Shown one piece after another: positions 1 through 41,764 of a stretch of 41,764 nucleotides of DNA; positions within the stretch are counted from its first letter, which is position 1, and every line of letters begins with the position of its first letter. A model generated the notes under the pieces. That model did not search any database. It saw nothing but the letters and a program-made list of their open reading frames with translations, and was not told the DNA's origin. The translations under genes and the position numbers were made by a program. This stretch comes from a virus. Location of the stretch: the IMG/VR virus record IMGVR_UViG_3300046777_002295, positions 1-41,764 of that record; one strand, given 5' to 3'.

Positions 1-164
1 CACTCTTCCCAAAGAGATTGGTCGTAGGCAATACCTGATGAATCCCACTTTTTACCCATAAACCCTAGCTCGTAGGGAGGGTCAGTAACAATACTGTCAA
101 TAGAATTATCGGCAAACGTTTTGAGTACTTCTCGATTGTCGCCTTGACGCAACGTATAACGCAT
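1..164 (-). CDS. DNA methyltransferase B, N-terminal part (continues at 41764)
   Basis: This is the first 54 codons of a second beta-class DNA methyltransferase. It starts at ATG 164 behind a TAGGAG ribosome-binding site and runs off the window start. The DPPY catalytic motif is encoded here, in the same context as in the neighbouring copy (212-1504). If the 73-base end repeat is collapsed, the frame joins 40533-41764 without a shift and gives a 440-residue protein. An in-frame upstream ATG at 212 would add 16 residues. Those first 11 codons repeat the start of the gene at 40237-40533, a duplication scar. What is inferred is only the join across the window ends. Confidence 0.85.
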   Translation of the reverse strand, partial: MRYTLRQGDNREVLKTFADNSIDSIVTDPPYELGFMGKKWDSSGIAYDQSLWEE

Positions 165-211
165 ATTTACTCCTACATTTGTTACTGGCGTAGTATCTAT
201 ATTGATGTTCA

Positions 212-1504
212 TTATTCCTCCCGTATAAAGTCTTTTGACATCCAATGACGAATACGTTTTTCAGCAATATCTACATACTCCTGATTTAACTCAATACCAA
301 TAAATTGTACTTTTTCTAACATAGCCGCACATCCCGTGCTACCACTTCCCATAAACGGGTCAAGCACCACACCGTTTGGTGGAGTAACAAGACGTACAAG
401 ATATTGCATCAATTCAATCGGTTTAACAGTTGGGTGATAATTAGCACGAACAGTAGCATGTTTTGCCTCTTCGTTTTCACGTGGCGCATTTACACGCATA
501 TTGTTTTGCATTGCCATTCCATCTAATCCTGCTTCACGTTCTTTTGTTGAAGCTTTGGCAACGTAGAAGAAGCGTGAGGCGCCGCCAGAGTCGGAGTGGC
601 CACGTACTGTTGATTCGCCCCGCCATTTTCCATTATTGTGAAAAATCTCAACGCTTCCACGATTACTCGCCTTACTCACACTGTGCCCACTCTGTGCATC
701 CAGCATCTGCGCCGCCTCCTCATCAAAGATGACGTTGGCAGGCCAACGTCCAGTATGTGTTGATGGTGTTTGCTCTGCTCTTTCGTGTGGCAATCCGTTG
801 ATATATGGTCTATATCCTTGTTCTTGGTTTAATTTTTGCTGATTATTATATCCTTTGCCAATTCCACTAGTCATTACATCATTACCTATCCTGCACCCAT
901 CAACGTTAATTCCACCAACACTCCAAATTAAAACGTTTTCAGCAACTGTACCTTTGATTGGTTTTCGTGCTAATACAGCTGGCTCACATGCAGGTTTAAG
1001 GGCAGTATTCCATCCATCCCATTGTTTTGCCACATCACTTGATGGAGCAGTAATGTGGTACTCAGGCTTGTGTGTACCTTGTTCTTCCTTGTTCCAGTTA
1101 TACACACCACTACCAGTAGACTTTTTTCCCTCTACAGTAGAAATAATCTCTGGTGTTGCTTCCATGATTTTATCTAGTTGTTTGCTGATGTTTAACCCTT
1201 TGGGGAATCCACTTCCATACAGCCATTGAATTGAATCACGAATCTCAAATCCAGCATCCTCAATGGCTACTGCCATACGATGATACGTTCGAGTGCCACC
1301 AAAGGCGATGAGGTGTCCACCTGGTTTTAATACACGCAGGCACTCTTCCCAAAGAGATTGGTCGTAGGCAATACCTGATGAATCCCACTTTTTACCCATA
1401 AACCCTAGCTCGTAGGGAGGGTCAGTAACAATACTGTCAATAGAATTATCGGCAAATGTTTTAAGTACTTCCCTATTATCGCCTTGATGCAACGTATAAC
1501 GCAT
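212..1504 (-). CDS. DNA methyltransferase A (beta class, N6-A or N4-C)
   Basis: This gene encodes a 430-residue SAM-dependent DNA methyltransferase. The catalytic DPPY motif is at residues 28-31 and the SAM-binding motif PFMGSGSTG at about 383-391. The order catalytic-then-SAM motif is that of beta-class amino methyltransferases, with the target-recognition region between them. No restriction enzyme is adjacent, so it is probably an orphan enzyme protecting phage DNA or altering regulation. The start at 1504 follows a TAGGAG site shared with copy B. Its ends are nearly identical to copy B while the middle (about residues 105-330) differs, suggesting different target specificity. It lies just downstream of the dCTP deaminase gene in the leftward block. 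The target base cannot be told from sequence. Confidence 0.9.
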   Translation of the reverse strand: MRYTLHQGDNREVLKTFADNSIDSIVTDPPYELGFMGKKWDSSGIAYDQSLWEECLRVLKPGGHLIAFGGTRTYHRMAVAIEDAGFEIRDSIQWLYGSGFPKGLNISKQLDKIMEATPEIISTVEGKKSTGSGVYNWNKEEQGTHKPEYHITAPSSDVAKQWDGWNTALKPACEPAVLARKPIKGTVAENVLIWSVGGINVDGCRIGNDVMTSGIGKGYNNQQKLNQEQGYRPYINGLPHERAEQTPSTHTGRWPANVIFDEEAAQMLDAQSGHSVSKASNRGSVEIFHNNGKWRGESTVRGHSDSGGASRFFYVAKASTKEREAGLDGMAMQNNMRVNAPRENEEAKHATVRANYHPTVKPIELMQYLVRLVTPPNGVVLDPFMGSGSTGCAAMLEKVQFIGIELNQEYVDIAEKRIRHWMSKDFIREE

Positions 1505-1512
1505 ATCTACTC

Positions 1513-2097
1513 CTACATTTTTGGCCCAACTACCCCATATTGATTCTGATACTTGCCTGACTTGTCTTTGTATGACGTTTCACACACTTTATCACCAAAA
1601 TGAAATCCTACTTGGGCAATTCCCTCCATTGCATATATGCGAATAGGAAGTGGTGCGGTGTTGCTGATTTCAATGGTTAGGTGACCACGCCATTCAGGCT
1701 CAAGTGGCGTACAATTCACAATCAAGCCACAGCGAGCGTAGGTAGACTTTCCGACCACCCATCCTACCACATCTCGTGGCATATTAAACCATTCGACCGA
1801 ACGGCAAAGCGCAAACTCATTTGGCTGTAGCCAAATCTCGTCGGCTTCTACATATTCCATCAAGCCATCAATAGATGTTTTTGGGTCAATAGACTTTCCA
1901 AGATTTGGCTGTTTCATTATGTAGTTATCCCAATACGGCTTTTGGAATACCTTAAACTCACGGGAAACACGCATATCATATCCATAGGCAGTAATGCCAT
2001 AAGAAATCTTTCCATCTCCCTTTTCTGATTGTGCCCATCCCACAATCATTTCATCATTGATGATACGCTCACGAATTGTACTGTCGGACATAATCAT
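1513..2097 (-). CDS. dcd: dCTP deaminase
   Basis: The 194-residue product matches dCTP deaminases along its length. It has GKSTYAR at 116-122, the segment TPLEPEW at 130-136 leading into the H-L-T-I-E stretch that contains the presumed catalytic glutamate (about 143), and the EGIAQ segment at 158-162. The enzyme converts dCTP to dUTP, the entry to dUMP and then dTMP, which fits with the ThyX gene 1 kb upstream. The start at 2097 gives the family-typical M-I-x-S-D beginning and has an AAAGGA site; it overlaps the upstream methyltransferase gene by 29 bp. No separate dUTPase was found, so a bifunctional deaminase-diphosphatase or reliance on the host is possible. Confidence 0.9.
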   Translation of the reverse strand: MIMSDSTIRERIINDEMIVGWAQSEKGDGKISYGITAYGYDMRVSREFKVFQKPYWDNYIMKQPNLGKSIDPKTSIDGLMEYVEADEIWLQPNEFALCRSVEWFNMPRDVVGWVVGKSTYARCGLIVNCTPLEPEWRGHLTIEISNTAPLPIRIYAMEGIAQVGFHFGDKVCETSYKDKSGKYQNQYGVVGPKM

Positions 2098-2698
2098 AGT
2101 ACGTTCCTTTGCTTAAGAAATACTTTGCCAGTGAAGTGTCATACCCAATAACGACATGAACATACGTATCATGCGATTCAGGATTATGGTACGCATGATA
2201 TTCTACATACGAATTAACAAAACTCATATCCCGTTGAATAGCAGTATCAAATAGTGCAATTACTTCCCCAGCATTCAATCCACAGTAGTGTTCATTCGGT
2301 TTTAATTCTCCACCATCAGCACTATGTGGTTTTCGTTTGGCATTTGCACATGTGATAATAAATTGTTTTGAGTGAAAGTCAGGGTCTACTAGTTGCAACA
2401 TCGCTTCAATCATCTCTTTTGCTGTGACATGTTCCAACACTTCGGTCGATACCACCGTGTCAAAATATGGCATGTCAAGCGACGATTGAAAATCATCAAG
2501 CTCATCTGTGTCCATAATGTTACAGACGTAGTCTACATTTGGCCCTGATATAATATCAATACCCGTCCAAGACATGCTGTTGTGTTCCAGTGCTTCACGG
2601 GCACTGCCATTATGGTTATAACTGCCAATTTCAACAACTGTACCTAGTGTTCTATCAGCAAATCGGTGTTTTAACCATGCCATTGCTTGTTCGTGCAT
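2069..2698 (-). CDS. class I SAM-dependent methyltransferase
   Basis: This 209-residue protein has a class I methyltransferase core. A glycine motif V-V-E-I-G-S-Y lies near residue 21, followed by an acidic strand end (G-I-D-I) near 47 and a V-L-E-H segment near 88. This resembles small-molecule or capping-type methyltransferases rather than DNA adenine enzymes, because there is no DPPY. The substrate is unknown. It sits between ThyX and dCTP deaminase, so a role in nucleotide or base modification is possible but only inferred from position. A short region of start-site purines (AGGAAG) precedes the ATG at 2698. Confidence 0.7.
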   Translation of the reverse strand: MHEQAMAWLKHRFADRTLGTVVEIGSYNHNGSAREALEHNSMSWTGIDIISGPNVDYVCNIMDTDELDDFQSSLDMPYFDTVVSTEVLEHVTAKEMIEAMLQLVDPDFHSKQFIITCANAKRKPHSADGGELKPNEHYCGLNAGEVIALFDTAIQRDMSFVNSYVEYHAYHNPESHDTYVHVVIGYDTSLAKYFLSKGTYYDYVRQYNS

Positions 2699-2705
2699 GT
2701 TTCTT

Positions 2706-3158
2706 CTACTTCCTAAACGCTATCATATGAACACGTTCGCCATTGACAATGTCTGTTGCATGGATTTCCATTTGTGTGCCAATCGTTGCTTTGGCAATCT
2801 GAAATAGAGTATAAACCAATTCAATATCAGTGCTGGTAAAAATCACAAATCCATTTGGTTTGGTAATACGAAACATGTTTTGCACATGTTTTGTCAATAC
2901 ATCAAGTGACGGGTAGGCACTAATTCGGCGTTGAACGCACATGTGGTGATTGTCTGATGAATCAAAAAATGTATCCCAATCTTTATCAAGTGAGATATAA
3001 TAATCATTCTCCTCGATAGACATACAATTCCAAATAAAAGTGTCAGGTGGAGTTGCCTCAAATACCTTAAACCGTTCATCATTGAGAATCGTCATATCCT
3101 TAAGGCGAACAATGTTGTAAAAAATCCACTCTTGCTCGCCGTTCATCTCACTTGTCAT
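2706..3158 (-). CDS. hypothetical protein, possibly methyltransferase-derived
   Basis: The 150-residue product is not recognised with certainty. Its C-terminal half has an I-T-K-P-N-G-F-V-I-F stretch resembling the strand-loop-strand after motif IV in class I methyltransferases, but the glycine-rich SAM motif is not visible. It may be a degenerate or partner subunit of the neighbouring methyltransferase. The ATG overlaps the ThyX stop by four bases (ATGA), so the two genes are probably translationally coupled. Confidence 0.6.
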   Translation of the reverse strand: MTSEMNGEQEWIFYNIVRLKDMTILNDERFKVFEATPPDTFIWNCMSIEENDYYISLDKDWDTFFDSSDNHHMCVQRRISAYPSLDVLTKHVQNMFRITKPNGFVIFTSTDIELVYTLFQIAKATIGTQMEIHATDIVNGERVHMIAFRK

Positions 3159-3802
3159 AGTGCTACCTCTTCTAGTGCTGGCACTTTGCTTATCAATATG
3201 TCATAACATGCTTTGGCAATCAGGCGATGTTCCTTTTGAGTATCCATGTTCTGGCGAACATGACAATAGTGCATCCATGACCGCACTGTGCCATTGATAT
3301 ACATGCGAGATGGGGTCATTCCCTCGGGCAATACCGCACGGGCTACTTCCTTTGCAATTCCCTGTTCAATCGCCCAGCGATATGATTCCTGTGCTTTTAC
3401 CCATACATTGTGTTGCATCATTTTCCACTGCGCCATCAAATCATCATCTTCTATCTCAATCGAAGATTGACGATTCTTTTCGTCTTGCAATCGTGCCTCT
3501 CGATAGATACCATCGGTATCGACAAGTGCATACCGTTGCGAAAACTCTTGAAAGTGAAACCGATGGCGCAATATTTGACGGGCAATATCCCGTGTCGTAA
3601 TGACTTCAATATTCAGATTAGCCATCTCAAATGGCGACCAATGATTCTCCCGCTTCATAAACGCCAATAATTTCCCAGCTGTAAGATGGTTATGTTGGTT
3701 TTTGATGTTGGATACACGGGCACAGTACGCAATTAACTCCTGCATGTCCATAGAGGCATCTTCAGGTTTGGTACTTGCAATAAGGCGCACATGATAACTC
3801 AT
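3155..3802 (-). CDS. thyX: FAD-dependent thymidylate synthase
   Basis: This is a 215-residue flavin-dependent thymidylate synthase, which makes dTMP from dUMP using methylene-THF, FAD and NADPH. The diagnostic motif is RHR at 79-81 followed by F-H-F-Q-E-F-S-Q-R-Y; the serine is residue 88. The usual signature is RHR, seven residues, then S; here there are six, one fewer than the family pattern. R-S-W-M-H-Y near residue 174 fits the C-terminal substrate region. Both ends overlap neighbours by ATGA. Together with dCTP deaminase it gives the phage its own route from dCTP to dTMP. Confidence 0.9.
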   Translation of the reverse strand: MSYHVRLIASTKPEDASMDMQELIAYCARVSNIKNQHNHLTAGKLLAFMKRENHWSPFEMANLNIEVITTRDIARQILRHRFHFQEFSQRYALVDTDGIYREARLQDEKNRQSSIEIEDDDLMAQWKMMQHNVWVKAQESYRWAIEQGIAKEVARAVLPEGMTPSRMYINGTVRSWMHYCHVRQNMDTQKEHRLIAKACYDILISKVPALEEVAL

Positions 3803-4173
3803 GATTGTTTTTCTCGTTCTTGATATTCTTTATGGTATTTTGACCAGCCATTATCATCAAAATCAAGCACAACTTCACCTTGCTTAATGACGATGTCAAT
3901 TTTGTACATAAATGCGTCTTCATTCAGATGACATTGGGAACAGCGTAACCACAGCGTAATCATCTCTCTTGGATTGTATTCGGTATGATGTGTCAACATG
4001 CCTTTATCAGAGAATACAGCTACTGATGACTTATCAACTTCTACAAGTAATGGATTAGTATCCCACTTTTCAGGATGGTTTGCGTAGTGGATGGGAGTGA
4101 TTTCCCTAATTAGATTGTCGCATACAGGGCACATAAGTTTGCCCTCTGGTGAAAGTTTTACTTGGTATTTCAC
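3799..4173 (-). CDS. hypothetical zinc-ribbon-like protein
   Basis: The 124-residue product has two CxxC pairs, C-P-V-C at residues 15-18 and C-S-Q-C at about 78-81, spaced like a zinc ribbon. The region between is not recognisable. It starts behind AAGGAGAACAACG, a strong ribosome-binding site, and its stop overlaps the ThyX start by ATGA. No function can be assigned; zinc binding is an inference from the cysteine pattern. Confidence 0.7.
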   Translation of the reverse strand: MKYQVKLSPEGKLMCPVCDNLIREITPIHYANHPEKWDTNPLLVEVDKSSVAVFSDKGMLTHHTEYNPREMITLWLRCSQCHLNEDAFMYKIDIVIKQGEVVLDFDDNGWSKYHKEYQEREKQS

Positions 4174-4213
4174 GTTGTTCTCCTTGTATCAACCAATTTC
4201 TTGACCTCACGAA

Positions 4214-4277
4214 AATGGTGGGGCGGGTGAGGAATCGAACCTCACGCACTAATTCTCTACCACTGATATACCGCCCC
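4214..4277 (-). pseudogene. tRNA-like element lacking the anticodon arm
   Basis: Read on the minus strand from 4277, a 7-bp acceptor stem (GGGGCGG with CCGCCCC) encloses a D-arm-like segment with CAGTGGTA and a perfect T-arm (TGAGG, loop TTCGATT, CCTCA). It ends in A plus an encoded CCA. Only about 9 nt lie between the D arm and T arm, so there is no anticodon stem-loop. It cannot be a normal decoding tRNA. The 5' half lies inside the last codons of the lysozyme-like gene. It could be a decayed tRNA or a functional tRNA mimic such as a 3'-end or processing signal. Confidence 0.6.
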
Positions 4278-4692
4278 GTATCAATTTGCCCCAGCAATCA
4301 CGACTGGCCGCCCAGTGTCGCCATCCGTTGCCATCATCCCACAAATACTCAAAGAGTGCGACTTGCACATCAGGTGGTGCATCATTGGGTGTTGGCCATA
4401 AGTAAAACAAGGTATCAGACGACATACCCAATACATCATTGGCAAATGGTCGCATAATCCAACGGTCGTTTGGATTCCAAATCCAATGACTATTGAATTG
4501 AAACGCTCCCATGTCTACGCTCCCATCACGATTGACATTGACCGCCCCCCAATCCAAACTCCCCAGCGTTTCTCGATTTCCGCTTTCGCACATTGCAACT
4601 GCGGCCGCTTCCTGTGACATCTCAATCGTATCTTCTTCACATGCGCCTCCCATGTGGCATACCAGTGCAAGTACTACTTCAAGAATCATCAT
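4249..4692 (-). CDS. secreted lysozyme/transglycosylase-like protein
   Basis: The predicted 147-residue protein starts at ATG 4692, six bases after GGGAGG. It opens with a hydrophobic stretch ending M-G-G-A-C (residues 1-18), a likely signal or lipoprotein-type leader. Then comes C-E-S-G-N with E36 as candidate catalytic acid and G-A-F-Q-F at 62-66, the arrangement of Rpf/SLT lysozyme-like domains that cleave peptidoglycan glycan strands. A second glycan or peptide hydrolase next to the amidase gene suggests a two-enzyme lysis system or a secreted wall enzyme. The last nine codons overlap the tRNA-like element. The enzyme class is an inference from motifs. Confidence 0.65.
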   Translation of the reverse strand: MMILEVVLALVCHMGGACEEDTIEMSQEAAAVAMCESGNRETLGSLDWGAVNVNRDGSVDMGAFQFNSHWIWNPNDRWIMRPFANDVLGMSSDTLFYLWPTPNDAPPDVQVALFEYLWDDGNGWRHWAASRDCWGKLIRGGISVVEN

Positions 4693-4795
4693 TAAACCTC
4701 CCGTATCGTCCAACGATTGTGCCAACAAGCACTACAAACCCATATACTACGGCAATCATGCACCACACTACTAGCATAATGGCCATTTCAATCAT
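4679..4795 (-). CDS. small single-span membrane protein
   Basis: A 38-residue protein is likely to start at ATG 4795, overlapping the stop of the upstream gene by eight bases (ATGATTGA). Residues 5-29 form one long hydrophobic segment (rich in V, I, M, A), followed by a basic/acidic tail G-R-Y-G-R-F-N-D-D-S. It lies between the lysis cassette and the lysozyme-like gene, so a holin-, antiholin- or spanin-like role is possible. The ribosome-binding site (GAAAG) is weak. The longer open frame upstream of 4795 is unlikely to be translated because it overlaps the 4788-5108 gene. Confidence 0.5.
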   Translation of the reverse strand: MIEMAIMLVVWCMIAVVYGFVVLVGTIVGRYGRFNDDS

Positions 4796-5108
4796 CTTTT
4801 TGTTTCTTTCGCTTTGTAATATCCCGAAGCATAATTTTTGCTTCAAGGTACAACGACATTCCCCGTGATTGTGCGATTTCAAGCAACGCCTGATTTGCAT
4901 ACTTTTCATTTTTGGCATATAACGGGAAGTCTTCGTTTTTATCAGAAAACTCGACAATCTTAAACGCCGCCCCTCGCACCGTAAGATGCTTTACGCCATA
5001 TGCCTTGCCTAACCGTAACGCCGTTGCCACCATGCGATTCTCAATAATCAAATCAATACGCTCAATTTCATTCTGTGAATATTTCGGTTTTATTTCCCAG
5101 TTAATCAT
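4788..5108 (-). CDS. hypothetical protein
   Basis: The protein of 106 residues starts at ATG 5108 with TAGGAG seven bases upstream; an earlier in-frame ATG at 5150 lies across the -10 of the promoter and is rejected. It is mixed alpha/beta in appearance, with a basic C-terminal tail (T-K-R-K-K-Q-K). No family is recognised. It is the first gene after a well-formed promoter (5139-5166) and is followed by the small membrane protein and the lysozyme-like gene, so these three may form their own unit. Confidence 0.65.
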   Translation of the reverse strand: MINWEIKPKYSQNEIERIDLIIENRMVATALRLGKAYGVKHLTVRGAAFKIVEFSDKNEDFPLYAKNEKYANQALLEIAQSRGMSLYLEAKIMLRDITKRKKQKDD

Positions 5109-5138
5109 CACAACTCCTAGTAATGCACATCTTTTACA

Positions 5139-5166
5139 ATAATAACACATATCACAAAAATGTCAA
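5139..5166 (-). promoter_or_regulatory. sigma70-type promoter
   Basis: On the minus strand TTGACA (5166-5161) is followed after 16 bases by TATTAT (5144-5139). The predicted start lies about 20 bases before the ATG at 5108. It would drive the leftward genes from 5108. Its -35 box abuts a 9-bp inverted repeat (5167-5192). Confidence 0.7.
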
Positions 5167-5192
5167 CACCCACAGGGAGAACGCTGTGAGTG
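5167..5192 (-). terminator. hairpin, possible terminator or operator
   Basis: CACTCACAG pairs with CTGTGGGTG around an 8-nt loop on the minus strand, with one G-T pair. It is followed directly by TTGACATTTTT, an imperfect T-tract that doubles as the -35 box. It may end lysis-gene transcription just where the next promoter begins, or be an operator. Confidence 0.4.
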
Positions 5193-5211
5193 TCGACGTT
5201 GGTAGTATACC

Positions 5212-5236
5212 ATATATTGTGCGTAGCGCAATATAT
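5212..5236. repeat. inverted repeat in the lysis intergenic gap
   Basis: Arms of 11 bp (ATATATTGTGC and GCGCAATATAT, one G-T pair) flank GTA. It lies in the 200-bp gap 5151-5350 downstream of the holin-like gene. On the plus strand it is followed by T-rich sequence, but no plus-strand gene ends here. Confidence 0.6.
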
Positions 5237-5299
5237 TATTTCTTTATAGTATTTCTTTATTTATATGCAATTTTTTCTATAGTTGCCATGCAAAAACTT

Positions 5300-5340
5300 C
5301 TATAGAGAAAATTGCTATAGAGAAAATTGCTATAGCAGTT
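5300..5340. repeat. 15-bp tandem repeat
   Basis: Two exact copies of CTATAGAGAAAATTG (5300-5314, 5315-5329) are followed by a partial third copy, CTATAGCAGTT. Related CTATAG words recur upstream at about 5276. The repeat lies just after the holin-like gene stop. Function unknown. Confidence 0.8.
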
Positions 5341-5350
5341 ATTTCTATAC

Positions 5351-5545
5351 CTATTCATCTTGCACATCCTCATCAAAGAAACCAACAGGATTGGTAGTAA
5401 CAAATCGCAACACAATGTTCACCACCGTCGTGATGATGGCCATATATTCCCAGTTAATCCCTGCATCTTGCAACATCACAATGACTGATAGGGCAAAAAT
5501 CAACGTATTTACCCAAATTGTCTTGCTTTTCCACCATACTTTCAT
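5351..5545 (-). CDS. putative holin (two membrane spans)
   Basis: The 64-residue protein begins W-W-K-S-K-T-I-W and has two hydrophobic segments (about 12-26 and 34-50), ending in an acidic tail F-F-D-E-D-V-Q-D-E. This pattern is common in small phage holin-like proteins next to endolysin genes. It would permeabilise the cytoplasmic membrane for the amidase, which lacks a signal peptide. It starts behind AAGGAAG and lies between the XhlA-like gene and an intergenic gap. The assignment rests on size, topology and position. Confidence 0.6.
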   Translation of the reverse strand: MKVWWKSKTIWVNTLIFALSVIVMLQDAGINWEYMAIITTVVNIVLRFVTTNPVGFFDEDVQDE

Positions 5546-5557
5546 GTTTCTTCCTTT

Positions 5558-5761
5558 CTACGGCATAAAATACTTCATAATAATTGGCATCACAAATGCA
5601 AGTAGCGCAATCGCACCTTTCAGATACGCAATTTCTTGCCGAATTGCTGAAATCTGATTCCGCATCTCTACAAACTTTGCATCGTCGTCTTTCTTTCGCT
5701 CAAACACGCTATCCAGCTTTGTTTCAATGCGAATTAGACGCTCTTCTACTGATTCTGCCAT
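5558..5761 (-). CDS. XhlA-like holin-associated membrane protein
   Basis: The 67-residue protein has an N-terminal amphipathic coiled-coil region (about 1-47, with E-E-R-L-I-R-I-E-T-K-L) and one C-terminal membrane segment (about 48-65). That is the layout of XhlA haemolysin-like proteins, which accompany holins and endolysins in phage lysis cassettes. Its start overlaps the amidase gene by 16 bases, and AGGTGA precedes the ATG. It probably works with the 5351-5545 product at the membrane. Confidence 0.65.
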   Translation of the reverse strand: MAESVEERLIRIETKLDSVFERKKDDDAKFVEMRNQISAIRQEIAYLKGAIALLAFVMPIIMKYFMP

Positions 5762-6237
5762 GCTTCACCTACATACTTCCAAAACTTCTTCCACGGAAAC
5801 ATCCACGGGTCAAACTTTCCACGAGTATCAATCGCTTCATGCGACGTTACTACATGTATATCATACTTTTTCATCCACTCCACTACTTGCTCCGCACAAC
5901 TCTCTACCTGCGCATCAGGATAGTCATCAAATGGTGATGTACGCTTTCCCTTGTTGATTAACTCAATTCCAAGCGATACATGATTTGGATTCCCTAATGA
6001 AGTCTTACTATACCCTACATGATACGCCACTCGCTCATCATCTACCATTCGATACCGTGTGCCATCCTTTGCAATACACACATGGATTGATACCCCACTA
6101 CTGTTTGATTGCAAATATGACACTTCACTCTCTACATTCCCACCACCAGCGGTATGATGCAATACAATCATCTTTGGGATAATCGCATTCCTACTCCCAT
6201 GTGATTTCGCTGGCCGTAATACTACTGGATATGCCAT
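5746..6237 (-). CDS. N-acetylmuramoyl-L-alanine amidase (endolysin)
   Basis: This is a 163-residue amidase_2/PGRP-type enzyme that cleaves the bond between muramic acid and the stem peptide. L-H-H-T-A-G at 26-31 carries the first zinc ligand, and the S-H-E-A-I-D segment and D-P-W near 131-145 carry the others. It covers a single catalytic domain with no cell-wall-binding domain and no signal peptide, so it needs the holin. The start follows GAGGAG. It is the first gene of the leftward block, next to the regulatory hub. Confidence 0.9.
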   Translation of the reverse strand: MAYPVVLRPAKSHGSRNAIIPKMIVLHHTAGGGNVESEVSYLQSNSSGVSIHVCIAKDGTRYRMVDDERVAYHVGYSKTSLGNPNHVSLGIELINKGKRTSPFDDYPDAQVESCAEQVVEWMKKYDIHVVTSHEAIDTRGKFDPWMFPWKKFWKYVGEAWQNQ

Positions 6238-6352
6238 ATATCTCCTCTCTTATACCCCCATTACTAGATTATCATACTTTTTGTGTATAATATATATCGT
6301 GGTCAAATTGACTATACCTCAATCACCACGCTTGCATGGGAAACAGACAGCG

Positions 6353-6404
6353 ATAATACCCGAACGTTATGACTTACGCTCAAGTTATGATGTTTGGGTA
6401 TTAT
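6353..6404. repeat. long inverted repeat
   Basis: ATAATACCCGAAC (6353-6365) pairs with GTTTGGGTATTAT (6392-6404) with one G-T pair, around a 26-nt loop that contains the direct repeat GTTATGA twice. As RNA it would form a stable stem on either strand. Confidence 0.7.
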
Positions 6405-6490
6405 TGTGAGTATGTTACATTTCTTTCTTTTAATAGTAAAAATGCAATTTATATTTTCATTACGCAGTAGCCCCAAATGCGATTTTTTGT

Positions 6491-6518
6491 GATTGTGAAT
6501 ACGGTCACAATCTTTTTT
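6491..6518 (+). terminator. rho-independent terminator-like hairpin
   Basis: GATTGTGA and TCACAATC pair across a 6-nt loop and are followed by TTTTTT on the plus strand. No gene ends upstream on this strand, so it would serve a short RNA or shield the array from read-through. Its core also fits the TGTGA-N6-TCACA dyad. Confidence 0.45.
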
Positions 6519-6561
6519 AGAACGAATGTTCTATTTGTGATAGGTTTCACAATTAGAACGC

Positions 6562-6596
6562 ATGTGCTATGCGAACGCATGTTCTATTTGTGAAAT
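6562..6596. repeat. 35-bp direct repeat, copy 1
   Basis: This segment is identical to 6653-6687, 91 bp away. It spans half of a degenerate GAAC dyad, a complete GAAC-N4-GTTC dyad and the left part of a TGTGA dyad, so a composite operator module was duplicated. Confidence 0.9.
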
Positions 6597-6652
6597 ACAT
6601 CACATGTGAAATGTTTCACAAAGAGTAAGTGTACAGATAACACATAGTACAA

Positions 6653-6687
6653 ATGTGCTATGCGAACGCATGTTCTATTTGTGAAAT
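6653..6687. repeat. 35-bp direct repeat, copy 2
   Basis: It is identical to 6562-6596. The copies diverge immediately after GTGAAAT, where one dyad continues ACATCACA and the other GTTTCACA. Confidence 0.9.
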
Positions 6688-6860
6688 GTTTCACAGATGA
6701 TTGTGAAAAAAATCACATGTGATAAATATCACAATTAAACTGGTCAGTGTAATCGTGAAATCTTTCACATGTGAAATGTTTCACAATTAGAACGCATGTT
6801 CTAGTAGAACAAATGTTTCACCATGAACCCCTATAGAGTCAGTAGACGTCGACCAGAGTG

Positions 6861-6909
6861 GTAGACTATTACAAATCCCATAGGCCATGTAGACGATTAT
6901 AAATCCCAT
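6861..6909. repeat. 21-bp direct repeat pair
   Basis: The 21-mers at 6861-6881 and 6889-6909 begin GTAGAC and end AAATCCCAT; they differ at two positions. The start-to-start period is 28 bp. They fall in the only part of the array free of TGTGA dyads (6786-6943). Confidence 0.85.
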
Positions 6910-7054
6910 CGAATCAGTATACTTATATGAACATTTGTTCTATTGTGAAATACATCACACCATACCCGACCGAATCACTCATGTATGTTGTGAAATGATT
7001 CACAATGTGATTTGTGAAATGATTCACACAAAGATTACAATTCGATGACATGCC

Positions 7055-7083
7055 TTGACAGGCTTTTGGATTTGTGTTATTCG
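7055..7083 (+). promoter_or_regulatory. weak candidate early promoter
   Basis: TTGACA (7055-7060) is followed after 17 bases by TATTCG (7078-7083), a poor -10. It lies between TGTGA dyads and points at the rightward block. The -35 box is itself inside a GCC-TTGACA-GGC inverted repeat. Confidence 0.3.
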
Positions 7084-7271
7084 CACGTGCGCATACACAC
7101 ACACACCCCTGACATTGTGATACATTTCACAATACCCATCACATCGTGAAATAATTCACATGAAACCCTACTGAATCAGTCGAAGATTACAGTTTCATTA
7201 CAATGCTATTTTGGGGTTGCATAGTTATTCTATACATGCTACCATAGCCCCCATGATGAATATCGGGTATG

Positions 7272-7283
7272 CCCCCTAGGGGG
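7272..7283. repeat. GC-rich palindrome
   Basis: CCCCCTAGGGGG is a perfect 12-bp palindrome at the start of a segment (7260-7560) with many runs of 5-9 C or G. A partial copy, CCCCCTAGGG, lies at about 7542. Confidence 0.8.
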
Positions 7284-7577
7284 TGCACCCCCCCGCTCTC
7301 CGGCGGTGCGATTCATAGCACGTACATTCACAATTCACCCCGAAATGAGTGCACTAGGTGCACCGTCACCCCCTACGAAATCGGGGGGGTGGCATTGCGA
7401 TTCGTGATAGCCAGTCTAGACCGGAAACCGACGGGGGGGGGTATACCCCCCCGATGATAATTACGGCAGATGTGAGAAGTGGTGTGTAGTGAATGACGGG
7501 TAAGGGGGTGAATTATGCACGGAAACCAACGGGGAGTAATCCCCCTAGGGTGTACCTTAACAATTCGATATATGACG

Positions 7578-7609
7578 ATTCACACCCCCGATATACGGGG
7601 GGTGTGAAT
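7578..7609. repeat. GC-rich inverted repeat before the first early gene
   Basis: ATTCACACCCCC pairs with GGGGGGTGTGAAT around a short A/T loop. It has the same build as the hairpins between later early genes (arms TTCAC-C-run and G-run-GTGAA), but lacks a parS core. The first parS lies 18 bp downstream. Confidence 0.8.
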
Positions 7610-7627
7610 TGTGTACACACCCTATCA

Positions 7628-7643
7628 TGTTTCACGTGAAACA
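7628..7643. promoter_or_regulatory. parS: parS site 1
   Basis: TGTTTCACGTGAAACA, the canonical bacterial ParB-binding site, is present without a mismatch. The palindrome extends to 18 bp (7627-7644). It lies 17 bases before the first rightward gene. Confidence 0.85.
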
Positions 7644-7660
7644 TAGACGAGGGGTATAGC

Positions 7661-7876
7661 ATGATGAATTACATTCGGCGTGGCAACATTCACGGGGTAT
7701 GGGGTATGCAATCGAATGCCAGTGAATGGGTGGCTGGTGTGTTGACGTTACCCCTATGGGTGGTTGCGTTAGTAATTCGGGTATTGTACCGATGTATGGT
7801 TGGTGTGTTGCGTTTCATCATTGCGGTCGTTGCGGGTATGTGTTATATGGCTCATGACATCGTAACGGGTAAGTAA
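7661..7876 (+). CDS. small membrane protein
   Basis: A 71-residue protein starts behind GAGGGG (six bases spacing). The region from about 24 to 62 is a nearly continuous hydrophobic stretch broken by R-V-L-Y-R-C, suggesting two membrane spans with a short basic turn. It is the first gene of the rightward block and is flanked by parS sites 1 and 2. No family is recognised; a membrane-targeted early protein such as a host-takeover or superinfection factor is possible. Confidence 0.6.
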   Translation: MMNYIRRGNIHGVWGMQSNASEWVAGVLTLPLWVVALVIRVLYRCMVGVLRFIIAVVAGMCYMAHDIVTGK

Positions 7877-7908
7877 TAAATAATAATTATTGCGGTGTGT
7901 ACACAATT

Positions 7909-7951
7909 CACCCCCCCCGTATATGTTTCACGTGAAACATTCGGGGGGGTG
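7909..7951. repeat. GC-rich inverted repeat centred on parS 2
   Basis: A C-run (CACCCCCCCC) and a G-run (GGGGGGGTG) flank parS 2, giving an almost loopless palindrome of about 43 bp. It fills the gap between two early genes. As RNA it would be a long hairpin; it is not followed by a T-tract. Confidence 0.8.
7924..7939. promoter_or_regulatory. parS: parS site 2
   Basis: The sequence TGTTTCACGTGAAACA is a perfect copy, between the 7661 and 7998 genes. Confidence 0.85.
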
Positions 7952-7997
7952 TGAAATCGGTGGGTAATTCGGGGGTATGTATGAAAGGCATAACACA

Positions 7998-8870
7998 ATG
8001 CAACACACACACACCCCCCACGAGCTGGCTATGATGCTAGTGAAATTGTACGAATTGGTGCATGGTCGGAAACCATCAGAAATCACCCGTGATGCTATCA
8101 ATAGTGTTATGGGTCGTTTCGTTGCATCACGTAAGGATTTCGGTGCATCATCACTATTTCAGCGTTTCGGTGAATCCCGCAACATTTCGTCATTCGGTGA
8201 ATGGGTATTGACACACTACGCTGGTCTAGTTGACGATGCACGGGAAAAATACAACGAATCACTAGACGAATTAGAATCAGCGTACCAAACCGCCAGTGGT
8301 AACGTTTCCGACCATCGGTTGGATGATGGCGTTGACGATGCACGTATAGCTGAATTATTTCACCCCGATATTGAGTCTGAAATAGACGAAAAAATAGGGG
8401 GTAGCACGTGGTTTCGATGTATCGGGGGGATTCACGGTATAGACGTGATTTCTGACGATGACAGCGACATCACGACGGAAATATATGACGGTGTGTATAG
8501 TGCTACGAATGACGTTGAAACCGCAATAGGAAACCACCGTCAGGCCGTGAATGATTACAAATTACGGGTGGAGGCCATTCGTAACGTACAATCACAATAC
8601 AAATCATACAAGTACGCCATTTCGATGGCGATACATGACGATTTACCGAAATTACTACAAATTATCATATCGGGGGATGAAATCTCCGAAACCGATGATT
8701 TGTGTAAGGGGTATATTGACGGGTATACAATCGAAACCGAATGGGATGACGATAATGGGGTATACGTACCATACATTACGGGTATAGACTCGGCAGAAAT
8801 GTATGAAATCATGTACCCCGATGACTGGTCGAATTATTGTATTTATGTTGACGCAGTAACGAATAAGTAA
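7998..8870 (+). CDS. hypothetical early protein, acidic
   Basis: The product is 290 residues if translation starts at ATG 7998, nine bases after GAAAGG; an in-frame ATG at 7977 is possible but has no spaced ribosome-binding site. It begins M-Q-H-T-H-T-P-H-E and is rich in Asp and Glu through the middle, with repeated D-D-A and S-D-D-D words. No motif or family is recognised. Early position and acidity are compatible with a DNA-mimic or host-protein-binding role, which is speculation. Confidence 0.65.
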   Translation: MQHTHTPHELAMMLVKLYELVHGRKPSEITRDAINSVMGRFVASRKDFGASSLFQRFGESRNISSFGEWVLTHYAGLVDDAREKYNESLDELESAYQTASGNVSDHRLDDGVDDARIAELFHPDIESEIDEKIGGSTWFRCIGGIHGIDVISDDDSDITTEIYDGVYSATNDVETAIGNHRQAVNDYKLRVEAIRNVQSQYKSYKYAISMAIHDDLPKLLQIIISGDEISETDDLCKGYIDGYTIETEWDDDNGVYVPYITGIDSAEMYEIMYPDDWSNYCIYVDAVTNK

Positions 8871-8901
8871 TAATAATCACCCCCCCGAATTACCCCCCGA
8901 T

Positions 8902-8950
8902 TTCACCCCCCTCCGAATATGTTTCACGTGAAACATTCGGGGGGGTGAAT
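8902..8950. repeat. GC-rich inverted repeat centred on parS 3
   Basis: TTCACCCCCCTCCGAATA and TTCGGGGGGGTGAA flank parS 3, forming an approximately 49-bp palindrome with small mismatches. It is the same module as at 7909, 9545 and 10718. Confidence 0.8.
8920..8935. promoter_or_regulatory. parS: parS site 3
   Basis: TGTTTCACGTGAAACA is again perfect, in the gap between the 7998 and 8986 genes. Confidence 0.85.
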
Positions 8951-8985
8951 ATAGCGGAGGGTATACTCCCTATAGGGGGTATCAC

Positions 8986-9519
8986 ATGCAATTTATGCAA
9001 CATGATGCTGAATCATTCGACCAATTCGATACTATGCGATTTCGTGCATTGCAGTCAACATGTCGCAATATGTACCGATTACAATCACGGGTAAGTAATT
9101 CATTACATGATTTGTGGATGGGTAATAGGGGGTGTACGTCATCCCCCGTTAATACCATACTCAACTGGGTGTATGACTATTCACCAACTAGTAACGGGGT
9201 ATGTTGGTCGTTGGATTTCAACAAATCACGATATAACTGCTTACAGACACAGGCACAATTTCACGTGCTATTTACGGGGGGCATTTTAACATGCACCCAA
9301 AATGGTGGGGTATATCGTAGGGTATACAATGGGGATAATTCACTATATGTATTCAGTCGTGATGAATGCAAGCTGATTATGTATACTGTTTTACACCATT
9401 TTATACAATCGGAGCTGATACACATATACAGCAATCATACCGCCATATCACGGTCTATGGTAGAAATGATGCATAGTAATGCTACTACAGCTCGGCTTAT
9501 TTATAACACATACAAGTAA
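8986..9519 (+). CDS. hypothetical early protein
   Basis: The 177-residue protein starts behind AGGGGG with six bases spacing. It contains scattered Cys residues and a C-terminal helical region, but no recognisable domain. It is bounded on both sides by parS-centred hairpins (sites 3 and 4). Confidence 0.6.
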   Translation: MQFMQHDAESFDQFDTMRFRALQSTCRNMYRLQSRVSNSLHDLWMGNRGCTSSPVNTILNWVYDYSPTSNGVCWSLDFNKSRYNCLQTQAQFHVLFTGGILTCTQNGGVYRRVYNGDNSLYVFSRDECKLIMYTVLHHFIQSELIHIYSNHTAISRSMVEMMHSNATTARLIYNTYK

Positions 9520-9544
9520 TAATCACGGGTATACCCTCCCCTAT

Positions 9545-9590
9545 ATTCACCCCCCCGAATGTTTCACGTGAAACATTCGGGGGTATGAAT
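9545..9590. repeat. GC-rich inverted repeat centred on parS 4
   Basis: ATTCACCCCCCCGAA and TTCGGGGGTATGAAT flank parS 4. The A/T-G-run-parS-C-run-A/T order is the same as in the other copies. Confidence 0.8.
9560..9575. promoter_or_regulatory. parS: parS site 4
   Basis: The 16-mer TGTTTCACGTGAAACA is perfect, between the 8986 and 9624 genes. Confidence 0.85.
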
Positions 9591-9623
9591 ACAGGGGGGA
9601 AATCATACCGAATGGAGCTGATT

Positions 9624-9863
9624 ATGCGAGATGTAAATACACACCCTATGGTCGTAACGCTGAATAAATACTCTGGCTATTATCGGGGGGTACTGATTCA
9701 GCTGAATGTTGACATCCCTACATATCGCACGAATATGCACTGGGTACATACTGCTATTGACAAGGTGAAGCGTACCATTGTACGAAATCGCCGAGAGGGT
9801 GAGCGTATGGCATTGGAGTTACAAATCCAACTGTCGCACCTCATCAAAGTAACTGCTGAATAA
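9624..9863 (+). CDS. hypothetical early protein, basic
   Basis: A 79-residue protein is predicted from ATG 9624, which has GGAG six bases upstream; in-frame ATGs at 9585 and 9612 are less well placed. It contains a basic cluster (K-V-K-R-T-I-V-R-N-R-R) in a predicted helix, which could bind nucleic acid. No family is recognised. Confidence 0.55.
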   Translation: MRDVNTHPMVVTLNKYSGYYRGVLIQLNVDIPTYRTNMHWVHTAIDKVKRTIVRNRREGERMALELQIQLSHLIKVTAE

Positions 9864-9892
9864 TTGACGATTTCCCCCCTGTATTCATCCCC

Positions 9893-9910
9893 CCGTATCG
9901 CATGATACGG
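9893..9910 (+). terminator. intergenic hairpin without parS
   Basis: CCGTATC and GATACGG pair around GCAT between the 9624 and 9948 genes. No T-tract follows. It replaces the parS hairpin in this gap, so hairpins rather than parS alone may be the constant feature of the early gaps. Confidence 0.45.
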
Positions 9911-9947
9911 AGTGATGATTGTATAAGTGTATTGTATTGGAGGGATT

Positions 9948-10715
9948 ATGCAGACTGATGCAAAGCAGACCGAATCGGTCAAAGTTGAAACGGGTATCCC
10001 CCTGACTGCGGTCAAGCAGTTTATTGACGAGCTAGGGATTCACTACCCCACCTTGTGCCTAAAGCAGGAAGCTGGGTATACTCGGGGGGAAATGCCACTG
10101 GAAGCTGGGTATAACGGTCTGATTTATTGGGATGATTTCCGCAAAGCTCACGATAACACAGACTGCGCCAGCTTGGTGCATGAGTGGTCAGATTTACATG
10201 ACGCAGTTATGAAACGGGTAACGAAGGCCTACAATATCCAGCAACTTCCCCAGCTGGTATTCGGCACTGCGGTCGAATGGGTAGCAGACCGTTTCCCCCA
10301 TGCCTGCAAGTGTGAGAATTGTAGTGCTGTGCCATTTCTATATGATTCAGCACTATACCGAGCGTATGATTATTATAGTAAGACGATTGTACAGCTCAAT
10401 CCCAAGCAGGGGGATTTATACCCAGTGGTCGACCGTGAAACGATGAAAGCAGTAAATATGACTGCGCTCATCCCAGTTTCACATAGACGGTCAGAAGCAA
10501 TGCACAAGCTATACATGCTGATTTGTACTATTTCCAATGCACAAATCAAAGCTGATATGCTAGACGCTCTGACTGCGGAGGTGGGTGCATCTCGGGAAAT
10601 CATTACAAAAATACTGGCTTACTTGGATAATGGTATAGACGTTTCTACCCAGTTTCCAAGTTACGAGTGGATTGTAATGCGAAATGTATCGGCGAGTATG
10701 ATTTCCGAATTGTAG
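9948..10715 (+). CDS. hypothetical early protein with HxCxCxxC motif
   Basis: The protein is 255 residues from ATG 9948 (GGAGGG, three bases before the ATG region). A cysteine/histidine cluster, F-P-H-A-C-K-C-E-N-C, lies near residues 122-131 and may bind zinc. The same cluster (F-A-H-S-C-M-C-D-D-C) occurs in the 13338 gene, so the two look like distant paralogues. No enzyme motif is visible. Confidence 0.65.
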   Translation: MQTDAKQTESVKVETGIPLTAVKQFIDELGIHYPTLCLKQEAGYTRGEMPLEAGYNGLIYWDDFRKAHDNTDCASLVHEWSDLHDAVMKRVTKAYNIQQLPQLVFGTAVEWVADRFPHACKCENCSAVPFLYDSALYRAYDYYSKTIVQLNPKQGDLYPVVDRETMKAVNMTALIPVSHRRSEAMHKLYMLICTISNAQIKADMLDALTAEVGASREIITKILAYLDNGIDVSTQFPSYEWIVMRNVSASMISEL

Positions 10716-10717
10716 CT

Positions 10718-10763
10718 GAATCACCCCCCCCGAATGTTTCACGTGAAACATTCGGGGGGATTC
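10718..10763. repeat. GC-rich inverted repeat centred on parS 5
   Basis: GAATCACCCCCCCCGAA and TTCGGGGGGATTC flank parS 5, forming a 46-bp palindrome directly upstream of the ribosome-binding site of the next gene. Confidence 0.8.
10735..10750. promoter_or_regulatory. parS: parS site 5
   Basis: TGTTTCACGTGAAACA without mismatch, between the 9948 and 10778 genes. It is the last parS copy; the next gap holds a hairpin of different sequence. Confidence 0.85.
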
Positions 10764-10777
10764 TATGGAGGTGTATG

Positions 10778-10999
10778 ATGGGAAATAATGAAGCATGTAA
10801 TGCGACATGTGAGCATACGATGACAGTATTTACTTCATCCAATGCGAAGTGGTCGGAGTGTAGCAAGTGTGATTGTATTGTACTGATTCATATTGACTGT
10901 TACGAGTGTGGCGCAGTCATTGTGATAAGTGAGGGTGAGCATGTATACCAAGATGGTAAATATTATCATTATCATTGTACTGACGGGGGGATTGTATGA
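10778..10999 (+). CDS. small Cys-rich protein, zinc-ribbon-like
   Basis: The 73-residue protein starts at ATG 10778, five bases after GGAGGT. It has C-N-A-T-C, C-S-K-C-D-C and C-Y-E-C clusters followed by H-Y-H-C, typical of a compact treble-clef or zinc-ribbon fold. It may bind DNA, RNA or protein. Its stop overlaps the next start by ATGA. Confidence 0.6.
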   Translation: MGNNEACNATCEHTMTVFTSSNAKWSECSKCDCIVLIHIDCYECGAVIVISEGEHVYQDGKYYHYHCTDGGIV

Positions 11000-11277
11000 A
11001 ACATACTGAACGGGTGCGGGAAATCAAAGCTCAAGCTGACCGCTTGGGGTATGAATTGCACCAGCTAGGAAGTGGGAAGTGGGGTGTCACTTTTACGGGT
11101 GCCAACATTTACGCTCTAAAGGTGACTGTTGGCACATTGGATAAAGTGGAGGGATTTCTAGACGGGGTAGAGTGGATTATTTCCGATTCCGAGAAGTGGA
11201 CGAGATTACACTGGGCAGGCATAGTTGACTCTGCACGAAGCCGAGTTATTGTAGAAACCGAAGGGGAAGGTGAATAG
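10996..11277 (+). CDS. hypothetical early protein
   Basis: This 93-residue protein starts with a basic helix (E-R-V-R-E-I-K-A-Q-A-D-R-L-G-Y), followed by a beta-rich part with G-K-W-G-V-T-F and T-L-D-K-V-E-G-F-L. Small phage proteins with this helix-then-sheet layout are common, but none has a firm function I can name. It overlaps its upstream neighbour by four bases, implying translational coupling. Confidence 0.55.
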   Translation: MKHTERVREIKAQADRLGYELHQLGSGKWGVTFTGANIYALKVTVGTLDKVEGFLDGVEWIISDSEKWTRLHWAGIVDSARSRVIVETEGEGE

Positions 11278-11278
11278 C

Positions 11279-11980
11279 ATGAAGTTACAATTTCGTCATG
11301 ATACACAATACACACCGAATGAATCAGAAGCTGTCGAATTATTGACTCGTAACTATTACGCTGTATTCGATTGCGCCAAGATAGCACAGCTCGAGCGTAT
11401 GTCACCATGTCAACTGGTGGATATTATCACCCATGACATTCACTCATACGTATTATTTTCAGATTATGAAGCAGGCTTGTTATCATATAATTACCCCACA
11501 AAAGACGTGAGTCATATTATGAATCTATATGTAGATGTGCATAGACTCCACCACGAAGAGCTTGTGCGCCATTATCGTAATGAGTCTGCGGTAGATGATG
11601 ATGCGAAGCGTAATGAATACAAGTATTTTATGATGCTCCACGAGCAGGATGAAAGCGAGCTGTCATATCAGCGTACATCACTACGCAAAAAAGTAGGGGA
11701 AATGGCTGACACCCTCACTGCACATTGTGAGAATACTGTGGTATATCAGTCTACACACACTATAGAGGGGGGTATGTTTTTAGGTGAATACAATAGGCAA
11801 TATGAAAGATTGAGTCTATTGCAGTACAAGTATGCAGTCAGTCAGCTTCGTATGATTATGTTGAGTGAATTACGCAGTGGTGCGGGTGATTTACAAAGCC
11901 AGCTGGCCTTGCGTAAATCTATTCAAGAGTATGCTGACAAGCTTTGTGGGTATGTATCGAAATACCCTTTTTGGAAGTAA
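11279..11980 (+). CDS. hypothetical early protein
   Basis: The 233-residue, mostly helical protein starts at ATG 11279 after GGAAGGTG. It carries the segment S-E-L-S-Y-Q-R-T-S-L-R-K-K-V-G-E-M, which recurs in altered form in the 13848 gene product (S-E-L-A-Y-R-R-N-A-L-G-S-K-V-G-H-I). No domain is recognised. Confidence 0.6.
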   Translation: MKLQFRHDTQYTPNESEAVELLTRNYYAVFDCAKIAQLERMSPCQLVDIITHDIHSYVLFSDYEAGLLSYNYPTKDVSHIMNLYVDVHRLHHEELVRHYRNESAVDDDAKRNEYKYFMMLHEQDESELSYQRTSLRKKVGEMADTLTAHCENTVVYQSTHTIEGGMFLGEYNRQYERLSLLQYKYAVSQLRMIMLSELRSGAGDLQSQLALRKSIQEYADKLCGYVSKYPFWK

Positions 11981-11986
11981 TATATA

Positions 11987-12021
11987 CCCCCCCTATAGTA
12001 TCACTTGGTACTATAGGGGGG
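11987..12021. repeat. GC-rich intergenic inverted repeat without parS
   Basis: CCCCCCCTATAGTA (11987-12000) pairs with TACTATAGGGGGG (12009-12021) around TCACTTGG. It has the same C-run/G-run frame and the same downstream segment (GATTCTATGGAGGTG) as the parS 5 hairpin, but a different core. Confidence 0.85.
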
Positions 12022-12039
12022 ATTCTATGGAGGTGCATT

Positions 12040-12264
12040 ATGCACAAGTATATTGTAACGAATGAAGACGGGATGAAACGGGTAACTGTGGGGAAGTTAT
12101 CGAAGGCACTACAGGCAGTGTTATCCCCTAAAGCCACTGTGGTGGATTATGACATTATGCCAAGTGGGCACTATTGCTTTCGGGTGAATGTACATTATAC
12201 CTATGAAAAAAATGGGTATGTATACAGTCAGACCGTTGACGTGGAAGACCACGGTGAATTGTAA
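12040..12264 (+). CDS. hypothetical early protein
   Basis: A 74-residue protein begins at ATG 12040, five to six bases after GGAGGT. It has a short basic N-terminal part (G-K-L-S-K-A-L-Q-A-V) and beta-rich C-terminal half with many tyrosines. Its leader sequence is closely similar to that of the 10778 gene. Function unknown. Confidence 0.55.
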   Translation: MHKYIVTNEDGMKRVTVGKLSKALQAVLSPKATVVDYDIMPSGHYCFRVNVHYTYEKNGYVYSQTVDVEDHGEL

Positions 12265-12338
12265 TGGTAATGCTTTGTGGCAGTGTGATTTGTATGGTAT
12301 TGTGCATAATTATTCTAGTTGACTATAATCGTAAGTGA
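12264..12338 (+). CDS. 24-residue putative membrane peptide
   Basis: The start codon overlaps the preceding stop (TAATG). The peptide M-V-M-L-C-G-S-V-I-C continues as an uninterrupted hydrophobic helix and ends D-Y-N-R-K, a one-span membrane peptide with a basic tail. Coupled translation and coding-like composition support it, but the length is small and a -10-like TATAAT lies inside it. Confidence 0.35.
   Translation: MVMLCGSVICMVLCIIILVDYNRK
12300..12329 (+). promoter_or_regulatory. candidate internal promoter
   Basis: A perfect TATAAT at 12324-12329 has a weak -35 (TTGTGC, 12300-12305) at 18 bases. It would read into the hairpin and gene at 12396. Confidence 0.3.
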
Positions 12339-12350
12339 TAGTAACTGCAC

Positions 12351-12381
12351 TGCACCACTGGGGATTGTACCCAGTGGTGCA
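12351..12381 (+). terminator. strong intergenic hairpin
   Basis: TGCACCACTGGG pairs perfectly with CCCAGTGGTGCA around a 7-nt loop, and ATTATT follows. It is either a weak terminator or a 5' mRNA stabiliser placed just before the GGAGGG site of the 12396 gene. Confidence 0.5.
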
Positions 12382-12395
12382 TTATTGGAGGGTAT

Positions 12396-12878
12396 ATGAC
12401 AAAGAAAAGTAAGACTACCCCATACATGGTAGAGCATAGTTGGCATATCACCAAGAAAGATAATGCTAACGTGACCAATATCGGCACATTATACTCATAT
12501 ATCAGCACCTATGTAGAGCGTGATGAATTGCAGTTAATTCATGACAAGTTTATGAAGAAACTGCGTAAGATAGGCTTTGATAAATCAGCATACGATACAC
12601 AACTGATTACAAAGCTGTATGTGCAGAAGGTGTATACATGGCTGTACAATTCACACCCACAGACATCAAAACTGTTTTATTGGGATTCATCCCGTAATGA
12701 AGAGGTGACTGGTGTAGAGCATATGTATCGGGTGACAGCACTGCATGGCGCAGAAGGCCAGCAGTCATTGTACGAGGTGATTGTGTACGCAGACAGTATC
12801 GAGAATGTAAGCCTGCCCAAATACCATGCAGGCAGTATTGTGAGTATTTGTTTATTGCATGACATGGAGGTGAAGTGA
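12396..12878 (+). CDS. hypothetical early protein
   Basis: The 160-residue protein starts behind GGAGGG. The first half is basic and helical (K-K-L-R-K-I-G-F-D-K-S), the second half beta-rich. The segment K-K-x-G-F-D-K-S also occurs in the 17153 gene product (G-K-K-G-F-D-K-S-S), so the pair may share a short module. No function is recognised. Confidence 0.6.
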   Translation: MTKKSKTTPYMVEHSWHITKKDNANVTNIGTLYSYISTYVERDELQLIHDKFMKKLRKIGFDKSAYDTQLITKLYVQKVYTWLYNSHPQTSKLFYWDSSRNEEVTGVEHMYRVTALHGAEGQQSLYEVIVYADSIENVSLPKYHAGSIVSICLLHDMEVK

Positions 12879-13333
12879 TGTCTACGGTGTACAGCGTTGG
12901 CGCAGGTATGTATACAGGCACAAGGTACTATTCGGAAAGGCGCAGTCTATTGCAGGCAGTTGAGAATATCCTGAACAGGATACACCCACACCGAGTCAGC
13001 TGGTTTAAGTTGACTCGTGACCGTAATTGGGTAAGCACTACAAGTTATTGTGTATGGGTGATGTATACTCTTGGGGATTCAGACATTGTACTGCACAAAT
13101 ATATGCAGATATTTAAGCATCGTGGTGGTGATGAATCCAATATGCCAGAGTGTTATGCTAAACATATTTACATGTACCACCAAGTGGTGAATTGCTGTGC
13201 ATGTGGGGGTGAGGGTATTGTGGACAGTATGGAGTATCATGAAGGCGATATACAGCGACGCAGGGGGTATTATCACAAGACTGAATCTGTATGTAATGAA
13301 TGGGAATTATTACTTTGGAATATGAAAGGGTAG
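12878..13333 (+). CDS. hypothetical early protein
   Basis: This 151-residue protein starts at ATG 12878, overlapping the previous stop, with GGAGG upstream. Near residues 106-111 it has C-C-A-C-G-G-E-G, a possible half zinc-ribbon. The N-terminus contains repeated aromatic residues. No family is recognised. Confidence 0.6.
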   Translation: MSTVYSVGAGMYTGTRYYSERRSLLQAVENILNRIHPHRVSWFKLTRDRNWVSTTSYCVWVMYTLGDSDIVLHKYMQIFKHRGGDESNMPECYAKHIYMYHQVVNCCACGGEGIVDSMEYHEGDIQRRRGYYHKTESVCNEWELLLWNMKG

Positions 13334-13337
13334 TGCT

Positions 13338-13793
13338 ATGAGTAATGTGATGCACATCACCAAGCTGAACAAGATTATTTGGTACGTTTCTCAATACCAG
13401 TGCCTGCAGGATATGACTGACAGCTTGGTGAATACTGGCATTGTGGGCACTGATTTCGCACGTGACTGCGCTCACGAGATTTCGCACGTTTATACCGATG
13501 CGAATCTGTGTGGCGATGACAAAGAGAAAGCTGTAATCAATTACGTGGCAACACACTTTGCTCACAGCTGTATGTGTGATGACTGTGTGAATGATAATAC
13601 GTGGGCAATTGCTGATGCTGACTGGTTTCACTACACTGCCAACAGCGTACTACGCACACTTACACTGCAACACATTCAACACTTGCTTACATCACTGCAA
13701 CTGCGTGGTGATGATTATGCACACGACGTAAAAGCACTGTGGCGAATTGTGTGGATGTATGAAGTGATGCTCAAAAAGCATGAAACTGCTTGA
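13338..13793 (+). CDS. hypothetical early protein with HxCxCxxC motif
   Basis: A 151-residue, His- and Cys-rich protein. F-A-H-S-C-M-C-D-D-C near residues 73-82 aligns with the cluster in the 9948 gene product, including the preceding hydrophobic Y-V-A. This suggests a shared metal-binding module. It ends just before a strong promoter. Confidence 0.6.
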   Translation: MSNVMHITKLNKIIWYVSQYQCLQDMTDSLVNTGIVGTDFARDCAHEISHVYTDANLCGDDKEKAVINYVATHFAHSCMCDDCVNDNTWAIADADWFHYTANSVLRTLTLQHIQHLLTSLQLRGDDYAHDVKALWRIVWMYEVMLKKHETA

Positions 13794-13817
13794 CACTTTC
13801 TTTTTATGTGATACAAT
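13790..13817 (+). promoter_or_regulatory. sigma70-type promoter
   Basis: TTGACA (13790-13795), 16 bases, then TACAAT (13812-13817). The box begins inside the last codons of the 13338 gene and would start transcription about 20 bases before the 13848 start. It divides the rightward block into two units. Confidence 0.75.
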
Positions 13818-13847
13818 TACTGTGTAATCTATGATATGGAGAACGTC

Positions 13848-14453
13848 ATGCAATTACAGCTGATTCAAGAGGATTTGCAGTGGGCGCAATATGACACTGT
13901 AAATGAGAGGAATTGGTTAGATTTAAGTAGTGTGGATGGTTTGCGGTATTTGCGAAATAGCGAGTTAGCATATCGCAGGAATGCGTTAGGTAGTAAAGTA
14001 GGACACATCCTAGCATATCGTAAGCATATGGTGTATGCGAGTATGTACCGTTGGCTTCGTGTGAGCATCGTAAACGGGAAACTGTATGGTGAGCATAGTG
14101 ATAATCACATGCGAGCTTTTGGCAAGTTTCTACGGTTTGCACAGTTGGTATGGTTTGACCAAGTGGGGATGAATACTTCCCCACAGTACTGTGTGGTGTA
14201 CAATTACGGAATGCAACGCTACATTATTCCCAACAGCACGACCACTATTCCACTGTTTGGCAGTGATGGTGAGCTGGATATGCGTAAGAATAGCCGTGGG
14301 GTATACACTTTTGTGGTGTCACAGAATGGTCACCACGTGCTGATTGCACCACAAGATTTTTTACACACTGATTTTTCAGACTACAATCTCACATTGTGCG
14401 ACCGTAGCATTCAACTGATTAAGACGTGCATGATGATTGGAGGCCACCGATGA
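13848..14453 (+). CDS. hypothetical protein
   Basis: The 201-residue protein is predicted from ATG 13848, five bases after GGAGA; an ATG at 13836 overlaps that site. It contains S-E-L-A-Y-R-R-N-A-L-G-S-K-V-G, matching a segment of the 11279 gene product, followed by a beta-rich half. It is the first gene after the 13790 promoter. No function is recognised. Confidence 0.6.
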   Translation: MQLQLIQEDLQWAQYDTVNERNWLDLSSVDGLRYLRNSELAYRRNALGSKVGHILAYRKHMVYASMYRWLRVSIVNGKLYGEHSDNHMRAFGKFLRFAQLVWFDQVGMNTSPQYCVVYNYGMQRYIIPNSTTTIPLFGSDGELDMRKNSRGVYTFVVSQNGHHVLIAPQDFLHTDFSDYNLTLCDRSIQLIKTCMMIGGHR

Positions 14454-14863
14454 AGTGCGTAGTGACATGGCACAATGCGAAGCGTGAGTATACTTCGCCT
14501 GATATGGCACAGGCTAGACTGTGTTTTGGGGATTTGTGCGAAGCGATGGGATATGAGAGTGGCACACTGACTGTTACTGATGATACTACCGAAACGGTTA
14601 TTTCATTCGATGACATTACTGATGATGAATGGCAAGTCATCAGTAATGACATTTACGGGATTATCTATCAGAACATTGTATTTCTTGATGATGATGTAGA
14701 CGAATTGGAGGCGTACAAGGCACTGAATAGCACTGATGATGGTGAGCATGACTATGATGATGATTCGATTGGTGATTATTACACTGTGGATTATCGGCAT
14801 GGGTGGGATGATGAAATGGAGCTTCGTAGCGAGGCGCAATGGGAAAGGGATAACCTATCATGA
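14450..14863 (+). CDS. hypothetical acidic protein
   Basis: The 137-residue protein starts at ATG 14450 behind GGAGG and overlaps the previous gene by four bases. Its second half is very acidic (D-D-D-V-D-E-L-E, D-D-G-E-H-D-Y-D-D-D), as in DNA-mimic or protein-binding tails. No domain is recognised. Confidence 0.6.
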   Translation: MKCVVTWHNAKREYTSPDMAQARLCFGDLCEAMGYESGTLTVTDDTTETVISFDDITDDEWQVISNDIYGIIYQNIVFLDDDVDELEAYKALNSTDDGEHDYDDDSIGDYYTVDYRHGWDDEMELRSEAQWERDNLS

Positions 14864-15207
14864 ATGAACAAGACTCACAGGAATTGCAACAGATAATGAA
14901 AGACATTATCGAGCTGAATCAGCAAATTGAGTTGCTGGAATCAGATAAGAATGCACTAAAGACACAGTTACAGGAAGGGGTGAATCACTACGGTGGCAAG
15001 GTTTCCTTTTACGGTATTGGCACTGCGTACATGGTCAAAGGAAAGCCACGCATCTCATACGATGCAGGGGAAGTAGACAAACTGATTGCCACAATTATGG
15101 CGGATGGGATAGCCGACCAAGTGGCAGTGGCAAAGGCATTACTGGCTATTCGTAAGGAAACGAAGGGAAGCGATTATATGACGGTCAAGAAAGAGGTGGT
15201 AAAGTGA
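14860..15207 (+). CDS. coiled-coil protein, weakly Gp157-like
   Basis: A 115-residue protein. Residues 5-37 form a coiled coil (heptads of I/L with E/Q/K), then a beta segment G-K-V-S-F-Y-G-I-G-T and a basic C-terminus. The coiled coil followed by a beta-strand unit recalls siphovirus Gp157-type proteins, but the match is weak. Both ends overlap neighbours by four bases. Confidence 0.55.
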   Translation: MNEQDSQELQQIMKDIIELNQQIELLESDKNALKTQLQEGVNHYGGKVSFYGIGTAYMVKGKPRISYDAGEVDKLIATIMADGIADQVAVAKALLAIRKETKGSDYMTVKKEVVK

Positions 15208-15521
15208 TTCACATTCAGTGTAATCGGGATGTCCATATCGCCAACAATAATGAAATGTGTTATGCCTATCAAGGAAACAATTTTAAGGCAGGAGATAGCA
15301 TTCGGGTATGTATTTGGCAGTCACCGAAAGACACCTCCAAGCGTTGGTTTGCAGAATTGTGGCGACAAGGTATGTCGGTTTCACGATACTGGGGAAGTAT
15401 TCCAGCAATTCAGTTTTGGCTATTCACGCAGGGATTATGGGTGACCACAGAATTGCAGTACGACCGTGAGTTTGAGGTAATGGTGAATGACGTTGCAAAG
15501 GCAGGGGAAGAAGATGAATAA
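15204..15521 (+). CDS. hypothetical protein
   Basis: The 105-residue protein uses GTG as start (GTGA overlap with the previous stop). It is beta-rich and tryptophan-rich, with K-R-W-F-A-E-L-W near residue 48. No family is recognised. It overlaps the next start by eight bases. Confidence 0.6.
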   Translation: MIHIQCNRDVHIANNNEMCYAYQGNNFKAGDSIRVCIWQSPKDTSKRWFAELWRQGMSVSRYWGSIPAIQFWLFTQGLWVTTELQYDREFEVMVNDVAKAGEEDE

Positions 15522-15723
15522 GAAAACAACTGTGCCATTCAATTTGACCATGCCATATTGGGGGATTTTGATTATAGTGCGGAATCAGTTGCGAATCAAT
15601 AATCGTTGTGATGATGACATACAGTTAATGAAGCGAGCTGATAACTGTAAGAATATTGTGGATTTGATTAACTTGTGTGCGGAGTATGTAGACTTTTCTG
15701 ATATGGGAGGCAGTGATGACTAA
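15514..15723 (+). CDS. small phage protein, paralogue 1
   Basis: A 69-residue protein starting in the previous stop (ATGAATAA). The C-terminal half (about 40 residues ending in L-I-N-L-C-A-E-Y-V-D-F-S-D) resembles the product of the next gene (L-I-E-I-C-K-E-Y-V-D-F-V-N). Small proteins with this E-Y/W-V-D ending are common in actinobacterial and other siphoviruses, without known function. Confidence 0.65.
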   Translation: MNKKTTVPFNLTMPYWGILIIVRNQLRINNRCDDDIQLMKRADNCKNIVDLINLCAEYVDFSDMGGSDD

Positions 15724-15928
15724 ACCAACTGTGAATGAGAATGTGATTGGCGAGAATGCGTTTCTGATTATTGGCATGGCACGCTCGGCACTACGACGTG
15801 CTGGGAAGCATGATGAAAGCAATGAGATGTCCAATCGGTGTCTGCGAGCAGGAAGTTACGAAAATCTCATTGAGATTTGTAAGGAATATGTCGATTTCGT
15901 GAATGTGAATGGGGATGAAGATGAATAA
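15716..15928 (+). CDS. small phage protein, paralogue 2
   Basis: A 70-residue protein that starts in an eight-base overlap with the previous gene. It has the segment F-L-I-I-G-M-A-R-S-A-L-R-R-A-G and the C-terminal E-Y-V-D-F shared with the 15514 product, so the pair is a tandem duplication. It ends D-E-D-E. Confidence 0.65.
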   Translation: MTKPTVNENVIGENAFLIIGMARSALRRAGKHDESNEMSNRCLRAGSYENLIEICKEYVDFVNVNGDEDE

Positions 15929-16361
15929 GAAAGTACTGATTGCAGGGGTAGTGTTCACGTTTATGGTAATTGGTTTGATGGATAAGATGGATGACAATTC
16001 CACATCGAAACCAACACCAATTCCAACGTTTGCGCCAACAGTCACTGCTGTGCCAACACCACAGCAATGCGTAGACCAATTAAAACTGTTTGGCGATACA
16101 CTGAATGATTTGATGAATGCCACTAATCTAGACCATGTGTATATGGTGCGTGATGCGTATGACAAGGCGTATTTTGATTTGGGATGTGATACCAATCCTT
16201 ACTATGATGATATTGACTTGGCAGTACGTGTGGCGATTGCGGAATCAATGTTCACTGATAGCACTGATGCTGAATCACAGCAAAAGATGTCAGAGAAAAG
16301 TAAGCTGGCTATTGATGAGGCTTGGGGTGTATTTCTTCGATATGAAAAGGCAGGCAAGTAA
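15921..16361 (+). CDS. membrane-anchored or secreted protein with Pro/Thr linker
   Basis: The 146-residue protein starts at ATG 15921 in the previous stop. A basic N-terminus and hydrophobic residues 5-20 form a signal or anchor. Residues about 28-48 are a Pro/Thr linker (T-P-I-P-T-F-A-P-T), followed by a helical domain with two cysteines. The layout implies an exported domain held outside the membrane by a linker, unusual in the middle of a replication block. Superinfection exclusion is one possible role. Confidence 0.55.
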   Translation: MNKKVLIAGVVFTFMVIGLMDKMDDNSTSKPTPIPTFAPTVTAVPTPQQCVDQLKLFGDTLNDLMNATNLDHVYMVRDAYDKAYFDLGCDTNPYYDDIDLAVRVAIAESMFTDSTDAESQQKMSEKSKLAIDEAWGVFLRYEKAGK

Positions 16362-17104
16362 TGACGTACAATAAAAAACCACAGCAGGATACTGGTGGTG
16401 GGCGATTGCAACACTACAAGACGGTCGCCGAGCGTGTGCATGATGCAGTAGACGATATTGCATTCATCGAAATCACCGAACCAGTCATGATGACTGAAAA
16501 GGTGTCACTGTATGACAATGTAAGCGTTGACACTGTGGTGCATGAAATGAGTGAAGCCATTAGTCAACTGTTTGACACGAATGAGAAAGAAGACCGTAAG
16601 GTGGCAACAATCCTTAATAAGTTTTATCGCAAACTTGTTGAGGCACGTACCCCACATGAAACCAAGAAAATGGGATATATCCGTGCCACGGTACACTTCC
16701 ATGACGGTCGATATGCGACTGGTACAAGTAGCTTTCGCTTGGATATTACGGGGGCTTCTGCCAAAGCCACCAATCCACTAGAAGACGCTGAAACCAGTGC
16801 TGTTGGTCGTGCGATTGCGTTTCTAGGGTACAGTAGTGATAAACGGCAAGGGTACGCAATAGCCTCCCGTGAGGAAGTAGAGGAAGCTATTCGGCGACAA
16901 GAGCATGATACACCTGCACCTGAATCTGCACCTGAAAAGCCGAGTAAGCGTCAACAGTTAGAAAGTCGAATTGATGACTTACTTGCTGGTGCGAATAAGC
17001 GACAAATCAATTTGACACATCCCTACTTGGATATTCCATTTGAGGATTTGAGTGATAATGAGATTATCGAGCTTGGGAAGTATATCGCTGATAAGTTGAA
17101 GTAA
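16361..17104 (+). CDS. ERF/Rad52-like single-strand annealing protein (tentative)
   Basis: The 247-residue protein carries the segment A-E-T-S-A-V-G-R-A-I-A-F-L-G-Y near residues 143-157, preceded by a beta-rich stretch with T-G-T-S-S-F-R-L-D-I. The E-T-S-A-x-G-R-A signature is typical of ERF/Sak-type phage annealing proteins. The C-terminus is a Pro/Glu linker and a short helical domain. It would pair single strands during replication and recombination. Its place near the replication genes fits. The start overlaps the previous stop (TAATG). Confidence 0.55.
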   Translation: MTYNKKPQQDTGGGRLQHYKTVAERVHDAVDDIAFIEITEPVMMTEKVSLYDNVSVDTVVHEMSEAISQLFDTNEKEDRKVATILNKFYRKLVEARTPHETKKMGYIRATVHFHDGRYATGTSSFRLDITGASAKATNPLEDAETSAVGRAIAFLGYSSDKRQGYAIASREEVEEAIRRQEHDTPAPESAPEKPSKRQQLESRIDDLLAGANKRQINLTHPYLDIPFEDLSDNEIIELGKYIADKLK

Positions 17105-17113
17105 TGTAAATAG

Positions 17114-17141
17114 GTGTGTGGGCCAGCACTGGCCCACACAC
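17114..17141. repeat. 13-bp perfect inverted repeat before the 17153 gene
   Basis: GTGTGTGGGCCAG and CTGGCCCACACAC are separated by two bases. The right arm runs into the GGAGGG ribosome-binding site of the 17153 gene. As DNA it could bind a dimer; as RNA it would form a tight hairpin. No T-tract follows. Confidence 0.85.
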
Positions 17142-17152
17142 AGGGAGGGATT

Positions 17153-17509
17153 ATGGAAGCATTGTTTCCAAACAAGTATTTAGATTTAGCCGATGCACTA
17201 GGGAGGCTAAACGATGCTATGACGGAACGCAATAATATTAACGAAGCAATTCAACATGATTTAGTGTCGCTACAATCATACTGCAAACTGATTGGAAAGA
17301 AAGGATTTGACAAATCATCTTTACAAGCACAAAGACAACTTACCATGATGGTTATAACAATCGTTTCTATCCATCATAAGATGCAGAAATTGTCTGCGAT
17401 TCACGAAACTGAATATATTTGCGGCTCACGTACCGCAAAAATACTTGAGAGTGTTGCGGCAGAGTTGCGTAGTTATAACTTTGGAGATGATGATGTTACA
17501 GAGGATTAA
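17153..17509 (+). CDS. hypothetical helical protein
   Basis: A 118-residue, largely helical protein starting behind GGAGGG. It contains G-K-K-G-F-D-K-S-S, similar to a segment of the 12396 product. The end overlaps the start of a ribbon-helix-helix gene. Function unknown. Confidence 0.6.
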   Translation: MEALFPNKYLDLADALGRLNDAMTERNNINEAIQHDLVSLQSYCKLIGKKGFDKSSLQAQRQLTMMVITIVSIHHKMQKLSAIHETEYICGSRTAKILESVAAELRSYNFGDDDVTED

Positions 17510-17636
17510 GAGTTTCCGTATATCGGTCGAAATTGACCGTATGATGCACGAATTGTCAATCAAACTGAATGTAAGCAAAGGAGAAGTATTGCGACATGCC
17601 ATCACAACGCTCTACGAAAAACACTTCAAGCAATAA
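17493..17636 (+). CDS. ribbon-helix-helix DNA-binding protein
   Basis: A 47-residue protein from ATG 17493 (GGAG six bases upstream). The strand S-F-R-I-S-V-E-I is followed by two helices, with S-K-G-E-V-L-R-H at the usual position of the second-helix N-cap. This is a minimal CopG/Arc-type dimer subunit, a likely repressor. Two further in-frame ATGs lie just upstream. It overlaps the 17596 gene and may bind the hub or local hairpins. Confidence 0.65.
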   Translation: MLQRIKSFRISVEIDRMMHELSIKLNVSKGEVLRHAITTLYEKHFKQ

Positions 17637-17922
17637 TCCAACGGTACTTATGAGTACCGCACTGCCACCAGCACTGTATAAAGTGGTGTACGGACGTTCG
17701 GTATCGCAGATGATAAGCGTATCAGACATTATGCGAACATCATTAGACAAGTGGCTTGATGAAGGTGCGCCAAAGTACGCTGTGGCAGATGAGAAGTTTA
17801 AGCATCATGTAGGTGCATACATTCCCGAAGATTTGTATATTCGTCTGCGTAATCTTGCCAAGCGACGTGGTATGTCTATGTCGTTGTGTCTGCGAATGGC
17901 TATTGCATATTGCAATCAGTAA
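17596..17922 (+). CDS. tandem ribbon-helix-helix protein
   Basis: The 108-residue protein appears to contain two RHH units: residues about 18-52 (T-A-L-P-P-A-L-Y-K followed by S-V-S-D-I-M-R-T-S-L) and about 72-106 (V-G-A-Y-I-P-E-D-L-Y followed by S-M-S-L-C-L-R-M-A-I). The second is a good match; the first is less clear. Two units in one chain would give a pseudo-dimer, or a tetravalent dimer. It overlaps the single-unit RHH gene by 41 bp. It is a likely regulator of phage genes. Confidence 0.6.
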   Translation: MPSQRSTKNTSSNNPTVLMSTALPPALYKVVYGRSVSQMISVSDIMRTSLDKWLDEGAPKYAVADEKFKHHVGAYIPEDLYIRLRNLAKRRGMSMSLCLRMAIAYCNQ

Positions 17923-17928
17923 TGTTAG

Positions 17929-17959
17929 GTGGCGGTGAGTGGGAGAATCTCACCGCCAC
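17929..17959 (+). terminator. GC-rich hairpin terminator candidate
   Basis: GTGGCGGTGAG pairs with CTCACCGCCAC around a nine-base loop, followed by TTAAATTGTATCATTT. It separates the RHH genes from the replication genes. The tail is not a pure T-run, so attenuation is as likely as full termination. Confidence 0.55.
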
Positions 17960-17985
17960 TTAAATTGTATCATTTAGGGGCACGT

Positions 17986-18702
17986 ATGTATACAAAAATA
18001 CCAAATGCAGTCTTTGATGTGTTGCCTGAATTGTCAGGAACGCAAACCAAAGTACTGTTAGCAATCTATCGGGCAACTGCTGGGTGGCAACGTGAAACTG
18101 CATCATTGTCACTTTCTACACTCGCCAAGATGACGGGTGCATCAGTGCGCCAAATCAGTGATGCACTGTGTCAACTGGAATCACGCAAACTGATAGAGCG
18201 TGTGTATAGCACTACTGGATTTGTGTATCGAACATTTTGTAATGCTGAAACTGTTGCAGAAACTGCTATAGAGGAAACTGCTATAGAAAAAACTGCAACA
18301 AAAGTATTGCAAAAATTGCCAACAAATAAAGAAAGGAAAGAAAGTAATACTACTGTATCTAACGATACAGTACGTAAGCGAAAGCCACGCACCAAACGTG
18401 AAACCGAGGCGGTCGAAACCGAACGCACACCATTGTCTATCTATCGGCACTACCACCGTTTACAAGTGCCTATTGCAATTCGTGATATGGTGTCACAGAT
18501 AACTGATTTAGACAAATGGGAAGCGATATGCAAGGAATGGATAGCACGGGGATATAAGCCTGGGAATGTACAAGCATGTATGCAAGTCTACGAGAAAGGA
18601 TGGAATACTAATGACAAACGACGAAAAACGCAACGAGGGGATGTTCAGCGGGAACAGCGTGAATCTAAACTGGAACAGTACTTTGCCGAATACCAGCTAT
18701 AA
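17986..18702 (+). CDS. replication initiator, lambda O/DnaD-like winged helix
   Basis: The 238-residue protein starts at ATG 17986 after AGGGG. Residues 1-65 (K-I-P-N-A-V-F-D..., L-S-G-T-Q-T-K-V-L-L, then S-L-S-T-L-A and a recognition helix) match the N-terminal winged helix of phage replication protein O. A repetitive linker (E-T-A-I-E-E-T-A-I-E-K-T-A) and a basic stretch lead to a C-terminal helical domain. It should bind the phage origin and recruit the loader encoded next. The genes overlap by 92 bp. Confidence 0.75.
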   Translation: MYTKIPNAVFDVLPELSGTQTKVLLAIYRATAGWQRETASLSLSTLAKMTGASVRQISDALCQLESRKLIERVYSTTGFVYRTFCNAETVAETAIEETAIEKTATKVLQKLPTNKERKESNTTVSNDTVRKRKPRTKRETEAVETERTPLSIYRHYHRLQVPIAIRDMVSQITDLDKWEAICKEWIARGYKPGNVQACMQVYEKGWNTNDKRRKTQRGDVQREQRESKLEQYFAEYQL

Positions 18703-19549
18703 GACACCATTGCAGGAAATTGGCATTGTACGTGAGGGTATGACTGGTCGTGAGGTATATGAGGCCTCAAAAGCGTATTGGGCTGATTTCTATGCTAATC
18801 GTGCGGTGCGACGTACTATGAAGTACACATCAAAGCCACTAGTTGCTGGGTGTAACTGTGATGGTGCTGGATGGTACTACCTTGACGTTGTTCCATCTGA
18901 CTATCGATACAAGGTGCTTCAGCGGTGTGAATGCACTGCAAATCGAAATGGTGAAGCATTTCGTCAAGCACTACAAGCATTTTCTGAAGACACATTTGAT
19001 ACGTTTGATGTGAATCGACCAGTTTCTGATTACAAAATTGGCACACATAACGTTCCTGCTGACTATCAGAAAAAGTCTATCATGAAAGCCTATACACAAC
19101 TGTCGAATGATGATTTCGCCAACAAGATGAGTTACTACGTGTGGGGGAATGTAGGCAGTGGCAAATCACATTTGGCGAGAGCGTGGGCTATTCGATTTGC
19201 TGATATGGGATATTCAGTAGTGTACCGTCATATGCCTACGCTGGTAGATGAAATGCGTACTTCGGTGAAGAATAATGGTGTCGATATTCTTGTTGACAAA
19301 CTGATTAACTGTGATATATTGGTTATTGACGACATCGGAGCTGAAGAAGACCAATCTGACTGGGTACGTGGTCGATTTCTTCGTATCGTTGATGGGAGAA
19401 ACGGTAAGAAGACGGTATATACCAGCAATATTGAACCAAGTGATTTGTACAATCGCATGGATGAACGTGTTGCCGACCGAATTAACCAGTGCCAGCGATT
19501 ATGGCTTCCGTTGCAATCGTATCGTAGTATTCTTCGTGAAAGAAAGTAG
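18611..19549 (+). CDS. DnaC/DnaI-like AAA+ helicase loader
   Basis: The 312-residue ATPase has Walker A G-N-V-G-S-G-K-S near 179-186 and Walker B D-I-L-V-I-D-D-I near 235-242. Cysteines C81-N-C83 and C106-E-C108 form a zinc-binding N-terminal region, as in DnaI. It should load the replicative helicase onto the origin opened by the O-like protein. No phage helicase is recognised, so the host helicase is the likely client. The start at 18611 lies within the upstream gene. Confidence 0.8.
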   Translation: MTNDEKRNEGMFSGNSVNLNWNSTLPNTSYKTPLQEIGIVREGMTGREVYEASKAYWADFYANRAVRRTMKYTSKPLVAGCNCDGAGWYYLDVVPSDYRYKVLQRCECTANRNGEAFRQALQAFSEDTFDTFDVNRPVSDYKIGTHNVPADYQKKSIMKAYTQLSNDDFANKMSYYVWGNVGSGKSHLARAWAIRFADMGYSVVYRHMPTLVDEMRTSVKNNGVDILVDKLINCDILVIDDIGAEEDQSDWVRGRFLRIVDGRNGKKTVYTSNIEPSDLYNRMDERVADRINQCQRLWLPLQSYRSILRERK

Positions 19550-19557
19550 GGAGTATC

Positions 19558-19818
19558 ATGGGAGATGATGCAAACGAGCGTAAGAAACGCAAGTCTAAGG
19601 AAGAGTATCGTAGTATTGTGCGACATCACACTGCATCAAAATCGTCGCTGACCATGTACTACGATAAGAAAACAATGATGTATACCATCTATGCACAGTA
19701 TCACTCTGATAACAAGCAAGGTGAGAAGCGAGTAGGGTATCCATTATTGTGGTGGTGGGGGCAGGATGGGAAAATTGCGAATGAACGTTTTCATACATTT
19801 TGCAGGGAGTTGGGATAA
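19558..19818 (+). CDS. hypothetical basic protein
   Basis: An 86-residue protein behind AGGGAG. It begins with a lysine/arginine-rich helix (E-R-K-K-R-K-S-K-E-E) and has L-L-W-W-W-G near residue 62. No family is recognised. The stop overlaps the next start (TAATG). Confidence 0.6.
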   Translation: MGDDANERKKRKSKEEYRSIVRHHTASKSSLTMYYDKKTMMYTIYAQYHSDNKQGEKRVGYPLLWWWGQDGKIANERFHTFCRELG

Positions 19819-20450
19819 TGATTATCAAATCACTAACTATCTTCAACAATATCACGATTGACTTCGATGTGGTGCGATATTATCCAAACCACTTTTTATT
19901 ACAAACATCCAAGTTTGTATATCAAAACAGAAGTTTCCAAGTTGATTTTGTCATATATGAAGAAAAAATTACCATTGCGGTGAATGAGATGATTGTATTA
20001 GACAATACGTCATACCACAAATGGTATAGTTTCGGAAATAAATCATATGACACAACTGACTTTAACGCACTTGTCACTCTGGCCGTTGCCAAACAACTAT
20101 CTGGCAATATGTTTGAGATGATGACAAATTACAAGGAATTACTAGGAACACACAATAAGACAAATAAGTTTGCATGGCAGTTTGTTGAATACATTGATAC
20201 ATTTGTTGGAAGCATTCTTGGAGGCATGATTGTGCAACGAAAACTTGCTGACAATAGTGGCTATCAACTGTATTTTATGATTAAAAGTGATATAATACGC
20301 CAATCACCGTGGCAATTAACACCATTTACTCATAGTGATGTAGGATTGTTTATTAACAACATGGCATCAGTAGAAGATTTTGTGTACATATCTGACAAAG
20401 ATGAAGATGATGAGGATGAAGATGATGAGGATGAAGACTATGACTACTAA
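19818..20450 (+). CDS. hypothetical protein with acidic repeat tail
   Basis: A 210-residue protein from ATG 19818. The body is beta-rich with hydrophobic segments and the last 18 residues are almost all Asp and Glu (D-E-D-D-E-D-E-D-D). The tail is encoded by a GATGAGGAT repeat, prone to slippage. Acidic tails occur in SSB-like proteins as partner-binding peptides, but no OB fold is evident. Confidence 0.6.
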   Translation: MIIKSLTIFNNITIDFDVVRYYPNHFLLQTSKFVYQNRSFQVDFVIYEEKITIAVNEMIVLDNTSYHKWYSFGNKSYDTTDFNALVTLAVAKQLSGNMFEMMTNYKELLGTHNKTNKFAWQFVEYIDTFVGSILGGMIVQRKLADNSGYQLYFMIKSDIIRQSPWQLTPFTHSDVGLFINNMASVEDFVYISDKDEDDEDEDDEDEDYDY

Positions 20451-21066
20451 ACCACTGCGTTTTAATCAAAATCGCAAATATCGGCGATGGAGTGAACATG
20501 AAGAATCTATGATTCGCCATCTGTTTTTTAGTGGCAACACACCACCGCAAATTGCTAACATTATGCGTCGCACTGTATCTGCAATTTGTGTTAGACTGTC
20601 ACGCATGAATCTTGTGTATGCTGACCACAAGCAGGAGCATATGCACACCATTGCTGAATTGGCAGTATTGCTTAATATCCATCCTAAACTAATGTATAAG
20701 TACGCTCGTGATATTGGTACTGTGTCGTTTGGTCGACAAAAGTACATTCCCAAACAAAATCTGCATTACTGGTTAATGATGGGATATGCAGATTATTTTT
20801 TGCATCGTAATCCACCATGCCATCCCAGCATTATTCCTGCTCTTCAGGCGGCTAGTCAAGAATATCATGAGCGAAAATGGATGGTGACACGGCAAGAAGT
20901 ATTGCAGGCATTGGGAATTGCCAATTCTACATTGTCATATCACATTTACTCACGAAACTTCCCAAAACCGTTTGTATTGCCAAACAAAACAACGGTGTTT
21001 GTGCGACAGGAAGTAGAAGATTGGGTAGAAGAATATGGGAATGGAAAAAAGTGCGTATGGTCATAA
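20440..21066 (+). CDS. HTH regulator with SANT-like and MerR/AlpA-like segments
   Basis: The 208-residue protein from ATG 20440 (20431 also possible) has an N-terminal Myb/SANT-like helix set (R-R-W-S-E-H-E-E-S-M-I, then T-P-P-Q-I-A-N-I-M). A middle helix-turn-helix (T-I-A-E-L-A-V-L-L) follows, and a C-terminal AlpA/excisionase-like unit (M-V-T-R-Q-E-V-L-Q-A-L-G-I). Multiple DNA-binding units suggest a transcriptional regulator, possibly the switch to late genes. It overlaps neighbours at both ends. Confidence 0.6.
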   Translation: MTTKPLRFNQNRKYRRWSEHEESMIRHLFFSGNTPPQIANIMRRTVSAICVRLSRMNLVYADHKQEHMHTIAELAVLLNIHPKLMYKYARDIGTVSFGRQKYIPKQNLHYWLMMGYADYFLHRNPPCHPSIIPALQAASQEYHERKWMVTRQEVLQALGIANSTLSYHIYSRNFPKPFVLPNKTTVFVRQEVEDWVEEYGNGKKCVWS

Positions 21067-21479
21067 ATCTTGCATGGCCACCATCAATCAATCACGCATA
21101 TATTTCAATCGGTAATGGCAGGAAACGCCTAAAGCCTGAATACATTCGGTATCGTGATGACTGTGCATACGCTACCCTTGCGGCTATGGCAAAGTCAAAA
21201 GAACGACCGTCACCACCATATATTTTGGTGGTGGCGGTCTGGAAACCTGACAAACGAAAGCGTGATTTGGATAATCTAATGAAAGTACTGCAAGATGGTA
21301 TTTTCATGGGATTAAACACTGATGATAGCAACATCTCCACAGTGGTAATTAAACATCGTGGATATGTGCGTCATGGCGCAATTCGTGTGTTTATTTCCAC
21401 AGATGATTCGGAACAATGGTACGACCAATACTACAAAGTTTTGGATAATAATCCTCTGGAAGATTTAACTTACCATTAA
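21057..21479 (+). CDS. rusA: RusA-like Holliday junction resolvase
   Basis: A 140-residue protein with W-P-P-S-I-N-H-A-Y at 7-15 and the catalytic region K-R-D-L-D-N at 68-73, with N-T-D-D near 87-90. The aspartates D70, D72 and D90 fit the RusA metal site. It resolves recombination or replication junctions before packaging. The start at 21057 overlaps the HTH gene by 10 bp. The last 30 codons overlap the opposing 21391 gene. Confidence 0.9.
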   Translation: MVINLAWPPSINHAYISIGNGRKRLKPEYIRYRDDCAYATLAAMAKSKERPSPPYILVVAVWKPDKRKRDLDNLMKVLQDGIFMGLNTDDSNISTVVIKHRGYVRHGAIRVFISTDDSEQWYDQYYKVLDNNPLEDLTYH

Positions 21480-21888
21480 AATCTTTCCAGTGGGTAAAAG
21501 CACCACGATAACCAGTGCGCCGAAACGCAGTCATGTTGCCTTGCAGATGTGTCATGGTTTTTGCAAAATCATCATCACCAGCGAGTGTAGCGCAACAATA
21601 AACTTGAGCGTATAATGTCATGATGCTGTACGGCACGTTTGCGTAGGAGGTTTCTGCGTCAAACGTGCCAATGTTTTTTTGTGATTTGTACATCATGTTG
21701 CGAAACATATCTGTTTGTAACACAGCATGACAAAATGGAAGCACATTTCCAATGCTGGTCAATTCGCCAAATACACTGAATGATTCAGCAATTATATGCC
21801 TATCATTTACATCAAGATGGTTTGTATTTCCTGCCATCCAATAATACAAAACATCTGTTTCACATGTCATTCCCTTAAGGATACGCAT
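21391..21888 (-). CDS. hypothetical protein at end of tail block
   Basis: A 165-residue protein that starts behind GGAGA, with ATG 21888 nine bases after the upstream stop. It is helical and Cys-containing and no family is recognised. As the last gene of the tail block it may be a tail-tip or accessory protein. Its 3' end overlaps rusA on the other strand by 89 bp. Confidence 0.6.
   Translation of the reverse strand: MRILKGMTCETDVLYYWMAGNTNHLDVNDRHIIAESFSVFGELTSIGNVLPFCHAVLQTDMFRNMMYKSQKNIGTFDAETSYANVPYSIMTLYAQVYCCATLAGDDDFAKTMTHLQGNMTAFRRTGYRGAFTHWKDFNGKLNLPEDYYPKLCSIGRTIVPNHLWK
21456..21490. terminator. hairpin in the convergent overlap
   Basis: CTGGAAGATTT pairs with AAATCTTTCCAG (one extra T) around a 12-nt loop, inside both convergent genes. 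No T-run follows on either strand, so a terminator role is unproven. Confidence 0.35.
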
Positions 21889-21896
21889 TTGTTCTC

Positions 21897-23066
21897 CTAC
21901 CTGTTGTTTCTACGCCACTTCGCTTTTTTCACTAATCGTGCCAATTCATAACTGGCATCATTTAGTGTTGCTGGCTCTAACGTCAAAGAATACCCATTCC
22001 GCGAAATCTGTAATGACACACGGTTAATATATTGTAACCCAATAATTTGTTGTGCAAATGTCGTATAAGCAGGGCGCAACTCGGTAATTGACAAGTTTTT
22101 GTCAGGAAGCACCTGTGTGGGCGGTATTTCCGCACCGTTGACATCATATATTTTTGATGATGCTACTGATTTATAATAATCTATGTTTTGTGTATTGATT
22201 CTTGATATTGACAAATCAAATAACCCATCAGGATATACTCCATAAGAAAGAATGTTGCCATTTATTGTTCCACAATCAATCAAGTCTGAAATAACCTGAC
22301 TGTATGGCGTATAAGCATCCCATCTATTTGTAGTTGCATCTATAATACCACTTCCACCAGTAGTATTTCTAGTTAAAATATATGTTGATGGAGATATGCT
22401 TGGAACATTAAATATATTGTTATTTATAAAACTTGATATTGAAAGTGTAGTATCATTTCCTGTTCCAGCTAATGCAGTAGCACCAACTGTTTTCCAATCA
22501 GCTAAACTATAATATCCTGCACAATTTATAGTAACTGAACATGTTTGTCGTGATTTTGTTTCACTAGTAGTTTTGTTCTCAATATTTGGACTACCCTTGA
22601 GTAACAATGCTCGTGTCATGTTTTGTGTTACTTGTGTTGCATTCAATACGCCTGCGTCAACACGAATAAACTCAATTTTATCTCCATATAATTTAGCGGA
22701 ATTATCACTAAATAACGTTCCTGATACATTTCCATTAACAAATAATACAAATCTACTAGCATAATTATTTACACCAATAGTGGTAATACTACTACCATAA
22801 TCCAACTGAATACTATTTATATATCCAATCCAAATCTGTTGAGAATATTCATCAAATACTCGTACATGATACAAAATGTAATTAAGATATTGCGATGCAA
22901 TATCAATAGGCATTTCCATTTTTATAGTGGCAGATTCACATCCGCCATTTGATGTAATGCTGTGAGCATAAGATGAAATATTAGAAGTAATAGATATGCC
23001 ATTTTGTAATATTGGATAATTATAATTCCCATTGGGATATAATGATATTGAAATTGGAATAAACAT
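21897..23066 (-). CDS. tail-tip/hub-type minor tail protein
   Basis: The 389-residue protein is beta-rich and Asn/Ser/Thr-rich. It has the order beta domain, W-I-G-Y-I-N-S-I-Q segment, central insertion and C-terminal T-L-E-P-A-T, which resembles baseplate or hub proteins of siphoviruses. It lies immediately downstream of another minor tail gene and the tape measure gene, the usual place for tail-tip proteins. The exact role is inferred from position. Confidence 0.6.
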   Translation of the reverse strand: MFIPISISLYPNGNYNYPILQNGISITSNISSYAHSITSNGGCESATIKMEMPIDIASQYLNYILYHVRVFDEYSQQIWIGYINSIQLDYGSSITTIGVNNYASRFVLFVNGNVSGTLFSDNSAKLYGDKIEFIRVDAGVLNATQVTQNMTRALLLKGSPNIENKTTSETKSRQTCSVTINCAGYYSLADWKTVGATALAGTGNDTTLSISSFINNNIFNVPSISPSTYILTRNTTGGSGIIDATTNRWDAYTPYSQVISDLIDCGTINGNILSYGVYPDGLFDLSISRINTQNIDYYKSVASSKIYDVNGAEIPPTQVLPDKNLSITELRPAYTTFAQQIIGLQYINRVSLQISRNGYSLTLEPATLNDASYELARLVKKAKWRRNNR

Positions 23067-23076
23067 TGTAAATCCT

Positions 23077-24561
23077 TTACGGAAATTGATTAATACGTTG
23101 TTTTATTGACAGATATGCAGGTGAGTAGTTAATTCTTACCGATGAAATACCAGTCAATCCAATCGGAACTGTTCCATTATATTCTAGAGCATAAAGAATA
23201 AATTGTACATTTCCATATTGGTTTTTCAACCGAAAATTAACACCACGTATATCAAGTACTTCTGAAATATAATTATTCAGATAATATCTTAATGAACCTA
23301 ATGGGTCTAGATATGAATTATACTGCGTTAAATGTGCCTTAATAGATGGCAATGATTGTGCAGGATATTCAATTTGGTCATAAAATGAATATACATTTAT
23401 ATTAGCTAATGAAATTGATTTTGCTGACCAATTAGTAGTTGGAAATATTTGACATATATTATCTGTTCTGCACATTGTAACTCTTTTAATGCTATATGTT
23501 CTTGAGCTAGAAACATTGATATTCCTCATTTGTATCGCAATATTCACATTGTAAAATATTGAATAATCTTTTGCTCCTGAAAAGATTGAGTTAATATTTA
23601 TTGATGGAAGTACAAATAATCTTTGCACTCCATTTGTACTATTTAATTGAGTGCCAACAGCTCGTACAAAAGGTGTAGCATAACCATTCATGAGTAATCG
23701 CATTTCAATATCATTGTCTTGAACATCAGCAATTACAAACATTTGTATGGGATATGCACCATTTGTAGTATTTTGGATAGCATAATTTACTGTATCAACT
23801 GTTGCTAATTGTGCGGCAGTAAGTGTTCCTGATACAACCGTATTATCAATAATTTTAGTATCTTCAATTACAGTTGCCAATACAACTGGCCCAAATGTAT
23901 TTGGGGGGCTCATCAAATCATTATTATAATTGATAGTAATATAAAAATTAGCGTATGCACCATATAATTCCGGATTATCAAGAACATTAAACTCTGTATC
24001 TTCTCCAAAAGAACCATTTGTAGTATATGAAACAAGTGAAGAATAAAATGAAAAATCATCTGAACCATAAGGAGAACGTGTTAGTGTTATTGTTACAAAC
24101 AACATTGGATAACCAGCATTGTTAATATCACGCCCAAGATATGTATTTTCTTCTTGAATGACCGCTCCATGAATAAGCCATTCAGTATATGTTTCTTGAG
24201 ATGCTCTTTTAATTGACAAAATCTGTGGCCCAAATAGATGTTGATTTGTAAGTGCTGTACGCAACAGTTGAAGTTGTTGCACACATTCTTCATTCGTATT
24301 GCCAATAATGGCAATGCGAATAGTGTCTTCTTGGACTTCCGCCCCACGTTGTACTAATTCTTGTGTAAATGTAAACGGGCTACCACCACTATACACATCC
24401 ATGTAATTTGTGGTTTTTGGCGTATAACTATTTCCATCTGCCTCTGATAACACAACAAATGGAGTATCAATAGCAGATGAAATATCACCACCAGCACTAC
24501 CAGTACCAGTTGTATTGTTTAGGTGAAGTGGTTTATAGTAGATATTCCAATCAGCAAACAT
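23077..24561 (-). CDS. distal tail (Dit-like) minor tail protein
   Basis: A 494-residue, beta-rich protein whose gene follows directly on the tape measure gene (one-base overlap), the classic Dit position. An N-terminal domain contains Q-E-L-V-Q-R-G-A-E and a cystoviral-like barrel-strand pattern; the C-terminal half may be a carbohydrate-binding-type beta sandwich. It should cap the tail tube and anchor the receptor-binding proteins. Domain assignment is by position and composition. Confidence 0.6.
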   Translation of the reverse strand: MFADWNIYYKPLHLNNTTGTGSAGGDISSAIDTPFVVLSEADGNSYTPKTTNYMDVYSGGSPFTFTQELVQRGAEVQEDTIRIAIIGNTNEECVQQLQLLRTALTNQHLFGPQILSIKRASQETYTEWLIHGAVIQEENTYLGRDINNAGYPMLFVTITLTRSPYGSDDFSFYSSLVSYTTNGSFGEDTEFNVLDNPELYGAYANFYITINYNNDLMSPPNTFGPVVLATVIEDTKIIDNTVVSGTLTAAQLATVDTVNYAIQNTTNGAYPIQMFVIADVQDNDIEMRLLMNGYATPFVRAVGTQLNSTNGVQRLFVLPSININSIFSGAKDYSIFYNVNIAIQMRNINVSSSRTYSIKRVTMCRTDNICQIFPTTNWSAKSISLANINVYSFYDQIEYPAQSLPSIKAHLTQYNSYLDPLGSLRYYLNNYISEVLDIRGVNFRLKNQYGNVQFILYALEYNGTVPIGLTGISSVRINYSPAYLSIKQRINQFP

Positions 24562-27500
24562 TATAAGCTCCTTGTTGATAGTTGCTTCTGAATGGTGTCA
24601 GTTACAATCTTTGCTATCTCATTTGGGTCGGCTTGTGTGGTTACATTGACAGTAATTCCACCAACAGTCACGGTAGTATTATTCACTTCTACTTGACCAC
24701 CAGTGACATTGCCAATGCCTGATGGCAGGTTATTAAATGCACTTAGTTGCTCGGGAGTAAGAATACTTGCGGAATCACGCACATCACGCATGGCTTTAGC
24801 AAGTAATTCCAAACTGCCACGCATTGCATCTACACCATCCACATACCGACTAGACAAATCGGTGATGCTTTGGCCAGCAATCGTAAGATTGTCGATGATG
24901 TTGCGACGTTTATTTTCATCAACGTCAGTTAATTCCATTGCCGCAGAAATAGCATCTTCAATAATAGCACGTCGCTGTTTGCGGTCTGCTTCAGATTCAT
25001 CCCGTGCGGCGGCTTCAGCTAAACCTACTCGTGTTCCGTAGTAAGTTTCCAGCTCGGCAATCGCTTGGCTATGGATTTGTTTAGCACGTTCTTGTGCAGT
25101 TGGGTCGCCCTCCAATCGCACAAGAGTATCATGCAGTTTCCAATTTAACGATTCCGTTTCTCCAATACGGTCTTGCTGAATTGAAAGATACTCTTTGGCG
25201 AATGACGCACTTCCCGTAATCGCATATTGATTTGCTTGTTTAATTGCCTCATTTAATTGAAGTGAACCATACGCTTCAATGTTTTCACGGGCAAGTAATC
25301 GGCGTTTTTCCTCTAAATCTAGTTTGCTATTGCGCCCCTCAACTAAATCAAGATTGTTTGCCGTCATTTCATATTGACGCTTTTGCTGTATCAACACGCT
25401 TTCAGCATAAAACGCCTGCAACGCTCGTACTCGTTTGCGGTAGGTTTCTTCATCAAACGCCAACAACTTTGCCATCGCATCTTTTTCAATACGAAGTAAT
25501 TGCTCGTTGTTGTCCTTTGCGATGGATTCGCTTTTTGCTCCTGATTCCCTTAAAACGGATTCGCTTTTTGCTCCTGATTCTTCTAGTTTGGCAAGAAAAT
25601 CTTTAGCAGATTGTTCTAGTGTTCTAAAAACAGACTGATGTGCGTTAATATACCCACCAATTACACCAACATCGCCTACAACTTCTGGCGCAACACTGTT
25701 AATCGCAAATAATGTTTGCAAATATTGCATTGCAACATCATTTGTAATCTTAAACTTTACTGCCAGTTGTGAAACAACATCTGCAAGGTTAAAATTGCCG
25801 TCTGCCAATTCTTTAGCAACATTCACCATGTATTCGTCAATTTCAACTTGCATTTGTGATTGTTGTAACGATTGTATCTGTGACTGAATTAAATCACGAT
25901 ACTTGTTTGACAATCCAAATATTGCATCAGCACCCTCTTGCGTTACATTGTTTAATCCAAGTTGTGCATCAATCAGTTGTTGTGCAATTTTCTCCGCACT
26001 TAATGATTGGTCGCCTTGAATCTGCATTACCGTGGCAAGTGTGCTGGCCGCATTTAAGTTGCCCTCTGCATATGCTTGTGTTGCCGCAGTCAACAACATA
26101 GTGGTTGCAGTCTGTTTTCGGTTTTGCTCAATATTTTGTTGCTGTGACTGAATATCTTCAGGTGATGCAGATACTACAAATTGTTCCTGATTTTGTGCGG
26201 CTTGAATTGCTCGCATCAATCCTAATTGTTTTGCTAATTCCGCATTTCCATCAGCATATGCTCTTACTACATCAGCGTATGCACGTCCATACTCTAAAGT
26301 TAAACGAGTACTTTCACTAGCAAGTACTCCTTGTTCAACATTGGTATTTAATAATTCACGTTGTAAATCGGTTTGACCACCAATCATTTGAGTGAAAATA
26401 CGTGCTCCCATATTTGCACTAGCCAAAAGCATAGCATTAAGCGGATTTTCCTTACTGACATCCAAGTCAGCAATACCGCCACTGGCTATCAATGCAGTCA
26501 ACTTATTAAAGGTACTAACTGTACCCTCAAATACTGCGGCAAGTTGTTGGCCAGTAATTGTCGACATGATTTCAGCATTGGCCGCCATTTGGTCATATGC
26601 TTTTGCCGTAGTATTTAATCGAGCATTTAGTACATCAACAGTAATACCTTGTTCTGCCAACACTTGCGTAAGCATACGGATTTGCTTACTTGCATTTCCT
26701 GATGCTTTTGCAATTTCATTGATGTCAGATGCTGGAAGCTCAAAACGTCGGCGTAGTGATACTGGGTCGCCCGAAAACAATTCTTGCAACGCAATCGTAG
26801 CACCCTCAATACCTTGCACTGGGTCACGCAAGGAAAGAAGTTGACTAATTTGATTTAATTGCCGAACATCAACACCTTCCGCCAAAGAAATCTGTTGAAA
26901 CTTCAACATACCGTTCAAGTTATCGTTAATTGTTCCACCAAATGCCATTTGGTTTTTGATGGCTTCTCGAACAGTACGTGAATATCGCTCAGTTGCACTA
27001 TCAAGTGTATAAACGCCCTCATTTGCGGCTACTGCTTGAATCGTTGCTAATTGTTTTGTAACACTATTGGCTTGATTGATGGCTACAACTAAATCATCAA
27101 ATGCCATTTGCACTGTACCAAGCGCAAATGTCATACTATTAAATATGGAAATCAATCCCATAAAATTAGACAAAGCAGTTGGGATTTTCATTTTTGCCAT
27201 TGGTGAAGATGTAGCACCACCAGTGCCAATACCACCTGACAACGTTTGGAAAAGACTTGGTGCTTTATTTAAGGCATTAGCATTTCCAATATTACCAATA
27301 CCAAAGTTTCCCGTATTTGCAGAACCACTATACAAAACATTTTGTGGTTGTGGTGGTAAAAATTGTTGATATTTTGATTGCAAAGGGCTATATCCAGCTC
27401 TTCCAGTGTTATACGCAACACTAGAAAGCGAATATGGTGATGGATTTACATTGTTATTTATTAAACTAAATCTTTGTTTTCCATAAATACCTAACGATTT

Positions 27501-28298
27501 TTCTTCATCAATTAAACTTTGCCTTTTTACTTGTGCAATTTTTTTAGCCATAAACGAAGCTTTATTAGTCATCGCACTGATGTTATGACTAAATGTTCGT
27601 GCTTCTTTATTTGCTTGCTTTAATTCTTGATTTACTGTTTCAATGGCCTCTGATAACACATTTAATGCAACAGCGGCATCGCCTGATTCTTCTCTAACAT
27701 CGTTAATTTCTTTTTCATAAATATCAAGTATCTTAAACTCACGAGCAGTATCAGCAATATTAGATTGTTGAATAACATTTTTGACAACAGGAGATGGCGT
27801 GCCGCCAACACCAACACTACTACGACCACCAGTGTCTGGAGCAAAAAACATTTGTGGGCGACCACCCATGCCAGGTACGCCAAATCCAGTTGTTGCTGGT
27901 CGTGTTTGATATGCACTGATTACTGGTTGTGAAATAGATGGAGTAGAAACAGATTCTACTGCTTTTGCAACGCCACTTGATGCAGACGCAATTTTTTCCA
28001 TCTGCGTTGCAATCGCATTTAATTTTAGATTACGAAAAACGCCAAATACCCTTTCCAAATTATCAGGATTGATTTCTGACATTTTGGTGAGTTGACGGTT
28101 TATAGCCGACAATCCATTTTTGGCAGTGTCATAATCAAGATTAGTTAATTTGGAAAGGGAATTGACGATGCGATTAACTGGCCGTGATGCTGTTTCGGCA
28201 GTGGCTCGCAATTCATCTAACTGATTTGCAATAATGCGAATCTGTGCCGATAGTAGATTCTCGGCATCAAATACAACTGAAAACTTGTTGTCAGTCAT
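24561..28298 (-). CDS. tail tape measure protein
   Basis: At 1245 residues this is the longest gene. It is mostly helical with coiled-coil regions (about 40-110, 850-1010), a glycine-rich part near 300-370 and a hydrophobic stretch near 378-400 (F-M-G-L-I-S-I-F-N-S-M-T-F-A-L). It measures tail length and is ejected with the DNA. Length would predict a tail of roughly 180 nm at about 0.15 nm per residue. It begins three bases after the frameshifted chaperone stop. Confidence 0.9.
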   Translation of the reverse strand: MTDNKFSVVFDAENLLSAQIRIIANQLDELRATAETASRPVNRIVNSLSKLTNLDYDTAKNGLSAINRQLTKMSEINPDNLERVFGVFRNLKLNAIATQMEKIASASSGVAKAVESVSTPSISQPVISAYQTRPATTGFGVPGMGGRPQMFFAPDTGGRSSVGVGGTPSPVVKNVIQQSNIADTAREFKILDIYEKEINDVREESGDAAVALNVLSEAIETVNQELKQANKEARTFSHNISAMTNKASFMAKKIAQVKRQSLIDEEKSLGIYGKQRFSLINNNVNPSPYSLSSVAYNTGRAGYSPLQSKYQQFLPPQPQNVLYSGSANTGNFGIGNIGNANALNKAPSLFQTLSGGIGTGGATSSPMAKMKIPTALSNFMGLISIFNSMTFALGTVQMAFDDLVVAINQANSVTKQLATIQAVAANEGVYTLDSATERYSRTVREAIKNQMAFGGTINDNLNGMLKFQQISLAEGVDVRQLNQISQLLSLRDPVQGIEGATIALQELFSGDPVSLRRRFELPASDINEIAKASGNASKQIRMLTQVLAEQGITVDVLNARLNTTAKAYDQMAANAEIMSTITGQQLAAVFEGTVSTFNKLTALIASGGIADLDVSKENPLNAMLLASANMGARIFTQMIGGQTDLQRELLNTNVEQGVLASESTRLTLEYGRAYADVVRAYADGNAELAKQLGLMRAIQAAQNQEQFVVSASPEDIQSQQQNIEQNRKQTATTMLLTAATQAYAEGNLNAASTLATVMQIQGDQSLSAEKIAQQLIDAQLGLNNVTQEGADAIFGLSNKYRDLIQSQIQSLQQSQMQVEIDEYMVNVAKELADGNFNLADVVSQLAVKFKITNDVAMQYLQTLFAINSVAPEVVGDVGVIGGYINAHQSVFRTLEQSAKDFLAKLEESGAKSESVLRESGAKSESIAKDNNEQLLRIEKDAMAKLLAFDEETYRKRVRALQAFYAESVLIQQKRQYEMTANNLDLVEGRNSKLDLEEKRRLLARENIEAYGSLQLNEAIKQANQYAITGSASFAKEYLSIQQDRIGETESLNWKLHDTLVRLEGDPTAQERAKQIHSQAIAELETYYGTRVGLAEAAARDESEADRKQRRAIIEDAISAAMELTDVDENKRRNIIDNLTIAGQSITDLSSRYVDGVDAMRGSLELLAKAMRDVRDSASILTPEQLSAFNNLPSGIGNVTGGQVEVNNTTVTVGGITVNVTTQADPNEIAKIVTDTIQKQLSTRSL

Positions 28299-28300
28299 GA

Positions 28301-28498
28301 TTATCCTTTCAGTTGTCGTACTTGATTTTCAATTCGCATACAAGTCAGTAGTGGTGCGATGTTGTACCACGGCTCTGCTTCTAGCACACTAGGGAGTACA
28401 TGAAACTCCCTGCAAAGCCGTAGTACAAGCAACTCATATGGCATTGCTCCAATTCCAGTATGAAGGTGTGCCATCAAACGGAATTGGAGGCTTTTCCC
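28301..28498 (-). CDS. tail assembly chaperone, frameshift extension (gpT-like)
   Basis: This -1 frame extension has no own start. It joins the 28474 gene at the slippery heptamer G-GGA-AAA (28498-28492) and adds 63 residues up to the TAA at 28303, giving a 146-residue gpGT-type fusion. The stop lies just before the tape measure start. In lambda the gpG/gpGT ratio controls tail assembly; the site there is GGGAAAG. The fit of frame, heptamer and gap is the evidence. Confidence 0.8.
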   Translation of the reverse strand, partial: GKSLQFRLMAHLHTGIGAMPYELLVLRLCREFHVLPSVLEAEPWYNIAPLLTCMRIENQVRQLKG

Positions 28499-28740
28499 GT
28501 TTCATCTTTTGGGTCGTCGACTTCATAGAATTGCTCATATATCTCACCGTACAAAGTGCCAAACTCTGACAATGGAATATGTTCTACTCCGCCCTCTACT
28601 ACTTTATCAAACCACTCAATGATGTCTTTGTCGTTCATTTCTCCCTGACGAATCGCCCACATTGTCTTCATGTCTTTCAATGTGAGAGTACTTCGTTTTA
28701 ACTTATACAAATACTCTTTTTGTGGCTTGTTCGTAGTCAT
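28474..28740 (-). CDS. tail assembly chaperone (gpG-like)
   Basis: An 88-residue, mostly helical acidic protein between the tail tube and tape measure genes. It coats the tape measure during tail assembly. Lysine 83 is the last residue before the slippery heptamer; without shifting, five more residues follow. The start overlaps the tail tube stop by one base. Function is from position and the frameshift arrangement. Confidence 0.8.
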   Translation of the reverse strand: MTTNKPQKEYLYKLKRSTLTLKDMKTMWAIRQGEMNDKDIIEWFDKVVEGGVEHIPLSEFGTLYGEIYEQFYEVDDPKDETGKASNSV

Positions 28741-29237
28741 TACGTACCGCTCCCACCGCTCGTATTATTCGCCGAAGTCTTCTGTACGCTCGGCGTTCGT
28801 ACCGTAAACATACCCATAACTGGGCCACCAGCACTTGCATCTACCGCAGGATAGGTGTTGCTGGTCAAACGTGCAGGCGAACCAGTAATTGGGGTACGGA
28901 ACATGCTTACCGTTCCGGTAGTACCACCAGCTGGCGTCCACCGCACATAAATTTTAGCACCATTCTCGTAATCCTCAAACGCCGCTCGTGCCAACTCAAA
29001 GGCTTCCGTTGCGCTTTCAGAATAGACAATGTTAAACTGCAATTCCATCGGCGTTCGCTTACCCGTGGTGATGATAGCAGTATCACCATCCATAGTATAC
29101 GCTTCACCGCTGTTTCGTGATTGTTCCGTATTCTGTACACTCTGAACAGTACCCGAAATATCACGCCAAACCGACAAATCAGTGCTGATTTCGATACGGG
29201 AAATAGCACCCGAAATTGCACCAGTAGTCTGTGCCAT
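28740..29237 (-). CDS. major tail tube protein
   Basis: A 165-residue protein with the pattern of siphovirus tail tube subunits: an N-terminal strand S-R-I-E-I-S-T-D, a D-T-A-I-I-T-T-G-K-R loop, central F-E-L-A-R-A-A-F helix, and a Gly/Ser C-terminus. It polymerises into the tube around the tape measure. It lies between the tail completion genes and the chaperone gene, as expected. Confidence 0.8.
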   Translation of the reverse strand: MAQTTGAISGAISRIEISTDLSVWRDISGTVQSVQNTEQSRNSGEAYTMDGDTAIITTGKRTPMELQFNIVYSESATEAFELARAAFEDYENGAKIYVRWTPAGGTTGTVSMFRTPITGSPARLTSNTYPAVDASAGGPVMGMFTVRTPSVQKTSANNTSGGSGT

Positions 29238-29251
29238 AGTCTTTCACCTCG

Positions 29252-29689
29252 TTATACGATTTCACGAAGAAATACTTGCATCACTACACCATCATATGCT
29301 CTTCCCGATTGTTCAGGGTATTCCAGTAATTCGGTTTTCCCTGATACCCGTAAAATCACATATTTACTTGTAGCAATAGCCCGAACAGATGATGCGTATT
29401 CTCCCATGTATCCATACACATCGAGTGAAACAGTGCCTTGATTGATTCCAGCATTTACCGCACGATACAGCATAATATCGGTAATTACCCAGTCAGTACG
29501 TGTGGTAGTGCTTCCTAGAGTAACACGTACTGATTCGCCAATCTCGATACCAGCATTTCGATGGTCAATAAACCGATACGGCAAATTAACTGATTCAATA
29601 TTGGAACGTATCGTGTTGTTGTATTTGGCAGTAATGCCATTTACCGACATGTTCGCAATACTCTGAATGATTGTACCAATTTGGCTCAT
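29252..29689 (-). CDS. tail terminator or head-tail joining protein
   Basis: A 145-residue, alpha/beta protein between the connector and the tail tube genes. It has R-V-T-L-G-S-T-T-T-R-T-D and a beta-rich C-terminal half. The place in gene order suggests a tail terminator or head-closure protein. Its start overlaps the connector gene by four bases (ATGA type). Confidence 0.55.
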   Translation of the reverse strand: MSQIGTIIQSIANMSVNGITAKYNNTIRSNIESVNLPYRFIDHRNAGIEIGESVRVTLGSTTTRTDWVITDIMLYRAVNAGINQGTVSLDVYGYMGEYASSVRAIATSKYVILRVSGKTELLEYPEQSGRAYDGVVMQVFLREIV

Positions 29690-30309
29690 ACTAACCTCTG
29701 ATACATATCCAGTATTTCTATCACATCTTTAGGAAGTTGATTCGGCTGGACAACACCTTGATTAGTAATGATAGCCCTATCCAAGTCAGCACTAACATCC
29801 TTTTGACGATACAAAATATACGCCAATCGTTCAGTTGCGTATTGAATAGAAATTGGTGGTGTAATGGAATATCCCCATCGGCCAGTGACTTGAATAGCCG
29901 CATCAGGAGAGTTGTTCCATGTAAAGGTAACGTTTGAGCTTAACTTTAGACGAATGCCATAATACGGTTTTTGATTGATGGGAAGTGTAATGTAATCCGT
30001 TGACGGAATTACCACACCATCACCATTCGTAACTGTAGTGATTTGGCAAATGTCATAACTATTGAAGTAAAATGAGCGGTCGTAATAATAATTATATTGC
30101 GACAACATATCGGGAAACAAAATATTGTTATACGTATAATCAGTAACCGCATCAAAGCGATAAGTGCTATCACTTGATACCTCAAAAACACGAGATGTAT
30201 ACCGCTCAACGATGTCTTGTGCATACAAGATAAACTTGGTCAGCAACGCATCTTCATCGTTTGTTGTAATCTTTAATGTGTCTTTTAGTGACTGCAACGT
30301 AATGTACAT
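29686..30309 (-). CDS. gp6-like head-tail connector protein
   Basis: A 207-residue protein. The start, L-Q-S-L-K-D-T-L-K-I-T followed by D-E-D-A-L-L-T-K-F-I, is the helical signature of HK97 gp6-type connectors, which sit under the portal ring. A beta-rich insertion follows (Y-T-Y-N-N-I). It overlaps the glycosyltransferase gene by one base and the next gene by four. Confidence 0.75.
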   Translation of the reverse strand: MYITLQSLKDTLKITTNDEDALLTKFILYAQDIVERYTSRVFEVSSDSTYRFDAVTDYTYNNILFPDMLSQYNYYYDRSFYFNSYDICQITTVTNGDGVVIPSTDYITLPINQKPYYGIRLKLSSNVTFTWNNSPDAAIQVTGRWGYSITPPISIQYATERLAYILYRQKDVSADLDRAIITNQGVVQPNQLPKDVIEILDMYQRLV

Positions 30310-30971
30310 TATAATTGTTCCTTGCGATGCAAGTTATCACCCATATAATCAGGATACACGATATATCGTGTTGATTTTGTCATTACATGGCCGCACATTA
30401 CCCCAAAGTTGGCAAACTGCCCATATCCATTGGCTTGGCAATCAATACTAAAATACCAATCATTACTTGCGCCACCACGCTTCTCAAACTTTAAGTTTTG
30501 CAAAACGTGTCGTTGAATTAAGGTACACCCTAAACCAACACCAGCAACTTCCGCAATCTCTTGGTTTTTAGCCAATTTTGTTGCCCGATGAACATTGTCT
30601 TCTGTAATAGACAATCCCTCACTATCAGAAACGGTAACAAAAGCGTTCCAACGATGGTTTGGTAGTTGTCGCAAACAGTACACACCCATAGCCACATCAA
30701 CATTCATATCTGCTAATGCCAAAATAGCGTGTGGTGGTACAATAATGTCATCTTCAATCGCCAAGAACATATCGCAATCAGTAGTAAGAAAATGCTGACG
30801 AGCAAGTTCATAATTATGCGTTACGTTGGTGTATCCATCTTTTGACGGCTGGTCGTGTTGGTATTCCACATACATGTGTGGTTTGCCCCACTTTTGGCGA
30901 GCTTCCCACAATGCCACATGTGTTTTTCCAATCGTTCGCAATCGTGGCATAAAAATAAATAACTTGCTCAT
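30309..30971 (-). CDS. GT-A-type glycosyltransferase
   Basis: A 220-residue protein from ATG 30971 (GGGAGA upstream). A-I-E-D-D-I-I-V-P near 71-79 has the acidic metal-binding motif and hydrophobic strands of GT2-like enzymes; G-L-G-C-T-L and N-D-W-Y-F-S follow in the acceptor region. It would transfer a sugar from a nucleotide donor. Placed between a capsid-associated gene and the connector, it may glycosylate a virion protein. Substrate is unknown. Confidence 0.7.
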   Translation of the reverse strand: MSKLFIFMPRLRTIGKTHVALWEARQKWGKPHMYVEYQHDQPSKDGYTNVTHNYELARQHFLTTDCDMFLAIEDDIIVPPHAILALADMNVDVAMGVYCLRQLPNHRWNAFVTVSDSEGLSITEDNVHRATKLAKNQEIAEVAGVGLGCTLIQRHVLQNLKFEKRGGASNDWYFSIDCQANGYGQFANFGVMCGHVMTKSTRYIVYPDYMGDNLHRKEQL

Positions 30972-30990
30972 CAGCATCTCCCTTACTGAA

Positions 30991-31434
30991 TTACGCTACA
31001 ATCTGCTCAACAGAAGCCAAATCGTAATCACTGGCTGGCTCATACCGTGCAACACCAGCAAGTGCTACCACACCAAAAATTGCCGCACCGCTCGGAGTGG
31101 CTTCCATGCGAATGTACCGAACACTCTGTGCCATACATTCCTCGGAAGTAACTTCGATGATACCCTGCGTGTTATTATCGCCACTACCACTAAACGTGCT
31201 TGACGAAAACGTCTTGCCCGTCAAGGTGGTCGCAAAGGTGCTATTATCCGTACCACCCTTAATAACCGCAGTAATCGTGTTTGCGCCAATCGCACCAGCA
31301 GTAACCACAAAGATTACTCGGCGAAACAAACGCATGTCAATGCCATCGCTGTTCTGGGCAGTGCTATGACTGGCAGGGTCGATGGTGGCCACAATGGCCA
31401 AAGACTGGGAAAGCTGTTCAGTATAATGTGCCAT
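30991..31434 (-). CDS. virion protein, possible head decoration protein
   Basis: A 147-residue beta-rich protein with T-A-G-A-I-G-A-N-T-I and Y-I-R-M-E-A-T-P. It is directly downstream of the major capsid gene (13-bp gap), where head decoration or accessory proteins are found. No catalytic motif is present. Identification is by position. Confidence 0.6.
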   Translation of the reverse strand: MAHYTEQLSQSLAIVATIDPASHSTAQNSDGIDMRLFRRVIFVVTAGAIGANTITAVIKGGTDNSTFATTLTGKTFSSSTFSGSGDNNTQGIIEVTSEECMAQSVRYIRMEATPSGAAIFGVVALAGVARYEPASDYDLASVEQIVA

Positions 31435-31447
31435 GTTTGGTAAACTC

Positions 31448-32605
31448 CTAGCTCAACTTCACAAACGGTGAAACTTGGTACGAACCATCGGCAAGGGTAA
31501 TCTTGTCGTTCAATGCAGGCTGACCATCAACACGGCTCGTTACTTTCATCACAATCTCATCGGTCAAGAACGCCACTTCGTTGCTGGTAGCAATCGTAGT
31601 ATCCTTGCGATTAAGAATGTAATAAGCACTGCGGTCAATCAACAGTACATCACCTGCCGTGCCAAGTGCGGGAATCTTTTCAGTGTAGATTACGGGAATG
31701 CCAAGCAATCGGGTTTCTGGCCGCCCTTGCAAGTCACGGAGGAACGTTACAAAGTTGCCGCTGGTAGCAAGATTCATCAAGTCAGGCATAACGCTTTGGT
31801 GCATGATAAATACTGCACGACCAACTGATGCACTTGGCAAACGGGCAATCATGTTCTGTGCATCTTCAAGCTTAAAGCGACTTGAAGTGTTGCGGGTTAC
31901 TGAATAGGTAGCAGGAGCATTCATAATACCCAACGGCTTACCAACGCCATCGCCATTAAAGAATGCGTAATCCTCAAACCATCCTTTGGCCTCGCCAAAC
32001 TTCTGGATAAGCATTGACGACATTGCATCAGCATCGCTCAACAGCTCATCAGAAACTTGAACGTATGCGCCAAGCTTGTTGACTTTCAAGTCAATCATGT
32101 CAAGACGCATCGTGGTCTGCTGAATATTGCCACGCTCTGCCGTCCAATACAACTTAATGCCACCAAGCATAGCACTACTGCCATCAGGAGCAATCGTTTG
32201 GTCAATGCGAGGGGCTTTGTATTCCGACAACGTGGTAGGAATAACCGTAGCACCACCTCGAATTACTCCACTTTCAACAGCGTAGCCATCAATCATACTG
32301 GCATACTGTGGCGGAACAGCATAACCACCAAACTTGCCATCTGATTCGTATTGAGCTTTCGTTTCATAAATTGTACTCAAACGCTTAGTATCACCACGCA
32401 AAATGCTTGCAGTAAAGTCAGCAAAGTTTTTTACTTCCTTGTCAGCACTGCCGCCATCGGGAGATACCACGCCATTCTTGGCAACAATGGGGTCGTTAAG
32501 CATGTTCTTCAACACGTCTGCCTTTAGACCATCCATTACATCAGTCTTGATGCTTCCCGAAATCATAGAAGCAAGTTTCTCGTAATCAATCAAAATGTCC
32601 GACAT
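31448..32605 (-). CDS. major capsid protein, HK97 fold
   Basis: A 385-residue protein with an N-terminal scaffold-like region (about 1-75) and the HK97-fold features: G-G-Y-A-V-P-P-Q-Y, V-S-D-E-L-L-S-D, F-F-N-G-D-G-V-G-K-P-L-G-I near 220 and an adjacent domain. The protease gene upstream would remove the delta region during maturation. It starts behind GAGGA. Confidence 0.9.
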   Translation of the reverse strand: MSDILIDYEKLASMISGSIKTDVMDGLKADVLKNMLNDPIVAKNGVVSPDGGSADKEVKNFADFTASILRGDTKRLSTIYETKAQYESDGKFGGYAVPPQYASMIDGYAVESGVIRGGATVIPTTLSEYKAPRIDQTIAPDGSSAMLGGIKLYWTAERGNIQQTTMRLDMIDLKVNKLGAYVQVSDELLSDADAMSSMLIQKFGEAKGWFEDYAFFNGDGVGKPLGIMNAPATYSVTRNTSSRFKLEDAQNMIARLPSASVGRAVFIMHQSVMPDLMNLATSGNFVTFLRDLQGRPETRLLGIPVIYTEKIPALGTAGDVLLIDRSAYYILNRKDTTIATSNEVAFLTDEIVMKVTSRVDGQPALNDKITLADGSYQVSPFVKLS

Positions 32606-32610
32606 AGTAG

Positions 32611-33516
32611 TTAATTCCTCTTCTTGCGAATAATGATAAATTGCTGTTGTGGTAACGCATTTAACAATGCCTCTTGTTCCACCTTTTCAGCAGAATTGTT
32701 AATGATGTGAGTACGTGGGTCAGCAGGTGTAGCTGTAACGCTTAATTCACCAGTAATCCAACGCTTGATATTTCCTCTGTCACGTATTACTACGTGTGGC
32801 AAAGCACCCGTTGATAAACCAAGTTGACCGTTATCAATTAACTGCTTAATTTTTTCTGCATATTTGTGGCGTTTATCAATTTGGAATTGAAACCAAACGC
32901 CAACATCATCAGTTTTAGCATCAAGCACGCTACCGATTGGGTCTTTTTCACCATCAAGCGTATGGTCAAGAAATAATGGCATTCCTTTTACCGAACGCTC
33001 AAAACCAAATTGAGTATCTTTGGTAAAAGTGTCACCAGTTAAATCTTTACCACCAAACGCTACTCCCAATCCAGTATACACGTAATCACTGTTTTGGATA
33101 ATGTTGTTTACTGGAAGTGATTTGACAAAATTGATGCTGGTATTCAGCAATTCCATCATTTCTTTTTCATGGGGGTCTTCTTGGTTTTCGAGTACGGATT
33201 TTGTTCCATCATTTTGTCCGTCTTCTTGGTCTTCTTGTCCATCTTCTTCATCAGAATCCTGACTTTCTAGTGAATCTTCACTAATAATGTAAAACCGACA
33301 TATACCTTGTGATTCTACTTGGCCATACACAATGGCACAACCAGCACCACGAAAAAATACACATTCGGCACAGCACTTGCCGCCATTGTTTTTATTTTGA
33401 GAAGCATCTTTGTAATCACATCCATCAGCATCACTAGTCTGTTGAAATGGCCCATATTCCATTGTGATACTAATTAGTGATTTTGCTAATTCTTCTTGTA
33501 GCTCTGACAATTCCAT
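32611..33516 (-). CDS. prohead protease with N-terminal Cys-rich domain
   Basis: A 301-residue HK97-type serine protease. The catalytic pair is H185 (L-F-L-D-H-T-L) and S235 (L-G-L-S-T-G-A), in the usual order and spacing. Residues 33-73 hold six cysteines (C33, C48, C49, C52, C60, C73) in a C-x2-3-C...C...C pattern that resembles a HiPIP or zinc knuckle module. An Asp/Glu linker (about 80-118) joins the two parts. It cleaves the capsid N-terminus and possibly itself. Confidence 0.85.
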   Translation of the reverse strand: MELSELQEELAKSLISITMEYGPFQQTSDADGCDYKDASQNKNNGGKCCAECVFFRGAGCAIVYGQVESQGICRFYIISEDSLESQDSDEEDGQEDQEDGQNDGTKSVLENQEDPHEKEMMELLNTSINFVKSLPVNNIIQNSDYVYTGLGVAFGGKDLTGDTFTKDTQFGFERSVKGMPLFLDHTLDGEKDPIGSVLDAKTDDVGVWFQFQIDKRHKYAEKIKQLIDNGQLGLSTGALPHVVIRDRGNIKRWITGELSVTATPADPRTHIINNSAEKVEQEALLNALPQQQFIIIRKKRN

Positions 33517-33564
33517 ATATTCACCTCACAACTACAATATCACTAAATTGCAATATTGTAAACA

Positions 33565-34161
33565 TTACGTTCGATACGGTTTTCCGCCTTGTGCTTTGAC
33601 CATCTTTTCATACAACGACACCATATACATACTGCCATATCTACTTGGCCATATGTCATACTTTTGACGTGCTAACCGTCTTGCACGTTTATACAATGCA
33701 GGATATGCCACGTGTTCGGGAACGTCAAAATTATCAACACTTCCAGGTATACGTTTTTTTCTCATAGTTTGTGGTTTTCGTTTTTCGTACCCTCGAATAA
33801 ACTTACCACCACGATAATGAGAACGAATACGAAATGCTTTTGTTGCACCTTTATCAAGTTGCTTTACTAACCGTGATACCCAAGCATAAGCAGAATCTCC
33901 GCCCCATCCATGCCATGCCTGCCATCCTTTACCTTGTTCGCTCCATGTACTTCCCTGTTTGTCAACGGCATGGCGACGAAACCAAGCATACATAGTACGA
34001 ATATCATTCTCGGTAAAATCTTCATTGTTGATAAGTTGACGTGCCCGTGCAAGGCCAGTTTCAATCATACCACGTTGCGACGGTGGTTTACTGGCACGTA
34101 CTTCTAATGCTCTCCGTGCGGCACGTTGTGCCGCCGCAGGTGCTTTCCAAGTTTGGCTCAT
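33565..34161 (-). CDS. head-associated protein with DUF5872-like C-terminus
   Basis: A 198-residue basic protein. Its first half (Q-R-A-A-R-R-A-L-E-V-R, then G-L-A-R-A-R-Q-L-I) is a module I recall from proteins near phage capsid or protease genes. The C-terminus (Y-D-I-W-P-S-R-Y-G-S, then G-G-K-P-Y) resembles the small DUF5872 unit. It lies between the fibre-like genes and the protease gene. A structural or assembly role is inferred. Confidence 0.5.
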   Translation of the reverse strand: MSQTWKAPAAAQRAARRALEVRASKPPSQRGMIETGLARARQLINNEDFTENDIRTMYAWFRRHAVDKQGSTWSEQGKGWQAWHGWGGDSAYAWVSRLVKQLDKGATKAFRIRSHYRGGKFIRGYEKRKPQTMRKKRIPGSVDNFDVPEHVAYPALYKRARRLARQKYDIWPSRYGSMYMVSLYEKMVKAQGGKPYRT

Positions 34162-34718
34162 TAAATCCTCGCAATCGTCAACACTTGACTTCCATCTGTT
34201 GAAGATGGTGTGGCCGCAGTAATAGTAGCCGCTCCACTTACTTGTGTATTTAATTTTATTGTAGTTGATGTCGCAGGTGCAAAAAACATTATGGTATGAG
34301 AATGCAAAACATTGGCTGTCGCAGTATTTGACGTATCAGTATATTGAAATACCAATGCTCCAGTTGTAACAAAAAGATTGCTACGTACAATCACTGCGGT
34401 AGTTGAACGAAATTGGTAAGTAAGCACATACATTCCCTCGGCAGGTAATGGAATGTTTGTAATAGGTACAGTAACAGGAAAGTTTAATTGCTGATTTGTA
34501 TAATTGGTAATAATCGTATCAAATGCAATATCAGAATTACCTGCCGCACCAAAAACTGTATTGGTGCTTTTATGAAGTACTACATTACGTTTTAATTGCG
34601 TGGTCGTTAATTCATCATAGACAAATTGCAAACTACCAGTTGCTCCAAGTTGATTATTCCACAAAGTAGCAGTTAAATTATTCCCAGTACTGACATCAGT
34701 TGGTGTATTCCACGGCAT
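34161..34718 (-). CDS. C1q/TNF-like virion fibre protein (tentative)
   Basis: The 185-residue protein starts M-P-W-N-T-P-T-D, a beginning common in phage fibre or virion surface proteins. It continues as a beta-rich, Thr/Asn-rich domain with the strand pattern of a jelly roll. It may form a trimeric surface fibre head. It lies in the head gene region rather than with the tail-tip genes. Confidence 0.5.
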   Translation of the reverse strand: MPWNTPTDVSTGNNLTATLWNNQLGATGSLQFVYDELTTTQLKRNVVLHKSTNTVFGAAGNSDIAFDTIITNYTNQQLNFPVTVPITNIPLPAEGMYVLTYQFRSTTAVIVRSNLFVTTGALVFQYTDTSNTATANVLHSHTIMFFAPATSTTIKLNTQVSGAATITAATPSSTDGSQVLTIARI

Positions 34719-34727
34719 AGTATCCTC

Positions 34728-35672
34728 CTATAAAATCTGCATGTTTCCCGAAAAATTAGTAGTAGTACCAAAAATTGTTCCTAATGTACCATCAATTACA
34801 TATGTGTCAGTTTGAGTAATATTTAATGGAAGATGTTCATAATTGTATCTACTATAAATCATCGTCATTAAATCATCTGTAATCTTTCCAACACCAATCG
34901 CAAAACATCTTAATACACCATTTTGTTCTGTCTGTAATACCCCATTAAATGGCAAATTAAAATCTGCAATTTTTCCTGCACCAATTTGTACATATCGTGC
35001 AGTATTGCTGACCATATTACAATTTGCAGTAGTATATCCATCAACACCATTAGTGATATTTGGAATTGTACACAATATATGATTATCCCACTTAAATACC
35101 ACATCTTGCCCAAAAGTATCAACATTTTCTATTGAAAAACAATAAAGTGTGTCAAAATTAAAATTATTTGTTTTAATGCGTTTGTAATTTAATCCAACAC
35201 GACAAAAAATATATGTATGATTCCCAGTTATATCATGAAATAATGACAAAGAAACACCTGACCAATACATTGGCTGGGTATTCTCAAATGTACTTCCATT
35301 TTTAATGCTATTACCAAATGATAAAATATGTCCAAATTGTCCATTATTTGCAACTTGACAAATAATAAATACATTTTGGAATCTCTGTGTTGCTGGGCCA
35401 TAGTAAAATACATTACCAACTGGAGTTACATATAATTCATTATAATTAAATGAAATATATGGACGATTAAATATATTAGACGCATAATTTTCAGCAACAA
35501 CTGTTTGTCCAACTAATTGTTGATTTCCACTATAATTGTAATCAGACCATGAATAATAATTATTGCCATTGATAACAACAGCATTACTATTGTCATTTCG
35601 TGCGGCATCCCATACTAAAGATATATTTCCAGCACGGGTAGGTATTGCGTTGCGAATGATAATTTCCGTCAT
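34728..35672 (-). CDS. beta-rich virion surface protein (lectin-like, tentative)
   Basis: A 314-residue, Asn-, Tyr- and Phe-rich protein with many short strands, a composition typical of concanavalin/laminin-G-like or fibre domains. No motif identifies it. It is transcribed between portal-side and protease genes, so a head fibre or adsorption protein is possible. The start follows AGGTGAC and overlaps the upstream stop by one base. Confidence 0.5.
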   Translation of the reverse strand: MTEIIIRNAIPTRAGNISLVWDAARNDNSNAVVINGNNYYSWSDYNYSGNQQLVGQTVVAENYASNIFNRPYISFNYNELYVTPVGNVFYYGPATQRFQNVFIICQVANNGQFGHILSFGNSIKNGSTFENTQPMYWSGVSLSLFHDITGNHTYIFCRVGLNYKRIKTNNFNFDTLYCFSIENVDTFGQDVVFKWDNHILCTIPNITNGVDGYTTANCNMVSNTARYVQIGAGKIADFNLPFNGVLQTEQNGVLRCFAIGVGKITDDLMTMIYSRYNYEHLPLNITQTDTYVIDGTLGTIFGTTTNFSGNMQIL

Positions 35673-36238
35673 TAGTCACCTCCAAAAGCAACATATACCA
35701 TAACACCACGTTTCATCATCAACGTATTTAATCGTTCACGAACACGCTTCATAAGACCAACATCATTTGGCCACTTACGTTTTTTATGAAACGATGGTTG
35801 TTGCGAAGCATAGTACATCATACCACTGTACGACGCATTATTAGTGATAGTATACCCCGAAATAGTTTCTTTAATTTTCCATTTTTCGTGCATTTTTTCA
35901 GATGGCCGCAAAACCTTACCGGATAATGACATTCGTTCATATCGGTATTTTTTTGTAGCCTTTACTGCAACACGAACATCAAACGTTTGCAAAACGTTTT
36001 TAGAACGATTATCAGCTGATTGGTAGCGATAAAACAAACCAACATCACGAATGTACAATGGATTCATACCACGGTCAGGTGGCACTGGTGGATAGTACTT
36101 CATATATGGCATAACCGCTTCATCAATCAACGTATCAAGCAATCCTTTAATACGTTTATCAACAGCATGTTTTGATACAGGTTTCTTGTATCGTTCTACT
36201 ACCATATTTAATTTACTACTCATCTTCACATACATCAT
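35672..36238 (-). CDS. hypothetical head protein, weakly HK97 gp10-like
   Basis: A 188-residue basic protein next to the portal gene. A-S-Q-Q-P-S-F-H-K-K-R-K-W-P near the C-terminal third resembles the F-H-x-R-x-x-W segment of HK97 gp10-type proteins. The N-terminus (K-K-P-V-S-K-H-A-V-D-K-R) is helical. A neck or head-closure role is possible; confidence is low. Confidence 0.5.
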   Translation of the reverse strand: MMYVKMSSKLNMVVERYKKPVSKHAVDKRIKGLLDTLIDEAVMPYMKYYPPVPPDRGMNPLYIRDVGLFYRYQSADNRSKNVLQTFDVRVAVKATKKYRYERMSLSGKVLRPSEKMHEKWKIKETISGYTITNNASYSGMMYYASQQPSFHKKRKWPNDVGLMKRVRERLNTLMMKRGVMVYVAFGGD

Positions 36239-38199
36239 ACCGTTGTTCTCCGTATTTCAATTTCACAACGACAAAATGGATGTGCTGGGGGAAGCTTATC
36301 CCATCCCTCGCCACGCCGTTTTTTGTTTAACGGTCGACACTTGAGGCATACCAATTCATCTTTGGCAGTGTTCCAAATCAATTCAGTCAACATGCCATTT
36401 TCTTCAAGAACATCTTGAAGTGCTTTACTAATGTATGCTTTGATATTCGTAAACTCGGTAACGGCAATTACTTCCGAACGTCGGTCGCCAAAAATAACTT
36501 CGTTAATCAAATCCATTGATTCAGGTGGAATCAAATCACCATTTACATATCCTTGATACATCTTGTATGTGGAATCATACAGTTGTTTGCGACGTTCCTC
36601 AAGATAATCATTGTATGGCGTTTGTAATACCCGTTCAATATCAACAGGGTCGACAATAAAAAAGTCATTATCTTGTGCAATAAGTTGGCTTAGCATTGTG
36701 CTTTTTAACACACTTACCACACCATTAGCAAACAATCGTGCAGATTCTTGAATGTCAGAATTAGGCTTTAATTGTTTTCCAACTTTACGAATACGTTCGT
36801 ACAATGGTCGTTCTTCTTCAGTAACATTTTCACCTGCTACTTTCTTGAACGCCTCAAATACATGATGTACAACTTCTACATCATGTATAGATTTTAGTGC
36901 ATCACGCAACACTAGCTGGTCGGCAATTTCAATTTGGTCTGACACAAACGATACATCAGCATTTTTTCCACGCTTAATGGATTTAATTGACTTTTGCTTC
37001 CAACGTTGCAAATCGTCATAATTAAATCGTTTTGGCATGTCTATTGCCGTATCATCAACGACCATTTCTTCCTGTGTAAACTTGTCAGCAACATCATTGG
37101 GAGCATATTGCATTGGTGCATATCCCATCATGTCACGGGCTTCGTCTACTGTTAGCACAGGAGAACCAACAAGCGTCATAATACCTTGTGCTTTTTCCAA
37201 TTCATCACGCTGGTACGTTTCCAACTTGTCTGGCCGTGGCTCAATATGCAATCCTGCTTTTTCCAATAGTTGTTCGTTAATTGCATCACAAATTAACCGA
37301 CATTGTGGTACGATGGTGTTTTCATAAAACGACAACGTATCCACTTTGGCAGTGGCATAGGTAGCGGCATTTGACAACACAAGTGAGTGTGGAACACCAA
37401 GTGCAGTCAACGTATCAGTACGTGCCTGTTCGGTCAAATCAGGATTTACAGTGTCTTTCAACGTGTCGCCAATAATAATTGGTTTTACATCTGCTCGAAT
37501 TGCCACCGTGTTCCACGCATTGCGAACACCCGATACAAATCGCTTCCACCAATTTTCTAGCTTTTCCATTTCAGCTTGTTGAGCTGGGCCAGCAACAGAT
37601 AATAGTGTTGCTTTAATTGCGCCACGTCGCCAAAAGTTTTCTAAAAATTGGTCAAGGAAATATAGAGTACTTGCCGAACGCATTGCCACTTGAGCATCGC
37701 CCTGTCCATAACCACTTTCGTACTCTACTGATGGCATCCATATGTAGATTACTTCGTTCAATCCAAGTTTAATGGTTTTGTTTCCAATGCGTCGAACAAA
37801 ACCAGTTAATCCTTGATTTTGATTATATTCTGGCTCAATCGTGGTCGGAAGCGCACAGCGCAAACGACCATTTAATCCAAAACGATTTCGTTCAATAAGA
37901 AGATATGCACGACCGTACAAACACAAATGCAATTCCACTTGGTGCATAAGTGGTCGCATCATTCGCAAAAACTTCACAACATCTTCTTGTGCAGTAATAT
38001 CTTCTTGATTACGCATCATGATGTATGGCATACTAGCCACCGCTTTGGCACGAATAGTTACCGCACGATGCAATACGGGAACAGTATGAAATGCTTGAAT
38101 TGGCGAAATTGTGTTTGTATCATCAGGTTTCCCCTCAATATATCGCCAATAACTTGAGGGAAATGCCTCGATTGGAATGCTCTTAATATTTAATCCCAT
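36235..38199 (-). CDS. portal protein fused to MuF domain
   Basis: A 654-residue protein. Residues about 1-370 match HK97-type portals (Y-G-R-A-Y-L-L-I-E-R near 108, then the wing and crown helices). The C-terminal part (about 560-654) has the MuF ending C618-x2-C621, H640, C643 and C645 in the frame P-P-A-H-P-F-C-R-C. Portals and MuF minor head proteins are usually separate genes; the fusion fixes one MuF copy to each portal subunit. It overlaps TerL by 10 bp. Confidence 0.85.
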   Translation of the reverse strand: MGLNIKSIPIEAFPSSYWRYIEGKPDDTNTISPIQAFHTVPVLHRAVTIRAKAVASMPYIMMRNQEDITAQEDVVKFLRMMRPLMHQVELHLCLYGRAYLLIERNRFGLNGRLRCALPTTIEPEYNQNQGLTGFVRRIGNKTIKLGLNEVIYIWMPSVEYESGYGQGDAQVAMRSASTLYFLDQFLENFWRRGAIKATLLSVAGPAQQAEMEKLENWWKRFVSGVRNAWNTVAIRADVKPIIIGDTLKDTVNPDLTEQARTDTLTALGVPHSLVLSNAATYATAKVDTLSFYENTIVPQCRLICDAINEQLLEKAGLHIEPRPDKLETYQRDELEKAQGIMTLVGSPVLTVDEARDMMGYAPMQYAPNDVADKFTQEEMVVDDTAIDMPKRFNYDDLQRWKQKSIKSIKRGKNADVSFVSDQIEIADQLVLRDALKSIHDVEVVHHVFEAFKKVAGENVTEEERPLYERIRKVGKQLKPNSDIQESARLFANGVVSVLKSTMLSQLIAQDNDFFIVDPVDIERVLQTPYNDYLEERRKQLYDSTYKMYQGYVNGDLIPPESMDLINEVIFGDRRSEVIAVTEFTNIKAYISKALQDVLEENGMLTELIWNTAKDELVCLKCRPLNKKRRGEGWDKLPPAHPFCRCEIEIRRTTV

Positions 38200-39356
38200 A
38201 GTAGCAATTTCCCTCCGTTGCCAAGCATTGGTAATGCTCCACTTACCGCATCAACATAATCATCATGCCTACCCACAGGAAACATACTAACTTCGTCAAT
38301 AAAATCCTCACACCATTGACCAGCAACAAGAAACAACTTTCCTTGTTCTGCCCGTGTTGCCCAAGCCATTGCACGAGTTACTTTATCTTTCTCTACCGAC
38401 AATCCTGATAAATTAACATGTGCAATTTCGGGAATACGCATCAATTCTTGAATTGCCGCAATTCCATGCAACGCTTTTTCTACATAATGAAATACGTATG
38501 GCTCGGCAATCATTGTTTGTATCATTAACTTCCGAACGTCAGGCCATTCCATTTTTACATGAATGGCATCACGAATATACATATTTCCCTCATCATCCAT
38601 TGCTACTGCAACAGATGCAGTAAAGTCTGCTTGTGTACGAGTACTTGCCGCCAAATCCCAGTATCGTACCCACATCAAACCATCGGGAGCTTGTGGTATC
38701 ATGCGAAACCATGAACGACGAAACATAGCATCAGATACATCAAGAAACTCACCATCAATTTCTTGTGCCTGCCATTCACTTGTGTATGATTGCATCAATG
38801 ATTCCACAAAGCCCTCTGGCAAAAATGGGTTATCCCTTGTACTTGACTTGATTATTGCATAGTTTTGTTTATTCGTAAACAATTTATATAACCAGTTTTT
38901 TCCTCGGGGAGTTGTAACTGCCCATCCTCTCCCAGGGCTTTTACGCAGACGACCAATCATAATGTTCCAAACAATTTCTGGAAGCATGGCGGCTTCGTCT
39001 AGCATAAACCACCCAATATTTGGGCCACGTAACCGTTCAGGATTTTGTCCTGACATAAATATGATTTTGCGATTACCATACAATTCGGCAGTCATATCAC
39101 CTGCCTTGAAATCTTTTAGGATTCCTGCACTGCGTGATAATTCCAAAAAAGTTTCCAATGTCGCTTCTCGCAACATCGGAAATGTTGGTGCAACGACCAT
39201 GCCTGTTGAGTTAGGTGGTTGACGAAATGCTTCGACAACACCAGCACGGGTTTTACCACTACCGATTCCACCTACAAACAATCGAAACTTTGCTTCACTC
39301 TTCCAAAAGTTTTGTTGGGGCTTCGTTGATTTCGAGTGTTTGACTGTGGTTATCAT
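38190..39356 (-). CDS. terL: terminase large subunit
   Basis: A 388-residue packaging motor from ATG 39356. It has Walker A G-G-I-G-S-G-K-T (29-36), Walker B F-M-L-D-E-A (117-122), and nuclease aspartates in Y-W-D-L-A-A-S and H-D-D-Y-V-D-A. A longer start at 39419 has no ribosome-binding site; at 39356 AGGAG is very close, so the true start is uncertain. The gene overlaps terS by 62 bp. It cuts and pumps phage DNA through the portal. Confidence 0.9.
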   Translation of the reverse strand: MITTVKHSKSTKPQQNFWKSEAKFRLFVGGIGSGKTRAGVVEAFRQPPNSTGMVVAPTFPMLREATLETFLELSRSAGILKDFKAGDMTAELYGNRKIIFMSGQNPERLRGPNIGWFMLDEAAMLPEIVWNIMIGRLRKSPGRGWAVTTPRGKNWLYKLFTNKQNYAIIKSSTRDNPFLPEGFVESLMQSYTSEWQAQEIDGEFLDVSDAMFRRSWFRMIPQAPDGLMWVRYWDLAASTRTQADFTASVAVAMDDEGNMYIRDAIHVKMEWPDVRKLMIQTMIAEPYVFHYVEKALHGIAAIQELMRIPEIAHVNLSGLSVEKDKVTRAMAWATRAEQGKLFLVAGQWCEDFIDEVSMFPVGRHDDYVDAVSGALPMLGNGGKLLLWD

Positions 39357-39693
39357 CTCCTGTTGAGATGTCGATGATGTAGTCACGTTTAATCTCCTGT
39401 TCGATAACACGGCGACCATAAATATGGGGGAAACGTCGCTCTAACTTCCAAGCGGCCGCCTGCCATACTCCCGATGATGCGGCTTGGTCAATAACATGTA
39501 GCCATCGAAGTGTTGCTTGAGATTCTGCTAATTCTACCTGCTCACGAAACTCTGGATATTGTTCCATCCAATCATAGTAAGTGCGTGTGGCAATTCCAGC
39601 ATAGCCACACGCATGAATGATTGTTGCCCCTTGACCAATCGCCATTAAAAATCGTTTTACCCTGTCAGGCGTATATTTATTTACTAAAGCCAT
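39295..39693 (-). CDS. terS: terminase small subunit
   Basis: A 132-residue protein with an N-terminal helix-turn-helix (V-K-R-F-L-M-A-I, then Y-A-G-I-A-T-R-T-Y-Y-D-W) that binds the packaging site. A helical oligomerisation part follows, with W-K-L-E-R-R-F-P-H. It overlaps terL and the ParB-like gene. It recruits the large subunit and selects phage DNA. Confidence 0.85.
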   Translation of the reverse strand: MALVNKYTPDRVKRFLMAIGQGATIIHACGYAGIATRTYYDWMEQYPEFREQVELAESQATLRWLHVIDQAASSGVWQAAAWKLERRFPHIYGRRVIEQEIKRDYIIDISTGDDNHSQTLEINEAPTKLLEE

Positions 39694-40244
39694 TTCTGGT
39701 TTCCTTTCACCTTAAGATTCCTGCCTTTTAATTCATGAATCAATTCGTCATATTCTTCATATGACATACACTCTACCATTACAATATACTTTTTATCTGA
39801 TTCTGACAATCCACCATCAACATCAGCTTCCATTGGGTCTTCAATCTTCATTTCAATCAATTCTTGCTCAAACAATTTTTTGAGTACCTCATTGGTAGTT
39901 TCAATGTCTTGAAGCAAGTCTTTATACAAGTCCGCATCATTGACCGCATAGGTAGATGATGGGTCAAATGTTGCCAGTACCAGTTTTTCTTCTTCTTCTG
40001 ACAATTTTACATAGGTAATAGGAACAGTCTGATTGTTTCGCATTGCCAGTGAAACACGTAAATGTCCATCAATAACATGGCCAGTAGTTACATTGACAAT
40101 CACATTTTGCACAATACCAACATCACTCATCACTGCATTCAGAATATCCTGTTGCATTTTAGGATGAATGCGATAGTTTGATGGATTAGCCAACAACTGG
40201 TCAGCATGTTCCTCTCCATATCCCACAATACGATTGTTATACAT
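39684..40244 (-). CDS. ParB/sulfiredoxin-fold domain protein
   Basis: A 186-residue protein from ATG 40244 (AAGAGG upstream). Residues about 15-95 match the ParB N-terminal domain: N-P-S-N-Y-R-I-H-P near 20-28 and G-H-V-I-D-G-H-L-R near 55-63, the CTP/nucleotide-binding loop region. There is no following helix-turn-helix of the parS-binding type, and the C-terminus is acidic. Such proteins near terminase and methyltransferase genes are common in phages. Because the genome also carries parS sites, a link is worth testing, but direct binding is not expected. Confidence 0.75.
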   Translation of the reverse strand: MYNNRIVGYGEEHADQLLANPSNYRIHPKMQQDILNAVMSDVGIVQNVIVNVTTGHVIDGHLRVSLAMRNNQTVPITYVKLSEEEEKLVLATFDPSSTYAVNDADLYKDLLQDIETTNEVLKKLFEQELIEMKIEDPMEADVDGGLSESDKKYIVMVECMSYEEYDELIHELKGRNLKVKGNQKWL

Positions 40245-40533
40245 TATCATCCTCTTGGTTTTGCATGTTGTAAATACGATGAATAACCGAAGAAATCAAT
40301 GCCTTATCATGGTTTGGATAATTATTGGCATCTACAGATACTTTTTGTACATACCACAAGTTTTTTGCTTGTACATATGTAATATCCCATACAAAATCAA
40401 GTTTGACACTCAATACAAGTGTTGGTATAGAAGTATTACTATCAAGTGTGAAACTAATAGCAACAATCATAGCAAGATACTTGTCAATTAAAGCATCAAA
40501 TGTTACTGGTGTAGTGTCTATATTGATGTTCAT
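40237..40533 (-). CDS. hypothetical protein
   Basis: A 98-residue protein starting at ATG 40533, inside the methyltransferase B stop (TAATG), behind GGGAGG. No family is recognised. Its first 11 codons and leader are repeated between the two methyltransferase genes (180-220), showing that the duplication unit ended inside this gene. It overlaps the ParB-like gene by eight bases. Confidence 0.65.
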   Translation of the reverse strand: MNINIDTTPVTFDALIDKYLAMIVAISFTLDSNTSIPTLVLSVKLDFVWDITYVQAKNLWYVQKVSVDANNYPNHDKALISSVIHRIYNMQNQEDDNV

Positions 40534-41764
40534 TATTCCTCCCGTATAAAGTCTTTTGACATCCAATGACGAATACGTTTTTCAGCAATATCTACATACT
40601 CCTGATTCAACTCAATACCAATAAATTGTACTTTTTCTAACATAGCCGCACATCCCGTGCTACCACTTCCCATAAACGGGTCAAGTACCACACCGTTTGG
40701 TGGCGTAACGAGGCGAACGAGGTAGCGCATGAGCGTGATGGGCTTGACCGTTGGGTGGTGGTTGGCACGTTCGATTGGTCGCAGTTTGTATGCTACATTT
40801 CGTTCATCTTGACCTGCATCACGTCCTTTAATCGGAGCAACTTCCATTTCATCCAGCCCCGCTTCCCGCTCTGCCTTCGACGCCTTCGCCACGTAGAAAA
40901 AGCGTGATGCGCCGCCGGAGTCGGAGTAGCCACCAAAATTATCAACATTCATTTGATAGTTATTAAGCGTCATTTTGTTTCCTACTGATTTCCCTGCTTT
41001 TTTGCGAATTGATGCCACCGAGGTACTATTCCCACTCTGCTCGTCCAGCATCTGCGCCGCCTCCTCATCAAAGATGACGTTGGCGGGCCAGCGGCCGATG
41101 GGCGATGCAGAGGCTAATTGGTTTATCCCGCCATCTGCGTGTTCGTAATAGTGCATTGTTACGCCGTTAAACTTTGCTGTTGTTCGTGTAGTGCGCTTCT
41201 CTGGCTCATTGTGCGTAATCCTGCACCCGTCAATGTTCAGCGCACCGCATCCCCACGTCAGCACATTGTCGGCCACCGTGCCGGACAGTGGCTTCCGTGC
41301 AAGGACGGCGGGCTCGTTGGCGGGCTTGAGCGCAGTGCCAAAGCCGTGCCATGCTTTGGCGGCGTCGGTGACGGGTATATCACTGTCATGTTCGTGATAG
41401 CCCTGTTGTCGTGCTTTGGTTAACCATGGTCTTTCGTCTAACTCATTAGATATGCCCTTGCCTGCTGTTGAGTGTGGAGTTATTGGCGTTTTTATTTTTT
41501 CTCGCTCCGCCCCTGCCTGCTTATCAATCGCCTTGCTCACGTCAAGGCTTTTCGGGAATCCCGAGCCATATATCCATTGAATACAATCCCGTATCTCAAA
41601 GCCCGCATCCTCGATAGCGCAGGTCATGCGGTGATATGTTCGAGTGCCACCAAAGGCGATGAGGTGTCCACCTGGTTTTAATACACGCAGGCACTCTTCC
41701 CAAAGAGATTGGTCGTAGGCAATACCTGATGAATCCCACTTTTTACCCATAAACCCTAGCTCGT
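40533..41764 (-). CDS. DNA methyltransferase B, main part (start at 164 if circular)
   Basis: The frame is open to the window end and holds 410 of 440 expected codons. It has the SAM motif P-F-M-G-S-G-S-T-G near the C-terminus and the same flanks as copy A (last 50 residues and the M-G-K-K-W-D-S-S region identical). The middle differs and its DNA is visibly richer in G and C than that of copy A or the surrounding genes, as expected for a recombined target-recognition region. Beta-class N6-A or N4-C methylation is likely. Confidence 0.85.
   Translation of the reverse strand, partial: ELGFMGKKWDSSGIAYDQSLWEECLRVLKPGGHLIAFGGTRTYHRMTCAIEDAGFEIRDCIQWIYGSGFPKSLDVSKAIDKQAGAEREKIKTPITPHSTAGKGISNELDERPWLTKARQQGYHEHDSDIPVTDAAKAWHGFGTALKPANEPAVLARKPLSGTVADNVLTWGCGALNIDGCRITHNEPEKRTTRTTAKFNGVTMHYYEHADGGINQLASASPIGRWPANVIFDEEAAQMLDEQSGNSTSVASIRKKAGKSVGNKMTLNNYQMNVDNFGGYSDSGGASRFFYVAKASKAEREAGLDEMEVAPIKGRDAGQDERNVAYKLRPIERANHHPTVKPITLMRYLVRLVTPPNGVVLDPFMGSGSTGCAAMLEKVQFIGIELNQEYVDIAEKRIRHWMSKDFIREE
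41692..41764. repeat. 73-bp terminal repeat, identical to 1-73
   Basis: Bases 41692-41764 equal 1-73 and also equal 1341-1413 within methyltransferase A. The identity continues between 1-172 and 1341-1512 with few changes. It may be a circular-assembly overlap or a false join through the duplicated gene. Confidence 0.95.

Follow-up and report, generated by a model that had tools for sequence, protein, structure and literature searches.

Genome organization around the divergent region

The window analyzed here is the whole virus record (IMGVR_UViG_3300046777_002295; 41,764 nucleotides), which has a 73-bp direct repeat at its ends and therefore probably represents an entire genome of 41.8 kb, either circular or circularly permuted. 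Genes to the left of positions 6238 to 7660 run leftward and genes to the right run rightward, so that this interval forms a divergent gap, and the rightward run extends from 7661 to 21479 (Table 1). The preliminary description of this DNA had placed a dense array of inverted repeats at a divergent hub, and the gene layout agrees with it, as the array sits between the two gene blocks. The leftward strand carries two genes for DNA methyltransferases, at 212 to 1504 and at 40533 to 41762 plus 3 to 245, one of which is apparently split by the ends of the record.

Among the 50 phage open reading frames (ORFs) scanned with Pfam, a part of all ORFs and also the scope within which no integrase was seen, none matched the CRP/FNR, LexA, ParB, or integrase families, the sole exception being a subthreshold winged-helix match in the O-like initiator. 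No lysogeny gene was recognized in the phage, in which many early genes have no family. Searches of the phage for tRNAs and Rfam families gave no matches, and a search for phage records near the region found none.

Table 1. Coordinates of genes and sequence features in the virus record
Feature	Position	Strand	Basis or remark
Amidase (Amidase_2)	5746..6237	-	Pfam; opens the leftward gene block, which continues through structural genes
RNA hairpin, 26 bp, conserved loop ACGCU	6350..6407	+	z = -9; between divergent genes
Terminator-like stem followed by a T run	6487..6518	+	Stem is the first A dyad
A-dyad array, 14 x TGTGA-N6-TCACA, 16 bp each	6494..7160		Consensus TTGTGAAATATTTCACAA
B-dyad set, 8 x TAGAAC-N4-GTTCTA type, 16 bp, LexA-box-like	6518..6942		Motif count; also precedes lexA in Chloroflexota
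P1, promoter-like, TTGACA-N17-TATTCG	7055..7083	+	Relative has the same -35 and spacer length (L174, 1753-1781)
P2, promoter-like, TTGCAT-N17-TACCAT	7217..7245	+	Conserved in relative (L174, 1944-1972)
parS 1, TGTTTCACGTGAAACA	7628..7643		Exact 16-mer match
First rightward genes, small	7661..10999	+	No family above cutoff; four start 17 to 50 bp past a parS
parS 2	7924..7939		Exact; center of long C/G-rich palindrome
parS 3	8920..8935		Exact; center of long C/G-rich palindrome
parS 4	9560..9575		Exact; center of long C/G-rich palindrome
parS 5	10735..10750		Exact; center of long C/G-rich palindrome
Ribbon-helix-helix (RHH) protein	17596..17922	+	Pfam; candidate phage-encoded DNA binder
Lambda-O-like replication initiator (Phage_rep_O)	17929..18702	+	Pfam
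DnaC-like helicase loader	18566..19549	+	Pfam
Two-HTH protein (HTH_17 + AlpA)	20380..21066	+	Pfam; candidate phage-encoded DNA binder

Two interleaved sets of dyads

The A dyads (12 of them exact, the other 2 carrying one mismatch) occupy 667 bp and start at 6494, 6536, 6589, 6605, 6680, 6702, 6718, 6754, 6770, 6944, 6989, 7013, 7116, and 7145. The window has no exact copy outside this array, and 2,000 dinucleotide shuffles of positions 6400 to 7260 gave a mean of 0.01 dyads and a maximum of 1. When two mismatches are allowed, the window as a whole contains 30 matches versus 37 expected, and because there is thus no window-wide excess, the signal is a local cluster of perfect half-sites. Three pairs (6589/6605, 6702/6718, and 6754/6770) abut at a period of 16 bp. 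The preliminary description had noted both the density of the array and its abutting pairs, and on these points it holds; it was incomplete in that it missed a second, interleaved set of dyads and the parS sites downstream.

This second set, the B dyads, starts at 6518, 6554, 6571, 6645, 6662, 6788, 6805, and 6927. Five exact GAAC-N4-GTTC cores are present, compared with 0.016 expected and at most 1 in shuffled sequences, and counting half-site variants brings the number to eight. The B dyads form three pairs with centers exactly 17 bp apart. Since the steps between neighboring dyads are mostly 16 to 18 bp (17 to 18 bp for A-B, 17 bp for B-B, and 16 bp for A-A), much of the stretch from 6518 to 6820 can be read as an ordered array, for example, A-B-B-A-A.

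With TGTGA and TCACA half-sites separated by a 6-bp spacer at a frequency beyond chance, the A dyads resemble CRP/FNR operators, a resemblance that the counts support and from which binding of a regulator of this type is predicted. Relative to the start expected for P1, two A sites have their centers at about -70 and -94, and another two are downstream of P1. CRP or FNR dimers are not known to lie side by side as closely as the 16-bp steps of the A dyads would require. The hairpin upstream of the array may belong to a small RNA, with a role in regulation or replication, that would end at the terminator-like stem.

parS sites without a recognizable ParB

The sequence TGTTTCACGTGAAACA is the 16-bp palindromic consensus of bacterial chromosomal parS, as used in PMC10197239, and the window contains five exact copies of it. 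At up to three mismatches, 0.54 matches would be expected in the window, and only the five exact copies were found. The palindromes around parS 2 to 5 have the form CACCCCCCCGAA-parS-TTCGGGGGGGTG, and four of the five parS sites end about 9 to 50 bp upstream of a small rightward reading frame. No ParB_N domain was detected in the window, and a ParB profile run over its reading frames was likewise without a match. A 188-amino-acid protein encoded beside a methyltransferase gene (39684 to 40250) gave weak PHROG matches (DNA methyltransferase and ParB-like) and none in Pfam. We thus found no ParB gene of the phage's own, as a phage-encoded parABS system would have.

We also considered whether the A dyads could be everted parS half-sites, as TGTGAAA...TTTCACA shares its half-sites with parS. 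This candidate was rejected because a related phage retains TGTGA/TCACA and not GTTTCAC.

Conservation and turnover in related phages

Close relatives were found through the terminase. In one of them (G003; terminase 92% identical), the same locus carries 7 exact A dyads, compared with 14 dyads in the phage, at changed spacing, together with B dyads that include two 17-bp pairs, three exact parS sites, P1, P2, and the hairpin. All 23 hairpin pairs compared between the two phages are standard, 11 of them being changed on both sides. At the DNA level, a 97-bp block at 84% identity and short islands align between G003 and the window, and the rest is largely rearranged; because the DNA otherwise does not align, the motifs have been kept while their positions turned over. 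The preliminary description had held that its reading would fail if no protein were bound and dyad spacing were not conserved in related phages. The exact positions have indeed turned over, but the motif, the locus, the 17-bp pairing of B dyads, and the 17- to 18-bp A-B step are kept.

The A array, the B set, and parS were all absent from the distant relatives recovered by terminase (L148 to L150) or portal (L190 to L195), within the stretches compared, and across relatives the three motifs are present or absent as a set. The third rightward gene was uninformative as a query for relatives. A search with the composite A-AT-B pattern returned one informative virus (L175), the relative already known, and two chance matches within coding sequences; apart from that relative, the conserved first dyad also matched coding sequences twice by chance. 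Terminase searches found no prophage in bacterial genomes and only distant matches among plasmids.

These comparisons bear on the earlier suggestion that the A dyads are replication iterons, in which case they would be bound by the lambda-O-like initiator and the region would be the replication origin. Repeated dyads, a cumulative GC-skew minimum near 7 kb, and the presence of O-like and DnaC-like genes could all be expected of an origin. However, the skew follows gene direction, dyad number (14 versus 7), order, and spacing differ in the relative where iterons should be conserved in copy number and spacing, unrelated viruses also contain abutting CRP-like dyads, and the likely initiator is encoded 11 kb from the array, lacking the linkage expected of an iteron origin. 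Lambda-type iterons usually lie inside the O gene itself. We therefore do not favor an iteron origin and regard it as very unlikely.

The same motifs in other viruses

Abutting A-A pairs are rare in bacteria, with 7 places in 257 Gb of sequence, but were found in 19 viral contigs, and some of the viral loci (L010, L019, and L021) contain five or more neighboring A dyads. One of these, L010, and its near copy L013 contain A dyads, a LexA-type box (GAACACGTGTTC), and parS. In L175, an unrelated 18-kb virus record with 35% G+C, an A dyad lies directly beside a perfect B dyad at 6636 to 6669 (TGTGAAAATTTTCACAATTAGAACATATGTTCTAA), before a promoter-like stretch; GATC is absent from the stretch of L175 examined. 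Support from motif co-occurrence thus comes from two cases, L175 and L010, which are few.

Exact parS sites were present in at least 120 viral contigs from IMG/VR (L024 to L143), some of which may hold host DNA, versus 1 contig for the reversed palindrome. Among these contigs, 17 have two or more copies and two have five. No ParB was found near viral parS by tblastn, a ParB profile detected ParB-like frames in 2 of the 120 loci listed, and ParB_N was absent from the ten virus records checked, three of which are 57 to 82 kb long. The occurrence of parS without a nearby ParB is therefore widespread in viral contigs, and we found no description in the open literature of a phage that has chromosomal-type parS yet no ParB.

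The abundance of sites, with 14 A dyads, 8 B dyads, and 5 parS per genome copy, and the recurrence of parS in viruses without ParB would suit a titration array, also raised in the preliminary description, that soaks up host CRP/FNR, LexA (thereby raising the SOS response), and ParB during infection. We consider pure titration extremely unlikely, as the sites are not scattered; they surround two conserved promoter-like elements or lie shortly upstream of them, with A sites alternating with a second operator type in a fixed A-B phase.

The same motifs in bacterial genomes

We surveyed the B motif in two phyla: the pattern TAGAACNNNNGTTCTA occurs in 61 of the 121 genomes from Chloroflexota and in 4 of the 119 from Actinomycetota. 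In the Chloroflexota genome G228, an exact B box stands about 90 to 104 bp before lexA, and among the Chloroflexota genomes examined, a box with no more than two mismatches lies within 110 bp before the gene in 10 of the 13 cases where lexA was clearly assigned. Because the box stands before lexA in Chloroflexota and occurs widely there, we read B as the LexA (SOS) box of the host group, a match at the level of the phylum for a host that is itself inferred; binding by LexA and release upon SOS induction are predicted. Given this match in LexA-box type, the host is probably a Chloroflexota bacterium. An actinobacterial host was rejected, as the B motif is practically absent from that group.

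Several restriction sites are strongly avoided in the window (1 to 41764): GATC occurs 0 times (160 expected), GCWGC 0 (63), RAATTY 1 (98), CGCG 1 (62), GGWCC 0 (28), CTNAG 6 (72), and CCNGG 6 (61). GATC is also nearly absent in close relatives, but not in distant ones. Such avoidance suggests that the host has many restriction systems and, together with the LexA box of Nostocales (PMC3091678), also led us to consider a cyanobacterial host.

In five Chloroflexota genomes, the A motif occurred 20, 19, 11, 6, and 5 times versus 1, 0, 0, 0, and 0 times for the reversed control; these five were among seven genomes tested, and the other two showed no excess. The A sites fetched are mostly intergenic, and the genes beside several of them encode a formate/nitrite transporter, NapC/NirT, multiheme cytochromes, and Rrf2, ArsR, and DtxR-type proteins. 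This gene context fits what would be expected of an FNR/CRP-type regulon, and the CRP/FNR-like identity proposed for the phage dyads in the preliminary description gains from a motif that appears to mark anaerobic-respiration promoters in these genomes. Some of the A copies in G228 belong to a single repeated palindrome (TGTGAACTAGCTCACA and variants) and may represent something different.

The A dyads could instead be operators of the NADH sensor Rex, with the readings of B and parS unchanged. Their consensus, TTGTGAAATATTTCACAA, is identical to the Rex operator described for Gram-positive bacteria, and fermentation and anaerobic genes are among the targets of Rex as well. On the other hand, the central bases of the A dyads vary (ATACGG, ATAGGT, and AAAAAA), and the half-sites of Chloroflexota A sites often adjoin a C or G, as CRP/FNR sites allow, which makes Rex a rather improbable regulator here.

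Regarding parS, G228 has 18 exact copies in its whole genome, along with 9 B boxes, and exact parS was absent from 15 of the 20 B-bearing Chloroflexota genomes tested. One G228 contig (C34; L229) has 7 exact parS sites in 3.8 kb, several of which form the center of a long palindrome, like those of the phage.

LexA-type boxes also occur in Chloroflexota loci L209 to L228 just 3' of TTGACA, before genes of a membrane-protein family that carries ...WASILAxAFCGIDFAGIARIFTPEQGRDEPAE..., with several such boxes per genome. These genes may constitute an unusual SOS-type regulon.

The host motifs also bear on whether two regulators encoded by the phage itself, for example, a repressor and an antirepressor, could have A and B as their operators, in an enlarged version of the lambda OR/OL arrangement whose likeness to host motifs would be coincidental or ancestral. 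Densely packed operators between divergent gene blocks would be in keeping with phage repressors, the phage encodes RHH and two-HTH proteins, and its first rightward genes, next to the array, are among the many early genes that match no family. Yet B equals the Chloroflexota lexA box in both sequence and spacing, A and B are adjacent in the unrelated L175, A dyads, a LexA-type box, and parS recur in L010, and of the two candidate regulator genes, neither is located by the array or preceded by an exact A site. We consider phage-encoded regulators unlikely.

A proposed control region run by host proteins

We propose that the divergent region and the adjoining early genes form a control region operated by host proteins, in which A dyads would serve as CRP/FNR-type operators, B dyads as LexA operators, and parS as ParB sites, and we put the probability of this reading at roughly 0.55. 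Host LexA on B sites and a CRP/FNR-type regulator on the interleaved or abutting A sites would assemble together or compete, competition being probable where dyads abut, and the array would thereby make the activity of P1 and P2, the rightward early promoters, depend on DNA damage and on the redox/energy state of the cell. SOS induction would then derepress the early operon, provided that P1 and P2 are under LexA control. Once loaded onto the parS cluster, ParB could allow the host ParABS/SMC machinery to segregate a circular, nonintegrated prophage; alternatively, ParB spreading could silence the early genes. Several points stand against a host-protein model, namely, the G+C mismatch (41% in the phage versus 52 to 66% in the Chloroflexota stretches compared), the lack of any prophage found, the 16-bp A steps, the Rex-like consensus, the lack of a recognized lysogeny gene among early genes that are often unassigned, and the scarcity of exact parS in B-bearing Chloroflexota genomes. 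More tentatively, and on balance doubtfully, the phage may have no repressor or partition proteins of its own and may persist as a nonintegrated prophage run by host LexA, CRP/FNR, and ParB/SMC.

If these predictions from motifs are true, one compact region would let a phage sense DNA damage and redox/energy state together and ride the host chromosome segregation machinery without its own genes for sensing or segregation. Viruses that carry only parS and no ParB would then make up a wide, undescribed class. The question of lysis versus maintenance in viruses of poorly cultured bacteria would become testable, as would the question of why many viral genomes carry a bacterial centromere site without ParB. 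LexA-box type would, in addition, be a sequence-only cue for assigning hosts to metagenomic phages.

Comparison with known systems

In GIL01, a phage of Bacillus thuringiensis, host LexA acts as the lysogeny repressor (PMC4551915, PMC6182141), and its early promoter is controlled through SOS boxes, two of them close together, as is predicted for the phage described here. GIL01 differs in having few boxes and the LexA-modifying protein gp7, whereas here 8 LexA-like boxes lie among 14 CRP/FNR-like dyads, followed by parS. SGI1, a mobile element with parS sites of its own, hijacks the ParABS system of IncC plasmids and is stabilized by the ParA and ParB of that replicon (PMC10954446). The likeness lies in a mobile element with parS for which ParA and ParB are supplied, or in our phage would be supplied, by another replicon; the difference is that SGI1 borrows from a plasmid, whereas the parS of our phage is of the chromosomal type and does not imply a second replicon.

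The cluster A mycobacteriophages RedRock and Alma have parABS and RNA-based origins and form nonintegrating prophages (PMC7157519). They share with our phage the placement of centromere sites near a noncoding RNA; however, they encode ParA and ParB and have their own repeat-type parS, in contrast to the universal parS and lack of a recognizable ParB here. Finally, CRP/FNR promoters share with this region their half-sites, their spacing, and the placement of sites upstream of a promoter (here, the promoter-like P1), but the phage has 14 sites, several of which abut at 16 bp.

Follow-up and report, generated by a model that had tools for sequence, protein, structure and literature searches.

Five perfect parS sites among the early genes of a phage without detected partition genes suggest that it probably borrows host ParB

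The use of host ParB by a phage is best known from phi29. In that phage, binding of Spo0A suspends the lytic cycle, and this enables entrapment of the genome in the spore by Spo0J (Meijer et al. 2005, as cited in PMC9437464). A virulent phage that recruits host ParB therefore has a precedent, and the locus described here would be a variant of a known mechanism. In the phi29 genome, scanned as a positive control, TGTTTCACGTGGAACA occurs four times; read on the other strand, as TGTTCCACGTGAAACA, it fits the 16-bp palindrome of bacterial chromosomal parS, TGTTNCACGTGAAACA. The four sites represent the Bacillus form of parS, with one mismatch each. No published phage with a chromosomal parS besides phi29 was found in the open-licence literature.

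The DNA analyzed here, referred to as the window, is a 41,764-nucleotide viral stretch (IMG/VR record IMGVR_UViG_3300046777_002295). Its ends share a 73-bp repeat, and a methyltransferase gene across the joined ends reads uninterrupted. The assembly is therefore probably circular and the genome, of 41.69 kb, complete. Two paralogous DNA methyltransferases lie in tandem (40533-41750 joined to 1-163, and 212-1504) where the relative L134 has one; the gene spanning the assembly's joined ends is the first of the pair. Besides these two methyltransferases, terminase, portal, capsid, endolysin, ThyX, and dCTP deaminase are encoded, as is a replication set of O-like and DnaC-like proteins and RusA. 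Pfam profile searches of the genome gave no match to ParB_N (PF02195) or to a ParA-type ATPase (PF13614), and no tyrosine or serine recombinase (PF00589 and PF00239; integrase, resolvase) was detected in it. A ParABS cassette, with its own parA and parB beside parS, was thus not detected in the window. Nor was a repressor or plasmid-replication gene recognized in the genome; a non-lytic state is therefore only putative, which weighs against the partition reading favored below.

A scan of the full window returned five copies of TGTTTCACGTGAAACA, which is the published parS consensus (PMC10197239), and all five are exact, also to the TGTTNCACGTGAAACA palindrome (Table 1). An earlier note on this DNA had reported the five copies, their positions, and their identity with canonical chromosomal parS, and the rescan reproduces each of these points. 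The 18-mer ATGTTTCACGTGAAACAT is common to all copies, and no further match with three or fewer mismatches is present elsewhere in the window. The array was also said to be beyond chance. Dinucleotide shuffles bear this out, since they gave a mean of 0.54 matches at three or fewer mismatches and none of the 100 shuffles reached five. Placement was judged against the plausible early genes at 7661-7876, 7977-8870, 8986-9519, 9585-9863, 9927-10715, and 10778-10999; the fifth of these has no homologues in phage records or viral contigs. All five sites fall outside these genes and are intergenic as claimed, though some lie within short mechanical ORFs. The description of one site per early-gene gap fits only in part: copies 2 to 5 occupy four of the five gaps after the first early gene, but copy 1 is in the leader and the gap at 9864-9926 has none. 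It is highly likely that the five 16-mers are true ParB sites.

Table 1. Positions of the sites, repeats, and genes discussed, in coordinates of the window
Feature	Coordinates	Strand	Remarks
CRP-type palindromes TGTGAN6TCACA (12)	6494..7131	.	Upstream of early genes; expected 0.17, maximum 2 in 100 simulations
LexA/SOS-type palindromes GAACN4GTTC (five)	6520..6940	.	Interleaved with CRP-type boxes, steps mostly 15-16 bp; expected 0.63
Promoter-like TTGACA-17-TATTCG	7055..7083	+	Conserved in L134; direct sequence reading
Promoter-like TTGCAT-17-TACCAT	7217..7245	+	L134 version TTGCAT-17-TACTAT; direct sequence reading
Left arm, bracket of gene 7661-7876	7591..7621	.	Partner 7894-7924, 97% complementary
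parS copy 1	7628..7643	.	Leader, 18 bp 5′ of first early gene; without C/G arms; exact match
Early genes	7661..11980	+	Without recognizable families
Left arm, bracket of gene 7977-8870	7912..7975	.	Partner 8882-8945, 78% complementary ungapped, 91% over 55 columns gapped
parS copy 2	7924..7939	.	Between genes 7661-7876 and 7977-8870; exact match
Left arm, bracket of gene 8986-9519	8919..8966	.	Partner 9529-9576, 98% complementary
parS copy 3	8920..8935	.	Between genes 7977-8870 and 8986-9519; exact match
parS copy 4	9560..9575	.	Between genes 8986-9519 and 9585-9863; center of long palindrome 9538-9597; exact match
Left arm, bracket of gene 9585-9863	9575..9604	.	Partner 9869-9898, 93% complementary
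parS copy 5	10735..10750	.	Between genes 9927-10715 and 10778-10999; exact match
HTH-less ParB-fold protein	39684..40250	-	188 aa; adjoins terminase and DNA methyltransferase

Further analysis of the early region showed a feature that is absent from the earlier note. Four of the five parS copies sit within C-rich/G-rich palindromic arms that make strong hairpins, and inverted repeats of 25 to 64 nt, specific to each gene, enclose the four leading early genes of the window and the five leading ones of L134. The brackets (7591-9898 in the window, 12590-15846 in L134) are near-perfect, with sequences that differ per gene and per phage, and the window as a whole has no repeats of this kind outside 6581-10759. 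The arm at 9575..9604 extends beyond the ATG listed for its gene (9585), for which 9624 is an alternative. Each phage has two genes across which successive parS sites are linked by pairing, the right flank of the one being complementary to the left flank of the other, with scores of 28 to 30 compared to a null maximum of 11. Transcripts of the bracketed genes would have complementary 5′ and 3′ ends. Rfam microRNA models placed at 9534-9601 scored far below their gathering scores and were dismissed as chance matches to a near-perfect hairpin. Different hairpins stand in the gaps of the relative L146, whose early region (6600-9600) is saturated with CTGTGC and AGGCGCGCCT hairpins within and between genes, and the early region of another relative, L147 (1-3150), is saturated in the same manner with GTTGCCG/CGGCAAC motifs. 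The repeated palindrome might thus be a gap hairpin, serving as a terminator, RNA-processing element, or recombination linker, with an incidental likeness to parS.

No T-run as in an intrinsic terminator adjoins any of the four parS hairpins. Several observations make the hairpin account quite improbable. First, copy 1 has no arms, and brackets occur both with and without parS, so that core and stems are separable. Second, the 16-mer recurs in unrelated phages without C/G-armed stems, and the chance that a random 16-bp palindrome would be parS is about 1 in 65,000. Finally, a comparison with L134 separates the two elements. Its terminase and endolysin are 92% and 83% identical to those of the window and the two genomes are collinear through the end of the leader, but past the leader no early protein of the window finds a match in L134. 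Three exact parS sites, at 12571, 13578, and 14016, stand ahead of the first three early genes of L134, in arms that share no sequence with those of the window, and across both phages all eight cores agree at every one of 18 bp, without any compensatory change. The unrelated stems suggest that selection acts to retain the parS core itself, and eight identical cores within them point to sequence-specific protein-DNA recognition and not to an RNA hairpin. A search of related phages, which the earlier note had proposed, thus recovered an array of three such sites in L134. The more distant relatives (G005, G007, and L146-L175) have no parS, so the trait appears limited to the clade of the window and L134, and this absence counts against recruitment of host ParB as the explanation.

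If the core is read by a protein, that protein could be the phage's own, since a ParB-like fold protein (39684-40250) and an RHH protein (17596-17922) are both encoded. The former is ParB-like by PHROG profile (phrog_620, E 1.1e-8), and a DGHLR motif lies within its region of ParB fold. Foldseek gave weak matches to the N-domains of ParB, Noc, and PadC, and the AlphaFold model is weak (pLDDT 61), so the fold assignment rests mainly on the profile match. However, the protein has no recognized HTH region, and its homologues, at 44 to 52% identity, are conserved in relatives without parS. We judge it to be a methyltransferase-associated ParB-fold protein and not a parS reader. RHH proteins are not known to read the parS 16-mer. 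A phage-encoded reader is therefore very unlikely. The earlier note had seen no ParA and no parS-binding ParB and had suggested profile searches of all phage proteins; these agree with it, this HTH-less protein being the only ParB-like one found.

The 16-mer is not confined to this clade. A scan of IMG/VR found it in at least 120 viral stretches with at least 146 sites, and among the matches listed 74 of 146 sites were outside ORFs compared to a background of 12%. At least 17 stretches had two or more sites; ParB_N was found in none of the 14 multi-site records tested among the matches listed, many of which are fragments. Also among the matches listed, several other lineages of environmental phages have multiple parS sites and no detected ParB. 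For instance, L139, L140, and L141 have three to five copies together with a terminase, and the L067/L194 group has two sites 147 bp apart, a terminase, and a DNA polymerase. L119 has five 14-mer cores and a different terminase, with one of the five outside an ORF by crude ORF calls. The sequence GAATGTTTCACGTGAAACATTC stands in near-identical context in L067, L194, L197, L198, L200, L202, L204, L207-L210, L214, L215, and L218, several of which have a second parS 137 to 173 bp away. Small phage contigs (L213, L142, and L054) have parS in gene gaps, singly or in closely spaced pairs. L142, L213, and L074 are phi29-like contigs with a protein-primed-type DNA polymerase and, in two of the three, a connector or capsid; the sites of the first two are in gene gaps. 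In L074, an 11.7-kb contig whose DNA polymerase is of phi29 type, exact parS sites at 132 and 11579 lie one near each terminus, within inverted terminal repeats.

Such sites could act as a decoy. Five per genome would become hundreds after replication, and replicated phage DNA might then titrate host ParB, disturbing chromosome segregation or releasing ParB-controlled functions. This is very unlikely, however. Two to five sites per phage is a modest number, a sponge needs no regular placement between genes, and added parS sites gain little because ParB spreads from any site.

Two arrays that the earlier note did not describe, as it did not describe the gene-specific brackets, precede the early genes. 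The CRP-type and LexA-type palindromes (6494-7131) are packed, often at steps of 15 to 16 bp. The equivalent region of L134 has seven and two of them, respectively, and the array is absent in the distant relatives. We take TGTGAN6TCACA and GAACN4GTTC to match the CRP/GlxR-type and Gram-positive LexA-type consensus. The palindromes are putative sites of host CRP-like and LexA-like regulators, although they may instead bind a phage regulator or be iterons for the O-like protein.

The strongest rival to partition is that ParB at the five sites mainly regulates early transcription, with spreading clamps that repress or pace the early operon in the manner of KorB. In both phages, whose early genes differ, the sites precede early-gene starts by no more than about 75 bp and lie downstream of conserved promoter-like motifs. 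Their spread over 3.1 kb of early gaps, and not in a compact centromere, argues against partition and also fits transcriptional control. KorB is known to switch from a sliding clamp to a long-range repressor (PMC11790492), and Pseudomonas aeruginosa ParB represses genes adjoining parS3 and parS4 (PMC7022226). On the other hand, no promoter is evident at each parS, and the four phi29 sites are not at annotated early promoters. Chromosomal ParB usually silences its neighbors only mildly. Regulation as the main role is therefore unlikely, though it could operate together with segregation.

Loading of host ParB is the best reading of the sites, based on the core kept in a diverged relative, its recurrence in unrelated phages, and the phi29 precedent. 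Among the three roles that the earlier note had offered, genome positioning or segregation is favored and titration is the least likely. In an infected cell that is still uncommitted to lysis, the five sites would serve to load host ParB-CTP clamps, which would then spread across the early region, and ParA, possibly with SMC or polar anchors, would treat the phage circle as an origin-like locus. As an episome or a deferred genome, the phage DNA would thereby be given a position and passed on to daughter cells, while host CRP-like and LexA-like regulators on the upstream array would couple early transcription to host state. The sites, their conservation, the operator-like arrays, and the failure to detect an integrase or a phage ParA or parS-binding ParB are observations; that host ParB binds, that partition and deferral take place, and which regulators act upstream are inferred. 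The combination, in which host chromosomal ParB loads at the five sites and the circle is positioned and inherited while lysis is deferred, with the upstream operators as the link to host state, has in our estimate about an even chance of being right.

What the host may be is hinted at by the CRP-type and Gram-positive-type LexA boxes, which would suit a Gram-positive or actinobacterial host. Matches of terminase, capsid, helicase loader, endolysin, and ThyX are all below 60% identity and indicate many different hosts. Terminase and endolysin alignments against 84,980 species genomes revealed no prophage relatives, save one short weak match in Gemmatimonadota. More broadly, recruitment of host ParB through chromosomal-type parS could be a widespread, convergent phage strategy. 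In the present integrase-less phage it would be combined with CRP-like and LexA-like operators, and host machinery alone would see to positioning, inheritance, and induction; we regard this as possible but doubtful. If use of host ParB is widespread in unrelated phages without ParABS and integrase, it would be a route for virulent or deferred phages to persist through cell division, and parS would be a signature by which such phages could be recognized from sequence and their hosts guessed. Because the two phages compared share the core but differ in genes and arms, the hypothesis lends itself to a direct test with synthetic sites.

Compared with known systems, the window shares some features with each. 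P1 and cluster A mycobacteriophages such as RedRock likewise have cis centromere sites for maintenance of the phage genome, but they encode their own ParA and ParB (PMC7157519), neither of which was detected in the window. KorB of plasmid RK2 resembles the system proposed here in that a ParB-family clamp loads at DNA sites and gene regulation results; unlike it, KorB is plasmid encoded and has its own operator (PMC11790492). CtrA-site phages, for which lytic deferment has been proposed, and LexA-controlled phages have, like the window, closely packed sites for host regulators in a large intergenic stretch between blocks of genes, but the regulators are others, and the accessible part of the source describes no parS array in them (PMC9437464). 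In phi29, as in the window, several host-type parS sites lie in the phage genome. Use of host ParB in the manner of phi29 would also call for the lack of a phage-encoded parS-binding ParB or ParA, and none was detected in the window, which has the HTH-less ParB-fold protein only. The parS of the window is the general bacterial consensus, which may not be that of its own host. Lytic development of phi29 is tied to a host regulator through early promoters controlled by Spo0A (PMC9437464), and the CRP-like and LexA-like arrays might be the counterpart in the window, as read from sequence. However, phi29, a small podovirus of the protein-primed kind, has its sites among both early and late genes, whereas the phage of the window has a 41.7-kb genome in which five exact sites are confined to the early-gene leader and gaps, together with CRP/LexA-like arrays and bracketing inverted repeats.
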